Virus record (IMG/VR): IMGVR_UViG_3300048930_001424
Location: 26,257 to 90,256 of that record
From: a virus
Reading direction: 5' to 3' (one strand)
Length of the DNA: 64,000 nt
In this document: positions 1 to 64,000 of the stretch, one piece after another
Layout: the number at the start of each line of letters is the position of its first letter
How positions within the stretch are numbered: the first letter of the stretch is position 1
Notes under the pieces: generated by a model
What the model was told of the DNA's origin: nothing
What the model saw: only the letters and a program-made list of their open reading frames with translations
Database searches by the model: none
Program-made: the position numbers and the translations under genes

Positions 1-1
1 C

Positions 2-685
2 GAAGTCTCGTGGATCGAGACGACATCGTTCCTCAGCAAGACCTGGACTCGGTTCACCAGCGGCTTCCAGAAAGTCTGGGAGTCGGCCTCATCATGGGTC
101 GCCAAGCGCATGCTGGAGATTCAGGGGGCGTTCGACTCAGGGCTCGATGTGGAGGCCGCCAAGCGGGCGGTGGACCAGCAGCTCGAAGCGCGGTTCGCGG
201 AGATCGATCAGGGGTCGCAGCGCGACCTCGCCGAGCGAGAGAGCCGCCGCGTCAGCGAACGCGATCAGGCGGCCGCGATTCACGAAGCGACGCTCGCGGA
301 GATCGGCCAGAGCTTTGAGGACGCACAGGCTGCGCTCAAGGCCAACACCGAGGCGGGCATCGCGGAGTCCCAGGCCGCGCTCGATGAGGCCAAGCAACGG
401 TTGGAACAGGCGCTCGCCGAAGCCCGCGCCAAGCGTGAGGCGGCGGAAGCGGCGGGTGGACCTTCGCGGCTGCCCGGCGACCTGCTTCACGACCAGATTG
501 AGGGGCTAGGCGATTTGATCGCCAAGGGGATCAGTGTGCGCGGCACGTTCAACGCTCTTGCCACTCAGGGGCTGGAGTCCGACGGCGGCGCGGCAGAGCG
601 CACAGCCCGCGCCACCGAACAGACCGCCAAGCACACCAAGCGCCTTGTAGACGCCGCTCAGAGCGGCGGGCTGACGTTCGCCTAA
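2..685 (+). CDS. Tail tape-measure protein, C-terminal part (5' truncated by window edge)
   Basis: The reading frame is open from base 2 and enters in the middle of a protein that aligns residue by residue with the last ~230 residues of the tape-measure protein at 58641-60635. Shared landmarks are the Trp-rich stretch ending SSWVAKRM, the Ala/Glu-rich coiled coil in the middle and the C-terminal AERTARATEQTAKHTKRL. An internal ATG at 110 could be mistaken for a start, but the upstream residues are conserved in the full-length copy, so the gene continues to the left of the window. Tape-measure proteins set tail length and line the tail tube; this part would be the distal end. Confidence 0.85.
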   Translation, partial: EVSWIETTSFLSKTWTRFTSGFQKVWESASSWVAKRMLEIQGAFDSGLDVEAAKRAVDQQLEARFAEIDQGSQRDLAERESRRVSERDQAAAIHEATLAEIGQSFEDAQAALKANTEAGIAESQAALDEAKQRLEQALAEARAKREAAEAAGGPSRLPGDLLHDQIEGLGDLIAKGISVRGTFNALATQGLESDGGAAERTARATEQTAKHTKRLVDAAQSGGLTFA

Positions 686-697
686 GGAGACACGTTC

Positions 698-1507
698 GTG
701 CCGATCACGGTGACGGAGAAGTTCGAGAGCCGCAAGTCCACCAAGGGCGACAACCCTTCGGCGGAGTTGGTCTACACCGTGCGCGGCACCAACGACGACC
801 TCGCCGCGCGTGCCCAGGCAGAGACGACCAGCCCTGCGACCTACGACAACCTGCCGCGACAGTCGGTCTCAGTCGAGCCCGTGGGCGATGAGTTGTGGGA
901 GGCGATTGTCCGCTATGCGAAGAACCAGGCCGGGTCGCTGCCAGAACCTGGGGAGAGCATCTTCTCTTTCGATACCGGCGGCGGCACTCAGCACATCACC
1001 CAGAGCAAGGACACCGTCTCGACGCATGCGGCATCGGGCGCGACGGCTCCCGACTTCGAGGGAGCGATCGGCGTCACTGCCGACGGGGTCGAGGGCGTGG
1101 ACATCACCGTCCCCGTCTACCAGTTCTCCGAGACGCATTACTTCACCAACGACCAGGTGACGCCCTCGTACAAGGGCACGCTGTTCTCGCTCACCGGCAA
1201 GGTCAACTCGGGCGCGTTCAAAGGATTTCAACCCGGCGAGGTGCTTTTCCTCGGCGCATCCGGCTCGAAGCGTGGCACGGACCCCGACGACGACTGGGAA
1301 ATCACCTTCCGGTTCGCGGCCAGCCCCAATGCCACTGGCATCACGGTCGGCTCGATCAACGGGATCAGCAAGAAGGGGTGGGAATACCTCTGGGTGCGGT
1401 ACGCCGACCAAGAGGACACCGGGTCGCACGCGATCGTGAAGCGCCCCGTCGCGGCGTATGTCGAACGCGTGTACGACGAGGGCAGCTTCGCCGGATTGGG
1501 AATCTGA
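698..1507 (+). CDS. Conserved phage tail-region protein, copy 1 (269 aa)
   Basis: I do not recognise a named family. The protein is 269 residues, acidic, rich in Thr, Ser and Gly, with no signal peptide or membrane segment, as expected of a beta-rich virion protein. It starts with GTG at 698 behind a good Shine-Dalgarno (AAGGAG at 684-689) directly after the tape-measure gene, the place where distal-tail or baseplate proteins usually lie. It is nearly the same as the protein at 60648-61457; most differences are conservative. The ending GSFAGLGI is kept as GNFAGLGI in the second copy. A structural role in the tail tip is inferred from position only. Confidence 0.75.
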   Translation: MPITVTEKFESRKSTKGDNPSAELVYTVRGTNDDLAARAQAETTSPATYDNLPRQSVSVEPVGDELWEAIVRYAKNQAGSLPEPGESIFSFDTGGGTQHITQSKDTVSTHAASGATAPDFEGAIGVTADGVEGVDITVPVYQFSETHYFTNDQVTPSYKGTLFSLTGKVNSGAFKGFQPGEVLFLGASGSKRGTDPDDDWEITFRFAASPNATGITVGSINGISKKGWEYLWVRYADQEDTGSHAIVKRPVAAYVERVYDEGSFAGLGI

Positions 1508-1510
1508 ACG

Positions 1511-2539
1511 ATGGGTGACGTGTTCCGCAAAGTCCGGTCCGGCCAACCGCTCCGCATCCCCGCTGCGGCGTACAACGCCTTCGTCGATGCGGCGGTCGAT
1601 CTGCGCCGACGCGAGCGTAACGCGAACGCCGGGCCAGCGATGGAACCCGCGCAGCGCGGCATCGTGCTGGTTCGCAACGACTCCGATGACGACATCGAGC
1701 CGTACCACGCGCTGGCGATAACGGGCGTGCTTGTCCAGCCCGACAACGAGGATCAGGAGCGAACGTTTCATAGTCGGACACCGCTGACGGGCGAGATTGC
1801 CACCGAGGAGTCCCCGTCGCTCTCGTTCGTGCTGGCCCTCCAACCGATCAAGCCGGGCGACCTCGGACGGTGCGTGCTCACGGGTGTGACGCCCGCGCGG
1901 GTCTTCATCACCAACGAGACGGATACGACGTGCGAGCTGGCTCCCGAGGAGTCCATGCTGGCCAGCACGCCCATGGGCGGCATCCCGATCCTATGGAAGG
2001 AAGAGGGCACCGGCGAGAAGTGGGCGGTCATCGAGATGGGTCAGCCTTCGCCCGGCCGCGTCACGGCGATCCTCGGGGCAGCGCAGCCCATTCCCACCGA
2101 GAACAACCGCTGGCGCTATCCGTGGGTCGAGGCCCGGATCGACGGCGACCCCGGCAGCGACACCTACCTCCGCTATGTCCCCGTGCCCGAGGGACTTTCG
2201 TCGCAACTGGCCGGTGGCGGCGAGGACCCGACGCGGCTGGCGATCAACCGCTTCGAGGCTCATCACATGAACGACTTCGACCCGGGCTCCGGCTTTGGAG
2301 GGCTGCTCGGCCTGGGGCCGGTGTGCGAGTTGCCCGGCGTGCTTCCGAAGTGCCCGCCCGCGCGGTCGCTCAAGCCCAGGCTCGTTCCCATCCCCGAAGG
2401 GGTTTGCGTGCAGCTCACCTGCGAGCGCAACAGCAAGGGCAGGCCGGTGTGGGTGTTCGAGGCGATGAGCCTGATCGAGATCGCCGACCCGGCCGACGAG
2501 GACCGCAAGTTCAACATCTACATCGAGGGGGGAGCATGA
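1511..2539 (+). CDS. Conserved phage structural protein, copy 1 (342 aa)
   Basis: This 342-residue protein of unrecognised family has no membrane segment and no motif I can name. It lies between a probable tail protein and a methyltransferase gene and is almost identical to the protein at 61475-62503, so it is under selection in both copies. In the second copy its ATG has a clear ribosome site (GAGGAG), but here the intergenic stretch is 14 bases shorter and the ribosome site is missing; only about 3 bases separate it from the upstream stop. Translation here would have to depend on coupling to the upstream gene. The next gene overlaps its stop codon by four bases (ATGA). Confidence 0.75.
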   Translation: MGDVFRKVRSGQPLRIPAAAYNAFVDAAVDLRRRERNANAGPAMEPAQRGIVLVRNDSDDDIEPYHALAITGVLVQPDNEDQERTFHSRTPLTGEIATEESPSLSFVLALQPIKPGDLGRCVLTGVTPARVFITNETDTTCELAPEESMLASTPMGGIPILWKEEGTGEKWAVIEMGQPSPGRVTAILGAAQPIPTENNRWRYPWVEARIDGDPGSDTYLRYVPVPEGLSSQLAGGGEDPTRLAINRFEAHHMNDFDPGSGFGGLLGLGPVCELPGVLPKCPPARSLKPRLVPIPEGVCVQLTCERNSKGRPVWVFEAMSLIEIADPADEDRKFNIYIEGGA

Positions 2540-3135
2540 CCACGACCTCCCCGACTAAGCCCACACTCGACGCCCGCCGCGAGCACGAGCGGAAGAAGTA
2601 CGTCGCCCTCGCCGCGCGACACGCCGCGCCCGGAACTGGGTACGGCGCAACCAACCACGGAGCGGCGGCTTTCCCGCTGGTGCAGCGGATGAAGCCCCGC
2701 TTCGTGGTGGACTTCGGGTGCGGGCGGAACGCTTTCATCGGCGCGCTGCGGCGGATCGGCGTGGACGGGCTTGGTATTGACTTCGCCTTTCCCGAAGCGG
2801 ACATCCCGCGGGCGATGCACAAGACCGGCGTGCTCGACGACGTTGCCGATGTGGTGACGAGCTTCGATGCCCTGGAGCACCTACTTCCGGAGGATGTGGA
2901 CGCGGTGCTTGCCGAGATGCGCCGGGTGGCACGCCCGCGGGCGCACTTCGTGTTCTCGATCTGCACGCGCCCGAGCCGGACCACCGTCGCAGGCGAGGGT
3001 CTGCACCCGACAGTGCGACCGCTGGCGTGGTGGCTGGATCGCATCGGTCAGGTTGGAACGGTGACGGCACCGAAGGCCGAGGGGCGGTACATCGTCGGAC
3101 GCTTCGCTGCCAAGGAGGGCTGCGGCTGTGCGTGA
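2536..3135 (+). CDS. Class I SAM-dependent methyltransferase, copy 1
   Basis: The 199-residue protein has the methyltransferase motif I glycine-rich loop VVDFGCGRN at about residues 54-62, an acidic residue ending the second strand (GLGIDFA) and a later DVVTSFDALEHL segment typical of class I (UbiE/BioC-like) small-molecule or protein methyltransferases. It lacks DPPY or CP motifs, so it is not a DNA methylase of the usual type. It overlaps its neighbours by 4 and 8 bases and travels with a DUF115-like gene in both repeat copies, which suggests a joint job such as modifying a virion or host surface component. The C-terminus ends Cys-Gly-Cys. The substrate is unknown. Confidence 0.75.
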   Translation: MTTTSPTKPTLDARREHERKKYVALAARHAAPGTGYGATNHGAAAFPLVQRMKPRFVVDFGCGRNAFIGALRRIGVDGLGIDFAFPEADIPRAMHKTGVLDDVADVVTSFDALEHLLPEDVDAVLAEMRRVARPRAHFVFSICTRPSRTTVAGEGLHPTVRPLAWWLDRIGQVGTVTAPKAEGRYIVGRFAAKEGCGCA

Positions 3136-4030
3136 GAACCAGTCGGACATCGCGGCGCTCCAGGCGGGGCTCAAGGCGCGGAAGCCCGCGCGGGACGGTC
3201 TGCGCCTCTACACCGCCGACTTCGACTCGGTGTCGCTGGCGGGGTTCTACCGCGGGCGTTCGGCGTTCCTGATCTTGTCGGGGCCGTCACTCACGCAGGT
3301 GGATCTGTCGCAGCTCAACAAGCGAGGCATCGTCACGATGGGGGTGAACAACTCCTGGTCCGTGCATAGGCCGACGCTTTGGACGTGCGTGGACGATCCC
3401 GGCCGCTTCATCGACACAGGCTGGAAGGACCCCGGCATCCTGAAGTTCGTGCCGACGTGCTGCGTGGACAAGCGGCTCCGCATCCAGAACCCCGACGGCA
3501 CCATGCGCAACAGCGCGTTCCGCGTCCGGCAGATGCCCAGCGTCCTGTTCTTCCGCCGCGCCGATCACTTCGACCATGAGCGGTTCCTGACGGGCGACTC
3601 GGTCCCGTGGGGGAACGACGCCAAGCACGCGGACTCGCTCGGGATCACCGGTAAGCGGAGCGTGATGCTCGTGGCGCTGCGGCTCCTGCACCATCTCGGG
3701 TTCGGCACGGTGTACCTGCTCGGGTGCGACTTCAAGATGGCCGCTGACCGCAGGTACGCGTTCGATGAGCACCGGGCACCCAACGCAATCCGGCACAACA
3801 ACGTCCTGTACGATTCGCTGGCCCGGCGATTCGAAGCCCTGCGGCCACACTTCGACAAGCACCGCTTCCGAGTCATCAACTGCTCGCCGGGAAGCGAGCT
3901 CCAGGCGTTCGACCGCTTGGACTTCGACGTGGCGGTGAAAGCCGCGTCCGCCGAGTGCGGCAAGCCCGTGAGCACGCAGGGCTGGTACGAACCCAATCCG
4001 AAGCCGACCCCGCAGGAGGCCGCCCGATGA
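3128..4030 (+). CDS. DUF115-like / sialyltransferase-fold protein, copy 1
   Basis: This 300-residue protein carries an N-terminal pattern FLILSGPSL followed by GIVTMGVNNSW, then a TLWTCVDDPGRF segment and a central VYLLGCDFKM. The layout resembles DUF115 and CST-type glycosyltransferase-fold proteins, where the first glycine-rich strand-turn binds a nucleotide or sugar nucleotide. The call is by pattern only and moderate. It starts with GTG inside the end of the methyltransferase gene and ends in an ATGA overlap with the Hint-domain gene, so the three are translationally coupled. Its second copy is at 63092-64000 with scattered substitutions and a 2-residue insertion near the C-terminus. Confidence 0.6.
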   Translation: MRENQSDIAALQAGLKARKPARDGLRLYTADFDSVSLAGFYRGRSAFLILSGPSLTQVDLSQLNKRGIVTMGVNNSWSVHRPTLWTCVDDPGRFIDTGWKDPGILKFVPTCCVDKRLRIQNPDGTMRNSAFRVRQMPSVLFFRRADHFDHERFLTGDSVPWGNDAKHADSLGITGKRSVMLVALRLLHHLGFGTVYLLGCDFKMAADRRYAFDEHRAPNAIRHNNVLYDSLARRFEALRPHFDKHRFRVINCSPGSELQAFDRLDFDVAVKAASAECGKPVSTQGWYEPNPKPTPQEAAR

Positions 4031-5463
4031 GCGACGGCCCGACCCGATACTACTTATACATCCCCGTGTGGGCGACGGGCCGCCCGCCCACGGGAGGCGG
4101 GTCGAGCAACTACTCCACACCGTCGGGATCGACGCCCGAGAGCACCTACTCGACGCCGACCAGCACCCCGAGCATGCCGCCGAGCTACTCGACGACCGGA
4201 GATGTCATCTACACGACCGGCCCGAGCGGAACGCCCACGCTCACGTTTTACACCACCGGCGCCTTCACGAGCAACACGTCGGGGACGACCCACACTCCGT
4301 CGAGCAGCGGGTCGAGCGACTCCATGTCTTCAGGGTCGTCTGGTTCGAGCAGCGGTACGCCCACTTCCTCGTCGGGAAGTTCGTCATCGGGATCGATGTC
4401 GTCCAGCGGATCGTCCTCCGGATCATCTTCGAGCGGGTCGTCCGGCAGCGGGTCCGGCTCTTCAAGCGGATCGGGTTCGTCCAGCGGATCGGGGTCGTCT
4501 GCCTCGGGGAGCAGCGGTCAGAGCAGCGGCATGTCCAGCGGTGCTTCCTCGGGTGCCAGCAGCGGCATGAGTTCCGGAGGATCATCCGGCGGCGGATCGT
4601 CTGGTGGAGGCTCGTCCGGCGGCGGTGGTTCCAGCGGGGGTGGCTCCGGCCCAGGTGGGTCCGGCCCCGGCGGCTCGGGACCGGGCGGGAGCGGGCCGGG
4701 TTCCGGCCCCGGCAGCAACTGCCTCCTCTTCGGCACCCTCGTGCGCCTCGAGGACGGCCGCCTTACGCCCATCGAGAACCTCAAGCCCGGCGATCGCGTG
4801 GCATCCATCCAGGTGCCCGGCCTCGAGGTCGATGTTCCCTACCGCGCCCAATACAACTGGCTCTCGCACCACGGTCTGCACGGCGCGACACCCGTCACGG
4901 CCCGGGTGGCCAGCATCCGCCTGGGCGAGCACAACGGCTTCGTGGTCATCAACCGTCGCCTCAAGGCGACACCCGAACATCCATGCTTGATCCGCCGTGG
5001 CGACGAGTGGGGCTTCGCGTCCGCCGAGTTCATCCAGCCCGGCGATTTCCTGATCGACGAGCACATGAACGAGGAAGAGGTCGAGTCGGCCGTGCGCATC
5101 GACGCCCCGACCCGCACCGTCGCCATCCACATCCCTGGCACGAACACCCTGCTCGCCGAAGGTGTGTGGATCCACAACGACATGCCGGCGAACCAAACTG
5201 CCGTGAGCGGGTCATCGACGCTGACCAGTGGCTCCGGGTCCGGAAGCGCCTCGTCTGCGGACTCCGAGTCGGGCAGCGGATCGATGTCCGGATCGACCAG
5301 CGGCTCCTCGAGCAGTGGGTCGTCGTCAGGAAGCAAGTCGAGCGGGTCGTCGTCGTTCTCGACTTCGGGATCGACCTCCGGGTCAACATCCGGTAGCGGA
5401 TCGGGCAGCATCATCCGAACGAGTCTGACGGGATCGGGAGGCACAGGAACATACTCCCTGTAA
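4027..5463 (+). CDS. Ser/Gly-rich phage protein with internal Hint (intein-like) domain
   Basis: The protein is 478 residues and starts at the ATG overlapping the previous stop (ATGA). Residues 1-40 are ordinary; about 40-230 and 390-465 are low-complexity Ser/Gly/Thr tracts. Between them lies a Hint domain, residues 232-384. It begins with Cys232 in CLLFGTLV, followed by LTPIENLKPGDRV, a block B TPEH (Thr315-His318), and ends GVWIHN with His383-Asn384. The residue after Asn384 is Asp385, not Cys/Ser/Thr, so classical protein splicing is not expected; cleavage at Cys232 and/or Asn384, as in bacterial intein-like domains, is more likely. No signal peptide is seen. A self-processing tail-tip or fibre component is the best guess. 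Only the left repeat copy is followed far enough to show this gene. Confidence 0.8.
   Translation: MSDGPTRYYLYIPVWATGRPPTGGGSSNYSTPSGSTPESTYSTPTSTPSMPPSYSTTGDVIYTTGPSGTPTLTFYTTGAFTSNTSGTTHTPSSSGSSDSMSSGSSGSSSGTPTSSSGSSSSGSMSSSGSSSGSSSSGSSGSGSGSSSGSGSSSGSGSSASGSSGQSSGMSSGASSGASSGMSSGGSSGGGSSGGGSSGGGGSSGGGSGPGGSGPGGSGPGGSGPGSGPGSNCLLFGTLVRLEDGRLTPIENLKPGDRVASIQVPGLEVDVPYRAQYNWLSHHGLHGATPVTARVASIRLGEHNGFVVINRRLKATPEHPCLIRRGDEWGFASAEFIQPGDFLIDEHMNEEEVESAVRIDAPTRTVAIHIPGTNTLLAEGVWIHNDMPANQTAVSGSSTLTSGSGSGSASSADSESGSGSMSGSTSGSSSSGSSSGSKSSGSSSFSTSGSTSGSTSGSGSGSIIRTSLTGSGGTGTYSL
4288..4716 (+). repeat. Imperfect Ser/Gly-coding low-complexity tract
   Basis: The DNA is dominated by degenerate AGC, TCG, TCC and GGx codons, turning to pure Gly/Ser and then Gly/Pro codons near 4600-4700. 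It codes the flexible N-terminal arm in front of the Hint domain. A second shorter tract of the same kind lies at about 5206-5415 on the other side of the domain. Codons are mixed, not perfect repeats, suggesting selection on the peptide. Confidence 0.8.
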
Positions 5464-5476
5464 CCCACGGTTGCGT

Positions 5477-6532
5477 TCACATTGAGAGTCGCAGTTCGCC
5501 GGGCTTGCGTTCGAATCGGCTGACAAAATCAGCCTCATGCAAGCAGAGCAATTGCGCCAGGCTCTCCGTAGTGTGCCCCGCCGAATCACGCAGTTCTCGG
5601 AGCAGATCATCGACCAGTACTGGCTCCTCGCCCGCTATTTCAACGAGTTCCTTCTTCCGCTGGCCCGTCACGCTGAGGCGACGGAACATGTGCTCGAAGT
5701 CGTTGTCCGAAATCCGACCAAGATCGCGAGCGCGATACACAAGTGAGGCCATCGAGACGCGCCACACAGGCTTGAGGCTCGCCGCACGGGTGAGAGTCAA
5801 ACCCGAGAGCTCTGAACCGATAAGGCTCTCAGGCATGAGAAACTCCGAGGCGAAGCGGTTCGCTTCGTCCTCCATCGTCTCCGTCGCCGTCTCGTGCATC
5901 ACGACGTGTCCGAGTTCGTGGCACAACGAGAACCTCACGCGATCCGCTGGTGCCTCGGCATTGATGAAGAACAGGGGCGGAGTGTCCTTTGGCCACATGC
6001 TGATCGCGTCGATGTCGCGTGTGCCGAACGCAAATTTGAAGACGATGCCGCCAGCCGCCTCAATGACGCGGACGAGATTCTGCACCGGGCCGCTGGGCAG
6101 CTGCCAACTGGCGCGAACCAGAGCCGCAATCTTCTCGGGATCGTGACCATGCTCGTCGATGTCGAGAAACTCGACGCTGTGGGGGGTCGAAATATCCACT
6201 TCACTGATCAATCGACGGACCAGCATCCGCCGAATATTGACCTCTGCTTCCAGACGATGGATGTCCGCGGCTTTGGTGGCCGCTTTCTTCCGGTAGAACA
6301 TGACGCTGAGGCCGAGACCACGCCGCTCGTCCTGCTGGAAAAAGAATGAACGTGGATACCCGAGAGTGGTGCAGATTCGATCCAGAACTTCTTCGGATGG
6401 CTCGCGGTGGCCTCCCTCCATGTGGCTGACGTAGGGCTGAGAGACTCTGAGTCGCTCGGCAAGCTCTGTTCGATTCATGGCACGCGATTCTCGCGCGAGC
6501 ACAAGCATGTCGTGGTTGAACGTGCCGGTCAT
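5477..6532 (-). CDS. XRE-family HTH / ImmA-IrrE metallopeptidase fusion
   Basis: The 351-residue protein has an N-terminal XRE helix-turn-helix (about residues 9-62, RTELAERLRVSQPYVSHMEGG) and a central ImmA/IrrE zinc peptidase domain with HELGH at 205-209 and a downstream DEANRFASEFLMP segment that supplies the remaining metal ligand and substrate pocket. Proteins of this plan cleave or sense repressors and occur in mobile elements and as toxin-antitoxin parts. It is the second gene of a leftward pair; its ATG overlaps the stop of the upstream gene. Its stop is 13 bases from the convergent Hint-protein stop. Either a regulator of the island or half of a toxin-antitoxin pair. Confidence 0.88.
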   Translation of the reverse strand: MTGTFNHDMLVLARESRAMNRTELAERLRVSQPYVSHMEGGHREPSEEVLDRICTTLGYPRSFFFQQDERRGLGLSVMFYRKKAATKAADIHRLEAEVNIRRMLVRRLISEVDISTPHSVEFLDIDEHGHDPEKIAALVRASWQLPSGPVQNLVRVIEAAGGIVFKFAFGTRDIDAISMWPKDTPPLFFINAEAPADRVRFSLCHELGHVVMHETATETMEDEANRFASEFLMPESLIGSELSGLTLTRAASLKPVWRVSMASLVYRARDLGRISDNDFEHMFRRLSVTGQRKKELVEIAGEEPVLVDDLLRELRDSAGHTTESLAQLLCLHEADFVSRFERKPGELRLSM

Positions 6533-7170
6533 GCGGATTCAACACCCTTCCTCCGCGCCGACTTGGCGCGAACCGTGATCTTCGATCGCAAATCATCTGC
6601 AGCGACCGCGGGTTGCAGCAGTGGCGTCGCGTCGGTCTTCGGCTCTTCGATGGCCTCGACCCAGTGATTCTCGTCCCAGCTCTTCGGGCAGGTGAGGTAG
6701 CGTCCTGCGATCTCCGTACCCACCGAGTTGACGCGATATCCGAAAATCAATCGCGTAGGCGAGCTCGGCTCCAGTCCTTCGATAAACATCTGGCCCTGGA
6801 AGTAGTCGCGCTCCTGGCTGGGCGTGCGGATGTTGCGGGCACACAGATCAGAGCCCAACTTCTTGAAACGCACCGCGACGCGGCCGTCGATCAACAGAAG
6901 CAGCATCCGCCCGCGCCTCCCGATGCGCACACGGTGATCACCATCAAATCGCGCGGCCGCCAACTGGCTCCAGCGATCATGGAGCATGCTCGCCTTGGTG
7001 ATATCGTTGAATGCCACGCGGCGCGTCGCGTCGTCCGCGTAGACGGACTCGACGTACTCCCACGCTTCGTCAAGCAGCTCGTCGAACTGGGGCATGTAGT
7101 CAGTGAGGAGCGCGAGTGCGTCTTCTCGGCTGACGATCCGGCGTTGGATGATGCGGTTTGTCAAGTTCAT
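6529..7170 (-). CDS. Unknown partner of the XRE-ImmA/IrrE protein
   Basis: This 213-residue soluble protein starts most plausibly at the ATG at 7170 (MNLTNRII); an alternative start further upstream at 7221 would extend it by 17 residues into the intergenic region. I recognise no family. It ends in a 4-base overlap with the ImmA/IrrE gene, so the two are made together. Its middle contains an Arg-rich GRRGRMLLLLIDGRVAVRFKKLG strand-turn-strand stretch and the C-terminus is basic. Co-transcription with an ImmA-type peptidase makes it a candidate toxin or the peptidase substrate, but nothing in the sequence shows its activity. Confidence 0.65.
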   Translation of the reverse strand: MNLTNRIIQRRIVSREDALALLTDYMPQFDELLDEAWEYVESVYADDATRRVAFNDITKASMLHDRWSQLAAARFDGDHRVRIGRRGRMLLLLIDGRVAVRFKKLGSDLCARNIRTPSQERDYFQGQMFIEGLEPSSPTRLIFGYRVNSVGTEIAGRYLTCPKSWDENHWVEAIEEPKTDATPLLQPAVAADDLRSKITVRAKSARRKGVESA

Positions 7171-7205
7171 GGATGTGAGTGTAGGCAGCCAATCGAGCAA
7201 ACGGA

Positions 7206-7217
7206 GTATTTCAATAC
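7206..7217. promoter_or_regulatory. Short palindrome, candidate operator
   Basis: GTATT-TC-AATAC is a perfect 5+5 base inverted repeat in the gap between the leftward XRE-ImmA pair and the rightward helicase operon. XRE regulators often bind such palindromes, and both flanking operons encode an XRE domain. It is short enough to be chance. Confidence 0.3.
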
Positions 7218-7283
7218 ACAAATCATTACAGACGGGTCACGGGGGCACCAGAGGTCCCCGCCTAATCTCATCAGCCGCCGACA

Positions 7284-7311
7284 TTGACGGCACTATCGCA
7301 TGTGCTATACT
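7284..7311 (+). promoter_or_regulatory. Strong sigma70-type promoter of the five-gene defence operon
   Basis: TTGACG at 7284-7289 and TATACT at 7306-7311 are separated by 16 bases, and the -10 is preceded by TGC, an extended -10 arrangement. Transcription would begin near 7318 and leave a leader of about 40 bases before the ATG at 7356, which has AGGA 7 bases upstream. This supports the 7356 start over any start further upstream, because those would lie inside the promoter. Confidence 0.72.
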
Positions 7312-7355
7312 CGTTCCAAGTGAAGCACGCGATAGACTCCAATCAGGAACTGCCG

Positions 7356-10300
7356 ATGCCTCCTGCCCGTCCAAGCAGCCCGGTCCCTGCGGACTACGGT
7401 GCGAAGATCAAGGAACTGCGCGGCCGCCTCGGCCTCACGCAGGTCAGGTTGTCTGAGCGTTTAGGAGTCTCGTTCGCCACCGTGAACCGGTGGGAGAACG
7501 CCCAAAGCCGTCCCTCTCCCTTGGCGTGGCAACAGATCCTGGAACTGGGTGGCGACGAAGAAGCCGTCGCCGAGGTACCCGAGGATCGCCCACGTTCAGC
7601 GGTCATGGATTTCACTGGCCGCCCTGATGCGATCAGGGCGCTGGCGGAGGGGGAGCGGCTCTCGTTTGGCCACATGACGAATCCCGTGTTCGCCACCGAA
7701 ATCGCTCAGATCGACCCGCTGCCGCACCAGCGCATCGCCGTCTACGACCACATGCTCAAGCAGCCTCGGCTCCGATTCCTGCTCGCCGACGACGCGGGCG
7801 CGGGCAAGACGATCATGTCGGGACTCTACATCCGCGAGATGTTGTCCCGGCGACTGCTGCGGCGCATTTTGGTGGTGCCGCCAGCCGGGCTCGTGGGGAA
7901 CTGGCGGCGCGAACTCTCGACGCTTTTCAGCCTGTCGTTCCGAATCGTCGAAGGCTCCGAAGCCGCGTCGGGCAATCCCTTCATTGGCGACGACAGTGAC
8001 CGCGTCATCGTGAGCGTGGACACCTTGTCCGGCCCGCGCGTGTTCGGCCGTCTCCGCGAACCAGAGGTGCAGCCCTACGACCTCGTGATCTTCGACGAGG
8101 CCCACAAGCTCGCCGCTGATCGCGGCGGCGACCTTAGGGTCCGCAGAACTGAGCGTTACCGACTGGCCGAGGCGTTGGCGGGCGTGCCAGATCTTGACGA
8201 GGCGTGGACGCTTCCCTGGAGCGCGGCCAACCTGCTGCTGCTGACGGCGACGCCGCACATGGGTAAGGACTATCCGTACTTTGCGCTGTGGCGGCTGCTC
8301 AATCCTTCTGTCATCTCCACGCCTGAAGCGTTCAACGAGTATCCCCCGGACCAGCGGGGGCTCCACTTCATCCGGCGCACCAAAGAGGAAATGGTCACGC
8401 TGACGGGTCGTCCGCTTTACCCAACGCGAATCTCCGACACGCTCGGCTACGCCCTGTCGCAGGGTGAAGTCAGCGAGCAGGCACTCTACGACGGCACCAC
8501 GGAGTACCTGCGATTCATCTACAACAAGGCGAAAATGCTGAACCGCTCGGCTGCTCGCCTGGCCATGAGCGTGTTCCAGCGCCGCTTGGCGAGTTCCACA
8601 TTCGCACTCCTGCGGTCCTTCGAGCGGCGGATAGAACGCTTGACGACGCTCATCGAGGATGTTCAGGCGGGCAAGATCACGATGGAGCAAATCATCACGC
8701 TCCAGCGCCGCATCTCTGACGATGACGACGTGTTCGACTCAAAGACGGCTGACGACGAACGGTCCCCGGTAGACGGCGGCGAGGAGAATGAAAAGGCCGA
8801 GCAGTCGCTGCTGCAGGGGGTGATCGCCGCGTCGATCGCCGACCTCATCGCCGAGCGCGACCAGGTGCAGGAACTCCGCGATCTCGCCCAGCGGGTGTAC
8901 GACAAGGGCGTCGAGTCCAAGTTCGAGAAGCTCCGGGAAGTCATCCTCGAGGACCGCTTCGCGCATGAGAAACTGATCGTCTTTACCGAGCACCGCGACA
9001 CACTCACATTTCTTGTCCGACGCCTCAATGGCATGGGGTACACCGGCCAGGTCGCTCAAATCCACGGCGGGATGCACTACAGCGAGCGCGAGGAACAGGT
9101 TGAAAAGTTCCGCAAGCCCATCGCCGAAGGCGGGGCACGGTTCATGATCTGTACCGACGCGGCCGCTGAGGGCATCAACCTTCAGTTCTGTTGGGTGATG
9201 ATCAACTACGACGTGCCCTGGAATCCCGCGCGGCTCGAACAGCGCATGGGCCGCATCCACCGCTACGGTCAGCAGCACGATCCCGTGATCATCATGAACC
9301 TCATCGCCCCCGAGACGCGCGAGGGCAAGGTGATGGAGACGCTCCTAGAGAAACTGGAGCGCATCCGTAAGCAGCTCAAGTCCGACAAGGTCTTCGACGT
9401 GATCGGACGGCTGTTCCAGGGTGTTTCGATCAAGCAGTACATGGAGGCCGCCGTCGAAGAGGATGACGCCGCAGCTGTCGCCGCCAAACTCGGTGGTATC
9501 CTGACCGCCGAGCAGGTCGAAGCGTTGGCCGAGCGAGAGAAGTCGCTCTTTGGGGATGGCGGCGATGTGAAGCGGGAACTGCCCCGTATCCGTGCTGAGA
9601 TCGACAACGAGGCATATCGCCGACTGCTGCCCGGCTATGTCCGCCAATACATCGAGAACGCCGCCCCGCTCGTGGACATCGAGATCGACGGAGATGCACG
9701 CTCGTTTTTTTCGTTCAAGCCCGCTCGTCGCGGCGCGATCGACCGCATCTTGCCCACGTTGGACTTCTACCCCACGCGCCTTCACGAACTCCTGACGGTC
9801 TCCCGCCCGCCCAGCAAAGCGGACGGTATCTGGGTGCATCCCGGCGAGCCCGTCTTTGAGCAGTTCCGGGCCATCGTGTCCGACCGGCTGAGCGCCGAGG
9901 CCGCGAAGGGCGGGGTGTTCGTCGATCCCGACGCGGAGCGCCCGTACCTATTCCACCTCGCGCTTGTGTCGGTCGTCCGCGACGCCGATCCGCAGATGCC
10001 CGAGCTCGGTGCAGCATCCACGTTTGAATCCCGTCTCGTCGGCGTCAAGCAGTTCGAAGGGACTGAACTTCAGGTCTGTCCCGTCGAGCACTTGCTGTTG
10101 CTCAAGGGAGGCACAGGGCTTCCAGCAGCGGCGCAACGGCTGGCGGTCGCGGCACCGGGACTCCGAGATCAGGCGGCCGCGTTCATCGTCGAACGCGTCG
10201 CCCGGCAGTTGGCCATCGACCGCAAGAACCGACTGCTCTCCACGATCGAGGAACGCGAAGCCTTCCTGCGGCGGGGCTTCAGCTACCAGGAGGCCGAACT

Positions 10301-10925
10301 CGCCGCCGCCCGCGGCAAGCAGGCCGAAAAGGCGCGATCAGGCAACCGCACCGCCGCGAAAGAACTGGAGGAGATCAAGCGGGCGCAGCGTGATCTCACG
10401 GCCCGCCGTGACCGAGCCATCGCGGTCATCCGCCGCGAGCCGGAACTGATCGGTCTTGCCCCGATTCATTTCGTCGCTCACGCTCTCGTGGTGCCATCCT
10501 CAGACCCGCTCGATCGCGAGCGACACGACGCTGATGTTGAGCATGTCGCCATGCAGATCGCTTGGGCATGGGAGGAATCAGAGGGAGCCGTCGTCAAGGA
10601 CGTGCATACGCCAGAACTCGCGCGGGCGGCGGGCTTGCCGGATTACCCGGGCTTCGATCTGTTGTCGGTGCGGCCGAGCGGTGAGAAACGGGGCATCGAG
10701 GTCAAGGGCCGTGCCGCGACCGGCGACGTGGAGTTGTTCTCCAACGAGTGGGCCAAGGCGTGCAACATGGGGCCGTCTTACTGGCTTTATGTGGTCTACG
10801 ACTGCGCCACTCCAACGCCGCGACGTGCGCGCGTCCGCGACCCATTCAATCGTCTGCTCGCCAAGGCAAAGGGCAGCATCCTCATCAGCGCTAAGCAGAT
10901 TCTCTCTGTGGAAGGCGATGCCTGA
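7356..10925 (+). CDS. XRE-HTH / SNF2-type helicase / DUF3883 fusion, defence operon gene 1
   Basis: The 1189-residue protein has three parts. Residues about 17-60 form an XRE helix-turn-helix (LTQVRLSERLGVSFATVNRWEN). Residues about 125-700 form an SF2/SNF2 helicase with DAGAGKT at 146-152 (Walker A), DEAH at 247-250, a LLLTATPH motif III and a C-terminal lobe ending in the motif VI-like QRMGRIHRYGQ. The C-terminal end is a DUF3883 domain with Asp1101, Glu1115 and Lys1117 in the order of a PD-(D/E)xK nuclease (GFDLLSV and GIEVKGR). Between them is an Arg/Glu coiled coil. It is expected to translocate on DNA and perhaps cut it, while the HTH may allow self-regulation or target binding. DISARM-type systems use a similar helicase, but no DUF1998 or PLD partner is present here. 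Confidence 0.88.
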   Translation: MPPARPSSPVPADYGAKIKELRGRLGLTQVRLSERLGVSFATVNRWENAQSRPSPLAWQQILELGGDEEAVAEVPEDRPRSAVMDFTGRPDAIRALAEGERLSFGHMTNPVFATEIAQIDPLPHQRIAVYDHMLKQPRLRFLLADDAGAGKTIMSGLYIREMLSRRLLRRILVVPPAGLVGNWRRELSTLFSLSFRIVEGSEAASGNPFIGDDSDRVIVSVDTLSGPRVFGRLREPEVQPYDLVIFDEAHKLAADRGGDLRVRRTERYRLAEALAGVPDLDEAWTLPWSAANLLLLTATPHMGKDYPYFALWRLLNPSVISTPEAFNEYPPDQRGLHFIRRTKEEMVTLTGRPLYPTRISDTLGYALSQGEVSEQALYDGTTEYLRFIYNKAKMLNRSAARLAMSVFQRRLASSTFALLRSFERRIERLTTLIEDVQAGKITMEQIITLQRRISDDDDVFDSKTADDERSPVDGGEENEKAEQSLLQGVIAASIADLIAERDQVQELRDLAQRVYDKGVESKFEKLREVILEDRFAHEKLIVFTEHRDTLTFLVRRLNGMGYTGQVAQIHGGMHYSEREEQVEKFRKPIAEGGARFMICTDAAAEGINLQFCWVMINYDVPWNPARLEQRMGRIHRYGQQHDPVIIMNLIAPETREGKVMETLLEKLERIRKQLKSDKVFDVIGRLFQGVSIKQYMEAAVEEDDAAAVAAKLGGILTAEQVEALAEREKSLFGDGGDVKRELPRIRAEIDNEAYRRLLPGYVRQYIENAAPLVDIEIDGDARSFFSFKPARRGAIDRILPTLDFYPTRLHELLTVSRPPSKADGIWVHPGEPVFEQFRAIVSDRLSAEAAKGGVFVDPDAERPYLFHLALVSVVRDADPQMPELGAASTFESRLVGVKQFEGTELQVCPVEHLLLLKGGTGLPAAAQRLAVAAPGLRDQAAAFIVERVARQLAIDRKNRLLSTIEEREAFLRRGFSYQEAELAAARGKQAEKARSGNRTAAKELEEIKRAQRDLTARRDRAIAVIRREPELIGLAPIHFVAHALVVPSSDPLDRERHDADVEHVAMQIAWAWEESEGAVVKDVHTPELARAAGLPDYPGFDLLSVRPSGEKRGIEVKGRAATGDVELFSNEWAKACNMGPSYWLYVVYDCATPTPRRARVRDPFNRLLAKAKGSILISAKQILSVEGDA

Positions 10926-10961
10926 GATTGTCCTGGTCGGATTCTCGTGGGAAGCTCCCTT

Positions 10962-12032
10962 ATGGCAGACACACACTCCAAGTCCATTTGTGCAACTCTG
11001 GCAGACTACCGGCATGGCGAGATCGCTGCTCGAACGCCAGCCGATGTCGATCGATGGATTAATCAGTTTGACAAGGGCGATCGAGACGTGGTCCTTCAGG
11101 AGACGGACCGGTTATTGCAAAAGCACTACGTCAGCGGAAAGGCCGCCAGGGCGTTCATCGACAGCATCTGGGCGACACAGAAGCTGATGGGAGCGTCGGC
11201 CGCATCAACAGTTGGCGGGTTCAAGTTCTTGGAGGTTGCCCGTAAGGGGGCAAGCCAAGGCGCCATGATCGAGTTGGCGAGATCTAGCCTCAAGCAGGCT
11301 CTCCGACTTGATCTCGATGCGTGCGGCAAGAGCCCTACGGCATACGTCTATTTAGATGACTGCCTTTTTTCCGGCAACACCGTTGTGCACGATCTCAAGG
11401 ATCACGTTGACGACCTGGCCAAGAACTCGACTGTCCACATGGTGTTCCTCGGCGGACACAACGGCGGGGTCAGGTACATCACGAAAGCTCTCGCACCCAT
11501 CCTCGCCAAGCGTGGGATCAAGCACAACGTATGGACGATCCCCACTCACACCTTTCAGAATCTACCCTGGGAGCCGGAGTCCTTCCAGCCGATGTGGCCC
11601 ACCGAGGTGAAGGGTGACAAGCTGGTCGATGCCTACCTGGCTCGCGTGCAGAAAGCGTGTGAGGGCAAGTCCTTCACGCCCAGGCTGTTCCGGCCTCAGG
11701 CACGGACCAAAGAGGACGTGTTCTCTTCCCCTGCGGCGCGTCAAGCTGTTGAGACCGCGTTTCTGCGCAAGGGAGCATTCATTGTCGCGCAGTGCCAGAA
11801 CCCGAAGGACAGCATGCGTCCGCTCGGCTACGAGTATCTGAGCTCACTCGGGTTTGGGGCGTTGATTGTGACCTACCGCAACATCGCGAACAACTGCCCC
11901 TTGGCGCTGTGGTGGGGCGATCCGAATGCCGCCAAGTCACATCCGCTCTCGAAGTGGTTCCCGTTGATCCCCCGTAGAAGCAATCAGGAGACTGCGAGCT
12001 CATCCTTCAGTGCTGACGATTACGACTTCTGA
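10962..12032 (+). CDS. Phosphoribosyltransferase-like (PRTase-CE type) protein, defence operon gene 2
   Basis: The 356-residue protein holds a PRPP-binding type motif at residues 130-140, YLDDCLFSGNT, with two acidic residues (Asp132, Asp133) followed by the S-G-N-T phosphate loop. The N-terminal helical part (WINQFDKGD and later ARAFIDSIW) is like that described for PRTase-related conflict-system proteins. Biosynthetic PRTases would not be expected in this setting, so a role in nucleotide or base modification or signalling linked to defence is inferred. It starts 36 bases after the helicase stop. A GTG 15 bases upstream of the chosen ATG is an alternative start. The substrate is unknown. Confidence 0.62.
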   Translation: MADTHSKSICATLADYRHGEIAARTPADVDRWINQFDKGDRDVVLQETDRLLQKHYVSGKAARAFIDSIWATQKLMGASAASTVGGFKFLEVARKGASQGAMIELARSSLKQALRLDLDACGKSPTAYVYLDDCLFSGNTVVHDLKDHVDDLAKNSTVHMVFLGGHNGGVRYITKALAPILAKRGIKHNVWTIPTHTFQNLPWEPESFQPMWPTEVKGDKLVDAYLARVQKACEGKSFTPRLFRPQARTKEDVFSSPAARQAVETAFLRKGAFIVAQCQNPKDSMRPLGYEYLSSLGFGALIVTYRNIANNCPLALWWGDPNAAKSHPLSKWFPLIPRRSNQETASSSFSADDYDF

Positions 12033-12045
12033 ATCGAACACCCAC

Positions 12046-15000
12046 ATGGCCAGAACACCAGAAACCCGCACCTACGACCGCGCGACCTCTGTGGTCTTCC
12101 TGAAGACCAAAGAGCGATTCGGTGGGCTGTCGAACATGGCGGGAGGGTTTCCATTGCAAGTTTGTGGCCGTCGCATCTTGACATCTGAGGCGTTGTACCA
12201 AGCGTGCCGGTTCCCGCACATGCCGGACATTCAGGAACTCATCGTCGATCAGTCGAGCCCGATGACTGCGAAGATGAAGAGCAAGCCCTACCGGAGTCAG
12301 TCCCGGGCGGATTGGGATGCTGTCCGCGTCACCATCATGCGCTGGTGTTTGCGCGTGAAGCTGGCTCAGAACTTCAAGTCGTTTAGCCGACTCCTGCGAG
12401 AGACGGGTGATCGGCCGATTGTCGAGGAGTCCCGCAAGGACGACTTCTGGGGCGCGAAGCCCTCCACGCCAGACCGGCTTGAAGGCAAGAACGTCCTCGG
12501 TCGCTTGCTTATGGAGCTTCGCCAACTCGTTCTGGCGACGGCGGACGACACGCTTCAGTCCGTCGACCCACCGGCCTTGCGTGAGTTTCTGATTTTTGGT
12601 CAACCGATCGGGCGGATTGGCGCGGGCGCGGCGGCACCCGCGCCCATGTCTGTCGCGGCGCTGTTCGCCGACGCTCCCGAGACATTGGAAGAAGCAAAGC
12701 CCATCACGGCCTCATCCGCTGGTCTCATCTCGCCCCCTGTGCCTGCTGTCGTTCCCGTGAGCATCACAATGACCGACCACCCACGCCTCATCGAACACGC
12801 CTTCCCATTGAAACAGGCGTCATTGGACTCCGTTCATGAGAAGAACGTGCGCCATGGCCACATTTCTACGATCCATCTCTGGCCAGCACGGCGACCCCTC
12901 GCTGCTTGCCGGGCGGCACTGATCGCCACTCTACTGCCGGACCCCGGCACGCCCGAAGGCCGTCTGGCGCTGTGTGAGAAGATTGGCGGACGAGTGGTCA
13001 AGCGGATCGAGAAGAAGAAAATGCCGAACGGCTCCACGGTCGAGCGAGAAAAGCTCGACACTGAAGGGGGCATCCTCCACTGGGGGCGAGAAGTTGAGAA
13101 CGTGGAGGCGATGGAGTGGTTCCGCCAGGAGATTCGCAAGGCCCACGGCGGCCGCGCTCCAAAGGTGCTTGACCCTTTTTCGGGTGGTGGCGCAATCCCG
13201 CTCGAAGCCATGCGACTGGGATGCGAAGCGACGGCCGTGGACATCAACCCGGTCGCATGGTTCACGCTCAAGTGCACTCTTGAATACCCGCAAAACCTCG
13301 CTGGTCAGACGTGTAGGCTCCCCGCATTCATTCTGCGCAATGAGGCCTTCATGTTCGAGTTCTTCACGAAGGCAAAGGGGATGAGCAAGGGCCAGGCCGC
13401 CAAGGCGATGGAACGGCTGGGACGGAAGCTCAAAGACGGAGAGCAGACTAACTTGGATTTCGGAGCCGCCGCGGGCGAACTCGACGCAGACATGGCATGG
13501 CACGTGCGGGCGTGGGGGCGATGGGTCCTAGAACGCGCCCGGCACGACCTATTCAAGTACTACCCGACTTACGCTGACTTCGAACCGCTTAAAGACAGCG
13601 GTAAGGTCTACGAGCGCCAGCCGATGCGCCTCGTTCCTGCGAATGAGAGCGGCGTTGCCGATTGTGATTCGCTCAACAGGGAGTTCTCAAAGGACTACCT
13701 GGCAGTCGCGGGCAATCCGCGGTGGTTGTCCAAACCGACAGTGGCGTATCTCTGGGCCCGCACAGTCACCTGCAAGAACTGTCGGGCAACGGTCCCATTG
13801 CTAAAGACACGCTGGCTTTGCAAGAGCGACAGAAAGCGGGTCGTTCTGACGATGACGCCACGTGCAGACGGGACTGGCGTTGTGTTCGGTATCGACAGCC
13901 AGGTTGAGAGCAAGGGTGGCAACGCAGCGCAGAAGAGGGAGCACGACAAAAAGGTCGGCGCGGGCACCATGAGCCGCGCCGGTGCCAAATGCCCCTGCTG
14001 TCCGAGCATCATGACGATGGAGGACATTCGCTTGGAGGGACAGGCCGGGCGACTCGGAAGTGTGATGACCGCAGTCGTCGCGGATGAACCTCAGGGCAAG
14101 ACTGGAAAGTCGTATCGCTTGCCGACTCGAGAGGAGCTCGAAGCGGCATCACTTGAGGAAGAGGCGATCAAGTCTGCATTCGCGGCCGTGCCGTTTGGCG
14201 TGCCTGAAGAGCCGACGCCCAGCGCTGATGCACTGGGCATGCGCATCCCGCTCTACGGATTCAACAAATGGAGAACGCTTTTCACTCCTCGGCAGTTGCT
14301 TGCCCTTGGTGTTTTCGTCACCGACACGCGCGACGCTCGCAACGAAATGACCACTCACGGATACTCAGAAGAGTGGGTCGAAGCGGTTGGGGCTTACCTA
14401 GCGTGTGGCATCGATCGCCTATTGGATTTCGCCAACTGCGGCACGCAATGGAAGCTCGACGCGAGCACCATCAACCACTCGTTCGTCCGCTTCGCTTTAC
14501 CGATTACCTGGGACTACGCAGAGGGGAATCTCCTCGGCGAAAGCGCGGGAAGTTATCTGATTTGCCAAGATCGGATCGCCACGGCCTTGGACACGTTTTG
14601 CGAGTGGAAGTTCAGGTCTCCGGCACCGAAGATCATCCGCCAGTCATCTGTGCAGCCCACGCGAGGCGAATTTGATCTCATCCTGACAGATCCACCGTAC
14701 TACGACGCAATCCCCTATTCGGATCTCATGGATTTTTTCTATGTGTGGCTTCGTCGAATGGTCGCCGGAGTAAGCAAGGACATCGATCTGGCATTTCAGG
14801 GCGACCTGTCGCCAAAATGGAGCGATGACGAGAACGATGGCGAGCTCGTTGACGACTCCAGCCGCCACAAGGGCGATGCGGCGAAGAGCAAACAAGTCTA
14901 CGAGGACGGCATGGCCCGCGTCTTCACTCAATGCGCGGCCGTCCTCAAACCACAAGGCCGCCTGGTAATCGTTTTCGCCAACAAACAGCCCGACGCCTGG

Positions 15001-16092
15001 GAAACGCTCGTCTCAGCGATCATTCGTGCGGGGTTCACAGTGGACGGAACCTGGCCCATCCAGACGGAGCAGGCGAGCCGAATGCGAGCGATTTCCTCTG
15101 CCGCCCTCGCGTCTTCCGTTTGGCTTGTGTGCAAGAAGCGTTCTGCGACCGCCACTGCGGGATGGGACAACCGCGTCGTCGAAGAGATGCGGACAAACAT
15201 CGGCAGGCGACTTCAAGAGTACTGGGATGCGGGGATCAAGGGGCCGGACTTCATCTGGGCAGCGACTGGCCCGGCTCTTGAAGCATTCAGCAAACATCCG
15301 GTCGTCAAGAAGGCCAACGGCCCCGGCACCATGAGTGTCACCGAGTTCCTCACGCACGTCCGTCGCCTCGTGGTGGACTACGTCGTCGGCCAGGTGCTTT
15401 CGGGCACGGATGGTGCCAGCGGAGTAGTTGGGAGTGGTGCGGCCGCCGACAGGTTGGATGAAGCCACGGCCTACTACTTACTTCACCGCAACGATTTTGG
15501 TCTCGGTGAAGCTGCCGTGGGCACCGTCATCCTCTACGCCGTCTCGTGCGGACTCTCCGACCGCGACTTGGTTGATACTTGGGAATTGGCCGTCATGGTC
15601 GGTGATGACACTGTCACAGCCGATGATGCAGAAGACGAAGCTCAAGACGGTGGTGACGGACCTTCCGAGGATGAGTCAGGTAGCAAGGGGAGCACCATCC
15701 GCCTAAAGCGATGGAGTGAACGCACAGGTCGGAGCAGCGCCTCCATCGGCTACGAAGCCCCCGGCGGACGACCCGTGCCGCTCATCGATCGTGTCCACCG
15801 CGTGATGCAGTTGTACAAGGCTGGCGACATCGGTAAGGTTGACGAGTATCTTGACGAGCACGGTCTGCGCCGTCACGAACTGTTTAAGCGTGTAATCCAG
15901 TCACTGATCGAGGTGTCGCGCCGGGAGCGAGGGACGGCCGCGGGCGGTCGTGATGATCACGGCGACGAGACGACGCTACTCGAAGCTCTCAGCAACCACA
16001 TCGGGGCCAAGGGTGCGAAGCGGCAGACAGGCCAGCGCGAACTAAGCGAGACCACCGACAATTGGACGCCGACCTCGGCGTCGGCGGAGTAA
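12046..16092 (+). CDS. NADAR domain fused to DUF1156 adenine-type DNA methylase, defence operon gene 3
   Basis: This 1348-residue protein begins with a complete NADAR (YbiA-like) domain, residues about 10-170: FGGLSNMAGGFPL, TSEALYQACRFP, WCLRVKLAQN, TGDRPIVEES, DDFWGA and NVLGRLLMELR are the family landmarks. A Pro/Ala linker follows to about 240. The rest is a DUF1156 methylase: HPRLIEHAFPL and HLWPARRPLAACRA at the front, SAM motif I DPFSGGG at 376-382, Cys pairs of a zinc ribbon (CKNCRA and CPCCPS), and catalytic DPPY at 882-885. The C-terminus is acidic then basic. The methylase would mark host DNA; NADAR enzymes act on ADP-ribose or ADP-ribosylated guanine. The fusion ties DNA modification to NAD/ADP-ribose chemistry. 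ATG at 12046 follows the PRTase stop by 13 bases. Confidence 0.87.
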   Translation: MARTPETRTYDRATSVVFLKTKERFGGLSNMAGGFPLQVCGRRILTSEALYQACRFPHMPDIQELIVDQSSPMTAKMKSKPYRSQSRADWDAVRVTIMRWCLRVKLAQNFKSFSRLLRETGDRPIVEESRKDDFWGAKPSTPDRLEGKNVLGRLLMELRQLVLATADDTLQSVDPPALREFLIFGQPIGRIGAGAAAPAPMSVAALFADAPETLEEAKPITASSAGLISPPVPAVVPVSITMTDHPRLIEHAFPLKQASLDSVHEKNVRHGHISTIHLWPARRPLAACRAALIATLLPDPGTPEGRLALCEKIGGRVVKRIEKKKMPNGSTVEREKLDTEGGILHWGREVENVEAMEWFRQEIRKAHGGRAPKVLDPFSGGGAIPLEAMRLGCEATAVDINPVAWFTLKCTLEYPQNLAGQTCRLPAFILRNEAFMFEFFTKAKGMSKGQAAKAMERLGRKLKDGEQTNLDFGAAAGELDADMAWHVRAWGRWVLERARHDLFKYYPTYADFEPLKDSGKVYERQPMRLVPANESGVADCDSLNREFSKDYLAVAGNPRWLSKPTVAYLWARTVTCKNCRATVPLLKTRWLCKSDRKRVVLTMTPRADGTGVVFGIDSQVESKGGNAAQKREHDKKVGAGTMSRAGAKCPCCPSIMTMEDIRLEGQAGRLGSVMTAVVADEPQGKTGKSYRLPTREELEAASLEEEAIKSAFAAVPFGVPEEPTPSADALGMRIPLYGFNKWRTLFTPRQLLALGVFVTDTRDARNEMTTHGYSEEWVEAVGAYLACGIDRLLDFANCGTQWKLDASTINHSFVRFALPITWDYAEGNLLGESAGSYLICQDRIATALDTFCEWKFRSPAPKIIRQSSVQPTRGEFDLILTDPPYYDAIPYSDLMDFFYVWLRRMVAGVSKDIDLAFQGDLSPKWSDDENDGELVDDSSRHKGDAAKSKQVYEDGMARVFTQCAAVLKPQGRLVIVFANKQPDAWETLVSAIIRAGFTVDGTWPIQTEQASRMRAISSAALASSVWLVCKKRSATATAGWDNRVVEEMRTNIGRRLQEYWDAGIKGPDFIWAATGPALEAFSKHPVVKKANGPGTMSVTEFLTHVRRLVVDYVVGQVLSGTDGASGVVGSGAAADRLDEATAYYLLHRNDFGLGEAAVGTVILYAVSCGLSDRDLVDTWELAVMVGDDTVTADDAEDEAQDGGDGPSEDESGSKGSTIRLKRWSERTGRSSASIGYEAPGGRPVPLIDRVHRVMQLYKAGDIGKVDEYLDEHGLRRHELFKRVIQSLIEVSRRERGTAAGGRDDHGDETTLLEALSNHIGAKGAKRQTGQRELSETTDNWTPTSASAE

Positions 16093-16098
16093 TCGAAC

Positions 16099-19000
16099 AT
16101 GGCAAAACTACCCTGGAAACCCTGGCACGAAGTGGTCAAGCTGCGGGACGATCTCAAGTCAGGCGAGCTGCCTCTGCACATGTTCGCTGCGGACCTCTAC
16201 GAGGTCCTGATGCAGAACGGCAAACGGCCGATCTACGAAAAACCGGAGAACTTCTTCGCGCTGACTTTCCCGACGCACAACCTGCGCGCCCTGGTTCGTG
16301 ACGTGGTGCTTCGCGTCGCAGGCAAAAATGACAAGGCTGTGCGCCAGTTGGAGCTCACATACGGCGGTGGCAAGACGCACACGCTCATCACACTCCGCCA
16401 TCTCGTGCATGATCCGTCGGCACTGCCGGACGTGCCCGCCGTCGGCGAGTTCGAGCAAGCGATTGGGATGAAGCCACCGAAGGCCCGCGTCGCTGGCCTG
16501 TGCTTTGACAAGCTCGACGTTGAGACGGGAATGGATGTTCGGTCGCCGGACGGCAAGGTCCGGCGGCTGAAGCAGCCCTGGAGCGTGCTCGCGTACCAGA
16601 TCGCGGGCGATGACGGGCTCAAGCTCCTGCACGCCGACAAGAAGGCCGAGGAACGCGAGTCAGCCCCCGCCGAGAACGTCCTCACCGAGTTGCTGGAGAT
16701 CCCGGTCAAGCAGGGCTTCGGCGTGCTCATCCTCATCGATGAGGTGCTGATGTATGTGCGCGAGAAGGTCGCCCTCGCGCCCGACTACCGGGCGCGTATG
16801 GTGAACTTCTTCCAGTACCTGACGCAGGCGGCTACAAAGGTGGACCGCTGCTGCATCGTGGCCTCGCTTCTGGCCAGCGACCCCAAGAAGAATGACGCCT
16901 TCGGCAACGAACTCAAGGCCGAGCTCTACGACATCTTCCAACGCCAACGAGAAGAGGCCGTCGAGCCGGTCGTAAAGGAGGACGTGGCCGAGGTGCTTCG
17001 GCGGCGGTTCTTCACGACCGAGTCCATCAAGACCCCCGGCGACTTCAAGCAGCATGTGATCGCCGCAATCAAGGGCATCGCCGACCTAGACGAGCAGACC
17101 GCCAAGCAGGGACTCGCGACGGAGGACCGCTACCTCAAGAGCTTCCCCTTCCACCCCGAACTGACGGAAGTCTTCTACAGCAAGTGGACCCAACTGGATG
17201 GCTTCCAGCGCACCCGTGGCGTGCTGCGGACGTTCGCGCTCGCGCTCCGCGAAGCGGAGAAGTGGGATACCAGCCCCCTCGTTGGTCCTGCGGCGTTCCT
17301 GACCGCGCCGGGCAAGAGCGGTCTTTCAGAGGCGGTGGGCGAACTCGTCACGGTGGCCGACACCGGCGGAGGCGACGGCGGCCGCCGCCAGGCGTGGACT
17401 GGCATCCTCGTGGGCGAGTTGGCGCAGGCCCAGAACATCCAGTTGGAGTCGGTCGGCCTGAGGTTCCGTGAGATCGAGGAGGCCGTGATCGCCACGTTCC
17501 TTCACTCTCAGCCCATCGGTCAGACAGCCAAGACGCGGGAACTCATGCTCCTGCTGGGGCCGACCCGCCCGTTCCGAATCGATTTGGAGAAGGGCCTCAC
17601 CCGCTGGGCACAAACGAGTCATTGGCTCGACGACCGCCTCGCACCCGGAGGGAACGACCTGCCCGCCCAGTGGCGGCTGGGCAACCGCCCGAACCTCAAC
17701 CAGATGCACTCCAAGGCTGCGGGCGAGATCTCCGATGATGTAGCTCGCGCCCGCCTGATCGATGAGATCGGCAAGACTAAGGCCCTGACCTCCGGCGCCT
17801 CAGCCGCTGGTGTGCGCGTTCACACGCTCCCTGCCAAGCCAAAGGAAATCGACGATGACGGCGTGTTCCGGTACGCAGTGCTGGGACCGAGCGCGGCCTC
17901 GGAATCGGGCAAGCCGAGCGCCGAGGCCAAACGGTTCCTTGACGAGACCACAGGCGCGGAAAAGCCCCGCGTGTTTCGCAACTCCGTGCTGCTGCTGACC
18001 CCGTCAAAGGACGGGCTCGAAGTGGCGATGGCCCGCGTGCGCGAGCTCATGGCGTGGGACGTGGTCCAGAAGGACCTCAAGGAGCAGGAGAAAGAGGGGA
18101 ACGTCGATGCGTCGCGGTTGGCGACGTTGGCCATGAACATCGACAAAGCCAAGGGCCGCATTCCCGAAGCGGTGAAGCAGGCGTACTGCATCGTCGTGAC
18201 CGTGAACGACAAGGACGATGTCCACGCCTTCAAGATCACGGTCACCGACGATCCAATCTTTCAGACAATCAAAGAGGATCAGCGGTCACGCATTCAGGAC
18301 ACGGCGATCACCGCAGAGGCCCTCCTCCCCGATGGTCCGTATAGCCTCTGGAAAGAGGGCGAAACCAGTCGTCGCGTGAAGGACCTCGCCGGGGCGTTTG
18401 CGCAGATGCCGCACCTTCCGAAGATGCTCAAGTCGCAGGCGATCGTGGACACGTTGGTGGAAGGCTGCGCACAGGGTGCGTTCGTTTTGCGCCTGATGCG
18501 CCCCGACCGGACGTTCCGTACCTGGTGGAGGAGTCGCCCCGACGAGGCGGCGCTTAACGATCCCGCGCTCGAACTCGTGTTGCCGAAGGCAGCTGAACTC
18601 ACAGACGTGGATTCTGATCTGCTGCGGCAAGGCGCGCTGCCGAGCCTCTGGGCTGGCACTCAGATCACGGTTGCGGATGTGAAGTCGTATTTCAACGGCT
18701 CCAAGGTCGTTCAGGTTCAACGGGATGGGTACGAGGAACCCGTGCTGATTCCCAAGGCATCGAGCGAGGCGATCGAGCGGGGGGTGACGGAGGCAGTTGA
18801 GGCAGGGGCCATCTGGCTCACGTCTGGCCCGGCGAGCCTTTTGGGCGAACCGATCCCAGCAGGAATCCTCACCGACGCTGCGACGCTGCTCCCACCACCC
18901 GCGGCGATCACCGCTCCCGAAATCCTGCCCGAAAATCTGCCGTCGGCGTGGCAGGGCGGCGAAGCAACCGCCCTGGCGCTGGCCACCGCGCTGTCGCAGA

Positions 19001-19413
19001 ACGTGGGGAGGACGCTGCCGTGGAAAACCGTTCGAGACGTGATCGGCGGCGCGATCGCAGCGAGGTTTGTGTCCGTTGGTTCCGGGACATGGCCATGTGA
19101 CTTGGCCGGTGCGGGAGTCGTGCGGCTCAAGGTTGTCGCCGCTTCTGGCGGCGGAGGCGGAGGCGGGGGTGGCCCCGGCGAAGGCCGCAAGCAGAACGTT
19201 GCCATCGCCGCTGCGGACTTCGAGCCGTCTGAGATTCAGGACCTGAGCGACCACATGGCGCGGCTGCTTGAGATTCGTGCAAAGGCCAACGTGCCGATTC
19301 GCTTCCATGTCCGCGTGGAGCTTGGCGATGGGGCCAAGCCCCTGGACAAGAAACTCCTCGCGGAGTTCAACCAGGAACTGGCATCCCTCAAGGACGGGTT
19401 CTCTGTTCAATAA
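16099..19413 (+). CDS. DUF499 AAA-type ATPase, defence operon gene 4
   Basis: The 1104-residue protein starts 6 bases after the methylase stop. It has a Walker A YGGGKT at 88-93 (in ELTYGGGKTHTL) and a Walker B LILIDE ending at Asp214-Glu215, within the N-terminal half, then a long helical region, and a Gly-rich linker near residue 1020 before a short C-terminal domain. This matches DUF499, a large ATPase family that is regularly found with DUF1156 methylases. It probably assembles with the methylase and helicase and powers DNA sensing or translocation, by analogy with the large ATPases of BREX. No nuclease motif is visible. Confidence 0.85.
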   Translation: MAKLPWKPWHEVVKLRDDLKSGELPLHMFAADLYEVLMQNGKRPIYEKPENFFALTFPTHNLRALVRDVVLRVAGKNDKAVRQLELTYGGGKTHTLITLRHLVHDPSALPDVPAVGEFEQAIGMKPPKARVAGLCFDKLDVETGMDVRSPDGKVRRLKQPWSVLAYQIAGDDGLKLLHADKKAEERESAPAENVLTELLEIPVKQGFGVLILIDEVLMYVREKVALAPDYRARMVNFFQYLTQAATKVDRCCIVASLLASDPKKNDAFGNELKAELYDIFQRQREEAVEPVVKEDVAEVLRRRFFTTESIKTPGDFKQHVIAAIKGIADLDEQTAKQGLATEDRYLKSFPFHPELTEVFYSKWTQLDGFQRTRGVLRTFALALREAEKWDTSPLVGPAAFLTAPGKSGLSEAVGELVTVADTGGGDGGRRQAWTGILVGELAQAQNIQLESVGLRFREIEEAVIATFLHSQPIGQTAKTRELMLLLGPTRPFRIDLEKGLTRWAQTSHWLDDRLAPGGNDLPAQWRLGNRPNLNQMHSKAAGEISDDVARARLIDEIGKTKALTSGASAAGVRVHTLPAKPKEIDDDGVFRYAVLGPSAASESGKPSAEAKRFLDETTGAEKPRVFRNSVLLLTPSKDGLEVAMARVRELMAWDVVQKDLKEQEKEGNVDASRLATLAMNIDKAKGRIPEAVKQAYCIVVTVNDKDDVHAFKITVTDDPIFQTIKEDQRSRIQDTAITAEALLPDGPYSLWKEGETSRRVKDLAGAFAQMPHLPKMLKSQAIVDTLVEGCAQGAFVLRLMRPDRTFRTWWRSRPDEAALNDPALELVLPKAAELTDVDSDLLRQGALPSLWAGTQITVADVKSYFNGSKVVQVQRDGYEEPVLIPKASSEAIERGVTEAVEAGAIWLTSGPASLLGEPIPAGILTDAATLLPPPAAITAPEILPENLPSAWQGGEATALALATALSQNVGRTLPWKTVRDVIGGAIAARFVSVGSGTWPCDLAGAGVVRLKVVAASGGGGGGGGGPGEGRKQNVAIAAADFEPSEIQDLSDHMARLLEIRAKANVPIRFHVRVELGDGAKPLDKKLLAEFNQELASLKDGFSVQ

Positions 19414-19445
19414 ATCCAGATGACGGGCATCGCTAAAGGAGCCCC

Positions 19446-20240
19446 ATGCCAGCTAATGCACGAGATACATTCCGGATCGACATCGCCCGCGCTCAGGCTT
19501 TGGTAGATCATGCGGCGTCGCTCCCGAGTGGCTCAGACCCGGAACATCTGTTGCGGGACGATGTGCTGCGTTCCGGCTGGATGTTCGCGGTTGGGGCGAT
19601 GGATGCCTATTTCTGCGATGCCTATGCAGACGTGATTGCCGCGACACTGATTTGCAAAGCGAGAGAACCGGGGGTCGTATTACCTGCCTTCGTGCTGAAG
19701 ATCCAAGTGCCAGTGGCGACGATCCTCGAGGCCTACACGGCTCGCCCGAACTGGAAGTGGCGCATGGCTGCCCGGGCCATGCTCGAGGAGGAAAACGCCT
19801 TGCAGATCGAGACGATTCGGAAGTGGTTCAACCCCTTCTTTGACAAGCCCGCAAAAGTGTTCTTTGAAGTCGTTCCAGCATGGCTCGCAGTTGCCCCAGC
19901 ACCTGACAGGCTCTTTGGCACGACCAATGCTGTCTTTTCCGCATTGGTCGGGAAGGCTCGTTCAGATGCCCACACGGAGGCCCGAGACGCGTTTCATGGT
20001 CGGTTGACTGAGATGGTCCAGCGGCGGCACGACTGCATCCATGCCTGCGACCGTCCCGGCAACTCGCCGCAGCCAATTGCGGGGCCGGGCACCGTTGGAA
20101 ACGTCATTCGCGACATTACCTTTGTGGTCGAGCAGTTCAACACCCATCTCGATACCGAGTTCCGGCGCTGGCTCGCCTGCGGCGGTGTGCCGGGGTCCAC
20201 GGGCTTTTCAAACGCCGCGATTCAGCAGGTGGGGTATTGA
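19446..20240 (+). CDS. HEPN-domain protein (RiboL-PSP-HEPN-like), defence operon gene 5
   Basis: The 264-residue all-helical protein has an N-terminal LRSGWMFAVGAMDAYF segment and, near the C-terminus, the HEPN ribonuclease signature R-x4-H: Arg194-HDCI-His199, in QRRHDCIH. Both match RiboL-PSP-type HEPN proteins, whose active members cut RNA. It follows a clear AAAGGAG ribosome site and is the last gene before a strong terminator. In this operon it is the likely toxic effector, possibly controlled by the DUF499 ATPase or PRTase. The alternative is an inactive regulatory HEPN, but both key residues are present. Confidence 0.7.
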   Translation: MPANARDTFRIDIARAQALVDHAASLPSGSDPEHLLRDDVLRSGWMFAVGAMDAYFCDAYADVIAATLICKAREPGVVLPAFVLKIQVPVATILEAYTARPNWKWRMAARAMLEEENALQIETIRKWFNPFFDKPAKVFFEVVPAWLAVAPAPDRLFGTTNAVFSALVGKARSDAHTEARDAFHGRLTEMVQRRHDCIHACDRPGNSPQPIAGPGTVGNVIRDITFVVEQFNTHLDTEFRRWLACGGVPGSTGFSNAAIQQVGY

Positions 20241-20370
20241 CAGCGAGGGCTTGCGATTTGATCGGGCGACGTGAGGTACGGGCAGTGCTGTTAACCAGAG
20301 AATCGCCCCTCAGAACGCCCCTGGTGGCCCGGATTCGACGGTTTGAACCCGTTACGATCGGGGAGCTTCA

Positions 20371-20397
20371 AGGGCCGCGGCCAAGTGCCGCGGCCCT
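20371..20397 (+). terminator. Intrinsic terminator of the five-gene operon
   Basis: An 11-base perfect stem, AGGGCCGCGGC paired with GCCGCGGCCCT, closes a 5-base loop and is followed by GTTCGTTT. It lies 130 bases after the HEPN gene. The U tract is weak, but the stem is long and GC-rich. Confidence 0.7.
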
Positions 20398-20569
20398 GTT
20401 CGTTTACGGCTCGGGTAGCCCCTGGCCCCTCTGGCACCGCGCCAGTTCCACGCGGGAATCCGCGAAGTTTGGCGGCCCACGGCAAGCCGAACCGCGTTCT
20501 CCGGTTTGCCACCTTTGCCTAGACGGCATCGTTGAACGCGGCTTCAGGTCGCGCGTGGCGCGCCAAACT

Positions 20570-20596
20570 CTCGACTCTCGGTAGAGAGCGGTCGAG
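20570..20596. terminator. Hairpin between convergent genes, possible terminator of the leftward DUF262 gene
   Basis: CTCGAC with GTCGAG and TCTC with GAGA pair around a small loop, with a 3-base bulge. It sits about 60 bases past the stop of the leftward DUF262 gene. The 20241-20658 gap holds this hairpin and the stronger terminator at 20371; I see no gene in it. Confidence 0.4.
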
Positions 20597-20658
20597 CGGG
20601 TTTACAGGTTGGTTGCCGATAGCCCCGAACGCCCGAGCCGGTTCGCAACGCGGCCGCG

Positions 20659-22554
20659 TCAGCGCACGGCCTGCTCGCCGGCGAGGATGCGATCGAGCCA
20701 GGCAACGTCCCAGATGCGGTCGGCGATCCGGCGGTAGAGCGCCTGCCGTTCGTCGAGGTCCGCCTTCTTGAACTGACCATGCGCCCGGAACGGAAGTTCC
20801 TGATCCCGGACAAAGCGGACGAATCCGGGGTTGTGCTCGTAGGCGCGAGGGTGCAGCGACTTGGCCAGCGCGTTTTGTCCGAAGTAGTGCTCCAGCTTGT
20901 CGGCATAGGGCCGATCCCCGTAGGAGGCGTTGAACGACTTGGGGAGCAGCAGGAGGCCGCCAAACCGGTTGCGGTAGTCTTCGAAGTCGGTCTTGTGCTG
21001 AAACTCGTCGCGGAAATCCTCCGGGTGGTTCGGCCAGATGTGCTCGACCTCGAATCCCTTCTTCCCCCGAAGCGTGATGTACTCCGCGTAGCGAGACTGG
21101 CCGCCGCCGCTCACATCGATGTAGTCCGCCATGCGAGCCAGTAGACGCTTGATCGGCTTGTGGCTCCACTGGTTCAGATAAAACCCATCGAACCCCGTGA
21201 GCCTCTCGGTTTGCTCTTCGAGCCGCTTGCGCAACGCCGCGGCGATCTCCTTCGGGCTGCCGCCCCGGATGTCGCGCACGACGGTGAAGACGTTGTACTG
21301 CAGCGAGTTGTAGTCGCAGTTGCGGAAGTTGCACAGTCGGCGCGACAGATAGATGTCTGCGTACTTGGCGACGAGCCGCATCTTCAGCCGGATCACGTCG
21401 TCGGAATCGCTCCGTGACAGGGCAGCCAGCAACAGCGTCGGCTGGTGGGTGAACTGGTGCGTGGCGTTGTGGTAGACGTTCTCCAGCCCAGGCGTTGGCT
21501 GCATTTCCGCTCGGCGGATGACCATGTACCACTTCGCGTAGAAGGCCATCTCCGCCGTAATGAAATCCCGGTACGCGGGCGAATGCGGCTGGCTGTTCTT
21601 CGCCAGGCCAACACGATCTGCCTGCTCTCGCACCCAGCGGTGGAACTCCGTGCCGATCCGGTCCCACGCCTCGGGCCGAGCATCCTTCTTGCGGATGCGG
21701 ATGTTGTCGGCGTACTGGCTGCGGAGCCACGCCTTGAAGAAGTCGGAGTCGTACTCCTGGTTGTCGGGCGCCAGCGCCCTCATCTCGGCCAGCATCCTCT
21801 TCCACTCGGCGCTCGCAGCGTCGCGGGAACGGGTATCCGCGATGTTCGCCAGCAGGTACCCCTTGAGCATGTCCGTCGGCGACAGTGATAGGCCGCGGTC
21901 ATTCATGGTCTCGAAGATCGTGTAGGCGACATCATCGGAGTAGGCGGTGATCTCGACCAGGTGAACGTTCTTGGTGAGCCAATCCACGAAATAAGGGAGG
22001 GCGGCATCATCGATCTCGTCGGGCCAGAGCTCCTCAATCTCGTTGTACCGGGCCACGATGTTTCTCGACGACTCGGGCAGGTCCTCGTCGTCGATGTCGG
22101 TCCCGTCGAATAGCGCCTGCATGATGGCCCGCCGCTCCGGCACATCGACGTTGAACGACTTCTCGCCGTACTCCTCTGAGTAGATCATCTCCCCGACGCT
22201 GTTCTGTTGTTTCGCGGCCTGCTGCCGCTTCATCAAGAACAGCAGGACCAGCGTGAGCGTCGTCAATCGCTGCTGGCCGTCGATGATGTAGTCGCGGCCG
22301 TCCTTCTGGCTCACGATGATCGAGCCCAGGAAGTACCGGTCATAGCCGGCGACGGCGCGACGCTCGTGCCCGGGCTCGTAGCTCCGGAAAAACACGTCGG
22401 TCAGGTCGCTGATCAACTCCTCCAGCTGCTTGGTCTGCCACTTGTACTCGCGCTGGTAGTAGTCGATGTAGAACTTCCGGCCGAACAGGATCTCGCGGAG
22501 CGTCTTGCCCTTGCCGTCGATGTTCTTCCGCTGGATGGATTGGTCGTTGCTCAT
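20659..22554 (-). CDS. GmrSD-like type IV restriction protein (DUF262 + DUF1524 HNH)
   Basis: The 631-residue protein begins with a DUF262 domain carrying YQREYKW and the family signature DGQQRLTTL (residues 92-100), followed by helical parts, and ends with a DUF1524 His-Me nuclease: VEHIWPN with Glu504-His505, then a downstream NRFGGLLLLPKSFN. This is the single-chain GmrS-GmrD arrangement that cuts foreign DNA with modified cytosines. Length is typical. It is transcribed against both neighbours, convergent with the HEPN operon and divergent from hsdR, so it is its own unit. It would complement the methylation-dependent systems beside it by attacking hypermodified phage DNA. Confidence 0.88.
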   Translation of the reverse strand: MSNDQSIQRKNIDGKGKTLREILFGRKFYIDYYQREYKWQTKQLEELISDLTDVFFRSYEPGHERRAVAGYDRYFLGSIIVSQKDGRDYIIDGQQRLTTLTLVLLFLMKRQQAAKQQNSVGEMIYSEEYGEKSFNVDVPERRAIMQALFDGTDIDDEDLPESSRNIVARYNEIEELWPDEIDDAALPYFVDWLTKNVHLVEITAYSDDVAYTIFETMNDRGLSLSPTDMLKGYLLANIADTRSRDAASAEWKRMLAEMRALAPDNQEYDSDFFKAWLRSQYADNIRIRKKDARPEAWDRIGTEFHRWVREQADRVGLAKNSQPHSPAYRDFITAEMAFYAKWYMVIRRAEMQPTPGLENVYHNATHQFTHQPTLLLAALSRSDSDDVIRLKMRLVAKYADIYLSRRLCNFRNCDYNSLQYNVFTVVRDIRGGSPKEIAAALRKRLEEQTERLTGFDGFYLNQWSHKPIKRLLARMADYIDVSGGGQSRYAEYITLRGKKGFEVEHIWPNHPEDFRDEFQHKTDFEDYRNRFGGLLLLPKSFNASYGDRPYADKLEHYFGQNALAKSLHPRAYEHNPGFVRFVRDQELPFRAHGQFKKADLDERQALYRRIADRIWDVAWLDRILAGEQAVR

Positions 22555-22699
22555 CAGGTATCCCAGACAGATGGCGGACAGGGGCCAGGGAGCCGCAGGC
22601 GTCCATCGAAGTCGGATGGTACAGGACCCCGCCCTCCTGGGCAGGAAGGGCCATCAGCCCGTACCATGTCGATTCCCGCATAGCCAGCAACCCTTCCCA

Positions 22700-25081
22700 A
22701 TGCCGAACGAAGCCGACACATGCCGCAAGTTCGTCGTCCCCAAGCTCCAAGCGGCTGGGTGGGACACGGAACCGCACAGGCTGAATGAACAGGTCACGTT
22801 CACCGACGGGCGCATCATCGTCGCTGGCCGTCGCGGACGTCGGCGGCCGGGCAAGCGAGCCGATTACCTCCTCCGGTATCGCACCGACGTATCGATCGGA
22901 GTGGTCGAGGCAAAGGCGAGCTATGCCACGCCGGGGCATGGTTTGCAGCAGGCCAAGGAGTATGCCGAGATTCTCGGCCTGAAGTTTGCTTTCGCCACCA
23001 ACGGGCACGGCATCCTCGAGTTCGACTTCATCACCGGTCTCGAGCGCGAGATCGAGACGTTTCCTACGCCGGATGAGCTTTGGCAGCGGCTGACCGCGGG
23101 GGAGCAGCTCACACCGGAAGCCGCTGCTCGAATTCTGGCCCCGGCGAACCGTGTCAGCGGCCGTGTGCCCCGGTACTACCAGGAGATCGCCATCAACCGG
23201 GCGATCCAAGGCGCAGTGCAGGGACGAGACAGGTTGTTGCTGACAATGGCGACCGGCACCGGCAAGACGGTTGTCGCCTTTCAGATCTGCTGGAAGCTTT
23301 GGTCATCGCGATGGAACCGGACGGGCGACTATCGCCGTCCGAGGATGCTGTTCCTGGCGGATCGCAGCGTGCTGGTCGACGATCCCATGGGCAAGGACTT
23401 TGCCCCGTTCGGCGATGCACGGTGGAAGATCGAGAACGGCGAGGCGAGCCAAGGGCGAGAGATGTACTTCGCACTCTACCAGGCGATTGCCGAGGACGAG
23501 CGGCGTATCGGGCTCTACAAGTCCTACCCGCCCGACTTCTTCGACCTCATCGTGGTCGACGAGTGCCATCGTGGCAGCGCCGACGCCAACGGCAGTTGGC
23601 GGGAAATCTTGGAGCACTTCAGCGGCGCCTGCCAGATCGGAATGACCGCGACGCCCCGTCGCGATGATAATGCTGACACATATGACTACTTCGGCGATCC
23701 TATCTATACATACAGCCTCCGACAGGGCATCGAGGACGGCTTCCTCGCGCCCTACCGCGTCCACCGCGTTGTGACCACATGGGACGCGGCGGGCTGGCGT
23801 CCGTCCCAGGGCGAACTGGATCGCTTCGGACGCGAGGTCCCCGACGAGGAATACCACACGAACGACTTCGAGCGCCGCGTAGCGCTCCGCGCCCGCACGG
23901 AGGCCGTCGCCAAGCACTTGACCGAGTACCTCAAGAAGACCAATCGCTACGCCAAGACCATCGTGTTCTGCGTGGATCAGAACCATGCCGATGAGATGCG
24001 CCGTGCGCTGAACAACGCCAATGCGGACCTCGTGCAGCAGCACCCCGACTATGTGTGCCGTGTCACCTCAGATGAGGGAGACACCGGGCGCACGCACCTG
24101 AGCAAGTTCCAGGATGTCGAGCGACCAACGCCCGTGATCCTGACGACCTCCCAGATGCTCACGACGGGGGTTGATGCGCCAACCGTGCAGAACGTCGTGC
24201 TCGTGCGCGTGATCAACTCGATGACCGAGTTCAAACAGATCATCGGTCGCGGGACGCGCGTGCGCGACGATCACGACAAGCTGTTCTTCAGCATCATGGA
24301 CTACACGGGCTCTGCGACGCGGCTGTTTGCGGACCCGGACTTCGACGGCGGCCCGGTGGTCGAGATCGAGCAGTCCATCAACCAGGAAGGCGAGCCCACC
24401 GATGAGGAGGTAGTCGTTACACCCGAGGAGCCCCCGCCGGACGACACGATCGTGGACGTGTTCCCACCCGACGTAGACATCGACGACGACGAGGATGACG
24501 GACCGAAGCGTGAGCGGTACTTTGTCGACGGCGGGCACGTCGAGATTGCTGCCCACCTCGTTTACGAGCTCGATCCCGACGGCAACCAGCTTCGGGTCGT
24601 CCAGTTCACCGACTACACCGCAGACAAGGTTCGAACCCTGTTCCGCTCCGCTGGTGAGCTGCGGGCCGAGTGGGCCGACCCCGACAAGCGTCGCGAGGTG
24701 ATCGACAAACTCGAAGACCGTGGCATCCGCTTCGAGGACCTGGCGGAGTTCGCCAACCAGCCCGACGCGGACCCGCTGGACCTGCTGTGCTACCTCGCGT
24801 TCAACGCTCCGCTGCGCACTCGCCGCGAGCGCGCACGTCGACTGCGGTCGGAGAAGAAGGACTTTTTCGAGCAATACGCCCCCGAGGCGAGGGCGATCCT
24901 CGACGAACTGCTCGACAAGTACACCGATCATGGACTCGCTGAGTTCTCGCTGCCCGAAGTGCTCAAGCTCCCGCCGATCAACGCGCACGGAAACACACTT
25001 CAGATCGCCCGCCTGTTCGGAGGCGAAGATCGGCTCATGGACGCCGTCCGTGAGTTGCAGTCCCTTCTCTATGCCGCGTAG
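22700..25081 (+). CDS. hsdR: Type I restriction endonuclease subunit R
   Basis: The 793-residue protein starts at ATG 22700 (MPNEADTCRKF); no strong ribosome site is visible and longer in-frame starts reach into the DUF262 gene, so this start is moderately sure. Near the N-terminus Asp55, Glu70 and Lys72 (VVEAK) form the HsdR nuclease. The motor follows: Walker A ATGTGKT at 184-190, DECH at 287-290, TATPRRDD, and the motif VI-like IIGRGTRVRDDHDK. The C-terminus matches EcoEI-type HsdR. It cuts unmethylated DNA after translocation, together with HsdM and HsdS encoded downstream. Confidence 0.9.
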   Translation: MPNEADTCRKFVVPKLQAAGWDTEPHRLNEQVTFTDGRIIVAGRRGRRRPGKRADYLLRYRTDVSIGVVEAKASYATPGHGLQQAKEYAEILGLKFAFATNGHGILEFDFITGLEREIETFPTPDELWQRLTAGEQLTPEAAARILAPANRVSGRVPRYYQEIAINRAIQGAVQGRDRLLLTMATGTGKTVVAFQICWKLWSSRWNRTGDYRRPRMLFLADRSVLVDDPMGKDFAPFGDARWKIENGEASQGREMYFALYQAIAEDERRIGLYKSYPPDFFDLIVVDECHRGSADANGSWREILEHFSGACQIGMTATPRRDDNADTYDYFGDPIYTYSLRQGIEDGFLAPYRVHRVVTTWDAAGWRPSQGELDRFGREVPDEEYHTNDFERRVALRARTEAVAKHLTEYLKKTNRYAKTIVFCVDQNHADEMRRALNNANADLVQQHPDYVCRVTSDEGDTGRTHLSKFQDVERPTPVILTTSQMLTTGVDAPTVQNVVLVRVINSMTEFKQIIGRGTRVRDDHDKLFFSIMDYTGSATRLFADPDFDGGPVVEIEQSINQEGEPTDEEVVVTPEEPPPDDTIVDVFPPDVDIDDDEDDGPKRERYFVDGGHVEIAAHLVYELDPDGNQLRVVQFTDYTADKVRTLFRSAGELRAEWADPDKRREVIDKLEDRGIRFEDLAEFANQPDADPLDLLCYLAFNAPLRTRRERARRLRSEKKDFFEQYAPEARAILDELLDKYTDHGLAEFSLPEVLKLPPINAHGNTLQIARLFGGEDRLMDAVRELQSLLYAA

Positions 25082-25155
25082 TCGCCCTACAACCCGCCCC
25101 TGTCCCTCGTCTCCACCCCCGCTCCCCTGACCTCACAGATGAACTGAACCCCGCG

Positions 25156-27087
25156 ATGGCAAAGAAGACTCGAAAGCCCGAATCAGCAACTCACGCCAGC
25201 GCGAACGATTCGTCCGCGACGAAACGCGGCCGCAAGCCGAAGACCCCGAAGACGCCGCCGACGACAGCCGAGCGATTGGGCAGTGTCGTGAAGTCCTGCC
25301 GCAAGATCATGCGGAAAGACAAGGGCCTCAACGGTGACCTCGATCGGTTGCCGATGCTCACCTGGATCATGTTCCTGAAGTTCCTCGACGACATGGAGCA
25401 GATCGAGGAATCCGACGCCAAGATGAAGAAGGCCCGGTACCACTCGGCGATCGAATCGCCATATCGCTGGCGGGATTGGGCGGCGAAGGAGAACGGGATC
25501 ACCGGCCCTGAGCTGCTGTCGTTCATCACACAGGAGAAGACCAGGCGGCCCGACGGCACGGAGGGACCCGGACTACTCAAGTACCTTGGCACGCTCCAGA
25601 ACGGCAAGGGCAGCCGTCGGCAGGTCATCGGCACGGTGTTCGGTGGCGCGGACGGCACCGGTGGCGGCATCACCAGCCGGATGCAGTCTGGCTACCTCCT
25701 CCGTGACGTGATCAACGCTGTCAACTCGATCAACTTCCTCCAGCAGGATGAACTCTTCACGCTCGGCTTCCTCTACGAATCCATGTTGCGAGAGATGCGG
25801 GACGCCGCCGGCGACTCTGGCGAGTTCTACACGCCGCGCCCAGTGGTTCGTTTCATGGTCGAAGCGGTGGACCCTCGCCTCGGTGAAGTGGTGCTCGACC
25901 CCGCGTGCGGCACCGGCGGCTTTCTTGTTGAGGCGTTCAGCCACCTCCAGAAGCAGGCCAAGAGCGTTCAGCAGCGTGAGACCCTCCAGTCCACGTCGAT
26001 CCGAGGCGGCGAGCCCAAGTCGCTGCCGTACCTGCTCTGCCAGATGAACTTGTTGCTGCATGGCGTCGAGCGCCCGCAGATCGACCCCGCCAACTCGCTG
26101 GACGTGAAAGTCACGGAGCTGGGCGACAAGGACCGCGTCGATGCCATCCTCACCAATCCGCCATTCGGCGGTGAGGAAGAACGCGGCATTCTCTCGAACT
26201 TCCCGGCGGACATGCAGACGACCGAAACGGCGATGCTGTTCCTGCAGCTCATCATGCGGAAGTTGCGGCGAGCGCCCAAGCCTGGGCGGGCGGCGGTCAT
26301 CGTTCCCAACGGCACGCTCTTTGGCGACGGCGTGTGCGCGAAGATCAAGGAAGACCTGATCCTCAACTACAACCTGCACACGGTGGTACGCCTGCCGCAG
26401 GGTGTGTTTGAGCCATACACGCCTATCCCCACCAATGTTCTCTTCTTCGAAGCGGGCGAGCCAACACGGACGATCTGGTACTACGAGCTCGCGCTGCCCG
26501 AGGGCCGCAAGAAGTACACCAAGACGCAGCCCATGCAGTTCGAGGAATTCGCGGCCTGTCTGAAGTGGTTCAAGCAGGCGCGGCGGACGGAATCGACCAC
26601 AGCAGAGAACGGCAAGGGCTGGGCGTGGAAGGTGGACATGGCGGCGAAGGTGGCGGAGGCGAAGAAGAAGGCCGCTCCGCACTGGAAGGAAGCCGACGCT
26701 GCCCGCGAGCGCGCGAGCCTGTGCGAGAAACAGGCCCGCGAGGCGGCGGCCGACGCCGTCGCGCTGCGAAAGACCGGAGGAGCATCCTCCGCGATCGATG
26801 CGTTGTGGGATCGGGAGAAGGCGCTGAAGGACAAGGCCAAGGCCGAACTCGTGACGGCGAAGACAGAGCAGGAGGCGGGCGACGCGATCTATTGGCCGAT
26901 CTTCAACCTGGACATCAAGAACCCGTTCAGCGCGGAGGCGCTGGAGCACCTGCCGCCGGAGACGCTGGCCGACAGCATCGCGCAGAAGTCCATGCGAATC
27001 TCCGCGATCATGGATGAAGTGAAGGGGATTCTCGGTATCTCGTCCGATACTGCTGCTGGCCTCGCGACGGCGGGGGCGGGTACATGA
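25156..27087 (+). CDS. hsdM: Type I DNA methyltransferase subunit M
   Basis: The 643-residue protein has the HsdM N-terminal helical domain, SAM motif I DPACGTGG starting at Asp248, and catalytic NPPF at 334-337. The segment GEFYTPRPVVRFM just before motif I is diagnostic. The last third contains a Lys/Glu/Ala coiled coil, longer than in EcoKI-type subunits and probably used for contact with HsdS. It methylates adenine in the recognition site chosen by HsdS. The stop overlaps the hsdS start by four bases (ATGA). Confidence 0.92.
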   Translation: MAKKTRKPESATHASANDSSATKRGRKPKTPKTPPTTAERLGSVVKSCRKIMRKDKGLNGDLDRLPMLTWIMFLKFLDDMEQIEESDAKMKKARYHSAIESPYRWRDWAAKENGITGPELLSFITQEKTRRPDGTEGPGLLKYLGTLQNGKGSRRQVIGTVFGGADGTGGGITSRMQSGYLLRDVINAVNSINFLQQDELFTLGFLYESMLREMRDAAGDSGEFYTPRPVVRFMVEAVDPRLGEVVLDPACGTGGFLVEAFSHLQKQAKSVQQRETLQSTSIRGGEPKSLPYLLCQMNLLLHGVERPQIDPANSLDVKVTELGDKDRVDAILTNPPFGGEEERGILSNFPADMQTTETAMLFLQLIMRKLRRAPKPGRAAVIVPNGTLFGDGVCAKIKEDLILNYNLHTVVRLPQGVFEPYTPIPTNVLFFEAGEPTRTIWYYELALPEGRKKYTKTQPMQFEEFAACLKWFKQARRTESTTAENGKGWAWKVDMAAKVAEAKKKAAPHWKEADAARERASLCEKQAREAAADAVALRKTGGASSAIDALWDREKALKDKAKAELVTAKTEQEAGDAIYWPIFNLDIKNPFSAEALEHLPPETLADSIAQKSMRISAIMDEVKGILGISSDTAAGLATAGAGT

Positions 27088-29099
27088 GTGACGCTGGGCC
27101 ACAGACGCCGCTTGGCGAGTGCATTCGGCATCGCTCGGAGATCATCCGGCTCGATGATCGAGAGACCTACCTGCGCTGCCGTGTTCAGTTGAACGGCCGT
27201 GGCGTCGTTCTCCGCGATCGCGTCCTGGGGGTGGATGTCAAGACGAAGGAGCAACAGGTCTGTCGTGCTGGCGAGTTGCTGGTAGCCGAGATCGACGCGA
27301 AGATGGGCGGCGTCGGGATCGTGCCCGACGACTTGGCAGGCGCGATCGTGAGCAGCCACTACTTTCTGTTTCAAATAGATGAGTCGAAGTTGCGGCGCAA
27401 GTTTCTGGACTACTACCTGCGCACTCCAGACTTCCAGACGCAGGTGAAGGCACGCGGTTCGACCAACTACTCGGCGATCAGACCATACCACGTCCTCGCG
27501 TACACGATACCGCTGCCGTTGCCCGACGAGCAGGACCGCATCGTGGCGACGTTAGATGCCGCCGCGGCGCGAGTCACGGAAGCGCAGCGATTGTGCCGCG
27601 AGATCGACGAGGAGGCGGATGCGCTTTGCCGGTCAATCCTCTCAGATCCTCGGCACCCCACCGCGCCTACCCCGATGCGTGAGCTTGTGACCCTGCGCCC
27701 GCCTGATGTCGATGTCAAAGCCGCAGAGTCGTACCACTTCGCGGGAATCTACTGTTTCGGCAAGGGCATGTTCCGCGGGCAGACGCGGCTCGGCGCGGAG
27801 TTCTCATACGACACGCTCTCGCGCGTCCGCGCCGGCGAATTCACCTATCCGAAGTTGATGGCGTGGGAGGGTGCTCTGTGCGTTGTCCCGCCCGAGTGCG
27901 ATGGCCTCTATGTCTCCACCGAGTACCCGGTGTTCGAGATCAACACAGACCGCGTGCTGCCTGATGTGCTCGACGTGTACTTCCGCTCGCCCGAAGTCTG
28001 GCCGAAGTTGTCCGGCACGAGCAAGGGCACCAATGTCCGCCGTCGCCGCTTGAATCCACAGCAGTTCCTGAGCTACATCATGCCGCTGCCCAAGCGGGAA
28101 GTTCAGGGGCGCGTCGCAGCGGTTCGCGCGAAGCTCGCGGGTATCAAGGCGCAACACGCAGGGCTCGTGACCGAACTCGAGGCCCTCATGCCCGCGATCC
28201 TCGACCGCGCCTTCAAGGGAGAGTTGGCGGGGATGGCGGCGGCCACTCAATCTGGACGTGTCTTCGCGGCTGCCGACCCTTCGGCGACGATCATCAAAGG
28301 GTCTACGGTCGCCGTCGAGGGTTCGGCAAGGGTTGTCGAGCCTTCCTTTGTTCCCGTCGAAGGGTCGAACACGAGCATCGAAGGGTCATCGGCAACGGTC
28401 GAAGGTTCTTCAACGGGTGGGCACGCGACGAGAACGGCAGACTCTGCGCGTTCCGTGGTGTCCATCACCGTGCAGACCTGGAACATCCCGGAGCTCGCCG
28501 CGATCCAGGCCGAGTTGGTCCGCCGCAACGGCGGCAGCGCCACGCTGGGCCGCAAGAAGATCTCCAAAGGGGCCTATCTCGCCGCCGCCTTGCTTGGCGC
28601 GAGACAGAATCCGCCGCCGCTTCGCAAAGCGGCCGGACCGTTCAACACCCAGGGGCAGAACGAGGTCGAGGCATATGCCACGCAGGCGGGCTGGTTCCGC
28701 GACTTCGCGCCGCCATCCGGGCAGCGATCGTCATCACGCTATCGCGCGGGCGACCGCATCGCAGAAGCCGCAGCGAAGGCGAAGGGGCTGGTCGCGGCCC
28801 GGGCCGCGGAGTTCGAACGGTTCATCGGCGTCTTCGTCAAATGGGACTCAGACACAGCGGAACTGCACGCGACGGCGCACGCCGCGTGGAACGGCCTGAT
28901 CGCGGCGGGCAAGCCGGTGAGCGAGACTGCCATCATCGAGACGTTCTTTGAGTGGAGCGAGGAGAAGGCCAAGTTCAAAACGACGCAGATCCGCTCTGCA
29001 CTGGCGACGCTGCGCTCCCTCGGCTTGGAACCGAACGGTGGCGGGCCCGTGGTGTCGGGGGTAGGCGAGTCGAACCTGTTCAGCGGTGCGAGTCGATGA
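27084..29099 (+). CDS. hsdS: Type I specificity subunit S with repeat linker and extra C-terminal domain
   Basis: The protein is 671 residues, against roughly 400-450 for usual HsdS. Two target-recognition halves are visible: about 1-190, ending with the conserved helix IPLPLPDEQDRIVATLDAAA, and about 195-385, ending with IMPLPKREVQGRVAAVRAKL. After these come seven copies of a seven-residue unit (residues about 397-445) and then an unrecognised domain of about 220 residues with IQAELVRRNGGSATLGRKKI and a helical C-terminus. The recognition halves choose the DNA target; the extra domain is unusual and may contact HsdR or the downstream ATPase. The start codon overlaps the hsdM stop. Confidence 0.85.
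   Translation: MSDAGPQTPLGECIRHRSEIIRLDDRETYLRCRVQLNGRGVVLRDRVLGVDVKTKEQQVCRAGELLVAEIDAKMGGVGIVPDDLAGAIVSSHYFLFQIDESKLRRKFLDYYLRTPDFQTQVKARGSTNYSAIRPYHVLAYTIPLPLPDEQDRIVATLDAAAARVTEAQRLCREIDEEADALCRSILSDPRHPTAPTPMRELVTLRPPDVDVKAAESYHFAGIYCFGKGMFRGQTRLGAEFSYDTLSRVRAGEFTYPKLMAWEGALCVVPPECDGLYVSTEYPVFEINTDRVLPDVLDVYFRSPEVWPKLSGTSKGTNVRRRRLNPQQFLSYIMPLPKREVQGRVAAVRAKLAGIKAQHAGLVTELEALMPAILDRAFKGELAGMAAATQSGRVFAAADPSATIIKGSTVAVEGSARVVEPSFVPVEGSNTSIEGSSATVEGSSTGGHATRTADSARSVVSITVQTWNIPELAAIQAELVRRNGGSATLGRKKISKGAYLAAALLGARQNPPPLRKAAGPFNTQGQNEVEAYATQAGWFRDFAPPSGQRSSSRYRAGDRIAEAAAKAKGLVAARAAEFERFIGVFVKWDSDTAELHATAHAAWNGLIAAGKPVSETAIIETFFEWSEEKAKFKTTQIRSALATLRSLGLEPNGGGPVVSGVGESNLFSGASR
28272..28418 (+). 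repeat. Seven tandem 21-base units inside hsdS
   Basis: Seven in-frame, diverged 21-base units code a heptad of the form (V/I)-(E/K)-(G/P)-S-x-x-x. Good copies begin GTCGAAGGGTCG, ATCGAAGGGTCA and GTCGAAGGTTCT. They form a flexible linker between the second recognition half and the C-terminal domain. Because each unit is a multiple of three, gain or loss of copies would keep the frame. Confidence 0.85.
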
Positions 29100-29102
29100 A
29101 TC

Positions 29103-30563
29103 ATGCGCTTCTACGTCGTTCCATATCGCCACACGCTCCCGCCCAACGCCAAGTTCCCGTGCGTTCAGCTCACGCGTGACAGTTGGAACGACTTCGGGTA
29201 CGTCACGCTCTTCACGATGGCGTATCACGCCACCAAGAAGAAACAGGTGGAGGTTGGCTCGGTTAAGATCCTTCGTCGCGGCGAATCAGCGCCCAAGCTG
29301 GACAGCCCGTTCAACGAGGTAGCCGAAGACTGTTGCTCGCTCGGGCAGAGTCTGGAGTACTACAAGACGTTGAGCACGATCCCGCAGGACCGGAGAACGG
29401 CGATTCTCCGTGGACTACGCGACGTCGTGCATGATCCCACGCTGGTGCCGCTATTCGAGTCCGAGGAGGGGTGGAAGAAATCCGTGCTGCGATTCAGTGA
29501 AGCGGAGCTGGCACTGAAGGAGGGACGCGCTGCCCTAGACGCCAACGAGGTGCAGGAGCAGCCCATCTTGTTCACGTTCCAGGCCGTGCTCAAGGGAGCC
29601 AGTGCGCCTTTCGTGACCAACTTTCGCTTCAGCGACACCCCGACCGTCCCGAGCCGGATCATGGCCCTCGTCGGGAAGAACGGCGCTGGCAAGACCTGGT
29701 TCCTGTCGCGATTGGCGGCAGCCGTGAGTGGCGATGACCCAAAGGGCAGCAGCTTTGGCAGCGGAGACCAGCAGGAAGGGGAGGTCGACGCCGGACGCCC
29801 TCGGTTCAGCCGGGCGATAGCCGTCTCCTACAGCGCGCTGGACCGGTTCCGACGTCCTGGCAAGGAACGCACCTTCAGCTACCGCTACTGCGGGATCTAC
29901 GACGACACCGGCCGCATCGCCCCGCGCGCACAGATGTTCCGCAAAATGCGGTCAGCCTTTGAGACTGTAAAGAAGTTGGAGCACGAAGACATTTGGAGCG
30001 AAGTGCTCGCCGACGTGCTCGACGATGGCGCGTTCACGCTCGTCACCGACTACCTCAAGGCCGGCGGGGACGATCCCAAGCCCAAGGCCCCGGCACTGAG
30101 TTCTGGCCAGCTTGTGCTCGCCTCAACACTGACGGGTGTGATCGCTGTCATCGAGCCTGCATCCCTGTTGTTGTACGACGAGCCGGAACTTCACCTTCAC
30201 CCCAATGCGATCGCGGGGCTGATGAGGGCGATCGAACGGCTGCTCTCGCACTTCCGGTCATATGCCGTGATCGCCACGCACTCGCCGATGATCCTGCAGC
30301 AGGTGCCGGCACGGTACGTTCGCGTCTTCACGCGGCTGGATCGGATGACGAACATCGAGCCACTCGGGATTGAGTCATTCGGCCAGAACCTGACCGTGCT
30401 GACCGAGCAGATCTTCAAAGCCGGCGACACGCCGAGCCGCTTTCGCGATTGGTCACAGCGGGTCGCCCCAGGACGACCGCTGGAAGAGATTCAGGCGGGC
30501 TTCGAGTACCCGCTCAGCTTCGAGGCGAAGATGTTCTTGCGTGCTGATCGAGGGGACGTCTGA
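29103..30563 (+). CDS. Septu-like ATPase (PtuA type)
   Basis: The 486-residue protein is an ABC/SMC-class ATPase: Walker A GKNGAGKT at 191-198, signature-like LSSGQ at 332-336, Walker B LLLYDEPELHLHP with Asp359-Glu360, and an H-loop ATHSP. The N-terminal ~170 residues are family-specific. It starts 4 bases after the hsdS stop and its own stop overlaps the HNH gene start (TGATG), so hsdRMS and this pair form one transcription unit. The ATPase-HNH pairing is that of Septu (PtuAB), in which the ATPase holds the nuclease silent until infection. OLD-like or retron-linked ATPases are alternatives, but no TOPRIM domain or reverse transcriptase is present. Confidence 0.8.
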   Translation: MRFYVVPYRHTLPPNAKFPCVQLTRDSWNDFGYVTLFTMAYHATKKKQVEVGSVKILRRGESAPKLDSPFNEVAEDCCSLGQSLEYYKTLSTIPQDRRTAILRGLRDVVHDPTLVPLFESEEGWKKSVLRFSEAELALKEGRAALDANEVQEQPILFTFQAVLKGASAPFVTNFRFSDTPTVPSRIMALVGKNGAGKTWFLSRLAAAVSGDDPKGSSFGSGDQQEGEVDAGRPRFSRAIAVSYSALDRFRRPGKERTFSYRYCGIYDDTGRIAPRAQMFRKMRSAFETVKKLEHEDIWSEVLADVLDDGAFTLVTDYLKAGGDDPKPKAPALSSGQLVLASTLTGVIAVIEPASLLLYDEPELHLHPNAIAGLMRAIERLLSHFRSYAVIATHSPMILQQVPARYVRVFTRLDRMTNIEPLGIESFGQNLTVLTEQIFKAGDTPSRFRDWSQRVAPGRPLEEIQAGFEYPLSFEAKMFLRADRGDV

Positions 30564-31390
30564 TGCCCCGGTTGGTGCCCGTGGAGATCGGCGAGACCGT
30601 TCACCTCGATGCCATTATCAAGGGCAAGCACGTCGCCACTCGTGCCCGGCTTCGGCTGCTCAAGCCGACCTTGGATGCTCGGTACACCGAGTATTCCGGC
30701 ACCACGGCGGCGTTTGAGGCGCTCGCGGCCAGCACGCTGGTCGGCACGGCTATAGATGATTGTGTGGACTGCTACAACCTTGATCGCAAGCCCGTCGCGG
30801 CGCTGAAGCAGGCGATTCTGGACGCGAGACCTGCGAATCGCAGGTCGCTGTGCCAGTGGTGCCTGATCGACACCTGGAGTGATCTGGATCACTTCGTGCC
30901 AAAGGAAACGTTCCCGGAGTTCTCGGTGATGGCCCGTAATCTTGCGCCGTGCTGCTCCAAGTGCAACAAGGCGAAGGGTGACTACTGGCCCCCGGTTGGC
31001 GTCGTACCCGAGGTGCTGAGCCTCTACTACTCGTCGCTGCTCGATCGACCCTATCTCGCCGCGACCGTGACGCATGCCTTGGGTGGTTCGTCCGCGATCC
31101 AGTTTGCAATCCGGCGGGACGTCGGGCTGACCGCCGCAGAGATTGTGACCCTGGAGACCCACTACTCACGGCTGAAGCTGATGCCACGACTACAAGATGC
31201 CGGCATTAGCGCATTGTCGCGATTCCGTGAGACTCTTCGCGCACATGGGGTACAGAGGGCAAATGCAGTTCAGTTCCTCAGCGACGAGGCTGTCGGCTTG
31301 ACGACCGCCTTTGGTGCAAATCACTATGAAGCATTGACGGCGACAGCGCTTGCGGCGGCTCCGGCGGCGTTGGATGACTATCTGGCATGA
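30563..31390 (+). CDS. HNH endonuclease (PtuB type)
   Basis: The 275-residue protein has a zinc-braced HNH motif: Cys97-x2-Cys100, Asp109-His110 (LDHFVPK), Asn126 (RNLAPCC), and Cys131-x2-Cys134-Asn135-Lys (CSKCNKAKG). The C-terminal 120 residues are helical with no recognised family. It overlaps the ATPase stop by one base and is the end of the hsdRMS operon. It is likely the DNA-cutting effector of the Septu-like pair. Confidence 0.82.
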   Translation: MPRLVPVEIGETVHLDAIIKGKHVATRARLRLLKPTLDARYTEYSGTTAAFEALAASTLVGTAIDDCVDCYNLDRKPVAALKQAILDARPANRRSLCQWCLIDTWSDLDHFVPKETFPEFSVMARNLAPCCSKCNKAKGDYWPPVGVVPEVLSLYYSSLLDRPYLAATVTHALGGSSAIQFAIRRDVGLTAAEIVTLETHYSRLKLMPRLQDAGISALSRFRETLRAHGVQRANAVQFLSDEAVGLTTAFGANHYEALTATALAAAPAALDDYLA

Positions 31391-31748
31391 GTGTCGCCCT
31401 ACGCAGCGAGCCGTCGATGTTGGGCGCGACAAACCCGGCTGGTTAGCAGAGGGGTATGGTCGAGGGCTGCGTCCCTCGCCATATGCCACGACACAAATCG
31501 CAGAACAACCCGACGCTGGCGGGCACGCCGTGCGTTCCGGCCCGCGCCATCGAACTCCTCGCGGCGGGGACGGCCCGGCTGATCGACGCGAGCGCCCACG
31601 ATTCGAGCGTCATCATTGAACACGCCGGTTCCCTTCGGGCGGGACTTGAACTCGCGGATCATGCCGCCCTCAGTGTGCCTACGGGTGAACGCCACCGTCC
31701 CGAACCGGAGAACCCGGGACGATGCTGCCCGAAGGAGCCTGAAGGACG
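31391..31748. other. Gap without a confident gene
   Basis: This 358-base stretch after the HNH gene carries copy 3 of the two-block leader element (31424-31460). A short reading frame from an ATG at 31456 runs to 31752, but its composition is unlike a folded protein and an overlapping frame on the other strand is equally open, so I do not call a gene. It could hold a decayed small gene or the left attachment region of the recombinase-bearing element. Confidence 0.5.
31424..31460 (+). promoter_or_regulatory. Two-block leader element, copy 3
   Basis: GCGCGACAA at 31424-31432, 13 bases, then GCAGAGGGGTATGG from 31446. Spacing is identical to copies at 37943 and 50924. It stands about 290 bases ahead of the DUF2924-recombinase cassette. 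Unlike the other copies, the second block runs directly into an ATG and not into TGGCGTG. Confidence 0.6.
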
Positions 31749-32261
31749 ATGAGGACCACCGCAACCATCCAGCAACAGATCGACGAGCTGCGAGACATGC
31801 CCGTGTCGCGGCTCCGCGAGCGCTACGCGGAAGTATTCGGCGAGCCGACAGCCTCCGGAAATCGCCAGTGGCTTTTCCGGCGGGTGGCCTGGCGAATCCA
31901 GTCCTTGGCCGAAGGGGACCTCTCCGAGCGGGCGCGGCGTCGGGCCGCGGAGTTGGCCCGGGACGTCGACGTCCGGGTCCGGCCGCCGGGGGAACGGGAA
32001 TCCGACAAAGTCCGCTCCGGCGCGCGGCTCGTGACAATCACTGGACGGCTCGCGTCGGCGGGAACCGACCGCCTGCCCGCGCCCGGCACCGTCCTGCGGC
32101 GCACGTTCAAGGGCGCTGAGCACGAGGTGACGGTTCTCCCCTACGGCTTCGAGTACGAGGGGAAGGCGTACCGATCCCTGTCGGCGGTGGCGACGGCGAT
32201 CACAGGGTCGCACTGGAACGGGTTCCTGTTCTTCGGGCTGACCAAGAAGGGAACAACATGA
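31749..32261 (+). CDS. DUF2924 protein, recombinase-associated
   Basis: The 170-residue protein begins with IQQQIDELRDMPVSRLRERYAEVFG and ends with GFEYEGKAYRSLSAVATAITGSHWNG, both hallmarks of DUF2924. Such proteins sit directly upstream of large serine recombinases in many bacterial mobile elements; the C-terminal part resembles a small DNA-binding RAMA-type domain. Its stop overlaps the recombinase start (ATGA). A helper or directionality role in recombination is inferred from this fixed pairing. Confidence 0.87.
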   Translation: MRTTATIQQQIDELRDMPVSRLRERYAEVFGEPTASGNRQWLFRRVAWRIQSLAEGDLSERARRRAAELARDVDVRVRPPGERESDKVRSGARLVTITGRLASAGTDRLPAPGTVLRRTFKGAEHEVTVLPYGFEYEGKAYRSLSAVATAITGSHWNGFLFFGLTKKGTT

Positions 32262-33850
32262 GCTCCGCCGTCACCAAGCGTCCCGCCGCTTCGCGCCGCG
32301 CCGCCGCGGACGCCGCGCTGGGAAGCTCCTCGCCGTCTAAGTCGGGCCCGCGGACCATCCGCTGCGCCATCTACACGCGCAAGAGCACCGAGGAGGGCCT
32401 CAACCAGGAGTTCAACAGCCTGGACGCCCAGCGCGAGAGCGCCATCGCGTACATCGCCAGCCAGAAGAACGAGGGGTGGCTGTGCATCTCCGAGAAGTAC
32501 GACGACGGTGGATTCACCGGCGGGAACATCGAGCGTCCTGCGCTCAAGCGGCTGATGGCCGACATCGAAGCGGGGAAGGTCGACTGCGTGGTGGTCTACA
32601 AGGTAGACCGGCTCAGCCGATCGCTGATGGATTTCGCGCGGCTGATGGCGCTCTTCGACCGCAAGGGCGTGTCGTTCGTCTCCGTCACGCAGCAGTTCAA
32701 CACGACCCACTCGATGGGCCGCCTGACGCTGAACATCCTGCTGTCGTTCGCACAGTTCGAGCGGGAGATCATCTCCGAGCGAACGCGGGACAAGATCGCC
32801 TCCGCGCGGCGCAAGGGCAAGTACCAGCACGGCAAGCCAATCTTGGGGTACGACTTCGTGCCCGCGCCGGCTCCATTCACGGGGCGGCGCCTGGTCGTCA
32901 ACCAGGTCGAGGCGGGTCGCGTCCGGCGCATCTTCGAGTTGTACCTCGAGGTCGAGAGCATCCTGCGAGTTGCCGACGAGTGCAACACCCGCGGTTGGAC
33001 CACGAAGTCGTGGACGACCACCGCTGGGCGCACGGTCGGCAACCGGGAGTTCGACAAAACCATCATCTCGCGGCTCCTTCGCAACCCGCTCTACCTCGGG
33101 AAGGTGCCGCACAACGGTGCGGTGTACGACGGCGAGCACGAAGCGATCATCGACGAGGATCTGTTCCGCCGCGTCCAAGCCCAACTCAAACTCGCCGGCG
33201 AGCGCGGCGGGGCCGGCGTGAAGAACTCGACAGGGTCGCTCCTGGGCGGGTTGGTCCGGTGCAAGGGGTGCGAGTGCGCGATGTCCCCGAGCAGTGCATC
33301 GAAGAAGAAGTCCGACGGGTCACGCACCCGATACCGCTACTACGTCTGCTGCAACGCGGTGAAGCGCGGGCGGCAGCACTGCGCCGCCCCGTCCTTGCCC
33401 GGGCCGGCGCTCGAAGCGTTCGTCCTTGACCAGGTGAAGGCCATTCTGGCCGACTCCCCGCAGATGACGGCTGTCGTTGGCCGTGCGATCGATCTCCTCC
33501 GCGAGGCCGCCAGCGCTCGGATCGCGGAGCAGACGCGGCTCCGTGCCGTGCTCGAACGGCTCTCCGGCGAGGAGCCAACGGCCGCCACGCGCCGCGAGAT
33601 CGAGCGTGTGCGGCGAACGCTCGCGGCGGTTTCCGCGCAGGTGGCGGCGGACGCCGACCGCCTCATCGACGAGGACGAGGTGGCCGGAGCGGTGGAGGCT
33701 TTCGACGGGGTCTGGAACGCGATGACGCAGGCCGAACGCGCCGAGTTCCTGCACGTCGTGATCGCGTCAGTTGAGTACGACGGCCAGACGCAGGACGTCT
33801 CGATCACCTTCAACCCCGAACTCAATCCAGCGGAGACACCCAGCGAATGA
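32258..33850 (+). CDS. Large serine recombinase (site-specific integrase)
   Basis: The 530-residue protein has the resolvase catalytic domain with nucleophile Ser43 (AIYTRKSTEEGL), the KVDRLSRS and FAQFEREIISERT active-site blocks, then a recombinase domain (about 205-290), a zinc ribbon (CKGCECAMSP and a later Cys pair) and a C-terminal coiled coil. It integrates and, with an accessory factor, excises the element in which it lies. The first 30 residues are Ala/Ser/Arg-rich and variable in such proteins. Coupled to DUF2924 upstream and an HTH gene downstream by 4-base overlaps. No att core could be identified by eye. Confidence 0.93.
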   Translation: MSSAVTKRPAASRRAAADAALGSSSPSKSGPRTIRCAIYTRKSTEEGLNQEFNSLDAQRESAIAYIASQKNEGWLCISEKYDDGGFTGGNIERPALKRLMADIEAGKVDCVVVYKVDRLSRSLMDFARLMALFDRKGVSFVSVTQQFNTTHSMGRLTLNILLSFAQFEREIISERTRDKIASARRKGKYQHGKPILGYDFVPAPAPFTGRRLVVNQVEAGRVRRIFELYLEVESILRVADECNTRGWTTKSWTTTAGRTVGNREFDKTIISRLLRNPLYLGKVPHNGAVYDGEHEAIIDEDLFRRVQAQLKLAGERGGAGVKNSTGSLLGGLVRCKGCECAMSPSSASKKKSDGSRTRYRYYVCCNAVKRGRQHCAAPSLPGPALEAFVLDQVKAILADSPQMTAVVGRAIDLLREAASARIAEQTRLRAVLERLSGEEPTAATRREIERVRRTLAAVSAQVAADADRLIDEDEVAGAVEAFDGVWNAMTQAERAEFLHVVIASVEYDGQTQDVSITFNPELNPAETPSE

Positions 33851-34317
33851 CCTCACCCTCCAAACAGGCAGGCCGCGCTTCGGGTTTCGTCCCGATCACG
33901 ACGACGGCGAGATTCGTCGTGCCGGGACGGGAACGAGCGGTGGCGCCTTACGGGGTTGCGCAGAAGCCCGTATCACCCGGTCGGGTGCCGCGGGTCGCGC
34001 GGTTGATGGCGCTGGCGATCCGGTTCGATGCCCTGGTTCGGGAGGGAGCGGTGAGCACGCAGGCCGAGCTAGCTGCGGTCGGCCATGTCACGCGGGCGCG
34101 TGTGACCCAGATCATGAACCTCCTCCACCTCGCGCCAGACCTGCAGGAGGCCATCCTTTTTATGCCTCCTGTCGCGCGCGGCCGAGACCCGGTGACCGAG
34201 CATGAACTTCGGCCCATCGCGGCTGAGGTCGATTGGGGCCGTCAGCGTCACTTGTGGCGACGTGCTTATCAGACGTTTTGCGGCGAAACACCTCATCTTG
34301 CGGCCAATCCCGGGTGA
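33847..34317 (+). CDS. HTH protein of the recombinase cassette
   Basis: The 156-residue basic protein contains a ParB/KorB-like helix-turn-helix at about residues 68-92 (STQAELAAVGHVTRARVTQIM) and the phrase RVPRVARLMALAIRF. It overlaps the recombinase stop by four bases. Proteins of this kind close DUF2924-recombinase cassettes in other genomes. It may regulate the cassette or act as a recombination accessory factor; that role is inferred. Confidence 0.72.
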   Translation: MTSPSKQAGRASGFVPITTTARFVVPGRERAVAPYGVAQKPVSPGRVPRVARLMALAIRFDALVREGAVSTQAELAAVGHVTRARVTQIMNLLHLAPDLQEAILFMPPVARGRDPVTEHELRPIAAEVDWGRQRHLWRRAYQTFCGETPHLAANPG

Positions 34318-34408
34318 AGATGTGCCTCTCGGCGGTCGATGCCAATAACAGCGACCAGACGCCAGCGCGGGCGTGTTTCCCGGAACGGCGGTCGTCGAGG
34401 CCGACCGC

Positions 34409-35194
34409 ATGGGACACACCCGATTTGGCAACTTACCGAGATCGCGGAAGTGGAAAGAGGTGATCGGCCTCATCGCCGCCGGCGCCGGCGCTGATCAGAT
34501 CGCCAACGCGATTATCCGCGCGGCCGAGTCCGGCCTCATGGCCGCGGCGCATCATACAGGTCTCGTCGAGGCATTCTGGTCGCTCACGCAGCTCACACAG
34601 GCGGCGCGAGAGAAGGACTTTGCCGCCGGCCTTCGAGCCCGTGGCTTTGATGTCCCTGACAACCCCAGCTTGCCGGCAATCATGAGCGCCGTGTCGGCCG
34701 CGATCGACCGCAGCATGCCCAACAACAAGGGCCGTACCGATCTGGGCGAGATGGCACACGCCGCAGCGATCGAGACCACGAACCGGATCGTAACCGAGCG
34801 GGTCTCGTCGTCCCTCTTTGGGGTCTCCGCTCAAGACGTTCAGCGCGCCTTCCACGACCTCGGCACGGTCAAGAACTTCGGCGACCTCGGCAAGCGGTTC
34901 TTCGGCCAGTTGACCAACAAGGTTCTCCAGTCATACGCGAGCCGCGAGTGCGCGAATCACGTCGGTCAGGGGCAGCGGTTTGCCAACCTCGCCGCGAAGG
35001 CCGCCTTCGATGAGGCGATGAACGTGCACTGCAGGCAGGCCGCCGTGATCGTCCAGAAGTTTGCCGGGGAGTGGCAGTCGAAACAAAACTGGACGAACAA
35101 GGACATCGGCGGGATCACGCGCAAGCACGCCGAGGGGTTTGCTCACCAGGCGATGAAAAAGATGGTGGCCGAACTAAAGGAGGGGAACAAGTGA
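34409..35194 (+). CDS. Met-Gly protein, partner of the QueC-like enzyme
   Basis: The 261-residue helical protein matches no family I can name. A GTG start at 34373 is possible, but the ATG at 34409 has GAGG eight bases upstream and gives an N-terminus MGHTRFGN; the GTG has no ribosome site. The stop overlaps the start of the QueC-like gene (GTGA). In type IV CBASS and Qat defence, as I recall, a QueC-like enzyme attaches a deazaguanine to the N-terminal glycine of its partner after Met removal. The exposed Gly2 and the tight coupling make this protein a plausible conjugation target. It is probably the effector or sensor of a two-gene system. Confidence 0.65.
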   Translation: MGHTRFGNLPRSRKWKEVIGLIAAGAGADQIANAIIRAAESGLMAAAHHTGLVEAFWSLTQLTQAAREKDFAAGLRARGFDVPDNPSLPAIMSAVSAAIDRSMPNNKGRTDLGEMAHAAAIETTNRIVTERVSSSLFGVSAQDVQRAFHDLGTVKNFGDLGKRFFGQLTNKVLQSYASRECANHVGQGQRFANLAAKAAFDEAMNVHCRQAAVIVQKFAGEWQSKQNWTNKDIGGITRKHAEGFAHQAMKKMVAELKEGNK

Positions 35195-37218
35195 ACCCTC
35201 CCGAGATGCTGTTCGCGTGCAATGAGGCCGCTTCGTCCCATCCTGGTACGGTTGCCGGCGTGTCCAAGCTCCGCACCGCGGGGCCGGGAAAAAACGTCAC
35301 CGTCGAGATCAACGACATCGGCCGGCAGCTCAACCAAAACATCCCCGCGCCGCTCATCGACCTGGTCGAGATCGCCGCGCTCGTGTTTGTCGCCGATCAG
35401 ATGCAGCGTCGCGGCGAGGACGATGTCGAATCGATGGGTGCGTCCTGGCGTCGCCGCATGCGGTTCGAGATTCCCGTCCGCGTTCCGAAGCTCTGGAGCT
35501 CCGCCGAGGTCGGCGATGCGCTTCAGGCACTTCTGAGTTTCCTCTCGGAGGATGAGTACGAGTTCACGTTCACCCAGTACAAGCATCCTCCCACGCTCGA
35601 CGCGTACTTGAACTTCGGCTCGCTCATCTCGGCCGACCCTGCCGAGTCGGTGGTCCTGTTCTCGGGCGGCTTGGATTCTCTGGGCGGCACCCTCGAAGAA
35701 GTGGTTCAGGACAAACGATCCACGCTGCTGGTTACGCATGCGTCGGCCAGCACGAAGCGAGAGCGCCACAAGACCCTGCGGGGCATGATCGCTAGCGCCG
35801 CGCCGGGCCCCAAGCCCCAATTCATCAGGATTCGCGCCGACAAGAAGCACCGATCTGAGCGGGAGTACACGCAGCGGGCTCGGTCCTTTCTCTACGCGTC
35901 GTTCGCCGTGGCAGTGGCTCGCATGGCCGGGCTGGACGCCATCCGGTTCTACGAGAATGGCGTCGTGAGTCTGAATCTGCCCCTCTCACCCCAGGTCGTC
36001 GGCTCGCGCGCGACCCGCACGACCCATCCCAGGGTGCTCGCTTGCATGCAGACGTTCTTTTCGCTCATCACGGGGACATCGTTCAGCGTGGAGAACGGGT
36101 TCCTCTGGAAGACCAAGAGCGAAGTGGTCAGCGACATCATTAAGCTCGGCCACGGCGCGATGATTGACTACTCCACGAGCTGCACGCACACCCGCAAGTA
36201 CCGCACCGATCAGCCCCACTGTGGCGAGTGTTCCCAATGCATCGATCGACGGTTCGCGGTCTTGTCCAGTGGCGGTGAACAGTTCGAGCCCGCGGACCGG
36301 TACCGCCACAAGCTGCTGACCGAAGCGCGCGGCGAGGGCGAGTCACGGATCATGTTGGCGTCGTACCTGGAGACGGCTCAGCAGGTCGCGGAGATGGACA
36401 TCACCGCATTCTACAACCGGTATGGAGAAGCAGCCCGCGCGTTCCCCCACATCAAACTACCTGTGGATGAAGCGGCGAAGCGGATCTTCGAGCTCTACCA
36501 GCGCCACGGGAAGCAGGTCGCGTCGGCTATCGACGCAGCCGGCAAGGCGTACATGTCCGAGATCCGGAAACGCACCCTGCCCGAGACGTGCACGTTGCGC
36601 CTCGTGCATGATCCGAACCCCAACACGACGATTGCGAGCGCCCCGTCGGCGTCGGGCATAGCCGAACCGCCGCCGCCGTCGCACCAGCTCGTTCAGGAGG
36701 GCCAGGGCTGGCTGCTGCGGTTCGACGGAATCGACAAGCGATTCGAGCTCAGCGTGGGCATGGTCTATCTGCAGGCCATGCTGTATCGGCCAAACAAGCG
36801 GTTCACGGTGGCCGAGCTCTACTCCATCGCCCGTCCGCACATGAAGGACATCCCGAGCGCCCGGGCAGAGGCGCAGTTGGATGCGAAGGGAGCGCGTTTA
36901 GTCTGGGTGAGGATCACCGAGGTCAACGACGCGATCGCCGCCGCCATCAAGGCCGGCGATACCACCGCCCAGAAGGTCGCAGAGAACGAGAAGGAGAAAC
37001 TGCTCGCGTACCTGCGTGAGCACAACTTCGCCGGACGCATGAAGGTGGAAAGCGCCGACCACAAGCGTCTCAGGGACCGTGTCCGCAATCGGGTGAACGA
37101 CGCGATCGGAATCATCAAGAAGTATCACGCCACCGCCGGCGACCACATCGACGGAGCCATATCTCGTGGCTCTGTCATGGCTTACGCGCCCGTCGACCTG
37201 CCGCCGTGGGAGTTCTGA
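35191..37218 (+). CDS. QueC-like PP-loop ATPase with C-terminal extension (QatC/Cap9-like)
   Basis: The 675-residue protein starts at GTG 35191 behind a strong AAAGGAGG (35176-35183). Residues about 150-400 are QueC-like: PP-loop SGGLDS at 158-163 and a zinc site Cys331, Cys344, Cys347, Cys350 (CGECSQCIDRR). Preq0 synthase QueC is only ~230 residues, so the ~150-residue N-terminal and ~270-residue C-terminal parts are additions; the latter contains a winged-helix-like stretch (MLYRPNKRFTVAELYSIARP) and a helical end. No queD, queE, queF or tgt gene is near, so tRNA biosynthesis is unlikely. It probably activates a deazaguanine carboxylate and joins it to the upstream Met-Gly protein. Confidence 0.82.
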   Translation: MNPPEMLFACNEAASSHPGTVAGVSKLRTAGPGKNVTVEINDIGRQLNQNIPAPLIDLVEIAALVFVADQMQRRGEDDVESMGASWRRRMRFEIPVRVPKLWSSAEVGDALQALLSFLSEDEYEFTFTQYKHPPTLDAYLNFGSLISADPAESVVLFSGGLDSLGGTLEEVVQDKRSTLLVTHASASTKRERHKTLRGMIASAAPGPKPQFIRIRADKKHRSEREYTQRARSFLYASFAVAVARMAGLDAIRFYENGVVSLNLPLSPQVVGSRATRTTHPRVLACMQTFFSLITGTSFSVENGFLWKTKSEVVSDIIKLGHGAMIDYSTSCTHTRKYRTDQPHCGECSQCIDRRFAVLSSGGEQFEPADRYRHKLLTEARGEGESRIMLASYLETAQQVAEMDITAFYNRYGEAARAFPHIKLPVDEAAKRIFELYQRHGKQVASAIDAAGKAYMSEIRKRTLPETCTLRLVHDPNPNTTIASAPSASGIAEPPPPSHQLVQEGQGWLLRFDGIDKRFELSVGMVYLQAMLYRPNKRFTVAELYSIARPHMKDIPSARAEAQLDAKGARLVWVRITEVNDAIAAAIKAGDTTAQKVAENEKEKLLAYLREHNFAGRMKVESADHKRLRDRVRNRVNDAIGIIKKYHATAGDHIDGAISRGSVMAYAPVDLPPWEF

Positions 37219-37220
37219 CT

Positions 37221-37261
37221 CCGCTACGCCGAATGTAGCGGCCCGCTACGCCGCGTGTAGC
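37221..37261. terminator. Two tandem look-alike hairpins
   Basis: CCGCTAC/GTAGCGG pairs around a 7-base loop (37221-37241) and is followed at once by GCTAC/GTAGC around another 7-base loop (37245-37261). Both loops begin GCCG. They lie 3 bases after the QueC-like stop and ahead of the sigma-like gene. They may end transcription of the QueC cassette or serve as tandem operator sites. Confidence 0.5.
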
Positions 37262-37374
37262 CCCGGACGTGCCGGAGCGGCTGCCCGGCAGGACGTCCTC
37301 CACGTTTCCTGATCCACATCTCGCACCGAGCTGCTGCCGGGCCCTGCGGGCGATGTCTGGCACGAGGAGGCATC

Positions 37375-37941
37375 ATGCCTTCGATCGCAGCAGACCGGGC
37401 GCTGACGTGCGCCGATCGTAGCGGCTTTGCCGCTTTCCCTTCCCTCACCGTCCGGCAGATGGAGTTCCGCACCGAGCGTCTCGGACGGCTGTACTCCCTC
37501 TTCCCCGACCAGGTCGCCGATCTCCGGCAGGAGTTGGCGGCCGAGATCGTGCGCGCGCTGCGGCGGTTCGATCCGACGATCGCCTCGCGGACGACGTTCA
37601 TGAAGGGCGTCATGAACCTCTGGTACCGGCAGAAGTGCAAGCAGCTGCGCCGCGAAGCGGCGGAACGCGACCGGCTCGTTCCTCTGCCGCCGCTGGGGAC
37701 CGAGGGCAGGGACTTCGCAGACCGCCGCCTCGGTGGCGTGGCCGAAGTGGACGCACGCCTCGATCTCGCCGACCGCATCGCGGATCTGCCGCAGGACCTG
37801 TTCGCGCTCGCCCGCGACCTGCTCGCGGGCAAGTCGGTCCCGGAGATCGCCGCCGAACGCGGCGTTCACCGGGGGACAGTGAACCGCATGGTCCTGCAAC
37901 TGCGCGCCCGCCTGGCCGACCTCGATCCGGCCGCCAACTAG
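37375..37941 (+). CDS. Sigma-70-like (ECF-type) factor, phage-encoded
   Basis: The 188-residue protein has a region-2-like helical part (LYSLFPDQVADLRQE to FMKGVMNLWYRQKC) and a clear sigma region 4 helix-turn-helix at about 143-185 (LAGKSVPEIAAERGVHRGTVNRM). Length fits ECF factors. ATG 37375 follows GAGGAGG. It is the first gene of the phage early block, and copy 1 of the two-block leader element begins at its stop codon. It may redirect RNA polymerase to phage promoters; a pure HTH regulator is the alternative. Confidence 0.72.
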   Translation: MPSIAADRALTCADRSGFAAFPSLTVRQMEFRTERLGRLYSLFPDQVADLRQELAAEIVRALRRFDPTIASRTTFMKGVMNLWYRQKCKQLRREAAERDRLVPLPPLGTEGRDFADRRLGGVAEVDARLDLADRIADLPQDLFALARDLLAGKSVPEIAAERGVHRGTVNRMVLQLRARLADLDPAAN

Positions 37942-37942
37942 C

Positions 37943-37983
37943 GCGCGACAAGTGGCGGGCGCGGGCAGAGGGGTATTGGCGTG
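37943..37983 (+). promoter_or_regulatory. Two-block leader element, copy 1
   Basis: GCGCGACAA at 37943-37951, 13 bases, then GCAGAGGGGTATTGGCGTG at 37965-37983. The second block contains an AGAGGGG ribosome-site-like core and ends in a GTG, from which a frame is open into the RecA-like gene. Copies with the same spacing lie at 31424 and 50924. Confidence 0.65.
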
Positions 37984-38124
37984 CCCCCTGCCCGTACCCC
38001 GCGCACGGAACCGCCCGGCCCTGCCGACGAGAGCCTGCCGCTCGTCCGGTTGGGGCAGGGCGATTTCACCCGCGACCTGCGGGCCGAGGACCTCGATCCC
38101 CATCACCACAGGAACGGAGCCACC

Positions 38125-38865
38125 ATGCCCCTACTCGATTCGGTGATCACGACCACGACACCCTCGCCGCCCAAGATTCTCGTCTACGGCACTCCGGGCG
38201 TCGGGAAGACCACGTTCGCCGCCAGCGCCGGCGCGCTGCTCCTGGACTGCGAGAACGGCGCAGGCGCCGTGCCCGGGCTCACGCGGACCCCGTTCCTCAA
38301 GAGCTGGCCCGAAGCGCAGGCCTGGCTCGCCGAGATCGAGGCCCAGCCCCCCGAGGGGCTCGGAGCCGTGGCGATCGACACGCTCGACTGGCTTGTGCAG
38401 CGCATCGTCGAGTACGTCGTGATGGACCTCGACAAGAAGAGCAAGGGCGAGGTTACCAACACGCTCTCCTCGGCCCACGGCGGATACTTCAAGGCCCGCG
38501 AGATCGTCAACAACATCGTCAGCCGCGACCTGCTCCCGCTGCTCAACGCAATCGCCGACCGCGGCATCGCCGTGATCCTGCTGGCGCACGCGGCCAACAC
38601 CAAGATCACCACGCCCGAGGGGTACGACGTGCGGCTCGCCGCGCCGGATATCCCGCAGTGGATCGCCCCGACGTTCGTCGAGTGGGCCGACGCCGTGCTC
38701 TACGCCTCGCGCGAAACCACGGGCGAGCGCGTGCTCACGACCGAGGGAACGAGCAACGTCACCGCCAAGAACCGCTACGGCCTGCCGTCCAAGGTGGGCC
38801 TGTCCTGGAAGGACCTGTCGGACGCGATCCAGCATGGGCTGGAGCGCCAGTCGGCCGGTCGCTGA
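38125..38865 (+). CDS. Phage RecA-like ATPase (Sak4-type)
   Basis: The 246-residue protein has Walker A YGTPGVGKTTF near residue 19 and a Walker B AIDTLDW around 80, the plan of Sak4 and related small RecA-core ATPases that support phage single-strand annealing recombination. The next gene, a DUF669 protein, is its usual partner. I chose ATG 38125 with GGAG upstream; an in-frame GTG at 37981 would add 48 residues and coincides with the end of the two-block leader element, so a longer form is possible. Confidence 0.82.
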   Translation: MPLLDSVITTTTPSPPKILVYGTPGVGKTTFAASAGALLLDCENGAGAVPGLTRTPFLKSWPEAQAWLAEIEAQPPEGLGAVAIDTLDWLVQRIVEYVVMDLDKKSKGEVTNTLSSAHGGYFKAREIVNNIVSRDLLPLLNAIADRGIAVILLAHAANTKITTPEGYDVRLAAPDIPQWIAPTFVEWADAVLYASRETTGERVLTTEGTSNVTAKNRYGLPSKVGLSWKDLSDAIQHGLERQSAGR

Positions 38866-38916
38866 TCCACATCCCCATCACCGCACCACACACTCGTTCA
38901 TGAAGGAGTCCGCTCA

Positions 38917-39390
38917 ATGGCCAGCCTGAACAACTTCGACGCCAATCAGGTCGATCCATCCGTTGCGCTCGATCCGCTCCCCGCGGGCAAGTACATCGCG
39001 GTCGTCTCGGAGTCCGAGCTCAGGCCGACCAAGGCCGGCGGGGGCAAGTACCTGCAGCTCACGTTCCAGATCATCGAGGGCGAGCACAAGGGACGCCTGG
39101 TGTGGGCCCGCCTGAACCTCGAGAACAAGAGCGAGATGACCGTGAAGATCGCCCGCGGTGAACTTTCGGCGATCTGCCGCGCCGTCGGGGTGATGCAGCC
39201 GCGCGACTCGGTCGAACTCCACAACGTGCCGTTGGAGATCAACGTTGGGCTTAAGAAGCGCGACGACAACGGCGAGTTCACCAACGTTATCAAGGGGTAC
39301 GCCAAGAAGGGCGGCAACAACGGGACGACGACGGCTCCGCGTCCCGCCGCGAGCACCGGCCCGGGGAGCACACCGCCCTGGAAACGCTGA
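38917..39390 (+). CDS. DUF669 protein (phage recombination-associated, ssDNA-binding type)
   Basis: The 157-residue protein reads as DUF669: SLNNFDANQVDPSVALDPLPAGKY at the start, LQLTFQIIEGEHKGR in the middle, and a disordered Gly/Pro tail ending PPWKR. These proteins are OB-fold-like single-strand DNA-binding partners of Sak4-type ATPases. AAGGAG lies upstream of the ATG. The stop overlaps a CTG that probably starts the RusA gene. Confidence 0.83.
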   Translation: MASLNNFDANQVDPSVALDPLPAGKYIAVVSESELRPTKAGGGKYLQLTFQIIEGEHKGRLVWARLNLENKSEMTVKIARGELSAICRAVGVMQPRDSVELHNVPLEINVGLKKRDDNGEFTNVIKGYAKKGGNNGTTTAPRPAASTGPGSTPPWKR

Positions 39391-39785
39391 CTCCATCCGG
39401 GCGTCTCCTCGAACTCCCTTACCCGCCAAGTGTGAACCACATCTGGCGGCGCGTGGGCGAGAGGACCGTCATCAGCCGCGAGGGCCGGCGCTACCGCAGG
39501 GACGTGTGCGCCGCCCTCGCGGCGATGTCGGGGAGGCGAACGGCGCGGATGGAAGGGCGCTTGGCGGTGAGTGTCACCGTCTGCCCGCCCGACCATCGCC
39601 GGCGCGACCTGGACAACGTGCAGAAGGCGCTGCTGGACGCGCTCGCCAAGGGGGGCGTGTACCGCGACGACTCGCAGATCGATCGGCTGGAAGTTGAACG
39701 CGGCCCGGTGACTCCGGGCGGAAAGGTGCTGGTGGAGATCCGTGAGATCGCGCGTACGCACAGCCCCAGCCGCGTTCAGGGATGA
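39387..39785 (+). CDS. rusA: RusA-family Holliday junction resolvase
   Basis: The protein has the RusA opening LELPYPPSVNHIWRR, then TVCPPDHRRRDLDNVQKALLDAL with the catalytic aspartates and DDSQIDRLEVER. It resolves branched DNA during phage recombination. The first ATG/GTG-type start in frame is GTG 39432, which would cut off the conserved PYPPS segment. Coding extends upstream to CTG at 39387, which overlaps the DUF669 stop as CTGA; I take that as the start, giving 132 residues. The far end overlaps a short ATGA, but the next gene is in another frame. Confidence 0.82.
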   Translation: MTPSGRLLELPYPPSVNHIWRRVGERTVISREGRRYRRDVCAALAAMSGRRTARMEGRLAVSVTVCPPDHRRRDLDNVQKALLDALAKGGVYRDDSQIDRLEVERGPVTPGGKVLVEIREIARTHSPSRVQG

Positions 39786-39798
39786 CGGTCCCCGCGCG

Positions 39799-40023
39799 GT
39801 GGACGGCACGCGCCGGGGCGACCCGATCCCGGGCAGCCGGTTCTTCCGGTCGTTCTGCGCGTGCTGCGGTGTACCGATGCGGATGGAGGCGGATCGGGTG
39901 AACGAGGACGTGCTGTGCAACGAGTGCGATCCGCCGCACATCGGCGTGGGTGGGCCGCACGGCGGCCTGAACGGGCTCGACGCCGACCTCGATGCGTGGA
40001 GGCCTTCGTCCCTGGCTGGCTGA
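39799..40023 (+). CDS. Small two-Cys-pair zinc-finger protein
   Basis: The 74-residue protein has CACC and CNEC pairs (in FCACCGVPM and VLCNECDPPH) that would bind one zinc. GTG 39799 is the nearest plausible start, inside the gap after rusA. Its stop overlaps the helicase start (TGATG). Function unknown; position among replication genes suggests a DNA-binding accessory. Confidence 0.6.
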   Translation: MDGTRRGDPIPGSRFFRSFCACCGVPMRMEADRVNEDVLCNECDPPHIGVGGPHGGLNGLDADLDAWRPSSLAG

Positions 40024-41732
40024 TGTGGAGTCCTGACCCCGTGGACCTTCGACCCTACCAATCCGACGCCATCGCCGCGGTGTACGAGCACCTGCGCACC
40101 CGCGACGACAACCCGTGCGTGGTGATCCCCACGGGCGGCGGCAAAACGCCGGTCATCGCCACGATCTGCCGCGACGCCGTGACGCGCTGGAACGGCCGCG
40201 TCGTCATCCTGGCTCACGTCAAGGAACTTCTCGAGCAAGCCGCCGACAAACTGCGGCTCATCGCCCCCGACGTGCCCGTGGGCATCTACTCGGCGGGCCT
40301 CAAGCGCAAGGACCTCGGGTACGCGGTCACGATCGCCGGCATCCAGAGCATCTGGAAGAAGGCGTGCGACCTCGGGCCGGTCGACCTGATCATCGTGGAC
40401 GAGGCGCACATGGTGCCTGCCGAAGACGACGGGATGTACCGTCAGTTCATCGCCGACGCCAAGGTGGTGAACCCGCACGTTCGCATCATCGGCCTGACCG
40501 CGACGCCGTATCGCCTCAAGTCCGGGCCGATCTGCGCAGCGGAGAACATTCTCAACCACATCTGCTACGAGGTGGGCGTCCGCGAGCTCATTGTGCAGGG
40601 TTTCCTGTCGCCGCTGAAGACCAAGGCGGGGCTGCAGAAGATCAGCACCGACGATCTGCACGTCCGTGCCGGTGAGTTCGTGGCCAGCGAGGTCGAGGAC
40701 CTCATGGACAAGGACGGCCTGGTCGAGGGGGCGTGCGCCGAGATCGTCGAGCACACCAAGGACCGCCGTGCCACCCTGATCTTCGCATCCGGCATCCGCC
40801 ACGGGCAGCACATCGTCGAGGTCCTCAAAACCAAGCACGGGATCGAGTGCGGCTTTGTTTCCGGCGACACACCCACCGGCGCGCGCAGCGCCATCCTTGG
40901 GCGCTTCCGGGCGGGGGAACTCAAGTACCTCTGCAACATGAACGTCCTCACCACGGGCTTCGACGCCCCGCACATCGACTGCGTGGCGCTGGTGCGGCCG
41001 ACCATGTCGCCGGGTCTGTACTACCAGATGGTGGGACGGGGCTTCCGTCTGCACCCGGGCAAGGCGGACTGCCTGGTGCTGGACTTCGGCGGCAACGTCC
41101 TGCGGCACGGGCCAGTGGACGCCGTCCGCCTTGACACCTTCGACCGCGGCGAGGGTGAGGCGCCGGCCAAGGAATGTCCGCAGTGCCAGGCGCTCATCGC
41201 GGCCGGGTACCAGACCTGCCCCGAGTGCGGGCACCAGTTCCCGGAGCCCAACAAGCAGAAGCACGAGGCGCAGGCAAGCACCGAGAGCATCCTCTCGGGC
41301 CAGACCAGCCGTGAGGAGCACCACGTCAGCGAGACGACGTACCACGTCCACATGAAGCGGAGCGACCCGTCCGCGCCGCTCACGATGCGGGTCGAGTATC
41401 GGGTTGGCTTCAACCACTACTTCCGCGAGTGGGTCTGCTTCGACCACACCGGGTACGCCCGAACCAAGGCCGAGGCGTGGTGGCGGGCCCGGTCGGTCGA
41501 GCCAGTCCCCGGCGGCACGGAGGAGGCTGTCGAGATGGCAAGGGCGGGCGCACTGGCCCCGACGCTCCACATCACCGTGGAGAAGAAGGCTGGCGACCAG
41601 TTCGAACGGGTCGTCGCGCACCGCCTGGGCGACAAGCCGCCCCGTCTGGACAGCGATGATGGGCTGCCCGACGCGCCGGTGCAGCCGGTGGGCACGACGT
41701 ACGGCATCCCCGATGAGGAGATCCCGTTCTGA
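40023..41732 (+). CDS. Phage SF2 (DEAH) helicase
   Basis: The 569-residue protein opens with the Q-motif segment LRPYQSDAI, then PTGGGKT (Walker A), DEAH, LTATPYR and a C-terminal lobe with QMVGRGFRLHPGK (motif VI). A zinc-binding pair CPQC / CPECG follows at about 380-400, and the C-terminal ~150 residues are family-specific. It resembles phage Rad25/SSL2-type helicases that unwind DNA or branched intermediates in replication. ATG 40023 overlaps the zinc-finger gene's stop. Confidence 0.88.
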   Translation: MWSPDPVDLRPYQSDAIAAVYEHLRTRDDNPCVVIPTGGGKTPVIATICRDAVTRWNGRVVILAHVKELLEQAADKLRLIAPDVPVGIYSAGLKRKDLGYAVTIAGIQSIWKKACDLGPVDLIIVDEAHMVPAEDDGMYRQFIADAKVVNPHVRIIGLTATPYRLKSGPICAAENILNHICYEVGVRELIVQGFLSPLKTKAGLQKISTDDLHVRAGEFVASEVEDLMDKDGLVEGACAEIVEHTKDRRATLIFASGIRHGQHIVEVLKTKHGIECGFVSGDTPTGARSAILGRFRAGELKYLCNMNVLTTGFDAPHIDCVALVRPTMSPGLYYQMVGRGFRLHPGKADCLVLDFGGNVLRHGPVDAVRLDTFDRGEGEAPAKECPQCQALIAAGYQTCPECGHQFPEPNKQKHEAQASTESILSGQTSREEHHVSETTYHVHMKRSDPSAPLTMRVEYRVGFNHYFREWVCFDHTGYARTKAEAWWRARSVEPVPGGTEEAVEMARAGALAPTLHITVEKKAGDQFERVVAHRLGDKPPRLDSDDGLPDAPVQPVGTTYGIPDEEIPF

Positions 41733-44029
41733 GCCCCGCCGCCGAACTCCAACTCGGGCCCGCGGCCTCGGCGTACCTCAGCGCTGGGCTGTCCGTCCTT
41801 CCTGCACTGCGCCGCGGGGACGAGAAGCGAGTCGCGCTCCCAAAGTGGTCAGCGTTTCAGCGGCGCCTCCCAACCGACGCGGAGTTGTCGACCTGGATGA
41901 ACCTCGAGCCCGACGCCATCTGCGTGGTCTGCGGGGCGATTTCCGGCAACCTTGAGATGATCGACTTCGACTGCGCCGGCGAGGCCTTCGACGCGTGGCG
42001 CACGATGGTCGAAGAGATTCAGCCCGGCCTGGTTGAGCGTCTTCTCGTCGAGACCACGCCTTCGGGCGGTCGCCATGTGGTGTACCGCTGCGAGGCGCCG
42101 GTCTGCGGCAACACGAAACTCGCCCAGCGGCGAGTGGATGCCGACGGCGAGGCACCGGTCATGATCGGGGGCAAGTCGCTCACGCCCCGGCGCGGCGCGG
42201 ACGGGAAGTGGTGCGTCGTCGTCACGCTCATCGAGACGCGGGGCGAGGGCGGGATGTTTCTGTGCGCCCCCTCGCCGGGCTACGAGGCCGTTGCGGGGAG
42301 CCTGGCGAACCCGCCGCTCGTCTCGGCCGAGGAGCGCGAGGTGCTCCTCGGCTGCGCCTGGCGGATGAACGACGCCGAGCCCGCCGTGACGGGAGCGCCG
42401 CAGCAGTCTTCGGGTACGTGTGTCCGGCCCGGGGACGACTACAACGCCCGGGGGGATGCGCGGGAGATCCTGCGCCGCCACGGCTGGGAACTCGTCAAGG
42501 GCGGCGAGAACGAGCACTGGCGGCGGCCGGGCAAGCAGAGTGGCACGAGCGCGACGCTCAAGGGCGGCGTCTTCTACGTCTTCTCGAGCAACGCCCCGCC
42601 GTTCGAGCCTAACCAGGCCTACGCCCCCTTCGCGGTCTACGCGCTGCTCGAGCACGGCGGGGACTTCGCCGCCGCGGCCTCGGCGCTCCGGGCCGAGGGG
42701 TTCGGGACCGAGCCGCCCGAGTCCGCCGACGTGGATCTCTCCGCGTTCACCGCGGAGCACCACGACGGCGACGCGGTCGAGCATGTCGAGCGGCCGGACG
42801 ATCCGGGACAGTTCCCGCCCCATCTTCTGTCGGTGCCCGGTCTGATCGGGGAGATCGTGGCGCACAACGTCGCGTACGCGCCACGCCCGCAGCCGCAGTT
42901 GGCGCTCGCCGGCGCGATCGCTTTGCAGGCCGTGCTCGCCGGCCGGAAAGTCTGCGACGAGCGCGGCAACCGTACCAACGTCTATTGCGTGGGCCTGGCC
43001 AAGAGCGGCGCGGGGAAGGACCACGCCCGCAAGCTCACGCGAGACATCCTCTTCGCCGCCGGCGCTGATGATCTTGAGGGCAACGAGGACCTGGCCAGCG
43101 ACGCCGGCCTCTTCACCGCCGTCGAAGCCCAGCCGGCGATCCTGTTCCAGCTCGACGAGTTCGGGCGCTTCCTGCGGACCATCGGCGATCCCAAGAAGGC
43201 CCCGCACCTGTTCAACGTGCTGACGGCGTTCATGAAGTTCTACAGCTCCGCCGACACTTTCGTGCGCGGCAAGGCCTACGCCGATGCCAAGCGCAACAAA
43301 TCCGTGGACCAGCCGTGCGTCGTGCTCTACGGCACCACCGTGCCGGACAGCTTCTGGGAGTCGCTCACCTCAGAGAGCCTCAGCGACGGGTTCATCGGCC
43401 GCCTCCTGGTCTTCGAGTGCCCCGAACGACCCAAGCGCAAGCGCCGGGCCCGCGTGCCCCCGCCCAAAGCCATCGTGGATCGCGTGCGCTGGTGGGCGGA
43501 GTTCTCGCCGGGCGGCAACCTCCGCAAGGAGCACCCCGAGCCGCTGGTGGTGACGGCGACGCCCGAGGCCGCCGCGCGCTTCGACGCGCTGGCCGACCAC
43601 GCCGATGCCGAGATGGAGTCCAAGGGCGAAGGCATCGCCGCGGTCTGGTCGCGCGCCGAGGAAAAGGCCTGCCGCTTGGCCCTGATCTACGCCTGCTCGG
43701 CCAACCCGGAGAATCCCGTCATCGACGAACAAGCCGCGTCGTGGGCGTGCGACCTATCAAGCTACGTCACGCGTCGCCTGCTCTTTGAGGCGCACGTCCG
43801 CATCGCCGACGGCCAGTTCGACGCCCGCCAGAAGCGCGTGCTCCGGATCATCGACGAGCACGGCGGCACGCAGGGCATATGCCACACCCAGCTGCTCTGG
43901 AAGACGCGCTGGCTGAGCGTCCGCGAGCGGCAGGAGGTCATCGACAACCTGATTGCCACGGGGCAGATCAATGAAGTTCGAGTTGCAACGAAGGGAAGGA
44001 GCGCAACCCGCTATGTTTCCAGAGCCTGA
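41729..44029 (+). CDS. Prim-pol/DUF3987 replication protein
   Basis: Residues about 1-200 read as a bifunctional primase-polymerase domain (AYLSAGLSVLPAL, PKWSAFQRRLPTDAEL, IDFDCAGEAFDAW, TPSGGRHVVYR); residues about 330-700 are a DUF3987 helicase-like ATPase with GLAKSGAGKD, in which Asp replaces the usual Thr/Ser of Walker A, as in related phage proteins. It should prime and help unwind the phage genome. The conserved prim-pol start lies upstream of any ATG/GTG; a TTG at 41885 would remove it. The frame opens at CTG 41729, overlapping the helicase stop as CTGA, and I use that start (766 residues). Confidence 0.83.
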   Translation: MSPAAELQLGPAASAYLSAGLSVLPALRRGDEKRVALPKWSAFQRRLPTDAELSTWMNLEPDAICVVCGAISGNLEMIDFDCAGEAFDAWRTMVEEIQPGLVERLLVETTPSGGRHVVYRCEAPVCGNTKLAQRRVDADGEAPVMIGGKSLTPRRGADGKWCVVVTLIETRGEGGMFLCAPSPGYEAVAGSLANPPLVSAEEREVLLGCAWRMNDAEPAVTGAPQQSSGTCVRPGDDYNARGDAREILRRHGWELVKGGENEHWRRPGKQSGTSATLKGGVFYVFSSNAPPFEPNQAYAPFAVYALLEHGGDFAAAASALRAEGFGTEPPESADVDLSAFTAEHHDGDAVEHVERPDDPGQFPPHLLSVPGLIGEIVAHNVAYAPRPQPQLALAGAIALQAVLAGRKVCDERGNRTNVYCVGLAKSGAGKDHARKLTRDILFAAGADDLEGNEDLASDAGLFTAVEAQPAILFQLDEFGRFLRTIGDPKKAPHLFNVLTAFMKFYSSADTFVRGKAYADAKRNKSVDQPCVVLYGTTVPDSFWESLTSESLSDGFIGRLLVFECPERPKRKRRARVPPPKAIVDRVRWWAEFSPGGNLRKEHPEPLVVTATPEAAARFDALADHADAEMESKGEGIAAVWSRAEEKACRLALIYACSANPENPVIDEQAASWACDLSSYVTRRLLFEAHVRIADGQFDARQKRVLRIIDEHGGTQGICHTQLLWKTRWLSVRERQEVIDNLIATGQINEVRVATKGRSATRYVSRA

Positions 44030-44049
44030 ACGCACCACGACGCCTTCGC

Positions 44050-44119
44050 TGCTTGTTTGCGGGTCTCCTTCGTCTGTATACACGCGCGGGGAGAGAGAGA
44101 AGAGGTATGCAAACAAGCA
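44050..44119. repeat. Inverted repeat cluster, possible replication origin
   Basis: TGCTTGTTTGC at 44050-44060 and GCAAACAAGCA at 44109-44119 are perfect 11-base inverted arms around 48 bases. Inside are a palindrome TGTATACA (44075-44082) and a second pair TCTCC/GGAGA. The patch is AT-richer than its surroundings and lies just after the prim-pol gene. The wider gap 44030-44610 has one open frame (to 44462) of unusual composition that I do not call as a gene. Confidence 0.5.
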
Positions 44120-44610
44120 ATCATCTTTCTCTTCACTCAATTCCCCGCCTATTCCTCGTGCGAAACCCCGTGGCGTGCCCCGACACATTCCGGCCCGCCC
44201 AACTTCATTGATGGTTGGGATGGCAATCCCGGGTGGGAGCCTTACAGCCGGAAGCCTTACGGCGAGGGGGTCGGGGGTCGGTAGGTACTCCCGGGCCGAG
44301 CCTGCGAATCGATGCCCGCGGGAACAGCCGCGCTTGGCGACAGAGTTTGTTTCGCGCGTCCGGGCGCGGGGCGGTTGGGTGGCGGGGGTAGCCCGCCTCT
44401 CCGCCAGGTACGCGACGTGGGCCAACGCGGGCGAACCCGTGGCCAACGGGCGCGCCAGGTAACGGGGCAGGAATCGGGGCGCTTCGCCGCCCCCGGACGG
44501 GCCCGTCAGCCCGAGCGATCCAACGAGCCAGCGATCCCCGGACCTACCGCGCCGCGGTGGGCCACCACGACGCCCCACGCGCCGCGCCGGCGCGCACGAC
44601 GGAGATCGCT

Positions 44611-45978
44611 GTGAACATCGAGATGCTTCCTATCGACGCGGTCAAGGAATACGACCGCAATCCCCGCACCATCAACGACGCCGCGGTCGAGGCGGTTGCC
44701 AAGTCGATCGAGACCTTCGGCTTCAAGATCCCGATCCTCATCGACGGTGACGGCGTCATCATCGCGGGGCACACGCGGCTGCGCGCCGCGAGGAAGCTCG
44801 GGCTGAAGGAAGTGCCGACGATTCGCGCATCGGACCTGACGCCCGACCAGGTCAAGGCGCTCCGCATCGCCGACAACAAGGTCGCGTCGCTCACGGCGTG
44901 GGACATGGAACTCCTGCCCATCGAGCTCGCCGACCTCAAGGGCGTGGATTTCGACCTGGCGGTGCTCGGCTTCAGCGCCGAGGACCTCGCGGCGATCATG
45001 GCTCCCGCCGGCAACGAGGGTCTCACCGATCCCGACGATGTTCCTGGCGCTCCCGACGCTGCGACGACCGTGCCCGGCGACATCTGGGTGCTCGGCAACC
45101 ACCGCCTCTTGTGCGGCGATTCGTCGAAGCCCGAGGACCTGGATCGGTTGCTTGGCGGCCAGCCGATCCACCTCGTGAACACGGACCCGCCGTACAACGT
45201 GAAGGTCGAGCCTCGCTCAAACAACGCGATCGTCGCCGGCCTGAGCTCGTTCGCCCTGCCCGGCAAGGCCGACCAGCACGATCAGCAGAGCGCCGACCTC
45301 AACCGCTACCCCGAGAAGAGCCGCGCAACGCACAAGAAGCTCCGGGCCAAGGACCGGCCGCTCGCCAACGACTTCGTGTCCGACGACGAGTTCGACCGGC
45401 TGCTCGCGGCGTGGTTCGGGAACATCACCCGCGTGCTGATCCCCGGCGGCACGTTCTACATCTGGGGCGGATACGCCAACTGCGGGAACTACCCGCCCGT
45501 GCTCAAACGCTGCGAGCTCTACTTCGCGCAGGCGATCATCTGGATCAAGGAACACCCGGTCCTGACCCGCAAGGACTTCATGGGCAACCACGAGTGGTGC
45601 TTCTACGGCTGGAAGGAAGGGGCGGCCCACCGCTTCTTCGGCCCGGCGAACGTGCCGGATACGTGGTCGATCAAGAAGGTGAACCCGCAGAGCATGGTCC
45701 ACCTCACCGAGAAGCCCGTGGAACTCGCGCGGCGGGCGATCGAGTTCTCATCCCGGCCCGGGGAGAACGTGCTCGACCTTTTCGGGGGCTCGGGCTCCAC
45801 GCTCATCGGCGCAGAGATGACCGGGCGGCGGGCGTTCCTCATGGAGCTCGACGCGCTCTACTGCGATGTCATCGTGCAGCGGTGGGAGAAGTTTACGGGC
45901 CGCAAGGCGGAACGGCTCTCCGCCGCGCCGGCAAACTCTGTGGCCGAAGAGAAAGCCCCGGCGAAGGCCGAGGCGTGA
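44611..45978 (+). CDS. ParB-domain / beta-class DNA methyltransferase fusion
   Basis: The 455-residue protein starts with a ParB-like nuclease-fold domain (MLPIDAVKEYDRNPRTIND, GHTRLRAARKLG; residues 1-110), followed by a methyltransferase with DPPY at 192-195 ahead of the SAM motif FGGSGST at 391, the order of the beta class that makes N6-adenine or N4-cytosine. Such fusions are common orphan methylases of phages and protect phage DNA from restriction. GTG 44611 has GGAG six bases upstream. No matching endonuclease is adjacent. Given the restriction systems in this window, it may protect the phage from its own host island. Confidence 0.88.
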   Translation: MNIEMLPIDAVKEYDRNPRTINDAAVEAVAKSIETFGFKIPILIDGDGVIIAGHTRLRAARKLGLKEVPTIRASDLTPDQVKALRIADNKVASLTAWDMELLPIELADLKGVDFDLAVLGFSAEDLAAIMAPAGNEGLTDPDDVPGAPDAATTVPGDIWVLGNHRLLCGDSSKPEDLDRLLGGQPIHLVNTDPPYNVKVEPRSNNAIVAGLSSFALPGKADQHDQQSADLNRYPEKSRATHKKLRAKDRPLANDFVSDDEFDRLLAAWFGNITRVLIPGGTFYIWGGYANCGNYPPVLKRCELYFAQAIIWIKEHPVLTRKDFMGNHEWCFYGWKEGAAHRFFGPANVPDTWSIKKVNPQSMVHLTEKPVELARRAIEFSSRPGENVLDLFGGSGSTLIGAEMTGRRAFLMELDALYCDVIVQRWEKFTGRKAERLSAAPANSVAEEKAPAKAEA

Positions 45979-45997
45979 GGAGGGGGCACCGATGCGT

Positions 45998-46477
45998 TCA
46001 GACGCTGGGGCCCTTTTCCCGGAGGGCGTGGAACTCGACCATCGCGTCCTCGTAGGGCGTCGCTCCCGCGGCGGCGTGGTTGCGCCCGCCCGCGGGGACG
46101 ACCACGCTCCGCTCCTTGAGGAAGGCGAAGGCGACGGCCGCCTGTGTCCAGGGGATGTTGGCGGCGTGCCGGAGGTCTTCGAGGTTGAACGGGCTCGTGG
46201 CCTCGGCCACCGCATGGGCGACCGCCTCGAAAGCGTCCTCCGGACACCGGTGCTGGTACGGCTCGCCCTTCATCGGGACGACGCTGCGGACCAGCGCCCG
46301 CGTGCCATCGACCGTGAACGTCTCCGTCCGCTCGTTCGCGGGCGGCTCGTTGCAGGCCGCGACCGCGTGCTCCAGCGCGTCCCACTCCTCGGTGGTGAGC
46401 ATCTGGACCTCGCGGGCGTTGAGCAGGCGCTCGGCCGCGTCGAGCAGGACTTCGAGTTGGGCGCGGGTGGCCTGCAT
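45998..46477 (-). CDS. Hypothetical protein, last gene of the leftward accessory operon
   Basis: The 159-residue soluble protein has no family I recognise. The middle (RCPEDAFEAVAHAV) and the end (ANIPWTQAAVAFAFLKERSVVVPAGGR) suggest a helical, winged-helix-like C-terminus. It starts 3 bases after the stop of the upstream HARE-HTH gene and converges on the methyltransferase gene with a 20-base gap. Confidence 0.6.
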   Translation of the reverse strand: MQATRAQLEVLLDAAERLLNAREVQMLTTEEWDALEHAVAACNEPPANERTETFTVDGTRALVRSVVPMKGEPYQHRCPEDAFEAVAHAVAEATSPFNLEDLRHAANIPWTQAAVAFAFLKERSVVVPAGGRNHAAAGATPYEDAMVEFHALREKGPSV

Positions 46478-46480
46478 GGG

Positions 46481-46939
46481 TCAGGCCCCCTTCCCGGCGA
46501 CGAAGACGCCCTTGTCGTGCTTCTTGAAGCGGGCCTTGTCGCCCTTGGCGGCGATCTCGCGGATGATGGCGGCGTAGAGCGTGGCCTCGGGCGTCTTGCC
46601 GCCGGGGCTCTTCCAGAGTCCCTTCGCCTCCATCTTGGCGATCATCTCCTTGGCCCGCATGGGAACCTCGGAATCGGCGAGTACCTGCGCCGCGGCGTCG
46701 AGGGCGCTGACGCGCTTCGGGGGGGTGGGCTTCTTCTCCTTCGCGGGCTTTGGGGCCTTGGGCGTCTTGGGTGCCTTCCCGGCCTTGGCCTTCGCGGGCT
46801 CGGCGGGCTTGCCGTCCAGGCGGTCCTTGATCTCGGCGAGCGCCGCCTTGCGGAGGCGCTCCGTCTTCGCTGCGCCGTCGGCGCGGACAGCGCTCTTGGA
46901 CATGCGGGTCTTCGGGGCCTTTTTCGTCTTCGTACTCAT
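46481..46939 (-). CDS. HARE-HTH domain protein with Lys/Ala/Pro-rich linker
   Basis: The 152-residue protein has a very basic, Lys/Ala/Pro-rich first half like histone H1 tails, and a C-terminal HARE-HTH winged helix ([24 protein letters not shown], then [16 protein letters not shown] and a GVFVAGKG ending). HARE-HTH domains are found in DNA-associated proteins and restriction systems. ATG 46939 has GGAG at proper distance; an upstream ATG would add four residues. It may bind DNA in a chromatin-like way; the role in the phage is unknown. Confidence 0.75.
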
Positions 46940-46967
46940 GCGATTCTCCAAACCAGGGGTGCGGAAT

Positions 46968-46988
46968 CCCGCCGCACGCTGCGGCGGG
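46968..46988 (-). terminator. GC-rich hairpin in the leftward operon
   Basis: CCCGCCGCA pairs perfectly with TGCGGCGGG over nine bases around a 3-base loop, between two leftward genes. With no U tract, attenuation is as likely as termination. Confidence 0.4.
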
Positions 46989-47026
46989 GAATCGGGGCCG
47001 GCGCGGTTCCCCGCGCCGCCTCGCGG

Positions 47027-47311
47027 CTAGCAGCCCGCGACGCGCTCCATCTCGTTGAGGACGTCGTGGACCATCGAGTTGGTGGCGGCGGCGCGGCCGC
47101 GGCGGTCGGTCCCGTAGACGACCTTGGCGACCTCGACCGCCTTGGCGTAGCGGGAGTCGCGGTCCTCGTCGCGGGCGATGTGGGCGATGCAGATGTCCTG
47201 CCTGCCCGCGTGGCGTGTGTTCTGCTCGATCGTCACTTCCGCGCCGCGCTCGGTGCGGCTGATCTTGATGTCCTTCTCGTGGCCTTCGATCACGATCGTC
47301 TTGATGTTCAT
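47027..47311 (-). CDS. Hypothetical small protein (94 aa)
   Basis: The protein is soluble and mixed in charge and starts MNIKTIVIEGHEKDIKISRTERG. A ribosome site AAGGAG stands ahead of the ATG. No family recognised. It is the third gene of a leftward set of five, each with its own ribosome site. Confidence 0.6.
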   Translation of the reverse strand: MNIKTIVIEGHEKDIKISRTERGAEVTIEQNTRHAGRQDICIAHIARDEDRDSRYAKAVEVAKVVYGTDRRGRAAATNSMVHDVLNEMERVAGC

Positions 47312-47356
47312 GGGCGTGCTCCTTCGAGGGGATGGGGGTGCGTGCGTGGCGGGCGG

Positions 47357-47623
47357 TTACTCGGCCAGGAAGCGCTCGACGTCCTCGCGGTCCATACCGC
47401 TGAGGAACCCGACCACATCGATCAGGTCGCTGCGGACCTTCCCGAGGTTGCCGGTGATGCCCCAGTTGGTCGGGTCGGCCTTGGCCCGCTCGTCGTGCTT
47501 GTCCAGTTCCATTGCCAGCACGTCGAGCAGGCGGGCGATGTCGTTCCGACGCGCGGCGTACATCTCGGCGGCGGTGGGCTGCGTGGGGGCGGGCTTGGCG
47601 TTCTTGTTCGTGCGGTTCTTCAT
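47357..47623 (-). CDS. Hypothetical small protein (88 aa)
   Basis: A charged, helical protein with a basic N-terminal tail and a central RRNDIARLLDVLAMELDKHDERA helix; it ends GFLSGMDREDVERFLAE. GAGAGG precedes the ATG. No family recognised. It is downstream of a terminator-like hairpin that may limit its expression. Confidence 0.6.
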   Translation of the reverse strand: MKNRTNKNAKPAPTQPTAAEMYAARRNDIARLLDVLAMELDKHDERAKADPTNWGITGNLGKVRSDLIDVVGFLSGMDREDVERFLAE

Positions 47624-47680
47624 ACTGGTACCTCTCGTCGCTTGGGGTGCTTGCGGTGCGTGGTGACTCCGGTAAACAAC

Positions 47681-47703
47681 GAAGCCCGCATTTCGCGGGC
47701 TTC
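47681..47703 (-). terminator. Intrinsic terminator after the first gene of the leftward operon
   Basis: GAAGCCCGC pairs perfectly with GCGGGCTTC over nine bases around a 5-base loop; on the leftward strand it is followed by GTTGTTTACC. It overlaps the stop codon of the gene at 47702-47995. Confidence 0.6.
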
Positions 47704-47995
47704 AGGTCGTCGGGCGGGTTGTGCGGTTGGGCGGGGGCGTCTTGGGCCGCCCCACCGCGTCGAGGTAGTCCACCAAATCGCTGGTAAACCAAGTATCGCC
47801 GTCGACCGCGTCGTGCTCGTCGGGGCCGCGGCGGCCGTCGGGGTCGATCTCGAAGAGGCGGAAGCCGCCGGCGCTGGCGGCGTCGACCGACCAGGTGCGG
47901 CCGTCGGGCGTGCGGACCTCGATGCTGGCAACCGCGAACCCGCGGCGTCCCAGGGCGGTGACGATCTCGATCGTGTTCTTCGTTGTCGTGTTCAT
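47702..47995 (-). CDS. Hypothetical small protein (97 aa)
   Basis: A 97-residue acidic protein with an IEVRTPDGRTWSVDAASAG strand-turn stretch and a GDTWFTSDLVDYLDAVG segment. ATG 47995 has GGAG upstream; longer starts would run into the divergent control region. First gene of the leftward set. No family recognised. Confidence 0.6.
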   Translation of the reverse strand: MNTTTKNTIEIVTALGRRGFAVASIEVRTPDGRTWSVDAASAGGFRLFEIDPDGRRGPDEHDAVDGDTWFTSDLVDYLDAVGRPKTPPPNRTTRPTT

Positions 47996-48010
47996 CTTCG
48001 TGGTCTCCGT

Positions 48011-48029
48011 CGCGGGGTTCCGCCCCGCG
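48011..48029. promoter_or_regulatory. Hairpin in the divergent control region
   Basis: CGCGGGG and CCCCGCG pair over seven bases around TTCCG, just upstream of the leftward operon's first start codon. It could fold in that operon's leader RNA. Confidence 0.35.
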
Positions 48030-48100
48030 TTGTGACACATGAAGCCATGACATCCGCGAACAGGCAAGGCGAATCCGCGCGGCATCGCCGTCATTCCGCG

Positions 48101-48133
48101 ACATGTGGGCAACTCGGCGGGACATGTGGGCAA
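48101..48133. promoter_or_regulatory. 21-base-spaced direct repeat, candidate operator
   Basis: ACATGTGGGCAA occurs at 48101-48112 and again at 48122-48133, a period of exactly 21 bases or two DNA turns. Each copy contains the palindrome ACATGT. It lies between the leftward accessory operon and the rightward terminase genes and could bind a regulator of both. Confidence 0.5.
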
Positions 48134-48153
48134 GTTCGGGCGGGAGGTCCGCG

Positions 48154-48405
48154 ATGACTCCCGAACACGCGCCTAGTCCCGCCGCATCGCCAGGGATGTC
48201 CCGGCTGAACCCCGCGGCGCTCCCCTTGGCGGACGCCGCCCGCGTCCTCACGCGCCTGGGCGGCAAGGCCGTCAGCGAGGCGATGCTCCGCGACGACATC
48301 AGCGCGGGCGCGCCAGTGAACGCCGACGGCACGATCAACCTCGTGCACTACGCCGCGTGGCTCGTGAAGGAGATGGCTGGTTCCGGAGGTGGCGGTGGCG
48401 ATTGA
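48154..48405 (+). CDS. Small protein upstream of terminase (possible small terminase subunit)
   Basis: The 83-residue protein begins at ATG 48154 with GGGAGG six bases upstream. Its core, LADAARVLTRLGGKAVSEAMLRDD to NLVHYAAWLVKEM, is homologous in pattern to the first ~60 residues of the following terminase. It could be a small terminase or a DNA-binding helper. It overlaps the terminase gene by 11 bases. Confidence 0.6.
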   Translation: MTPEHAPSPAASPGMSRLNPAALPLADAARVLTRLGGKAVSEAMLRDDISAGAPVNADGTINLVHYAAWLVKEMAGSGGGGGD

Positions 48406-50686
48406 CCCGCGCAAACTCAAGCCCGGCGAACTCGCGCGCCTGCTCAACAGCACACCGCTGGGCGAGGTGGTGAGCGAGCGGCAGCTCCATCGGCACCGCA
48501 CGCGCGCCGGGTTCCGCGTTGCTGCGGACGGGGATGGTGGCAAGGTTGACCTGTTCCGGTACGTCGCCTGGCTGGTCACGACACGGCACGAGGCCCTCGC
48601 CGAAGCAGCCCGCCAGCCCGAGGGGCTCACCGGCTACGAGGCGATGAAGGAGCGGGCGCGGCAGCGCAACGCCGTGCTCTCGCTCTCGGGACGCGACATC
48701 GGCGAGCTCCCGCCGGTGGCCGATCCGGGGCGACGCGAGCGGGCGGCGCGAGACTTCCGGTACTTCTGCGAGACGTACTTCCTGCAGACGTTCCATCTCA
48801 AGTGGTCGGACGACCATCTCAAGGTCATCGCCAAGATCGAGCAAGCCGTCCTCGAGGGCGGGCTGTTTGGGATGGCCATGCCCCGTGGCAGCGGCAAGAC
48901 CTCGCTGTGCGAGGTCGCCTGCCTGTGGGCCATGCTCTACGGGCATCGGGACTTCGTGGCGCTGATCGGCTCGGATGAGGAGCACGCCGCGGGGATGCTC
49001 GAATCGATCAAGGCGGAGCTGGAGAACAGCGAGCTTCTCGCCGGCGACTTCCCCGAGGTCTGCCATCCGATCCGCTGCCTGGAGGGCATCCACCAGCGGG
49101 CCTCGGGACAGCTCTACCAGGGCAAGCAGACGCACATCGGCTGGACCGCCCGGGAGATCGTGTTGCCGACGATCTCCGGCTCGGCTGCCGCCGGCGCCAT
49201 CATCCGTGTCGCCGGGATCACCGGCCGCATCCGCGGCATGAAGCACAAGCGAGCCGACGGCACCTCGGCGCGGCCGTCGCTTGTGCTGATCGACGACCCG
49301 CAGACCGACGAGAGCGCCCGGTCGCCCTCGCAGTGCGCTAACCGCGAGCGCATCCTCGCCGGCGCGATCCTCGGCCTCGCTGGCCCGGGGAAGAAGATTG
49401 CGGGCCTCATGACGCTGACGGTTGTCCGCCCCGACGATCTGGCCGACCGCATCCTCGATCGGGACAAGCACCCGCAATGGCAGGGCGAGCGGACGAAGAT
49501 GATGTACGCATTCCCGGTGCGGGAGGCGCTCTGGCAGCGGTACGCGGAGCTGCGCGCCGAGGGTCTGCGGAACGATCGGGGGATCAAGACCGCCACGGAG
49601 TTCTACCGCCAGCACCGGACCGCGATGGACGAGGGGGCGGCGATCGCCTGGCCGCAACGGTTCAACCACGATGAACTATCCGCGGTCCAGCACGCCATGA
49701 ACCTGAAGCTCCAGGACGAGGCGGCGTTCTTCGCGGAGTACCAGAACGAGCCGCTGCCCGAGGTCCAGGCCGCCGACGACCTGCTGAGCGCGGATCAAAT
49801 CGCGGCGAAGGTGAACGGGCAGGCCCGCGCTGAGGTGCCCATTGGCTGCACCCGGCTGACGATGTTCGTGGATGTGCAGGGCAAGGCGCTCTTCTATCTC
49901 GTGGCCGCCTGGGAAGACGATTTCACGGGGTACGTGGTCGACTACGGCACCGAGCCGGACCAGAAGGCGCCGGGAGGGTACTTCACGCTCCGCGACATGC
50001 GCCGGACCCTGGCGACCGCGGCCCCTCGCGCCGGAGTCGAAGGAGCGATCTATGCCGGTCTGGAGCGTCTGGTCGCTTCGCACCTGGCGCGCGAATGGCG
50101 TCGCGACGACGGGGCGATGGTGCGGATCGATCGCTGCTTGATCGACGCGAACTGGGGATCGTCCACCGACGTGGTGTACCAGTTCTGCCGCCAGAGCCCG
50201 CACGCGGGCGTGCTCATGCCAAGCCACGGCCGGTACGTCGGTGCGTCGAGCATTCCCTTCAGCGACTACAAGCGCAAGCGGGGCGACCGGGTCGGCCTGA
50301 ACTGGCGTATCCCGGTCGTCACCGGCAAGCGCGCCGTGCGGCACGTCGTCTTCGACACGAACTACTGGAAGTCGTTTGCGCACGCGCGGCTCGCGGTGCC
50401 CATGGGCGATCCCGGGTGCCTGTCGCTGTTCGGAAGCAAGCCCGAGCCGCACCGCCTGCTGGCCGAGCACCTAACCAGCGAGTACCGCGTGAAGACCGAG
50501 GGCCGCGGGCGCACCGTGGACGAGTGGAAGCTCCGTGTCGACGGGCTCGACAACCACTGGCTCGACTGCCTGGTCGGCGCGGCGGTCGCGGCCTCCATGC
50601 AAGGCGCCGTGCTGTTCGGCACGGATCACAAGGTGTCGGCTCGCCCCCGGTTGCGGTTGTCCCAGCTGCGAGGAGAACGCCGGTGA
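48395..50686 (+). CDS. terL: Terminase large subunit
   Basis: The 763-residue protein has PRGSGKT near residue 163 (Walker A), LVLIDDPQTDE (Walker B with the catalytic acid), and a nuclease half with FVDVQGKALFYLV and a late acidic CLIDANWGSSTDVVY. It is a GpA-like phage packaging ATPase-nuclease. The N-terminal ~60 residues duplicate the domain of the small upstream protein. GGAGG at 48385-48389 fits the GTG at 48395; a GTG at 48389 would add two residues but overlaps the ribosome site. It marks the start of the late region. Confidence 0.9.
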   Translation: MAIDPRKLKPGELARLLNSTPLGEVVSERQLHRHRTRAGFRVAADGDGGKVDLFRYVAWLVTTRHEALAEAARQPEGLTGYEAMKERARQRNAVLSLSGRDIGELPPVADPGRRERAARDFRYFCETYFLQTFHLKWSDDHLKVIAKIEQAVLEGGLFGMAMPRGSGKTSLCEVACLWAMLYGHRDFVALIGSDEEHAAGMLESIKAELENSELLAGDFPEVCHPIRCLEGIHQRASGQLYQGKQTHIGWTAREIVLPTISGSAAAGAIIRVAGITGRIRGMKHKRADGTSARPSLVLIDDPQTDESARSPSQCANRERILAGAILGLAGPGKKIAGLMTLTVVRPDDLADRILDRDKHPQWQGERTKMMYAFPVREALWQRYAELRAEGLRNDRGIKTATEFYRQHRTAMDEGAAIAWPQRFNHDELSAVQHAMNLKLQDEAAFFAEYQNEPLPEVQAADDLLSADQIAAKVNGQARAEVPIGCTRLTMFVDVQGKALFYLVAAWEDDFTGYVVDYGTEPDQKAPGGYFTLRDMRRTLATAAPRAGVEGAIYAGLERLVASHLAREWRRDDGAMVRIDRCLIDANWGSSTDVVYQFCRQSPHAGVLMPSHGRYVGASSIPFSDYKRKRGDRVGLNWRIPVVTGKRAVRHVVFDTNYWKSFAHARLAVPMGDPGCLSLFGSKPEPHRLLAEHLTSEYRVKTEGRGRTVDEWKLRVDGLDNHWLDCLVGAAVAASMQGAVLFGTDHKVSARPRLRLSQLRGERR

Positions 50687-50880
50687 ACCCCCGCGTGCCA
50701 GCCCGCCCTGCCAAGCCGCTCCCCCAGCCGCGCGGGCTCACCTGCCCCCGGTGCGGATGCCGCCACTTCGACGTGCTCTACACACGCGCGGCTGGGGGGG
50801 CCAGCGGTGCGATCCGCCGCCGGCGTTCGTGCCGGCATTGCGGTCGGCGGATCACGACCGTCGAGCGCCCCATCGAGTGA
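50683..50880 (+). CDS. Small zinc-ribbon protein
   Basis: The 65-residue basic protein has CPRCGC and CRHCG pairs and ends RRITTVERP, like the zinc ribbon of the NrdR repressor without its ATP-cone. GTG 50683 overlaps the terminase stop (GTGA) behind AGGAG. It may bind DNA or aid packaging. Confidence 0.7.
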   Translation: MNPRVPARPAKPLPQPRGLTCPRCGCRHFDVLYTRAAGGASGAIRRRRSCRHCGRRITTVERPIE

Positions 50881-50923
50881 CCGGGTCTACCCGTAGACCG
50901 TTTCAGCCACATTGCTATCGCAC

Positions 50924-50964
50924 GCGCGACAACACACCGGCTGGAGCAGAGGGGTACTGGCGTG
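50924..50964 (+). promoter_or_regulatory. Two-block leader element, copy 2
   Basis: GCGCGACAA at 50924-50932, 13 bases, then GCAGAGGGGTACTGGCGTG at 50946-50964. The final GTG is the start of the next gene. Same spacing as the copies at 31424 and 37943. It heads the portal-capsid block. Confidence 0.65.
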
Positions 50965-51171
50965 CCACCGGACCCCGACCCCAACCTTGAGCAGGCCATC
51001 CGCGACAACGCGTCGCAGCCCGCCAAGGCGTCGGTGGATGGCCAATCTGTGGAGCAGCACCCGCTGAAGGACCAGATCGAGGCCGACCGCTACCTCGCGT
51101 CCAAGGACGCCGCGAGGAAGCCCGGCCTCGGCATCAAGTTCGCCAAGATCGTCCCTCCCGGCTCCGTCTGA
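50962..51171 (+). CDS. Hypothetical small protein before the portal gene (69 aa)
   Basis: A 69-residue charged protein (MPPDPDPNLEQAIRDNAS, ending IKFAKIVPPGSV). Its GTG start is the last part of the two-block leader element. The position between terminase and portal is where phages often carry a head-tail joining or gpW-like protein, but no motif supports that call. Confidence 0.6.
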   Translation: MPPDPDPNLEQAIRDNASQPAKASVDGQSVEQHPLKDQIEADRYLASKDAARKPGLGIKFAKIVPPGSV

Positions 51172-51188
51172 GTTTCACCGTACCCCCG

Positions 51189-52766
51189 ATGCTCAAAGCC
51201 ATTGCCAACCTCCTGAGCCGAAACGGCCGCCCCCACTCCACCGCCGAGCGGAGCACGGACGCTCCGCGCGGCGGTGGTCGCCCGCGCCGGTTCGTGGTGG
51301 CGAAGTTCGACTCGGCGCAGACCACGCCCGACAACCGCAAGCACTGGGCGAACGCGGACGGCCTCTCGCCCAACGCCGCGGTGAACCCCGAAGTCCGGCG
51401 CACCCTCCGGAACCGCGCCCGGTACGAGGTCGCCAACAACTCCTACGCCAAGGGCATCGCCCTCACGCTTGCCAACGACACCATCGGCACCGGTCCCCGG
51501 CTGCAGATGCTGACCGAGGACGCAGACGCAAACGCCCGGATCGAGGACGCGTTCGAGCAGTGGTCCCGGGCCGTGGACCTTGCGGGCAAGCTGCGGACGA
51601 TGCGGCTCGCCCGGGCCGAGAGCGGCGAGGCATTCGCGCTCCTGGTCAACAACCCCGCGATCGCGTCGTGGGGGTCGCCCGTGTCGCTGGACCTCAAGCT
51701 CATCGAGGCGGACCAGGTCTGCACGCCGCTCCTGCGGCGCGGGCGCACGGACGAGGTCGATGGGATCGTGCTCGACCAGTGGGGCAACCCGTCCGCCTAC
51801 CGCGTTCTCAAGCGGCACCCTGGCGACAGCGGCCTTCTCCGCGCCCCCATCGACGACCTCACCGCCTACGACACGTTCGCCGCGTCGGCCGTTGTGCACT
51901 ACTTCCGCGCCGATCGGCCGGGCCAGCTCCGCGGCATCCCCGACATCACGCCGGCGCTCCCGCTGTTCGCGCAGCTCCGCCGGTATACGCTGGCAACCAT
52001 CGCGGCCGCCGAGACCGCTGCGAACTTCGCGGCCGTCATCTACACCGATGCTCCGCCCAACGGCGAGGCCGATCCGCTCGAACCGATGGACGAGGTCGAG
52101 CTCGAGCAGCGGCTGGCGACGGTGCTCCCCGGAGGCTGGAAGCTCGGGCAGGTCCACGCCGAGCAGCCGACGACCACGTTCGGCGAGTTCAAGCGTGAGA
52201 TCCTCAACGAGATCGCCCGCTGTCTGAACATGCCGTTCAACGTCGCGGCGGGGAACTCCTCGGGTTACAACTACGCCAGCGGCCGCCTGGACCACCAGGT
52301 GTACTTCAAGAGCCTGCGCGTCGATCAGCACCACCTGCAGCTCGCCGTGCTCGACCGCATTCTCACCGCCTGGCTCAACGAGGCCGTGCTGGTTGAGGGC
52401 TTGCTCCCGCAATCGATGCGACAGCGCGGCGCGGCCTTGCCCGCGCACGCATGGTTCTGGGATGGCGTCGAGCATGTCGATCCCGCCAAGGAAGCGACCG
52501 CGCAGGCCACGCGCCTGGCCAACCACACGACCACGCTTGCGGCCGAGTTCGCCCGCCAGGGACGCGACTGGGAGCAGGAGCTCCGCCAGCGCGCCAAAGA
52601 GCTCGTGCTCATGGATGAACTCGGCCTGGCCCCCGCCCCCACGCCCCCCACGCCCCCCACGGCTCCCGCGGGCAGTGCGCCCGCACCCAAAGAGGACGAC
52701 ACCCATGGCAACGAAGACCCCGACCGCTCCGAAGACCCGACTCGCGCCCAAGCGTCTGTGGCTTGA
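51189..52766 (+). CDS. Phage portal protein (lambda gpB family)
   Basis: The 525-residue protein follows the lambda-type portal plan: NPEVRRTLRNRARYEVANNSYAKGIALTLANDTIG at the front, a YRVLKRHPGD strand pair, and RCLNMPFNVAAGNSSGYNYASGR in the stem/clip part. The C-terminal tail is Pro/Ala-rich. It forms the dodecameric ring through which DNA enters the head. Its last 62 bases overlap the capsid gene in another frame. Confidence 0.9.
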   Translation: MLKAIANLLSRNGRPHSTAERSTDAPRGGGRPRRFVVAKFDSAQTTPDNRKHWANADGLSPNAAVNPEVRRTLRNRARYEVANNSYAKGIALTLANDTIGTGPRLQMLTEDADANARIEDAFEQWSRAVDLAGKLRTMRLARAESGEAFALLVNNPAIASWGSPVSLDLKLIEADQVCTPLLRRGRTDEVDGIVLDQWGNPSAYRVLKRHPGDSGLLRAPIDDLTAYDTFAASAVVHYFRADRPGQLRGIPDITPALPLFAQLRRYTLATIAAAETAANFAAVIYTDAPPNGEADPLEPMDEVELEQRLATVLPGGWKLGQVHAEQPTTTFGEFKREILNEIARCLNMPFNVAAGNSSGYNYASGRLDHQVYFKSLRVDQHHLQLAVLDRILTAWLNEAVLVEGLLPQSMRQRGAALPAHAWFWDGVEHVDPAKEATAQATRLANHTTTLAAEFARQGRDWEQELRQRAKELVLMDELGLAPAPTPPTPPTAPAGSAPAPKEDDTHGNEDPDRSEDPTRAQASVA

Positions 52767-54711
52767 GGCCGCCGCCACTCACCCCGCGCCCGCGGGCACC
52801 TCTCCGCTCACGCTGACCGGCACGGCCGAGATCACCGCCATCGCCGCCGGCGCCGGCGGGACGGACGGCGAGAAGGCGCTCCCACGCTTCAAGATGCTCG
52901 CGTACACCGGCGGAGCGATGCGCGTCGCCGGGTGGCGTCACCCTGTGGTGCTCGACCTCGCGGGGCTCTCGGTGCCATCGCAAAACCGGCCGATCCGGTT
53001 CGCCCATGATCCCGCCGCGGGTGTCGGGCACACGGATGCGATCCGGGTCGAGGGCGGGCAGCTCGTGGCCACCGGCGTGATCTCGCGCGACACGGCGACC
53101 GCCCGCGAGGTGGTCGCGTCGTCTCGGAACGGGTTCCCCTGGCAGGCCTCGGTAGGTGCCAGCGTCGAGGAGTTTGAGTTCATCCGCGAGTCGCAGAAGG
53201 CGATCGTGAACGGGCTGGAGTTCTCCGGCCCCATCAACGTGGTCCGCAAGGCCACGCTCGGCGAGATCAGCTTTGTGGATCTCGGTGCCGACGGGCGCAC
53301 CAGCGCCTCCATCGCCGCCCAGCAGGGCGGGGGCGGCGGTGGGGGTGATGGCGGCGGTCCGACCGGCGGTGACGCCGATCCTGTGCCGGGGGCGAGTGCT
53401 GCCGCGCTCCGCGCCGAGGCCCTCGCCGAGACCAGCCGCATCGCGGCCGTGCGGAAGATCTGCGCCGGCAAGCATCTCGACATCGAGGCCCAGGCCATCC
53501 GCGACGGATGGGATGCCACACGCACCGAGCTGGAAGTGCTCCGCGCCAGCCGCCCCCAGGCCCCGGCCATCCACGCGCCCGATACGAGCATCACCGGCGA
53601 GGTCCTGGAGGCCGCATGCTTCCAGAGCGCCAAGCTCGAGGGACTCGACAAGGTTTGCTCGGCGCAGGCGCTGGAGGTCGCGTCAAAGCGGTTCCAGAGC
53701 GGGCTGGGCCTGCAGGAACTGCTCATCGAGGCCGCGATCGCCAACGGGTACACGGGCCGGACCTTCCGCGACAGCCGCCGCGTCCTCGAGGCCGCGTTCG
53801 GGCGAGGCATTGAGGCGGGGATGACCATCATCGATGTCGGCGGGATCCTCTCCAACGTCGCCAACAAGTTCTTGCTCGAGGGCTTCTTCAGCGTCGAGCG
53901 GGTGTGGCGGAGCATCTGCGCCGTCCGCAACGTGTCGGACTTCAAGACGGTCACGAGTTACCGGCTTGTCGGCAAGGACCAGTACGAGCAGGTCGCCCCC
54001 GGCGGTGAGCTCAAGCACGGCACACTGGGCGAGGAAACCTACAGCAACAAGGCCGACACCTACGGCCTGATGCTGGCGATCGACCGCCGCGACATCATCA
54101 ACGACGACCTGGGCGCCATCACCACCGTGCCCCGGAAGCTCGGCCGCGGGTCGGGCCTCAAGATCAACGACGTGTTCTGGACGGCGTTCATGAACAACGC
54201 CGCGTTCTTCTCCGTCGGCAACAAGAACTTCATCTCGGGCGCGGACACGGCGCTCGGCATCGACGGCCTCACCAAGGGCGAGGTCACGTTCATGGACCTG
54301 GTGGACTCGGATGGCAAGCCCACGGGCGTCATGCCGTCGATCCTCCTGGTGCCGACGGCGCTTTCGGCGGTGGGCACGCAGCTCTACAAGAGCGTGGAGA
54401 TGCGCGACACCACGGCGAACACCAAGTTCCCCGTGGCCAACCCGCACCAGGGCAAGTTCCGCATCGAGGTCAGCCGCTACCTGTCCAACGCGCTCTACAC
54501 CGGCAACTCGGCCAAGGCGTGGTACCTCCTCGCCGACCCGAGCGACCTGCCGGTCATCGAGATGGCGTTCCTCAACGGGCAGGAGGCCCCGACCATCGAG
54601 ACCTCCGACGCGGACTTCAGCCAGCTCGGCGTGCGGATGCGCGGGTACCACGACTTCGGCGTCGCGCTGCAGGACCCCCGCGGCGGCGTGAAGAGCAAGG
54701 GCGAGGTGTAA
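52705..54711 (+). CDS. Fused prohead protease and major capsid protein
   Basis: The 668-residue protein joins two functions. Residues about 55-200 read as a prohead protease (FKMLAYTGGAMRVAGW, IRFAHDPAAGVGHTDAI, WQASVGASVEEFE), then a Gly/Asp-rich linker and coiled coil, and from about residue 370 a Mu gpT-like major capsid part (IDVGGILSNVANKFLLEGF, DDLGAITTVPRKLGRGSG). Self-cleavage between them after assembly is expected. ATG 52705 lies inside the end of the portal gene. Usually these are two genes; fused forms are known in some phages. Confidence 0.82.
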   Translation: MATKTPTAPKTRLAPKRLWLEAAATHPAPAGTSPLTLTGTAEITAIAAGAGGTDGEKALPRFKMLAYTGGAMRVAGWRHPVVLDLAGLSVPSQNRPIRFAHDPAAGVGHTDAIRVEGGQLVATGVISRDTATAREVVASSRNGFPWQASVGASVEEFEFIRESQKAIVNGLEFSGPINVVRKATLGEISFVDLGADGRTSASIAAQQGGGGGGGDGGGPTGGDADPVPGASAAALRAEALAETSRIAAVRKICAGKHLDIEAQAIRDGWDATRTELEVLRASRPQAPAIHAPDTSITGEVLEAACFQSAKLEGLDKVCSAQALEVASKRFQSGLGLQELLIEAAIANGYTGRTFRDSRRVLEAAFGRGIEAGMTIIDVGGILSNVANKFLLEGFFSVERVWRSICAVRNVSDFKTVTSYRLVGKDQYEQVAPGGELKHGTLGEETYSNKADTYGLMLAIDRRDIINDDLGAITTVPRKLGRGSGLKINDVFWTAFMNNAAFFSVGNKNFISGADTALGIDGLTKGEVTFMDLVDSDGKPTGVMPSILLVPTALSAVGTQLYKSVEMRDTTANTKFPVANPHQGKFRIEVSRYLSNALYTGNSAKAWYLLADPSDLPVIEMAFLNGQEAPTIETSDADFSQLGVRMRGYHDFGVALQDPRGGVKSKGEV

Positions 54712-54715
54712 GCCC

Positions 54716-55141
54716 ATGGGTGAAGGCGCAGAGATCGGCGGAGGCATTGGCGAAGACGGCCCCGGTGTCATTCCGGGCCAAGGAGAAGGCAGCATGGCAG
54801 CAGGACCGGCAAAGTTTGTGCATGAAGGCGAATCGATCGACTACACCCCGGGCGCGGATGTGCTCACCGGTGCGGTGGTTGTCCAAGCGGAACTCGTGGG
54901 CGTGGCGCAGGGCCCCATCAAGGCGAACCAGCTTGGCTCGCTCGCGGTGTCCGGGGTGTTCGACTTCCCCAAGGCGCTCGGCGCTGGCAGTGCGCTCCCG
55001 GCTGGTAGCAACGCCTACTGGGACGCTGGCGCGCAGAACGCAACCAAGAACGCCGCGGCGGGCGCCAACAAGCTCATCGGCAAGACGGTGAAGACCACCG
55101 TCGACGCCGACACCACCGTCCGCATCCGTCTCCTGCAGTGA
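54716..55141 (+). CDS. DUF2190 capsid-stabilising protein
   Basis: The protein matches DUF2190: AKFVHEGESIDYTPGADVLTGAVV, then GVFDFPKA and WDAGAQNATKNAAAGAN. These trimeric decoration proteins cap and stiffen phage heads. ATG 54794 gives the usual family start (MAAGPAKFVHEG); the upstream ATG at 54716 adds 26 Gly-rich residues and has a weaker ribosome site. I give the longer span and note that the shorter is more likely. Confidence 0.82.
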   Translation: MGEGAEIGGGIGEDGPGVIPGQGEGSMAAGPAKFVHEGESIDYTPGADVLTGAVVVQAELVGVAQGPIKANQLGSLAVSGVFDFPKALGAGSALPAGSNAYWDAGAQNATKNAAAGANKLIGKTVKTTVDADTTVRIRLLQ

Positions 55142-55156
55142 CCGCCGGAGGCATAC

Positions 55157-55537
55157 ATGGGCGACCTGCTCGATCGCGGCTCGGCGTTCCTGGATGACCA
55201 GCGGCACAAGCACATGAGCCGCACCGTGGTGTACCAGCGCGGAACCGAAGCCAAAGAGGTCTTGGCGACCATCGGCAAGACCGAGTTCGAGCAGGCCGAC
55301 GACGCGGGGCTGATTCACCGCGTCGAGTCGCGTGACTTCCTTGTGCGGGCGGCGGACCTTGACCTCGGGGCCGGCCCGATCCTCCCGCGAGCCGGCGACC
55401 AAGTGCGTGAGACGGTCGGAACGCAGGTGTTCGTGTACGAGGTCAACGCGCCGGGCGGGCAGCCGCCGTTCCGGTACAGCGACCCCTACCGCAGGGTTCT
55501 TCGGATTCACACCAAACACATCGGTACGGAGTCGTGA
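55157..55537 (+). CDS. Head-tail joining protein
   Basis: A 126-residue protein starting MGDLLDRGSAFLDDQRHKHMS behind a GGAGG ribosome site. Size, position after DUF2190 and the beta-rich VYQRGTEAKEVLATIG and GDQVRE patterns fit head-tail connector proteins. Its stop overlaps the next start (TGATG). Confidence 0.65.
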   Translation: MGDLLDRGSAFLDDQRHKHMSRTVVYQRGTEAKEVLATIGKTEFEQADDAGLIHRVESRDFLVRAADLDLGAGPILPRAGDQVRETVGTQVFVYEVNAPGGQPPFRYSDPYRRVLRIHTKHIGTES

Positions 55538-55806
55538 TGGCAGAAGGGAATGGACAAAACGGGACGAAGGCGCGGTGGGCGGGGGTGCTCGTCACCATCA
55601 TCCTCGCCGCCGGCGCGATGACGATCCAGTGGGGCGTGGTCACGACCAAGCTCCAGCAGGTCGAGAAGCGGCTCGACGAGTTCATCGGCGAGGCCCGCTC
55701 CATCCGCGCCGACTACCAGGCGATGGAACGGCGTGTGTCCTACCTCGAGGGCAAGGTGGCGGGCCTGAGCGCGGCGGCGGAAGCTGCAAGGGGGGAACGT
55801 CCGTGA
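55537..55806 (+). CDS. Membrane-anchored coiled-coil protein (89 aa)
   Basis: After a short polar start comes one membrane helix (WAGVLVTIILAAGAMTIQW, about residues 14-32) and then a coiled coil (VEKRLDEFIGEARSIRADYQ onward). The plan fits phage holin-accessory or spanin-like proteins. No lysin gene is seen in the window. It overlaps both neighbours by a few bases. Confidence 0.65.
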   Translation: MAEGNGQNGTKARWAGVLVTIILAAGAMTIQWGVVTTKLQQVEKRLDEFIGEARSIRADYQAMERRVSYLEGKVAGLSAAAEAARGERP

Positions 55807-56234
55807 GCACCATCGCCGCCATCGCCGACGCTGTCGCCGCGCACATCAACGCTGGCACATTCTCCCAACCGGTGAATGCCGTGCGGATGTACCAGCCCGC
55901 CTTCACGCTGGAGGACCTGGCGGAACTGCGAGTATCGGTCGTGCCGCGCACCGTCGGCATCGCCGCGGCGAGCCGCGACAGCAGCACGTTCGAGTGCGTC
56001 GTGGATGTGGGCGTGCAGAAGAAGCTGCCCGCAGAGGGCGCCGACTCCGAAATCGATGGGCTGCTCGACCTTGTCGAGGAGATCACCGACCACCTGCGGT
56101 TGAAGCGACTGCCCGATGCGCCCGAGGCGGCGTGGGCCGGGATCGCCCACGAGCCCGTGGTGTCGACCGAGTCGCTCGAGCAGCACCGGGTGTTCACGAG
56201 TGTCCTGAGCATCACCTATCGGGTGCGGAGGTAA
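55803..56234 (+). CDS. Tail completion / minor tail protein
   Basis: A 143-residue protein (MSTIAAIADAVAAHINAGTF) with the strand pattern FECVVDVGVQKKLP and a C-terminal VFTSVLSITYRVRR, as in tail terminator proteins. GTG 55803 overlaps the upstream stop. The call rests on position and pattern. Confidence 0.6.
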   Translation: MSTIAAIADAVAAHINAGTFSQPVNAVRMYQPAFTLEDLAELRVSVVPRTVGIAAASRDSSTFECVVDVGVQKKLPAEGADSEIDGLLDLVEEITDHLRLKRLPDAPEAAWAGIAHEPVVSTESLEQHRVFTSVLSITYRVRR

Positions 56235-56236
56235 CC

Positions 56237-56494
56237 GTGCGGAACATCGTGCTCCTCAAGGTCGAGCTGTCCGAGGAACTCAAGCCGCTCTCCGACGAGC
56301 GTCTGGTTGCCACATTCACGCTGGTCGCCTCGGAGAAGAACACGCAAGACGCGATTCTTGCGGATGGGAAGGGGCCGGAGGTGGACCTCCCTGCGGGCAT
56401 GCAGTTCCGCTTCGAGCGGGTCGACCTCAACGAGCTTCTGGTGCGGAGCAAGGCGGGCGAGGTGGTGTTCGTGGTGGGCCACACGGCCGGGTGA
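56237..56494 (+). CDS. Small tail-region protein (85 aa)
   Basis: An 85-residue protein with alternating hydrophobic strands (VRNIVLLKVELS, LVATFTLVAS, EVVFVVGHTAG), starting at GTG 56237 just after the tail completion gene. Family unknown; it is likely a structural part of the tail. Confidence 0.6.
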   Translation: MRNIVLLKVELSEELKPLSDERLVATFTLVASEKNTQDAILADGKGPEVDLPAGMQFRFERVDLNELLVRSKAGEVVFVVGHTAG

Positions 56495-56515
56495 GACGGA
56501 TCAAGGAGAACGACA

Positions 56516-56944
56516 ATGGCGATCAAACTCGGCATGGAAGCCAAGCTCCTCTACAAGACCGGCGGTCAGGCCGGCGGCGGAGCGTGGACCGAACTCGGCA
56601 ACACCCGCGACGTCACCCTGAACCTGGAGGCGGGCGAGGCGGACGTAACGACCCGCGCCAACAGCGGGTGGCGGGCAACTGTCGCCACACTCAAGGAGGC
56701 CAGCGTCGACTTCGAGATGGTCTGGGACACCGCGGACGCCGGGTTCACGGCCATCAAGAACGCCTTCTTCAACAACGCGCCCATTGGCCTGCAGATTCTC
56801 GACGAGACCAGCGGACAGGGTTTGCAGGCGGACTTTTCCATCACCAACTTCTCGCGGAACGAGGCGCTCGAGGAGGCGATCACGGTGTCGGTCACGGCGA
56901 AGGTGACGTACTCGGCGACGGCGCCTTCGTGGATCGGCGGCTGA
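56516..56944 (+). CDS. Phage tail tube protein
   Basis: A 142-residue protein (MAIKLGMEAKLLYK, TTRANSGWRATVATLKEASVDFEMVWD, QADFSITNFSRNEALEEAITVSVTAK) with the beta-rich plan of major tail tube proteins. AAGGAG precedes the ATG. Followed by the tail chaperone and tape measure in the normal order. Confidence 0.78.
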   Translation: MAIKLGMEAKLLYKTGGQAGGGAWTELGNTRDVTLNLEAGEADVTTRANSGWRATVATLKEASVDFEMVWDTADAGFTAIKNAFFNNAPIGLQILDETSGQGLQADFSITNFSRNEALEEAITVSVTAKVTYSATAPSWIGG

Positions 56945-56972
56945 ACCTCGCACGCAACTCACGGAGGCACGG

Positions 56973-57476
56973 ATGCGGTCATTCAAAGACAACCAGGGAC
57001 GGCAGTGGTCGGTCGAGATCAACGTCACCGCCATCAAGCGCGTGCGCGGCCTCACCGGCGAGGACTTGATGCAGGTCATCGAGGGGACGCTGATCGAGAA
57101 GCTGATCCGCGATCCCGTCCTGCTCTGCGACGTGGTCTACGCCATCTGCAAGCCCGAGGCCGACGCGCGCAGCGTGTCCGATGAAGACTTCGGCAAGGCG
57201 ATGGCGGGCGACGCCATCGAAGCCGCGACGACGGCGGTGCTGGAGGAACTCGTGGGTTTCTGCCCGAGCCCGAGGGACCGGGCCAACCTCGGGCGGGTGC
57301 TCCAGGCCACGCGGAAAGTGATGGACCGGGCGCGGGACCTGGTGGAGAAGAAGCTGGACAGCGGGGAACTGGATCGGCTGGCGGACCGGCTGCTCTCCGA
57401 GGGATCGGGGGGAGCGACTGCTGGAAGCTCGTCCACCAGTGCGCCGGAATCCTCGGCATCGACCCCGGCCCCCTGA
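56973..57476 (+). CDS. Tail assembly chaperone, gpG-like (zero-frame product)
   Basis: The 167-residue protein has a conserved front (MRSFKDNQGRQWSVEINV, TAIKRVRGLTGEDLMQVIEG) and a helical middle, and ends in a Ser/Ala/Thr/Pro tail that is out of character with the rest. It binds and guides the tape measure. A slippery GGGGGGA at 57407 allows a minus-one shift into the next frame to make the longer gpGT-like form. Confidence 0.82.
   Translation: MRSFKDNQGRQWSVEINVTAIKRVRGLTGEDLMQVIEGTLIEKLIRDPVLLCDVVYAICKPEADARSVSDEDFGKAMAGDAIEAATTAVLEELVGFCPSPRDRANLGRVLQATRKVMDRARDLVEKKLDSGELDRLADRLLSEGSGGATAGSSSTSAPESSASTPAP
57407..57413 (+). promoter_or_regulatory. Minus-one ribosomal frameshift site
   Basis: G-GGG-GGA is read in the zero frame as TCG GGG GGA; both tRNAs can re-pair after slipping back one base. 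The minus-one frame is then open from 57413 to 57709 and codes a conserved-looking domain. Confidence 0.75.
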
Positions 57477-57709
57477 CCCTCCGTGATCTGGTGGCGATGC
57501 TCGACGGCAAGCAGCGCCACCACTGGTCGATCGCATCCGCCGTCATGGCGCTCATCGCCAACATCCACCGCGACCCCAAGCGATCCCGCCGACTCAACCC
57601 CAGCGACTTCGACCCCTTCGCCAAGCGCCAGCGACCCATCCGGGTCGGCGTGTCGGTCCTCAAGGACGTGTTCATCGACGGCAAGATGCCCAAGGAGGCT
57701 CACGGATGA
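57413..57709 (+). CDS. Tail assembly chaperone T-part, made by frameshifting
   Basis: The frame has no ribosome site of its own at the left. It reads WKLVHQCAGILGIDPGPLTL then RDLVAMLDGKQRHHW and IANIHRDPKRSRRLNPSDFDP, the typical T-domain of tail chaperone pairs. An ATG at 57497 would lose the conserved CAGILGIDPGPLTLRDL part. The fusion product 56973-57709 would be about 245 residues. The stop overlaps the lipoprotein start (ATGA). Confidence 0.8.
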   Translation, partial: SDCWKLVHQCAGILGIDPGPLTLRDLVAMLDGKQRHHWSIASAVMALIANIHRDPKRSRRLNPSDFDPFAKRQRPIRVGVSVLKDVFIDGKMPKEAHG

Positions 57710-58194
57710 AGTTCCTCAGTTCACTTTCCACCCGCCACTACGTCTACATCGTCGGCCTGCTGCTCATGGCGCTCGTGCTCACGTCGTGTGCGGGCTTCGA
57801 CCTGGGCGACCTCGTGAAGGTCAAGACCCCCAACACCATCCAGCAGACCACGGGACTGCCGTCCACGCTCAGCCTGAACGAGGCCGAGGTCGAGTACCAG
57901 AACTGGTTCAACCAGACGCAGACGACCGGCGCGCAGTGGAAAGGCAACATCGAGAAGGCCGGCGAGCTCCGCGGCCTGTTCAGCCAGCTCACGCTGTCGG
58001 CCCTCGACACCGTCGGGCCGACGGTCGCGGGCTTGCCCGTGCTCGGCCCGGCGCTGCCGGCGCTCACCGGCATCGTCGGCTTGTTCATCGGCTCGGGCCG
58101 GCTCCGCAAGGAGAAGGAGGCGTCGTTCAACAAGGGCCTGGAGAAGGGCAGCGGCCTCGCCGGCGGCCCCCCCAGCGGCGGGAGCGACGTGTGA
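57706..58194 (+). CDS. Phage lipoprotein with C-terminal membrane segment
   Basis: The 162-residue protein starts with a signal peptide and a lipobox LTSC (Cys28), followed by an exported part and a hydrophobic stretch (VAGLPVLGPALPALTGIVGLFIG, residues about 106-128). A lipoprotein in the tail block may help superinfection exclusion or lysis. No family recognised. Confidence 0.7.
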   Translation: MKFLSSLSTRHYVYIVGLLLMALVLTSCAGFDLGDLVKVKTPNTIQQTTGLPSTLSLNEAEVEYQNWFNQTQTTGAQWKGNIEKAGELRGLFSQLTLSALDTVGPTVAGLPVLGPALPALTGIVGLFIGSGRLRKEKEASFNKGLEKGSGLAGGPPSGGSDV

Positions 58195-58637
58195 TCACCA
58201 TGCGGATCAAGGACATGTTCTTCGACCGCGCGGCGGTGGTCCGCGCGGTTGATGGGGCCAAGCGGAAGGTGCTCAGCAAGGCCGGCGCGTTCATCCGCAC
58301 GGCGGCCCGAACCAGCATCCGCAAGCGCAAAGGGTCCGCACCCGCGGGCAAGCCGCCCCACTCGCACGAGGGGAGCCTGCGCCGGCTCATCCTCTTCGGG
58401 TACGACAAGACGGCGGACTCCGTAGTTGTCGGGCCGGTGGGCTTCAAGAAGAGCGACCCCCCGGTACCCAACGTCCTCGAGCACGGCGGCGACACCGTCG
58501 TGTTCCGCCGACGGGGCGGACGGCTCACATCGCAGAAGGTCAAGATCGCCGCGCGGCCGTACATGGCCCCGGCGCTGGAGAGGGAGCGGCCGAAGTTGCC
58601 GCTCTTGTGGCGGAACTCCATTCGGAAGGGAGCCTGA
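58191..58637 (+). CDS. HK97 gp10-like tail protein
   Basis: A 148-residue basic protein with KVLSKAGAFIRTAARTSIRKRKG, PHSHEGSLRRLILFGYD and a C-terminal IAARPYMAPALERERPKLPLLW, the signature of HK97 gp10-type tail-completion proteins. GTG 58191 has GGGAG at proper distance and overlaps the upstream stop; an ATG three codons on is the alternative. Confidence 0.75.
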   Translation: MITMRIKDMFFDRAAVVRAVDGAKRKVLSKAGAFIRTAARTSIRKRKGSAPAGKPPHSHEGSLRRLILFGYDKTADSVVVGPVGFKKSDPPVPNVLEHGGDTVVFRRRGGRLTSQKVKIAARPYMAPALERERPKLPLLWRNSIRKGA

Positions 58638-58640
58638 TCG

Positions 58641-60635
58641 GTGGCCGACACGCGGGGCATCCGGGCTGGACGGGCGTTCGTCGAACTCGGCGTGAGCGAC
58701 AAGCTCACGGCTGGGCTTCGCCGCGCCCAGAAGCAGCTTCAGGCCTTCGGCGCTGGCCTGCGCTCCATCGGTACCCGGCTCGCAGGCATCGGGGCCGCGG
58801 CGGCCGCCGGTCTCCTGGGCACCGCCAAGGTCTTCTCGGAGATGGGGGATGTGCTCGACAAGATGAGCATCCGCACCGGCGTCAGCGTCGAGGCGCTGTC
58901 GGAACTGGGGTATGCCGCCGAGCTCTCGGGCGCGGACCTGGAGGCGCTCGAATCGGGCGTCCGGATCATGCAGCGCACGCTGGGCGAGGCGGCTCAGGGG
59001 ACCGGCACGGCCGTCGAGGCACTCGACAGGCTCGGCCTCAGCGCAGAGCAACTGGCCGGGCTCTCCCCGGAGCAGCAGTTCAAGGTCCTGGCCGATCGGA
59101 TCTCCAAGGTCGCGGACCCCACGTTGCGGGCCGCCATCGCGATGGAGGTCTTCGGCAAGGCAGGGACCAAGCTCTTGCCGCTCATGGCCGACGGCGCTGC
59201 GGGCATCGAGGCGATGCAGGAGGAGGCCCGGCGACTCGGCCTGACCGTCAGCACCGAGACCGCCCGCGACGCCGCACAGCTCAACGATGCCCTCGGCACC
59301 CTTTGGAAAGTGCTCAAGCAGGGCGTGTTCACCATCGGCGGGGCGCTCGCGCCGCTCCTGAAGGACATCGCCGAGCGCATCACCCGCATCATCGTGAGCG
59401 CCACGACCTGGATCAAGGCGAACCGCGAAATCGTCGTGTGGGCGCTGAAGGTCGCGGCCGCCGTCGCGGTGGCGGGCGTGGCCATCATCGCGCTCGGCTC
59501 CATCGTCTCCGGCATCGGCGCGACCCTCGGCATCGTCGCCGGGGTCATCGGCGGGATCGGCACCGCATTCAGCCTGATCGGGGCCGCCATCGCGGCGATC
59601 CTGTCGCCGGTGGGGCTGGCGATCGCCGCCATCGTGGCGCTCGGCGGCGTGCTCATCGTCACCACCGGAGTCGGCGGCGACGCCCTCGCCTGGCTCGGCG
59701 AGCAGTTCACGCGCCTGCGCGACTGGGTGACCAAGGTCGTCGGCGGCATCTCCGACGCCCTCGCGGCGGGCGACATCGCGCTGGCGGCCGAGATCCTGTG
59801 GCTGTCGCTCAAGGTGGTATGGCAGCAGGGCGTCGCCGCGCTGAACAAGGTCTGGCTGGAAGCCAAGGAGTTCTTCGTCTCCACCGCCCACGGCATGTGG
59901 TACGGGGCGCTGGCGGCCGCCGAGATCGTCTTCCACGCGCTCGAGGTCGCGTGGATCGAGACCACTGCGTTCCTCTCCAAGACCTGGACCAACTTCACCA
60001 CCGGCTTCCAGCAGGTGTGGGAGTCGGCATCGTCGTGGGTCGCCAAGCGGATGCTGGAGATCCAGGGGCTGTTCGACTCCGGGCTCGACGTGGACGCCGC
60101 GAAGAGGGCCGTCGATGATCAACTCGAATCCCGCCTGGCGGAACTGGAAAGCGCGGCCCAGCGGCAGGTGGCCCAGCGCGAAGGACAGCGCGCCGCGGAG
60201 CGTGAGCAGGCTGCCGCCCTGCACGAGGCAACGCTCGCCGGGATCGGTCGGGACTTTGAGGAGGCCCAGGCCGCGCTCAAGGCGAACACGGAGGCGGGGC
60301 TCGCGGAGTCGCAAGCGGCGCTGGATGCCGCGAAGCAGAAGCTCGCCGATGTCATCGAGCAGGCCCGCCAGAAACGGGAGGCGGCGGACGCCGAGCGCGG
60401 CCCCGGCCGCACGCCGCGCGACCTGATGGCCGAGTTCGAGGACCGGCTCGCAGGGCTCGGCGAGGTCATCGGCAAGGGGATCAGCGTGCGCGGCACGTTC
60501 AACGCACGCGCGGCGCAGGGTCTGGAGTCCGACGGCGGGGCCGCCGAGCGGACGGCCCGGGCCACGGAGCAGACCGCCAAGCACACCAAGCGTCTGGCCG
60601 ACGCCGCGCAGAGCGGCGGGTTGACCTTCGCGTAA
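58641..60635 (+). CDS. Tail tape-measure protein (full length)
   Basis: The 664-residue protein has an N-terminal helical part (MSIRTGVSVEALSELGYAAE), two hydrophobic segments between about residues 270 and 340 (VAAAVAVAGVAIIALG and IGAAIAAILSPVGLAIAAIVALGG), and a long C-terminal Ala/Glu coiled coil. This is the standard phage tape-measure layout. Its last ~230 residues are duplicated at the left window edge. GTG start close after the gp10-like gene. Confidence 0.9.
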   Translation: MADTRGIRAGRAFVELGVSDKLTAGLRRAQKQLQAFGAGLRSIGTRLAGIGAAAAAGLLGTAKVFSEMGDVLDKMSIRTGVSVEALSELGYAAELSGADLEALESGVRIMQRTLGEAAQGTGTAVEALDRLGLSAEQLAGLSPEQQFKVLADRISKVADPTLRAAIAMEVFGKAGTKLLPLMADGAAGIEAMQEEARRLGLTVSTETARDAAQLNDALGTLWKVLKQGVFTIGGALAPLLKDIAERITRIIVSATTWIKANREIVVWALKVAAAVAVAGVAIIALGSIVSGIGATLGIVAGVIGGIGTAFSLIGAAIAAILSPVGLAIAAIVALGGVLIVTTGVGGDALAWLGEQFTRLRDWVTKVVGGISDALAAGDIALAAEILWLSLKVVWQQGVAALNKVWLEAKEFFVSTAHGMWYGALAAAEIVFHALEVAWIETTAFLSKTWTNFTTGFQQVWESASSWVAKRMLEIQGLFDSGLDVDAAKRAVDDQLESRLAELESAAQRQVAQREGQRAAEREQAAALHEATLAGIGRDFEEAQAALKANTEAGLAESQAALDAAKQKLADVIEQARQKREAADAERGPGRTPRDLMAEFEDRLAGLGEVIGKGISVRGTFNARAAQGLESDGGAAERTARATEQTAKHTKRLADAAQSGGLTFA

Positions 60636-60647
60636 GGAGACACGTTC

Positions 60648-61457
60648 GTGCCGATCACGGTGACGGAGAAGTTCGAAAGCCGCAAGTCCACCAAGGGCGA
60701 CAACCCTTCGGCGGAGCTGGTCTACACCGTGCGCGGCACCAACGACGACCTCGCGGCCCGCAACTCCGCTGAGACCACCAGTCCCGCGACCTACGACGGC
60801 CAGCCGAGGCAGTCGGTCTCCGTGGAGCCGATCGGCGATGAGTTGTGGGAGGCCGTCGTCCGGTACGGGAAGAGCCAGGCCGGTTCACTGCCGGAGCCCG
60901 GAGAGAGCGTCTTCTCCTTCGACACCGGCGGCGGTACGCAGCACATCACGCAGAGCAAAGAGACCGTCTCCTCCCACGCGCCCTCCGGCTCGTCCCCCCC
61001 GGACTTCGGCGGCGCGATCGGCGTCACCGCCGACGGTGTCGAGGGCGTGGACATCACCGTCCCGGTCTTCCAGTTCTCCGAGACGCACTACTTCACCAAC
61101 GACCAGGTGACGCCCTCGTACAAGGGCACGCTCTTCTCGCTCACCGGCAAGGTGAACTCCGGCGCGTTCAAGGGGTTTCAAGCCGGCGAGGTCCTGTTTC
61201 TGGGCGCATCGGGCGCGCGGCGCGGCACCGATCCCGATGACGACTGGGAGATCTCCTTCCGGTTCGCGGCCAGCCCGAACGCCAGTGGCATCTCCGTGGG
61301 CGGCATCAGTGGCATCAGCAAAAAGGGGTGGGAGTACCTGTGGGTGCGGTACGCCGACCAGGAGGACACCGGCTCGCACGCAATCGTGAAGCGCCCGGTC
61401 GCGGCGTATGTCGAGCGCGTGTACGACGAGGGCAACTTCGCAGGATTGGGGATCTGA
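60648..61457 (+). CDS. Conserved phage tail-region protein, copy 2 (269 aa)
   Basis: Same length and frame as the protein at 698-1507, with scattered conservative changes concentrated around residues 40-55 and 105-120. GTG 60648 follows AAGGAG. Probably a tail-tip structural protein. Confidence 0.75.
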   Translation: MPITVTEKFESRKSTKGDNPSAELVYTVRGTNDDLAARNSAETTSPATYDGQPRQSVSVEPIGDELWEAVVRYGKSQAGSLPEPGESVFSFDTGGGTQHITQSKETVSSHAPSGSSPPDFGGAIGVTADGVEGVDITVPVFQFSETHYFTNDQVTPSYKGTLFSLTGKVNSGAFKGFQAGEVLFLGASGARRGTDPDDDWEISFRFAASPNASGISVGGISGISKKGWEYLWVRYADQEDTGSHAIVKRPVAAYVERVYDEGNFAGLGI

Positions 61458-61474
61458 CCCCCACGAGGAGACGC

Positions 61475-62503
61475 ATGGGCGACGTGTTCCGCAAAGTCCG
61501 ATCGGGCGAACCGCTCCGCATCCCCGCGGCGGCGTACAACGCCTTCGTCGATGCGGCGGTCGATCTGCGCCGGCGCGAGCGCAACGCCAACGCCGGGCCG
61601 GCGTTGGAGCCCGCGCAGCGCGGCATCGTGCTGGTCCGCAACGACTCCGACGATGATATCGAGCCGTACCACGCGCTGGCCATCACGGGCGTGCTCGTGC
61701 AGCCCGACAACGAGGACCAGGAGCGGACGTTCCACAGCCGCACGCCGCTGACGGGCGAAGTTGCCACGGAAGAATCACCGTCGCTCTCGTTCGTACTCGC
61801 GCTGCAACCGATCAAGCCGGGCGACCTCGGACGGTGCGTGCTCACGGGAGTCACGCCCGCGCGGGTCTTCATCACCAACGAGACGGACACGACCTGCGAG
61901 CTGGCTCCAGAGGAAACCGTGCTGGCCAGCACGCCCATGGGCGGCATCCCGATCCTGTGGAAGGAGGAGGGAGTCGGCGAGAAGTGGGCGGTGATCGAGA
62001 TGGGTCAGCCCTCGCCCGGCCGCGTCACGGCGATCCTCGGGGCAGCGCAGCCCATCCCGACGGAGAACAACCGCTGGCGCTACCCGTGGGTCGAGGCCCG
62101 GATCGACGGCGACCCCGGCAGCGACACATACCTCCGCTATGTCCCCGTGCCCGAGGGGCTGTCGTCGCAACTGGCCGGTGGCGGCGAGGACCCGACGCGG
62201 CTGGCGATCAACCGCTTCGAGGCCCACCACATGAACGACTTCGACCCCGGCTCCGGCTTCGGTGGGCTGCTCGGGTTGGGACCGGTGTGCGAGCTGCCGG
62301 GCGTGCTTCCGAAGTGCCCGCCCGCGCGGTCGCTCAAGCCCAGGCTCGTTCCGATTCCCGAGGGCGTCTGTGTGCAGCTCACCTGCGAGCGCAACAGCAA
62401 GGGCAGGCCGGTGTGGGTGTTTGAGGCGATGAGCCTCATCGAGATCGCCGACCCGGCCGACGAATATCGCAAGTTCAACATCTACATCGAGGGAGGCGCA
62501 TGA
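61475..62503 (+). CDS. Conserved phage structural protein, copy 2 (342 aa)
   Basis: Nearly identical to the protein at 1511-2539. Here ATG 61475 has a proper GAGGAG ribosome site in a 17-base spacer, which identifies the true start for both copies. It overlaps the methyltransferase gene by four bases. Confidence 0.75.
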   Translation: MGDVFRKVRSGEPLRIPAAAYNAFVDAAVDLRRRERNANAGPALEPAQRGIVLVRNDSDDDIEPYHALAITGVLVQPDNEDQERTFHSRTPLTGEVATEESPSLSFVLALQPIKPGDLGRCVLTGVTPARVFITNETDTTCELAPEETVLASTPMGGIPILWKEEGVGEKWAVIEMGQPSPGRVTAILGAAQPIPTENNRWRYPWVEARIDGDPGSDTYLRYVPVPEGLSSQLAGGGEDPTRLAINRFEAHHMNDFDPGSGFGGLLGLGPVCELPGVLPKCPPARSLKPRLVPIPEGVCVQLTCERNSKGRPVWVFEAMSLIEIADPADEYRKFNIYIEGGA

Positions 62504-63099
62504 CCACGACCTCCCCGAGCAAGCCCACACTCGACGCCCGCCGCGAACACGAGCGGAAGAAGTACGTCGCGCTCGCCGCGCGGCCCGCCGCGCCCGGAAC
62601 TGGCTACGGCGCAACCAACCACGGCGCAGCGGCTTTCCCGCTGATGCAGCGGCTGAAGCCCCGCTTCGTCGTGGACTTCGGGTGCGGTCGTAACGACTTC
62701 ATCGGCGCACTGCGGCGGATCGGCATTGACGGGCTCGGCATTGATTTCGCGCTCCCCGAGGCTGACGTCCCGCGGGCCATGCACAACACCGGCCTGCTCG
62801 ACGACGTTGCCGATGTGGTGACGAGCTTCGATGCTCTGGAGCACCTGCTCCCCGAGGACGTGGACGCGGTGCTCGCGGAGATGCGGCGGGTCAGTCGCCC
62901 GCGGGCGCACTTCGTGTTCTCGATCTGCACGCGCCCGAGCCGAACCACGGTCGCCGGGGAAGGGCTGCACCCGACCGTGCGGCCGCTGGCGTGGTGGCTG
63001 GAGCGGATCGGCCAGGTTGGCACGGTGACGGCCCCGAAAGCCGAGGGTCGGTACATCGTCGGGCGGTTCGCGGCCAAGGAGGGCTGCGGCTGTGCGTGA
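62500..63099 (+). CDS. Class I SAM-dependent methyltransferase, copy 2
   Basis: The 199-residue protein keeps VVDFGCGRN, GLGIDFA and TSFDALEHLLPEDV. It differs from the copy at 2536-3135 at a modest number of positions, none in the SAM loop except Asn-Ala to Asn-Asp after it. Coupled on both sides as in copy 1. Confidence 0.75.
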   Translation: MTTTSPSKPTLDARREHERKKYVALAARPAAPGTGYGATNHGAAAFPLMQRLKPRFVVDFGCGRNDFIGALRRIGIDGLGIDFALPEADVPRAMHNTGLLDDVADVVTSFDALEHLLPEDVDAVLAEMRRVSRPRAHFVFSICTRPSRTTVAGEGLHPTVRPLAWWLERIGQVGTVTAPKAEGRYIVGRFAAKEGCGCA

Positions 63100-64000
63100 G
63101 AACCAGTCGGACATCGCGGCGCTTCAGGCGGGGCTCAAGGCGCGGAAGCCCGCGCGAGATGGCCTGCGCCTCTACACCGCCGACTTTGACTCGGTGTCCC
63201 TCGCCGGGTTCTACCGGGGCCGGTCGGCGTTCCTGATCCTCTCGGGGCCGTCACTCACGCAGGTGGACCTTTCGCAGCTCAACAAGCGCGGCATCGTCAC
63301 GATAGGGGTGAACAACTCCTGGTCGGTGCATCGCCCCACGCTTTGGACCTGCGTCGACGATCCGGGTCGCTTCATCGACACCGGCTGGAAAGACCCCGGC
63401 ATCCTGAAGTTCGTGCCGACATGCTGCTGGGACAAGCGGCTCCGCATCCAGAACCCCGATGGCACGATGCGCAACAGCGCGTTCCGTGTCCGGCAGATGC
63501 CCAGCGTCCTGTTCTTCCGCCGCGCCGATCATTTCGATCATGAGCGATTCCTGACGGGCGACTCGGTCCCGTGGGGCAACGACGCCAAGCACGCGGACTC
63601 GCTCGGGATCACAGGCAAGCGCAGCGTCATGCTCGTCGCCCTGCGCCTGCTGCATCACCTGGGCTTCGGCACCGTGTATCTGCTCGGCTGCGACTTCAAG
63701 ATGGCCGCTGACCGCAGGTACGCCTTCAATGAGCACCGGGCACCCAATGCCATCAGGCACAACAACGTCCTGTACGACTCCCTGGCCCGGCGCTTCGAGG
63801 CGCTGCGTCCGCACTTCGACAAGCACCGGTTTCGCGTGATCAACTGCTCCCCGGGCAGCGAGCTCCAGGCGTTCGACCGCATGGACTTCGACGCGGCGGT
63901 GAAAGCCGCATCCGCCGAGTGCGGCAAGCCGGTGAGCACGCAGGGTTGGTACGAACCAAACCCGAAGGCCATTCCCAGCCCGCAGGAGGCCGCCCGATGA
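63092..64000 (+). CDS. DUF115-like / sialyltransferase-fold protein, copy 2
   Basis: A 302-residue protein, complete to its TGA at the last base of the window. It keeps FLILSGPSL, GIVTIGVNNSW and VYLLGCDFKM. Two residues are added near the C-terminus compared with the copy at 3128-4030. A four-base overlap with a following ATG is expected just at the window edge. Confidence 0.6.
   Translation: MRENQSDIAALQAGLKARKPARDGLRLYTADFDSVSLAGFYRGRSAFLILSGPSLTQVDLSQLNKRGIVTIGVNNSWSVHRPTLWTCVDDPGRFIDTGWKDPGILKFVPTCCWDKRLRIQNPDGTMRNSAFRVRQMPSVLFFRRADHFDHERFLTGDSVPWGNDAKHADSLGITGKRSVMLVALRLLHHLGFGTVYLLGCDFKMAADRRYAFNEHRAPNAIRHNNVLYDSLARRFEALRPHFDKHRFRVINCSPGSELQAFDRMDFDAAVKAASAECGKPVSTQGWYEPNPKAIPSPQEAAR

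What the first reader, a model, noticed from the sequence alone, without database searches (positions are those of the whole stretch)
7356..20240. Five-gene defence operon combining XRE-helicase-DUF3883, PRTase, NADAR-DUF1156 methylase, DUF499 ATPase and HEPN
The five rightward genes are tightly spaced, begin behind one strong promoter (7284-7311) and end at one terminator (20371-20397). Helicase, methylase and large ATPase resemble DISARM/BREX logic, but there is no DUF1998, PLD, PglZ or alkaline-phosphatase-type gene. Three added parts (PRTase-like, NADAR and HEPN) point to nucleotide/ADP-ribose chemistry and RNA cleavage. I do not know of a described system with this exact set.
Basis: partly seen in the sequence, partly recalled or inferred. 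Interest (0 to 1): 0.87.

Follow-up and report, generated by a model that had tools for sequence, protein, structure and literature searches.

The report
Defence operon with embedded toxin-antidote pair
A bacterial anti-virus gene set of a known type (a helicase, a DNA methylase and an ATPase) has swallowed a second known anti-virus pair, a probable base-modifying toxin and the enzyme that should undo it, and has welded the antidote onto its own methylase; the same pair is wired in the same way into classical restriction enzymes.

Summary
The five genes are real, but they are not one unnamed system. Genes 1, 3 and 4 form an Hma system (HmaA helicase-nuclease, HmaB methylase, HmaC ATPase; also called BREX-related, 'BR'). 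Gene 2 and the NADAR front of gene 3 both pass NCBI's equivalog cut-offs for the two-gene anti-phage system DS32. So this is Hma with an embedded DS32, the NADAR antidote fused to the methylase. Gene 5 is only weakly HEPN-like and is not shared by relatives.

Relatives show a rule. DS32-type PRTase and NADAR sit together in all 36 distinct complete pairs examined: alone in prophages and plasmids, inside Type I R-M systems (NADAR fused to the specificity subunit HsdS), and inside Hma (beside or fused to HmaB). Relatives lacking the pair exist for both hosts. The PRTase is swapped or fast-diverging (about 50% identity) between otherwise 92-97% identical loci, while NADAR stays constant.

Best model, inferred: the PRTase is the phage-facing effector that makes a ribosyl-phosphate N-glycoside; NADAR erases it and is tethered to the host's DNA-marking subunit, arming the restriction system with a backup toxin. 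Novelty: a new composite variant of two known systems.

The parts
7284..7311 (+). sigma-70-like promoter (TTGACG-16-TATACT)
   Evidence: 10 of 12 matches, but the count of such sites in the region is no higher than in shuffles
7356..10925 (+). HmaA: XRE-type HTH + Swi2/Snf2 helicase + C-terminal NOV_C/DUF3883 with D1101...E-V-K1117 nuclease-like motif
   Evidence: (PADLOC HmaA 500 bits over residues 84-1175)
10947..12032 (+). DS32_1: PRTase-CE phosphoribosyltransferase-like effector; PRPP-loop motif YLDDxxFSG; likely true start ATG at 10962
   Evidence: 1e-48; 322 bits, cut-off 250
12010..12609 (+). DS32_2: NADAR N-glycosidase domain (residues 20-200 of gene 3); likely true start ATG at 12046
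   Evidence: (272 bits, cut-off 240)
12769..16092 (+). HmaB: DUF1156 DNA amino-methylase, fused in frame to the NADAR; the HmaB start seen in unfused relatives is kept as an internal ATG at 12769
   Evidence: PADLOC HmaB 375 bits; DPFSGGG, DPPY
16099..19413 (+). HmaC: DUF499 AAA+-type ATPase
   Evidence: PADLOC HmaC 242 bits
19446..20240 (+). HEPN-like protein of weak support (RRHDCIH motif); not conserved in related loci
20371..20397 (+). terminator-like hairpin after the last gene
   Evidence: count of such sites no higher than in shuffles
5477..6532 (-). XRE + ImmA/IrrE (M78) protein, PADLOC RmrA-like, divergent upstream; possible regulator, not claimed as part of the system
20659..22554 (-). 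GmrSD-type type IV restriction protein (PADLOC HEC-06/Orf5-like), convergent downstream; a neighbour, not claimed as part of the system

Best explanation
Shown by sequence: this is an Hma (BREX-related) restriction-modification-like operon with the two-gene DS32 anti-phage pair embedded between HmaA and HmaB, and the DS32 NADAR fused to the front of the HmaB methylase. Inferred mechanism: HmaC, HmaB and HmaA mark self DNA and find and destroy unmarked DNA. The PRTase is a second, toxic effector that uses PRPP to place a 5-phosphoribosyl group on an amine, most likely of a nucleobase in nucleic acid or a nucleotide. NADAR is the antidote that hydrolyses that N-glycosidic bond. Tethering the NADAR to the subunit that recognises and methylates DNA (HmaB here, HsdS in Type I systems) ties the antidote to an intact modification complex, so a phage that inhibits, titrates or evades that complex leaves the PRTase product unrepaired and the infection aborts. 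This resembles in principle the PrrC backup nuclease of Type I systems (known from the literature, not tested here).
For: Core identity: PADLOC HmaA/B/C at 500/375/242 bits, with the same order and 59-67% identity in L081, L082, L138 and L206. DS32 identity: NF053875 322 bits and NF053876 272 bits, both above cut-off; RefSeq names such pairs 'anti-phage protein' in some E. coli prophages. Obligate pairing: PRTase then NADAR on the same strand in all 33 IMG/VR loci, 3 of 3 plasmids and 5 of 5 genomes (36 distinct complete pairs); 0 of 21 other PF24390 loci have an adjacent NADAR. Host wiring: NADAR-HsdS fusion inside Type I R-M in L008, L068, L099, L101, L103 and L117; separate NADAR overlapping HmaB in L081 and L082; relatives without the pair: L138 (Hma) and L222-L227 (HsdM followed directly by HsdS). 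Antidote logic: NADARs remove ADP-ribose from the guanine amino group and act as DarT1 antitoxins, and family members cleave N-glycosides of riboflavin intermediates (PMC11543638, PMC11125620). Catalytic E43/E125 equivalents are kept in 44 of 44; the ligand-contacting K50 equivalent is R in all 43 DS32 NADARs. DS32-like NADARs occur without a PRTase in phages and plasmids, whereas no DS32-type PRTase without NADAR was found. The PRTase keeps an invariant PRPP-loop DD, and its model's best structural matches are uracil and orotate phosphoribosyltransferases. PRTase varies at 48-52% identity between loci whose NADAR is 82-97% identical, so NADAR cannot depend on fine recognition of one PRTase; this fits an antidote acting on a shared product.
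Against: No experiment on this locus. The PRTase acceptor is unknown, and the PRTase could make a small-molecule signal instead. Foldseek E-values for the PRTase model are only 6e-3 at best. The stand-alone DS32 exists without an R-M host, so coupling to the modification complex is not needed for the pair to persist. In L081 and L082 NADAR is not fused. HmaB may also be made alone from an internal ATG at 12769. The papers held give no mechanism for DS32.
Confidence: 0.45

Rival explanations
1. [quoted passage not shown]
For: PRTases are proposed to make signal nucleotides in Ter systems (PMC5512222, PMC7824862); NADARs act on small N-glycosides (PMC9503650); a HEPN-like gene follows here.
Against: Stand-alone DS32 pairs have only two genes and no conserved third effector; gene 5 is absent from L081 and L082.
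Confidence: 0.25
2. The pair is a DNA-mark writer and eraser: the PRTase adds a ribosyl mark to DNA, and the NADAR tethered to HsdS/HmaB removes it only at or near the system's own recognition sites, giving a second layer of self/non-self marking beside methylation.
For: NADAR is fused specifically to the DNA-recognition/methylation subunit in two different R-M-like systems.
Against: Stand-alone pairs have no DNA-specificity subunit; the PRTase is swapped while NADAR and the methylase are not, which is odd for a writer matched to a site-specific eraser.
Confidence: 0.12
3. Passive hitch-hiking: DS32 merely landed in the defence operon and the fusion is a neutral read-through with no mechanistic coupling.
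For: The HmaA/HmaB junction takes other inserts too: a 306-aa unknown gene in L206, NYN in L209, AAA genes plus DUF3226 in L211; stand-alone DS32 pairs exist.
Against: The pair enters next to the DNA-recognition/modification gene in both host systems, always with NADAR nearest to it, and all six Type I examples have NADAR fused to HsdS, including loci with HsdM only about 64-66% identical.
Confidence: 0.18

Closest known systems
Hma system (PADLOC; DUF499-centred BREX-related 'BR' systems, Type-1-like)
   Same: Helicase with C-terminal nuclease-like domain, DUF1156 methylase and DUF499 ATPase in the order A-B-C; PADLOC models hit all three.
   Different: XRE-type HTH at the front of the helicase; PRTase and NADAR inserted between A and B; NADAR fused to B; extra HEPN-like gene. 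The BR survey (PMC12839542) mentions neither NADAR nor PRTase.
DS32 / DS-32 (NCBIfam NF053875 + NF053876; name matches the DS numbering of DefensePredictor, PMC13092281)
   Same: Both proteins pass the equivalog cut-offs; same gene order.
   Different: Second component is not a free 200-aa protein but the N-terminus of a 1360-aa methylase; host is an Hma operon rather than a lambdoid prophage.
DarT1-NADAR toxin-antitoxin (DarTG1)
   Same: Ribosyl-transferring partner encoded with a NADAR of the same superfamily that could hydrolyse the N-glycoside.
   Different: PRTase fold and PRPP-loop motif instead of an ADP-ribosyltransferase; K50-equivalent is R, whereas the corresponding residue (K95) is conserved as K in the DarT1-linked NADARs.
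PrrC/EcoprrI backup nuclease in Type I R-M (from general knowledge)
   Same: A toxic effector wired into a Type I R-M locus as a second line.
   Different: PrrC is an anticodon nuclease held by the HsdMSR complex; here a PRTase with an enzymatic antidote fused to the specificity/modification subunit.
HEC / defences embedded in immune systems (Payne et al. 2024 preprint, cited in PMC13092281; not held)
   Same: Defence genes nested inside other immune operons; the HmaA/HmaB junction behaves as such a slot here.
   Different: I could not read the preprint; whether DS32-in-Hma is listed there is unknown to me.

Membership tests
Hma / Type-1 BR system | DUF499 AAA+ ATPase (HmaC) | tested here: met
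   PF04465 1.3e-20; PADLOC HmaC 242 bits
Hma / Type-1 BR system | DUF1156 N6-methylase (HmaB) | tested here: met
   PF06634 8e-17; PADLOC HmaB 375 bits; DPFSGGG and DPPY motifs
Hma / Type-1 BR system | Swi2/Snf2 helicase with C-terminal PD-(D/E)XK nuclease | tested here: met
   PADLOC HmaA 500 bits; D1101-E1115-V-K1117 invariant in relatives within NOV_C; nuclease fold not modelled
Hma / Type-1 BR system | N-terminal TUDOR domain on the helicase | tested here: inconclusive
   Pfam finds an XRE-type HTH at residues 18-63 instead; no structure made
Type-2 / Type-3 BR | DUF3780 + HKD nuclease (Type-2), PglZ + iSTAND (Type-3) | tested here: not met
   No such Pfam family in the five genes
DS32 | DS32_1 phosphoribosyltransferase-like protein above cut-off | tested here: met
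   322 bits, cut-off 250
DS32 | DS32_2 NADAR family protein above cut-off | tested here: met
   272 bits, cut-off 240, as a domain of gene 3
DS32 | anti-phage activity | not testable with these tools
   needs plaque assays
NADAR N-glycosidases | catalytic E43 and E125 equivalents | tested here: met
   kept in the window and in 44 of 44 NADARs aligned; residues from PMC11543638
DarT1-associated (BC4488) NADARs | aspartate at the E125 position, K at the K95 position | tested here: not met
   E and R instead
RiboL-PSP HEPN (gene 5) | profile match above cut-off and RX4-6H motif | tested here: inconclusive
   15.3 bits against cut-off 28.4; motif RRHDCIH present; fold failed
DISARM | DrmA/DrmB (DUF1998), DrmC (PLD) | tested here: not met
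   no DUF1998 or PLD family among the five genes; DrmD similarity is the shared helicase and is below the NCBIfam cut-off (324 of 610 bits)

The most novel reading that the evidence does not exclude
DS32 would be a phosphoribosylation toxin-antidote: a PRPP-using enzyme that adds 5-phosphoribose to nucleobase amines, a nucleic-acid modification not described in the papers I could search, with a dedicated glycohydrolase. Restriction systems would have repeatedly captured it by fusing the glycohydrolase to their DNA-recognition subunit, so that damage to the modification complex triggers the toxin; the PRTase would be diversified by allele swapping against phage inhibitors, and phages would carry orphan DS32-like NADARs as counter-defence.
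Probability: 0.25. Interest if true: 0.85.

Novelty: new variant of a known kind. Interest (0 to 1): 0.6.

Why it matters
DS32 has been named as anti-phage but no mechanism for it was found in the papers searched. The fusions found here (NADAR-HmaB, NADAR-HsdS), the asymmetry (no DS32-type PRTase without NADAR, NADARs without PRTase in phages and plasmids), and the swapping of the PRTase alone inside near-identical loci give concrete, testable clues: PRTase as the toxic, phage-facing part and NADAR as a product-level antidote. They also suggest a general design in which restriction systems carry a reversible-modification toxin hard-wired to their specificity subunit, and they predict a class of phage counter-defence genes.

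Tried and rejected
Single-protein scans of IMG/VR with the window PRTase found nothing and of genome contigs found only L008; the profile scan then worked. The HmaB profile scan of IMG/VR found no relatives. The general PF24390 family was rejected as a proxy for DS32: 21 of its loci are other PRTase contexts without adjacent NADAR, three with a distant K-type NADAR 2-6 kb away. A PDB sequence search for the PRTase found nothing meaningful. Gene 5: no relatives, fold failed, so HEPN is kept only as a weak call. DISARM and BREX proper rejected for lack of their defining genes. A survey meant for another class (centre G704) turned out to repeat the class of G001. Papers on PRTase effectors in retrons and DprA systems give precedent but no mechanism. 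In the trees, the window NADAR groups with the Hma-borne NADARs of L081/L082 while its PRTase sits on a separate long branch; with few sequences I do not press this beyond the identity comparison.

Full report
Observation. Pfam gives HTH_3 + helicase + NOV_C for gene 1, PRTase-CE for gene 2, NADAR + DUF1156 for gene 3, DUF499 for gene 4 and only a sub-threshold HEPN hit for gene 5. The promoter- and terminator-like sites are present but no more frequent than in shuffled sequence. The window lies in a 90,256-bp IMG/VR record. Phage portal and capsid genes flank the defence region on either side and a serine recombinase follows it, so this is a defence island in or between phage-like elements.

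The core is a named system. PADLOC models HmaA, HmaB and HmaC match genes 1, 3 and 4 at 500, 375 and 242 bits. Hma was named in PMC8565338 and re-described as DUF499-centred BREX-related systems in PMC12839542. That survey does not mention NADAR or PRTase. Gene 1 carries a D...E-V-K motif in its C-terminal NOV_C domain, invariant among close relatives, and gene 3 carries DPFSGGG and DPPY methylase motifs. The locus therefore fits the Type-1-like BR layout, with an XRE-type HTH in front of the helicase.

The rest, except gene 5, is another named system. NCBIfam NF053875 (DS32_1, phosphoribosyltransferase-like anti-phage protein) matches gene 2 at 322 bits (cut-off 250). NF053876 (DS32_2, NADAR family anti-phage protein) matches residues 20-200 of gene 3 at 272 bits (cut-off 240). 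The name fits the DS numbering of DefensePredictor (PMC13092281), which reports validated systems with PRTase and NADAR domains; its main text does not discuss DS-32 and gives no mechanism. That DS32 equals DS-32 is my inference from the names. RefSeq annotates the pair in E. coli lambdoid prophages (63 of 5,426 genomes matched at DNA level).

DS32 is a mobile, strictly linked pair. A profile of ten PRTases found 33 IMG/VR loci, and every one has NADAR immediately downstream on the same strand. The three plasmid hits and the genome hits behave the same way. After removing exact duplicates there are 36 distinct complete pairs. As a control, 21 other loci of the wider PF24390 family have no adjacent NADAR. 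Many pairs are stand-alone in prophages; the count is not of independent events.

It plugs into restriction systems beside the DNA-recognition or modification gene. In L008 (Paracoccus luteus), L068, L099, L101, L103 and L117 the order is HsdM, (GmrSD), PRTase, NADAR-HsdS fusion, HsdR. In L081 and L082 the order is HmaA, PRTase, NADAR, HmaB, HmaC with NADAR overlapping HmaB by 4 bp. In the window the two are fused in frame, and the HmaB start of the unfused relatives survives as an internal ATG at 12769. Relatives without the pair exist: L138 has HmaA-HmaB-HmaC with nothing between, and L222-L227 have HsdM followed directly by HsdS. Other Hma loci carry other genes in the same slot: an unknown 306-aa gene in L206, an NYN-domain gene in L209, AAA genes and DUF3226 in L211. 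No NADAR-bearing HmaB was seen among the plasmid records listed for an HmaB query: all 40 listed of 215 matched only from about residue 238 on, and none of the 215 covered 80% of the query.

The PRTase varies alone. L081 and L082 are 95/97/92/97% identical in HmaA/NADAR/HmaB/HmaC but 49.7% in PRTase, and DNA identity falls from about 94% to about 50% over the PRTase gene and recovers after it. L008 and L068 are 92/93/82% identical in HsdM/GmrSD/NADAR but 47.6% in PRTase (HsdS also varies, as target-recognition domains do). Two E. coli DS32 types have 52% PRTase but 85% NADAR identity. The middle of the PRTase varies most; its ends are the best kept in L081/L082 and L008/L068, only its C-terminal end in E. 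coli. NADAR is more conserved than PRTase in 44 of 45 pairwise comparisons. A local gene replacement or very fast divergence of the PRTase explains this; in either case NADAR does not track the PRTase, which argues against a fine-tuned binding antitoxin and for an enzyme acting on a shared product. This step is inference.

Chemistry. NADARs hydrolyse ADP-ribose from the guanine amino group in DNA and RNA, and family members cleave N-glycosides of riboflavin intermediates (PMC11543638, PMC11833690, PMC11125620). The catalytic E43 and E125 equivalents are kept in all 44 NADARs aligned; the ligand-contacting K50 equivalent is arginine in all 43 DS32 NADARs and in four orphan relatives, but lysine in YbiA and distant NADARs. 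In a DarT1-linked NADAR the same K-to-R change kept hydrolysis in vitro but lost rescue of DarT1 toxicity, so DS32 NADARs may serve a different substrate. The PRTase has an invariant DD PRPP-loop, and its model (pLDDT 81) best matches uracil and orotate phosphoribosyltransferases, at weak E-values. A PRTase that puts phosphoribose on an amine would create the type of N-glycosidic bond NADARs cut. The acceptor is unknown.

Direction of toxicity. No DS32-type PRTase was found without a NADAR, while DS32-like NADARs (131-198 bits, below the equivalog cut-off) occur without a recognised PRTase in phage-like contigs L003 and L004 and on plasmids L214 and L216. Two related E. coli strains carry an IS element inside the PRTase with NADAR annotated as present. 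Both fit PRTase as toxin and NADAR as antidote; neither proves it.

Verdict. What seems new, as far as the searched papers go, is the combination and the rule behind it: DS32 nested in Hma and in Type I R-M next to the specificity/modification gene, with the NADAR fused to that subunit, and PRTase replacement inside fixed loci. The Payne 2024 preprint on embedded defences could not be read and may overlap.

Noticed in passing
L003:9995-10576; L004:9995-10516: Orphan DS32-like NADARs (180 and 162 bits, R at the K50 position) in AT-rich phage-like contigs without a PRTase: candidate phage counter-defence against DS32.
   Followed up: partly
L081:9251-10240 versus L082:9482-10519; L008:4647-5702 versus L068:9500-10546: PRTase alone replaced or hyper-diverged between otherwise near-identical defence loci.
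   Followed up: yes
window 20659-31390: Next to the operon: a convergent GmrSD gene, a second Type I R-M system (HsdR 22505-25081, HsdM 25156-27087, HsdS-like 27084-29099 with a weak Methylase_S match) and an AAA_21/AAA_15 ATPase gene (29103-30563).
   Followed up: partly
window 5477-7221: Divergent XRE-IrrE (PADLOC RmrA-like) gene and an unknown 230-aa gene; a distant RmrA-like gene also lies upstream of the DS32-bearing Type I locus in L002 (1017-2225).
   Followed up: no
L079:12131-13717 and window 44557-45978: Two ParB-N + N6/N4 methylase genes, with a phage portal gene at L079:18247-19704 and a phage capsid gene at window 52393-54711: possibly two phage-like elements flanking the island.
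   Followed up: no
L108:10906-12012: DS32 NADAR with an extra C-terminal region of about 156 aa of no known family, a possible further fusion.
   Followed up: partly
L089:7513-13496; L093:10518-16539; L095:6437-12574: A recurring multi-gene cluster with a different PF24390 PRTase and a distant K-type NADAR nearby on varying strand; possibly another PRTase-based conflict system.
   Followed up: no
L103:5037-6308: A RhuM-family gene sits between the NADAR-HsdS fusion and HsdR.
   Followed up: no
L225:11566-13294; L226:5839-7567; L227:10823-12551: A 216-aa + 353-aa gene pair (same lengths in all three) sits between HsdS and HsdR in DS32-free Type I relatives: another embedded module.
   Followed up: no
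E. coli ybiA operon (literature, PMC11125620): YbiA (NADAR) is in an operon with YbiB, predicted to have DNA-binding and phosphoribosyltransferase activity: a second NADAR/PRTase association.
   Followed up: no
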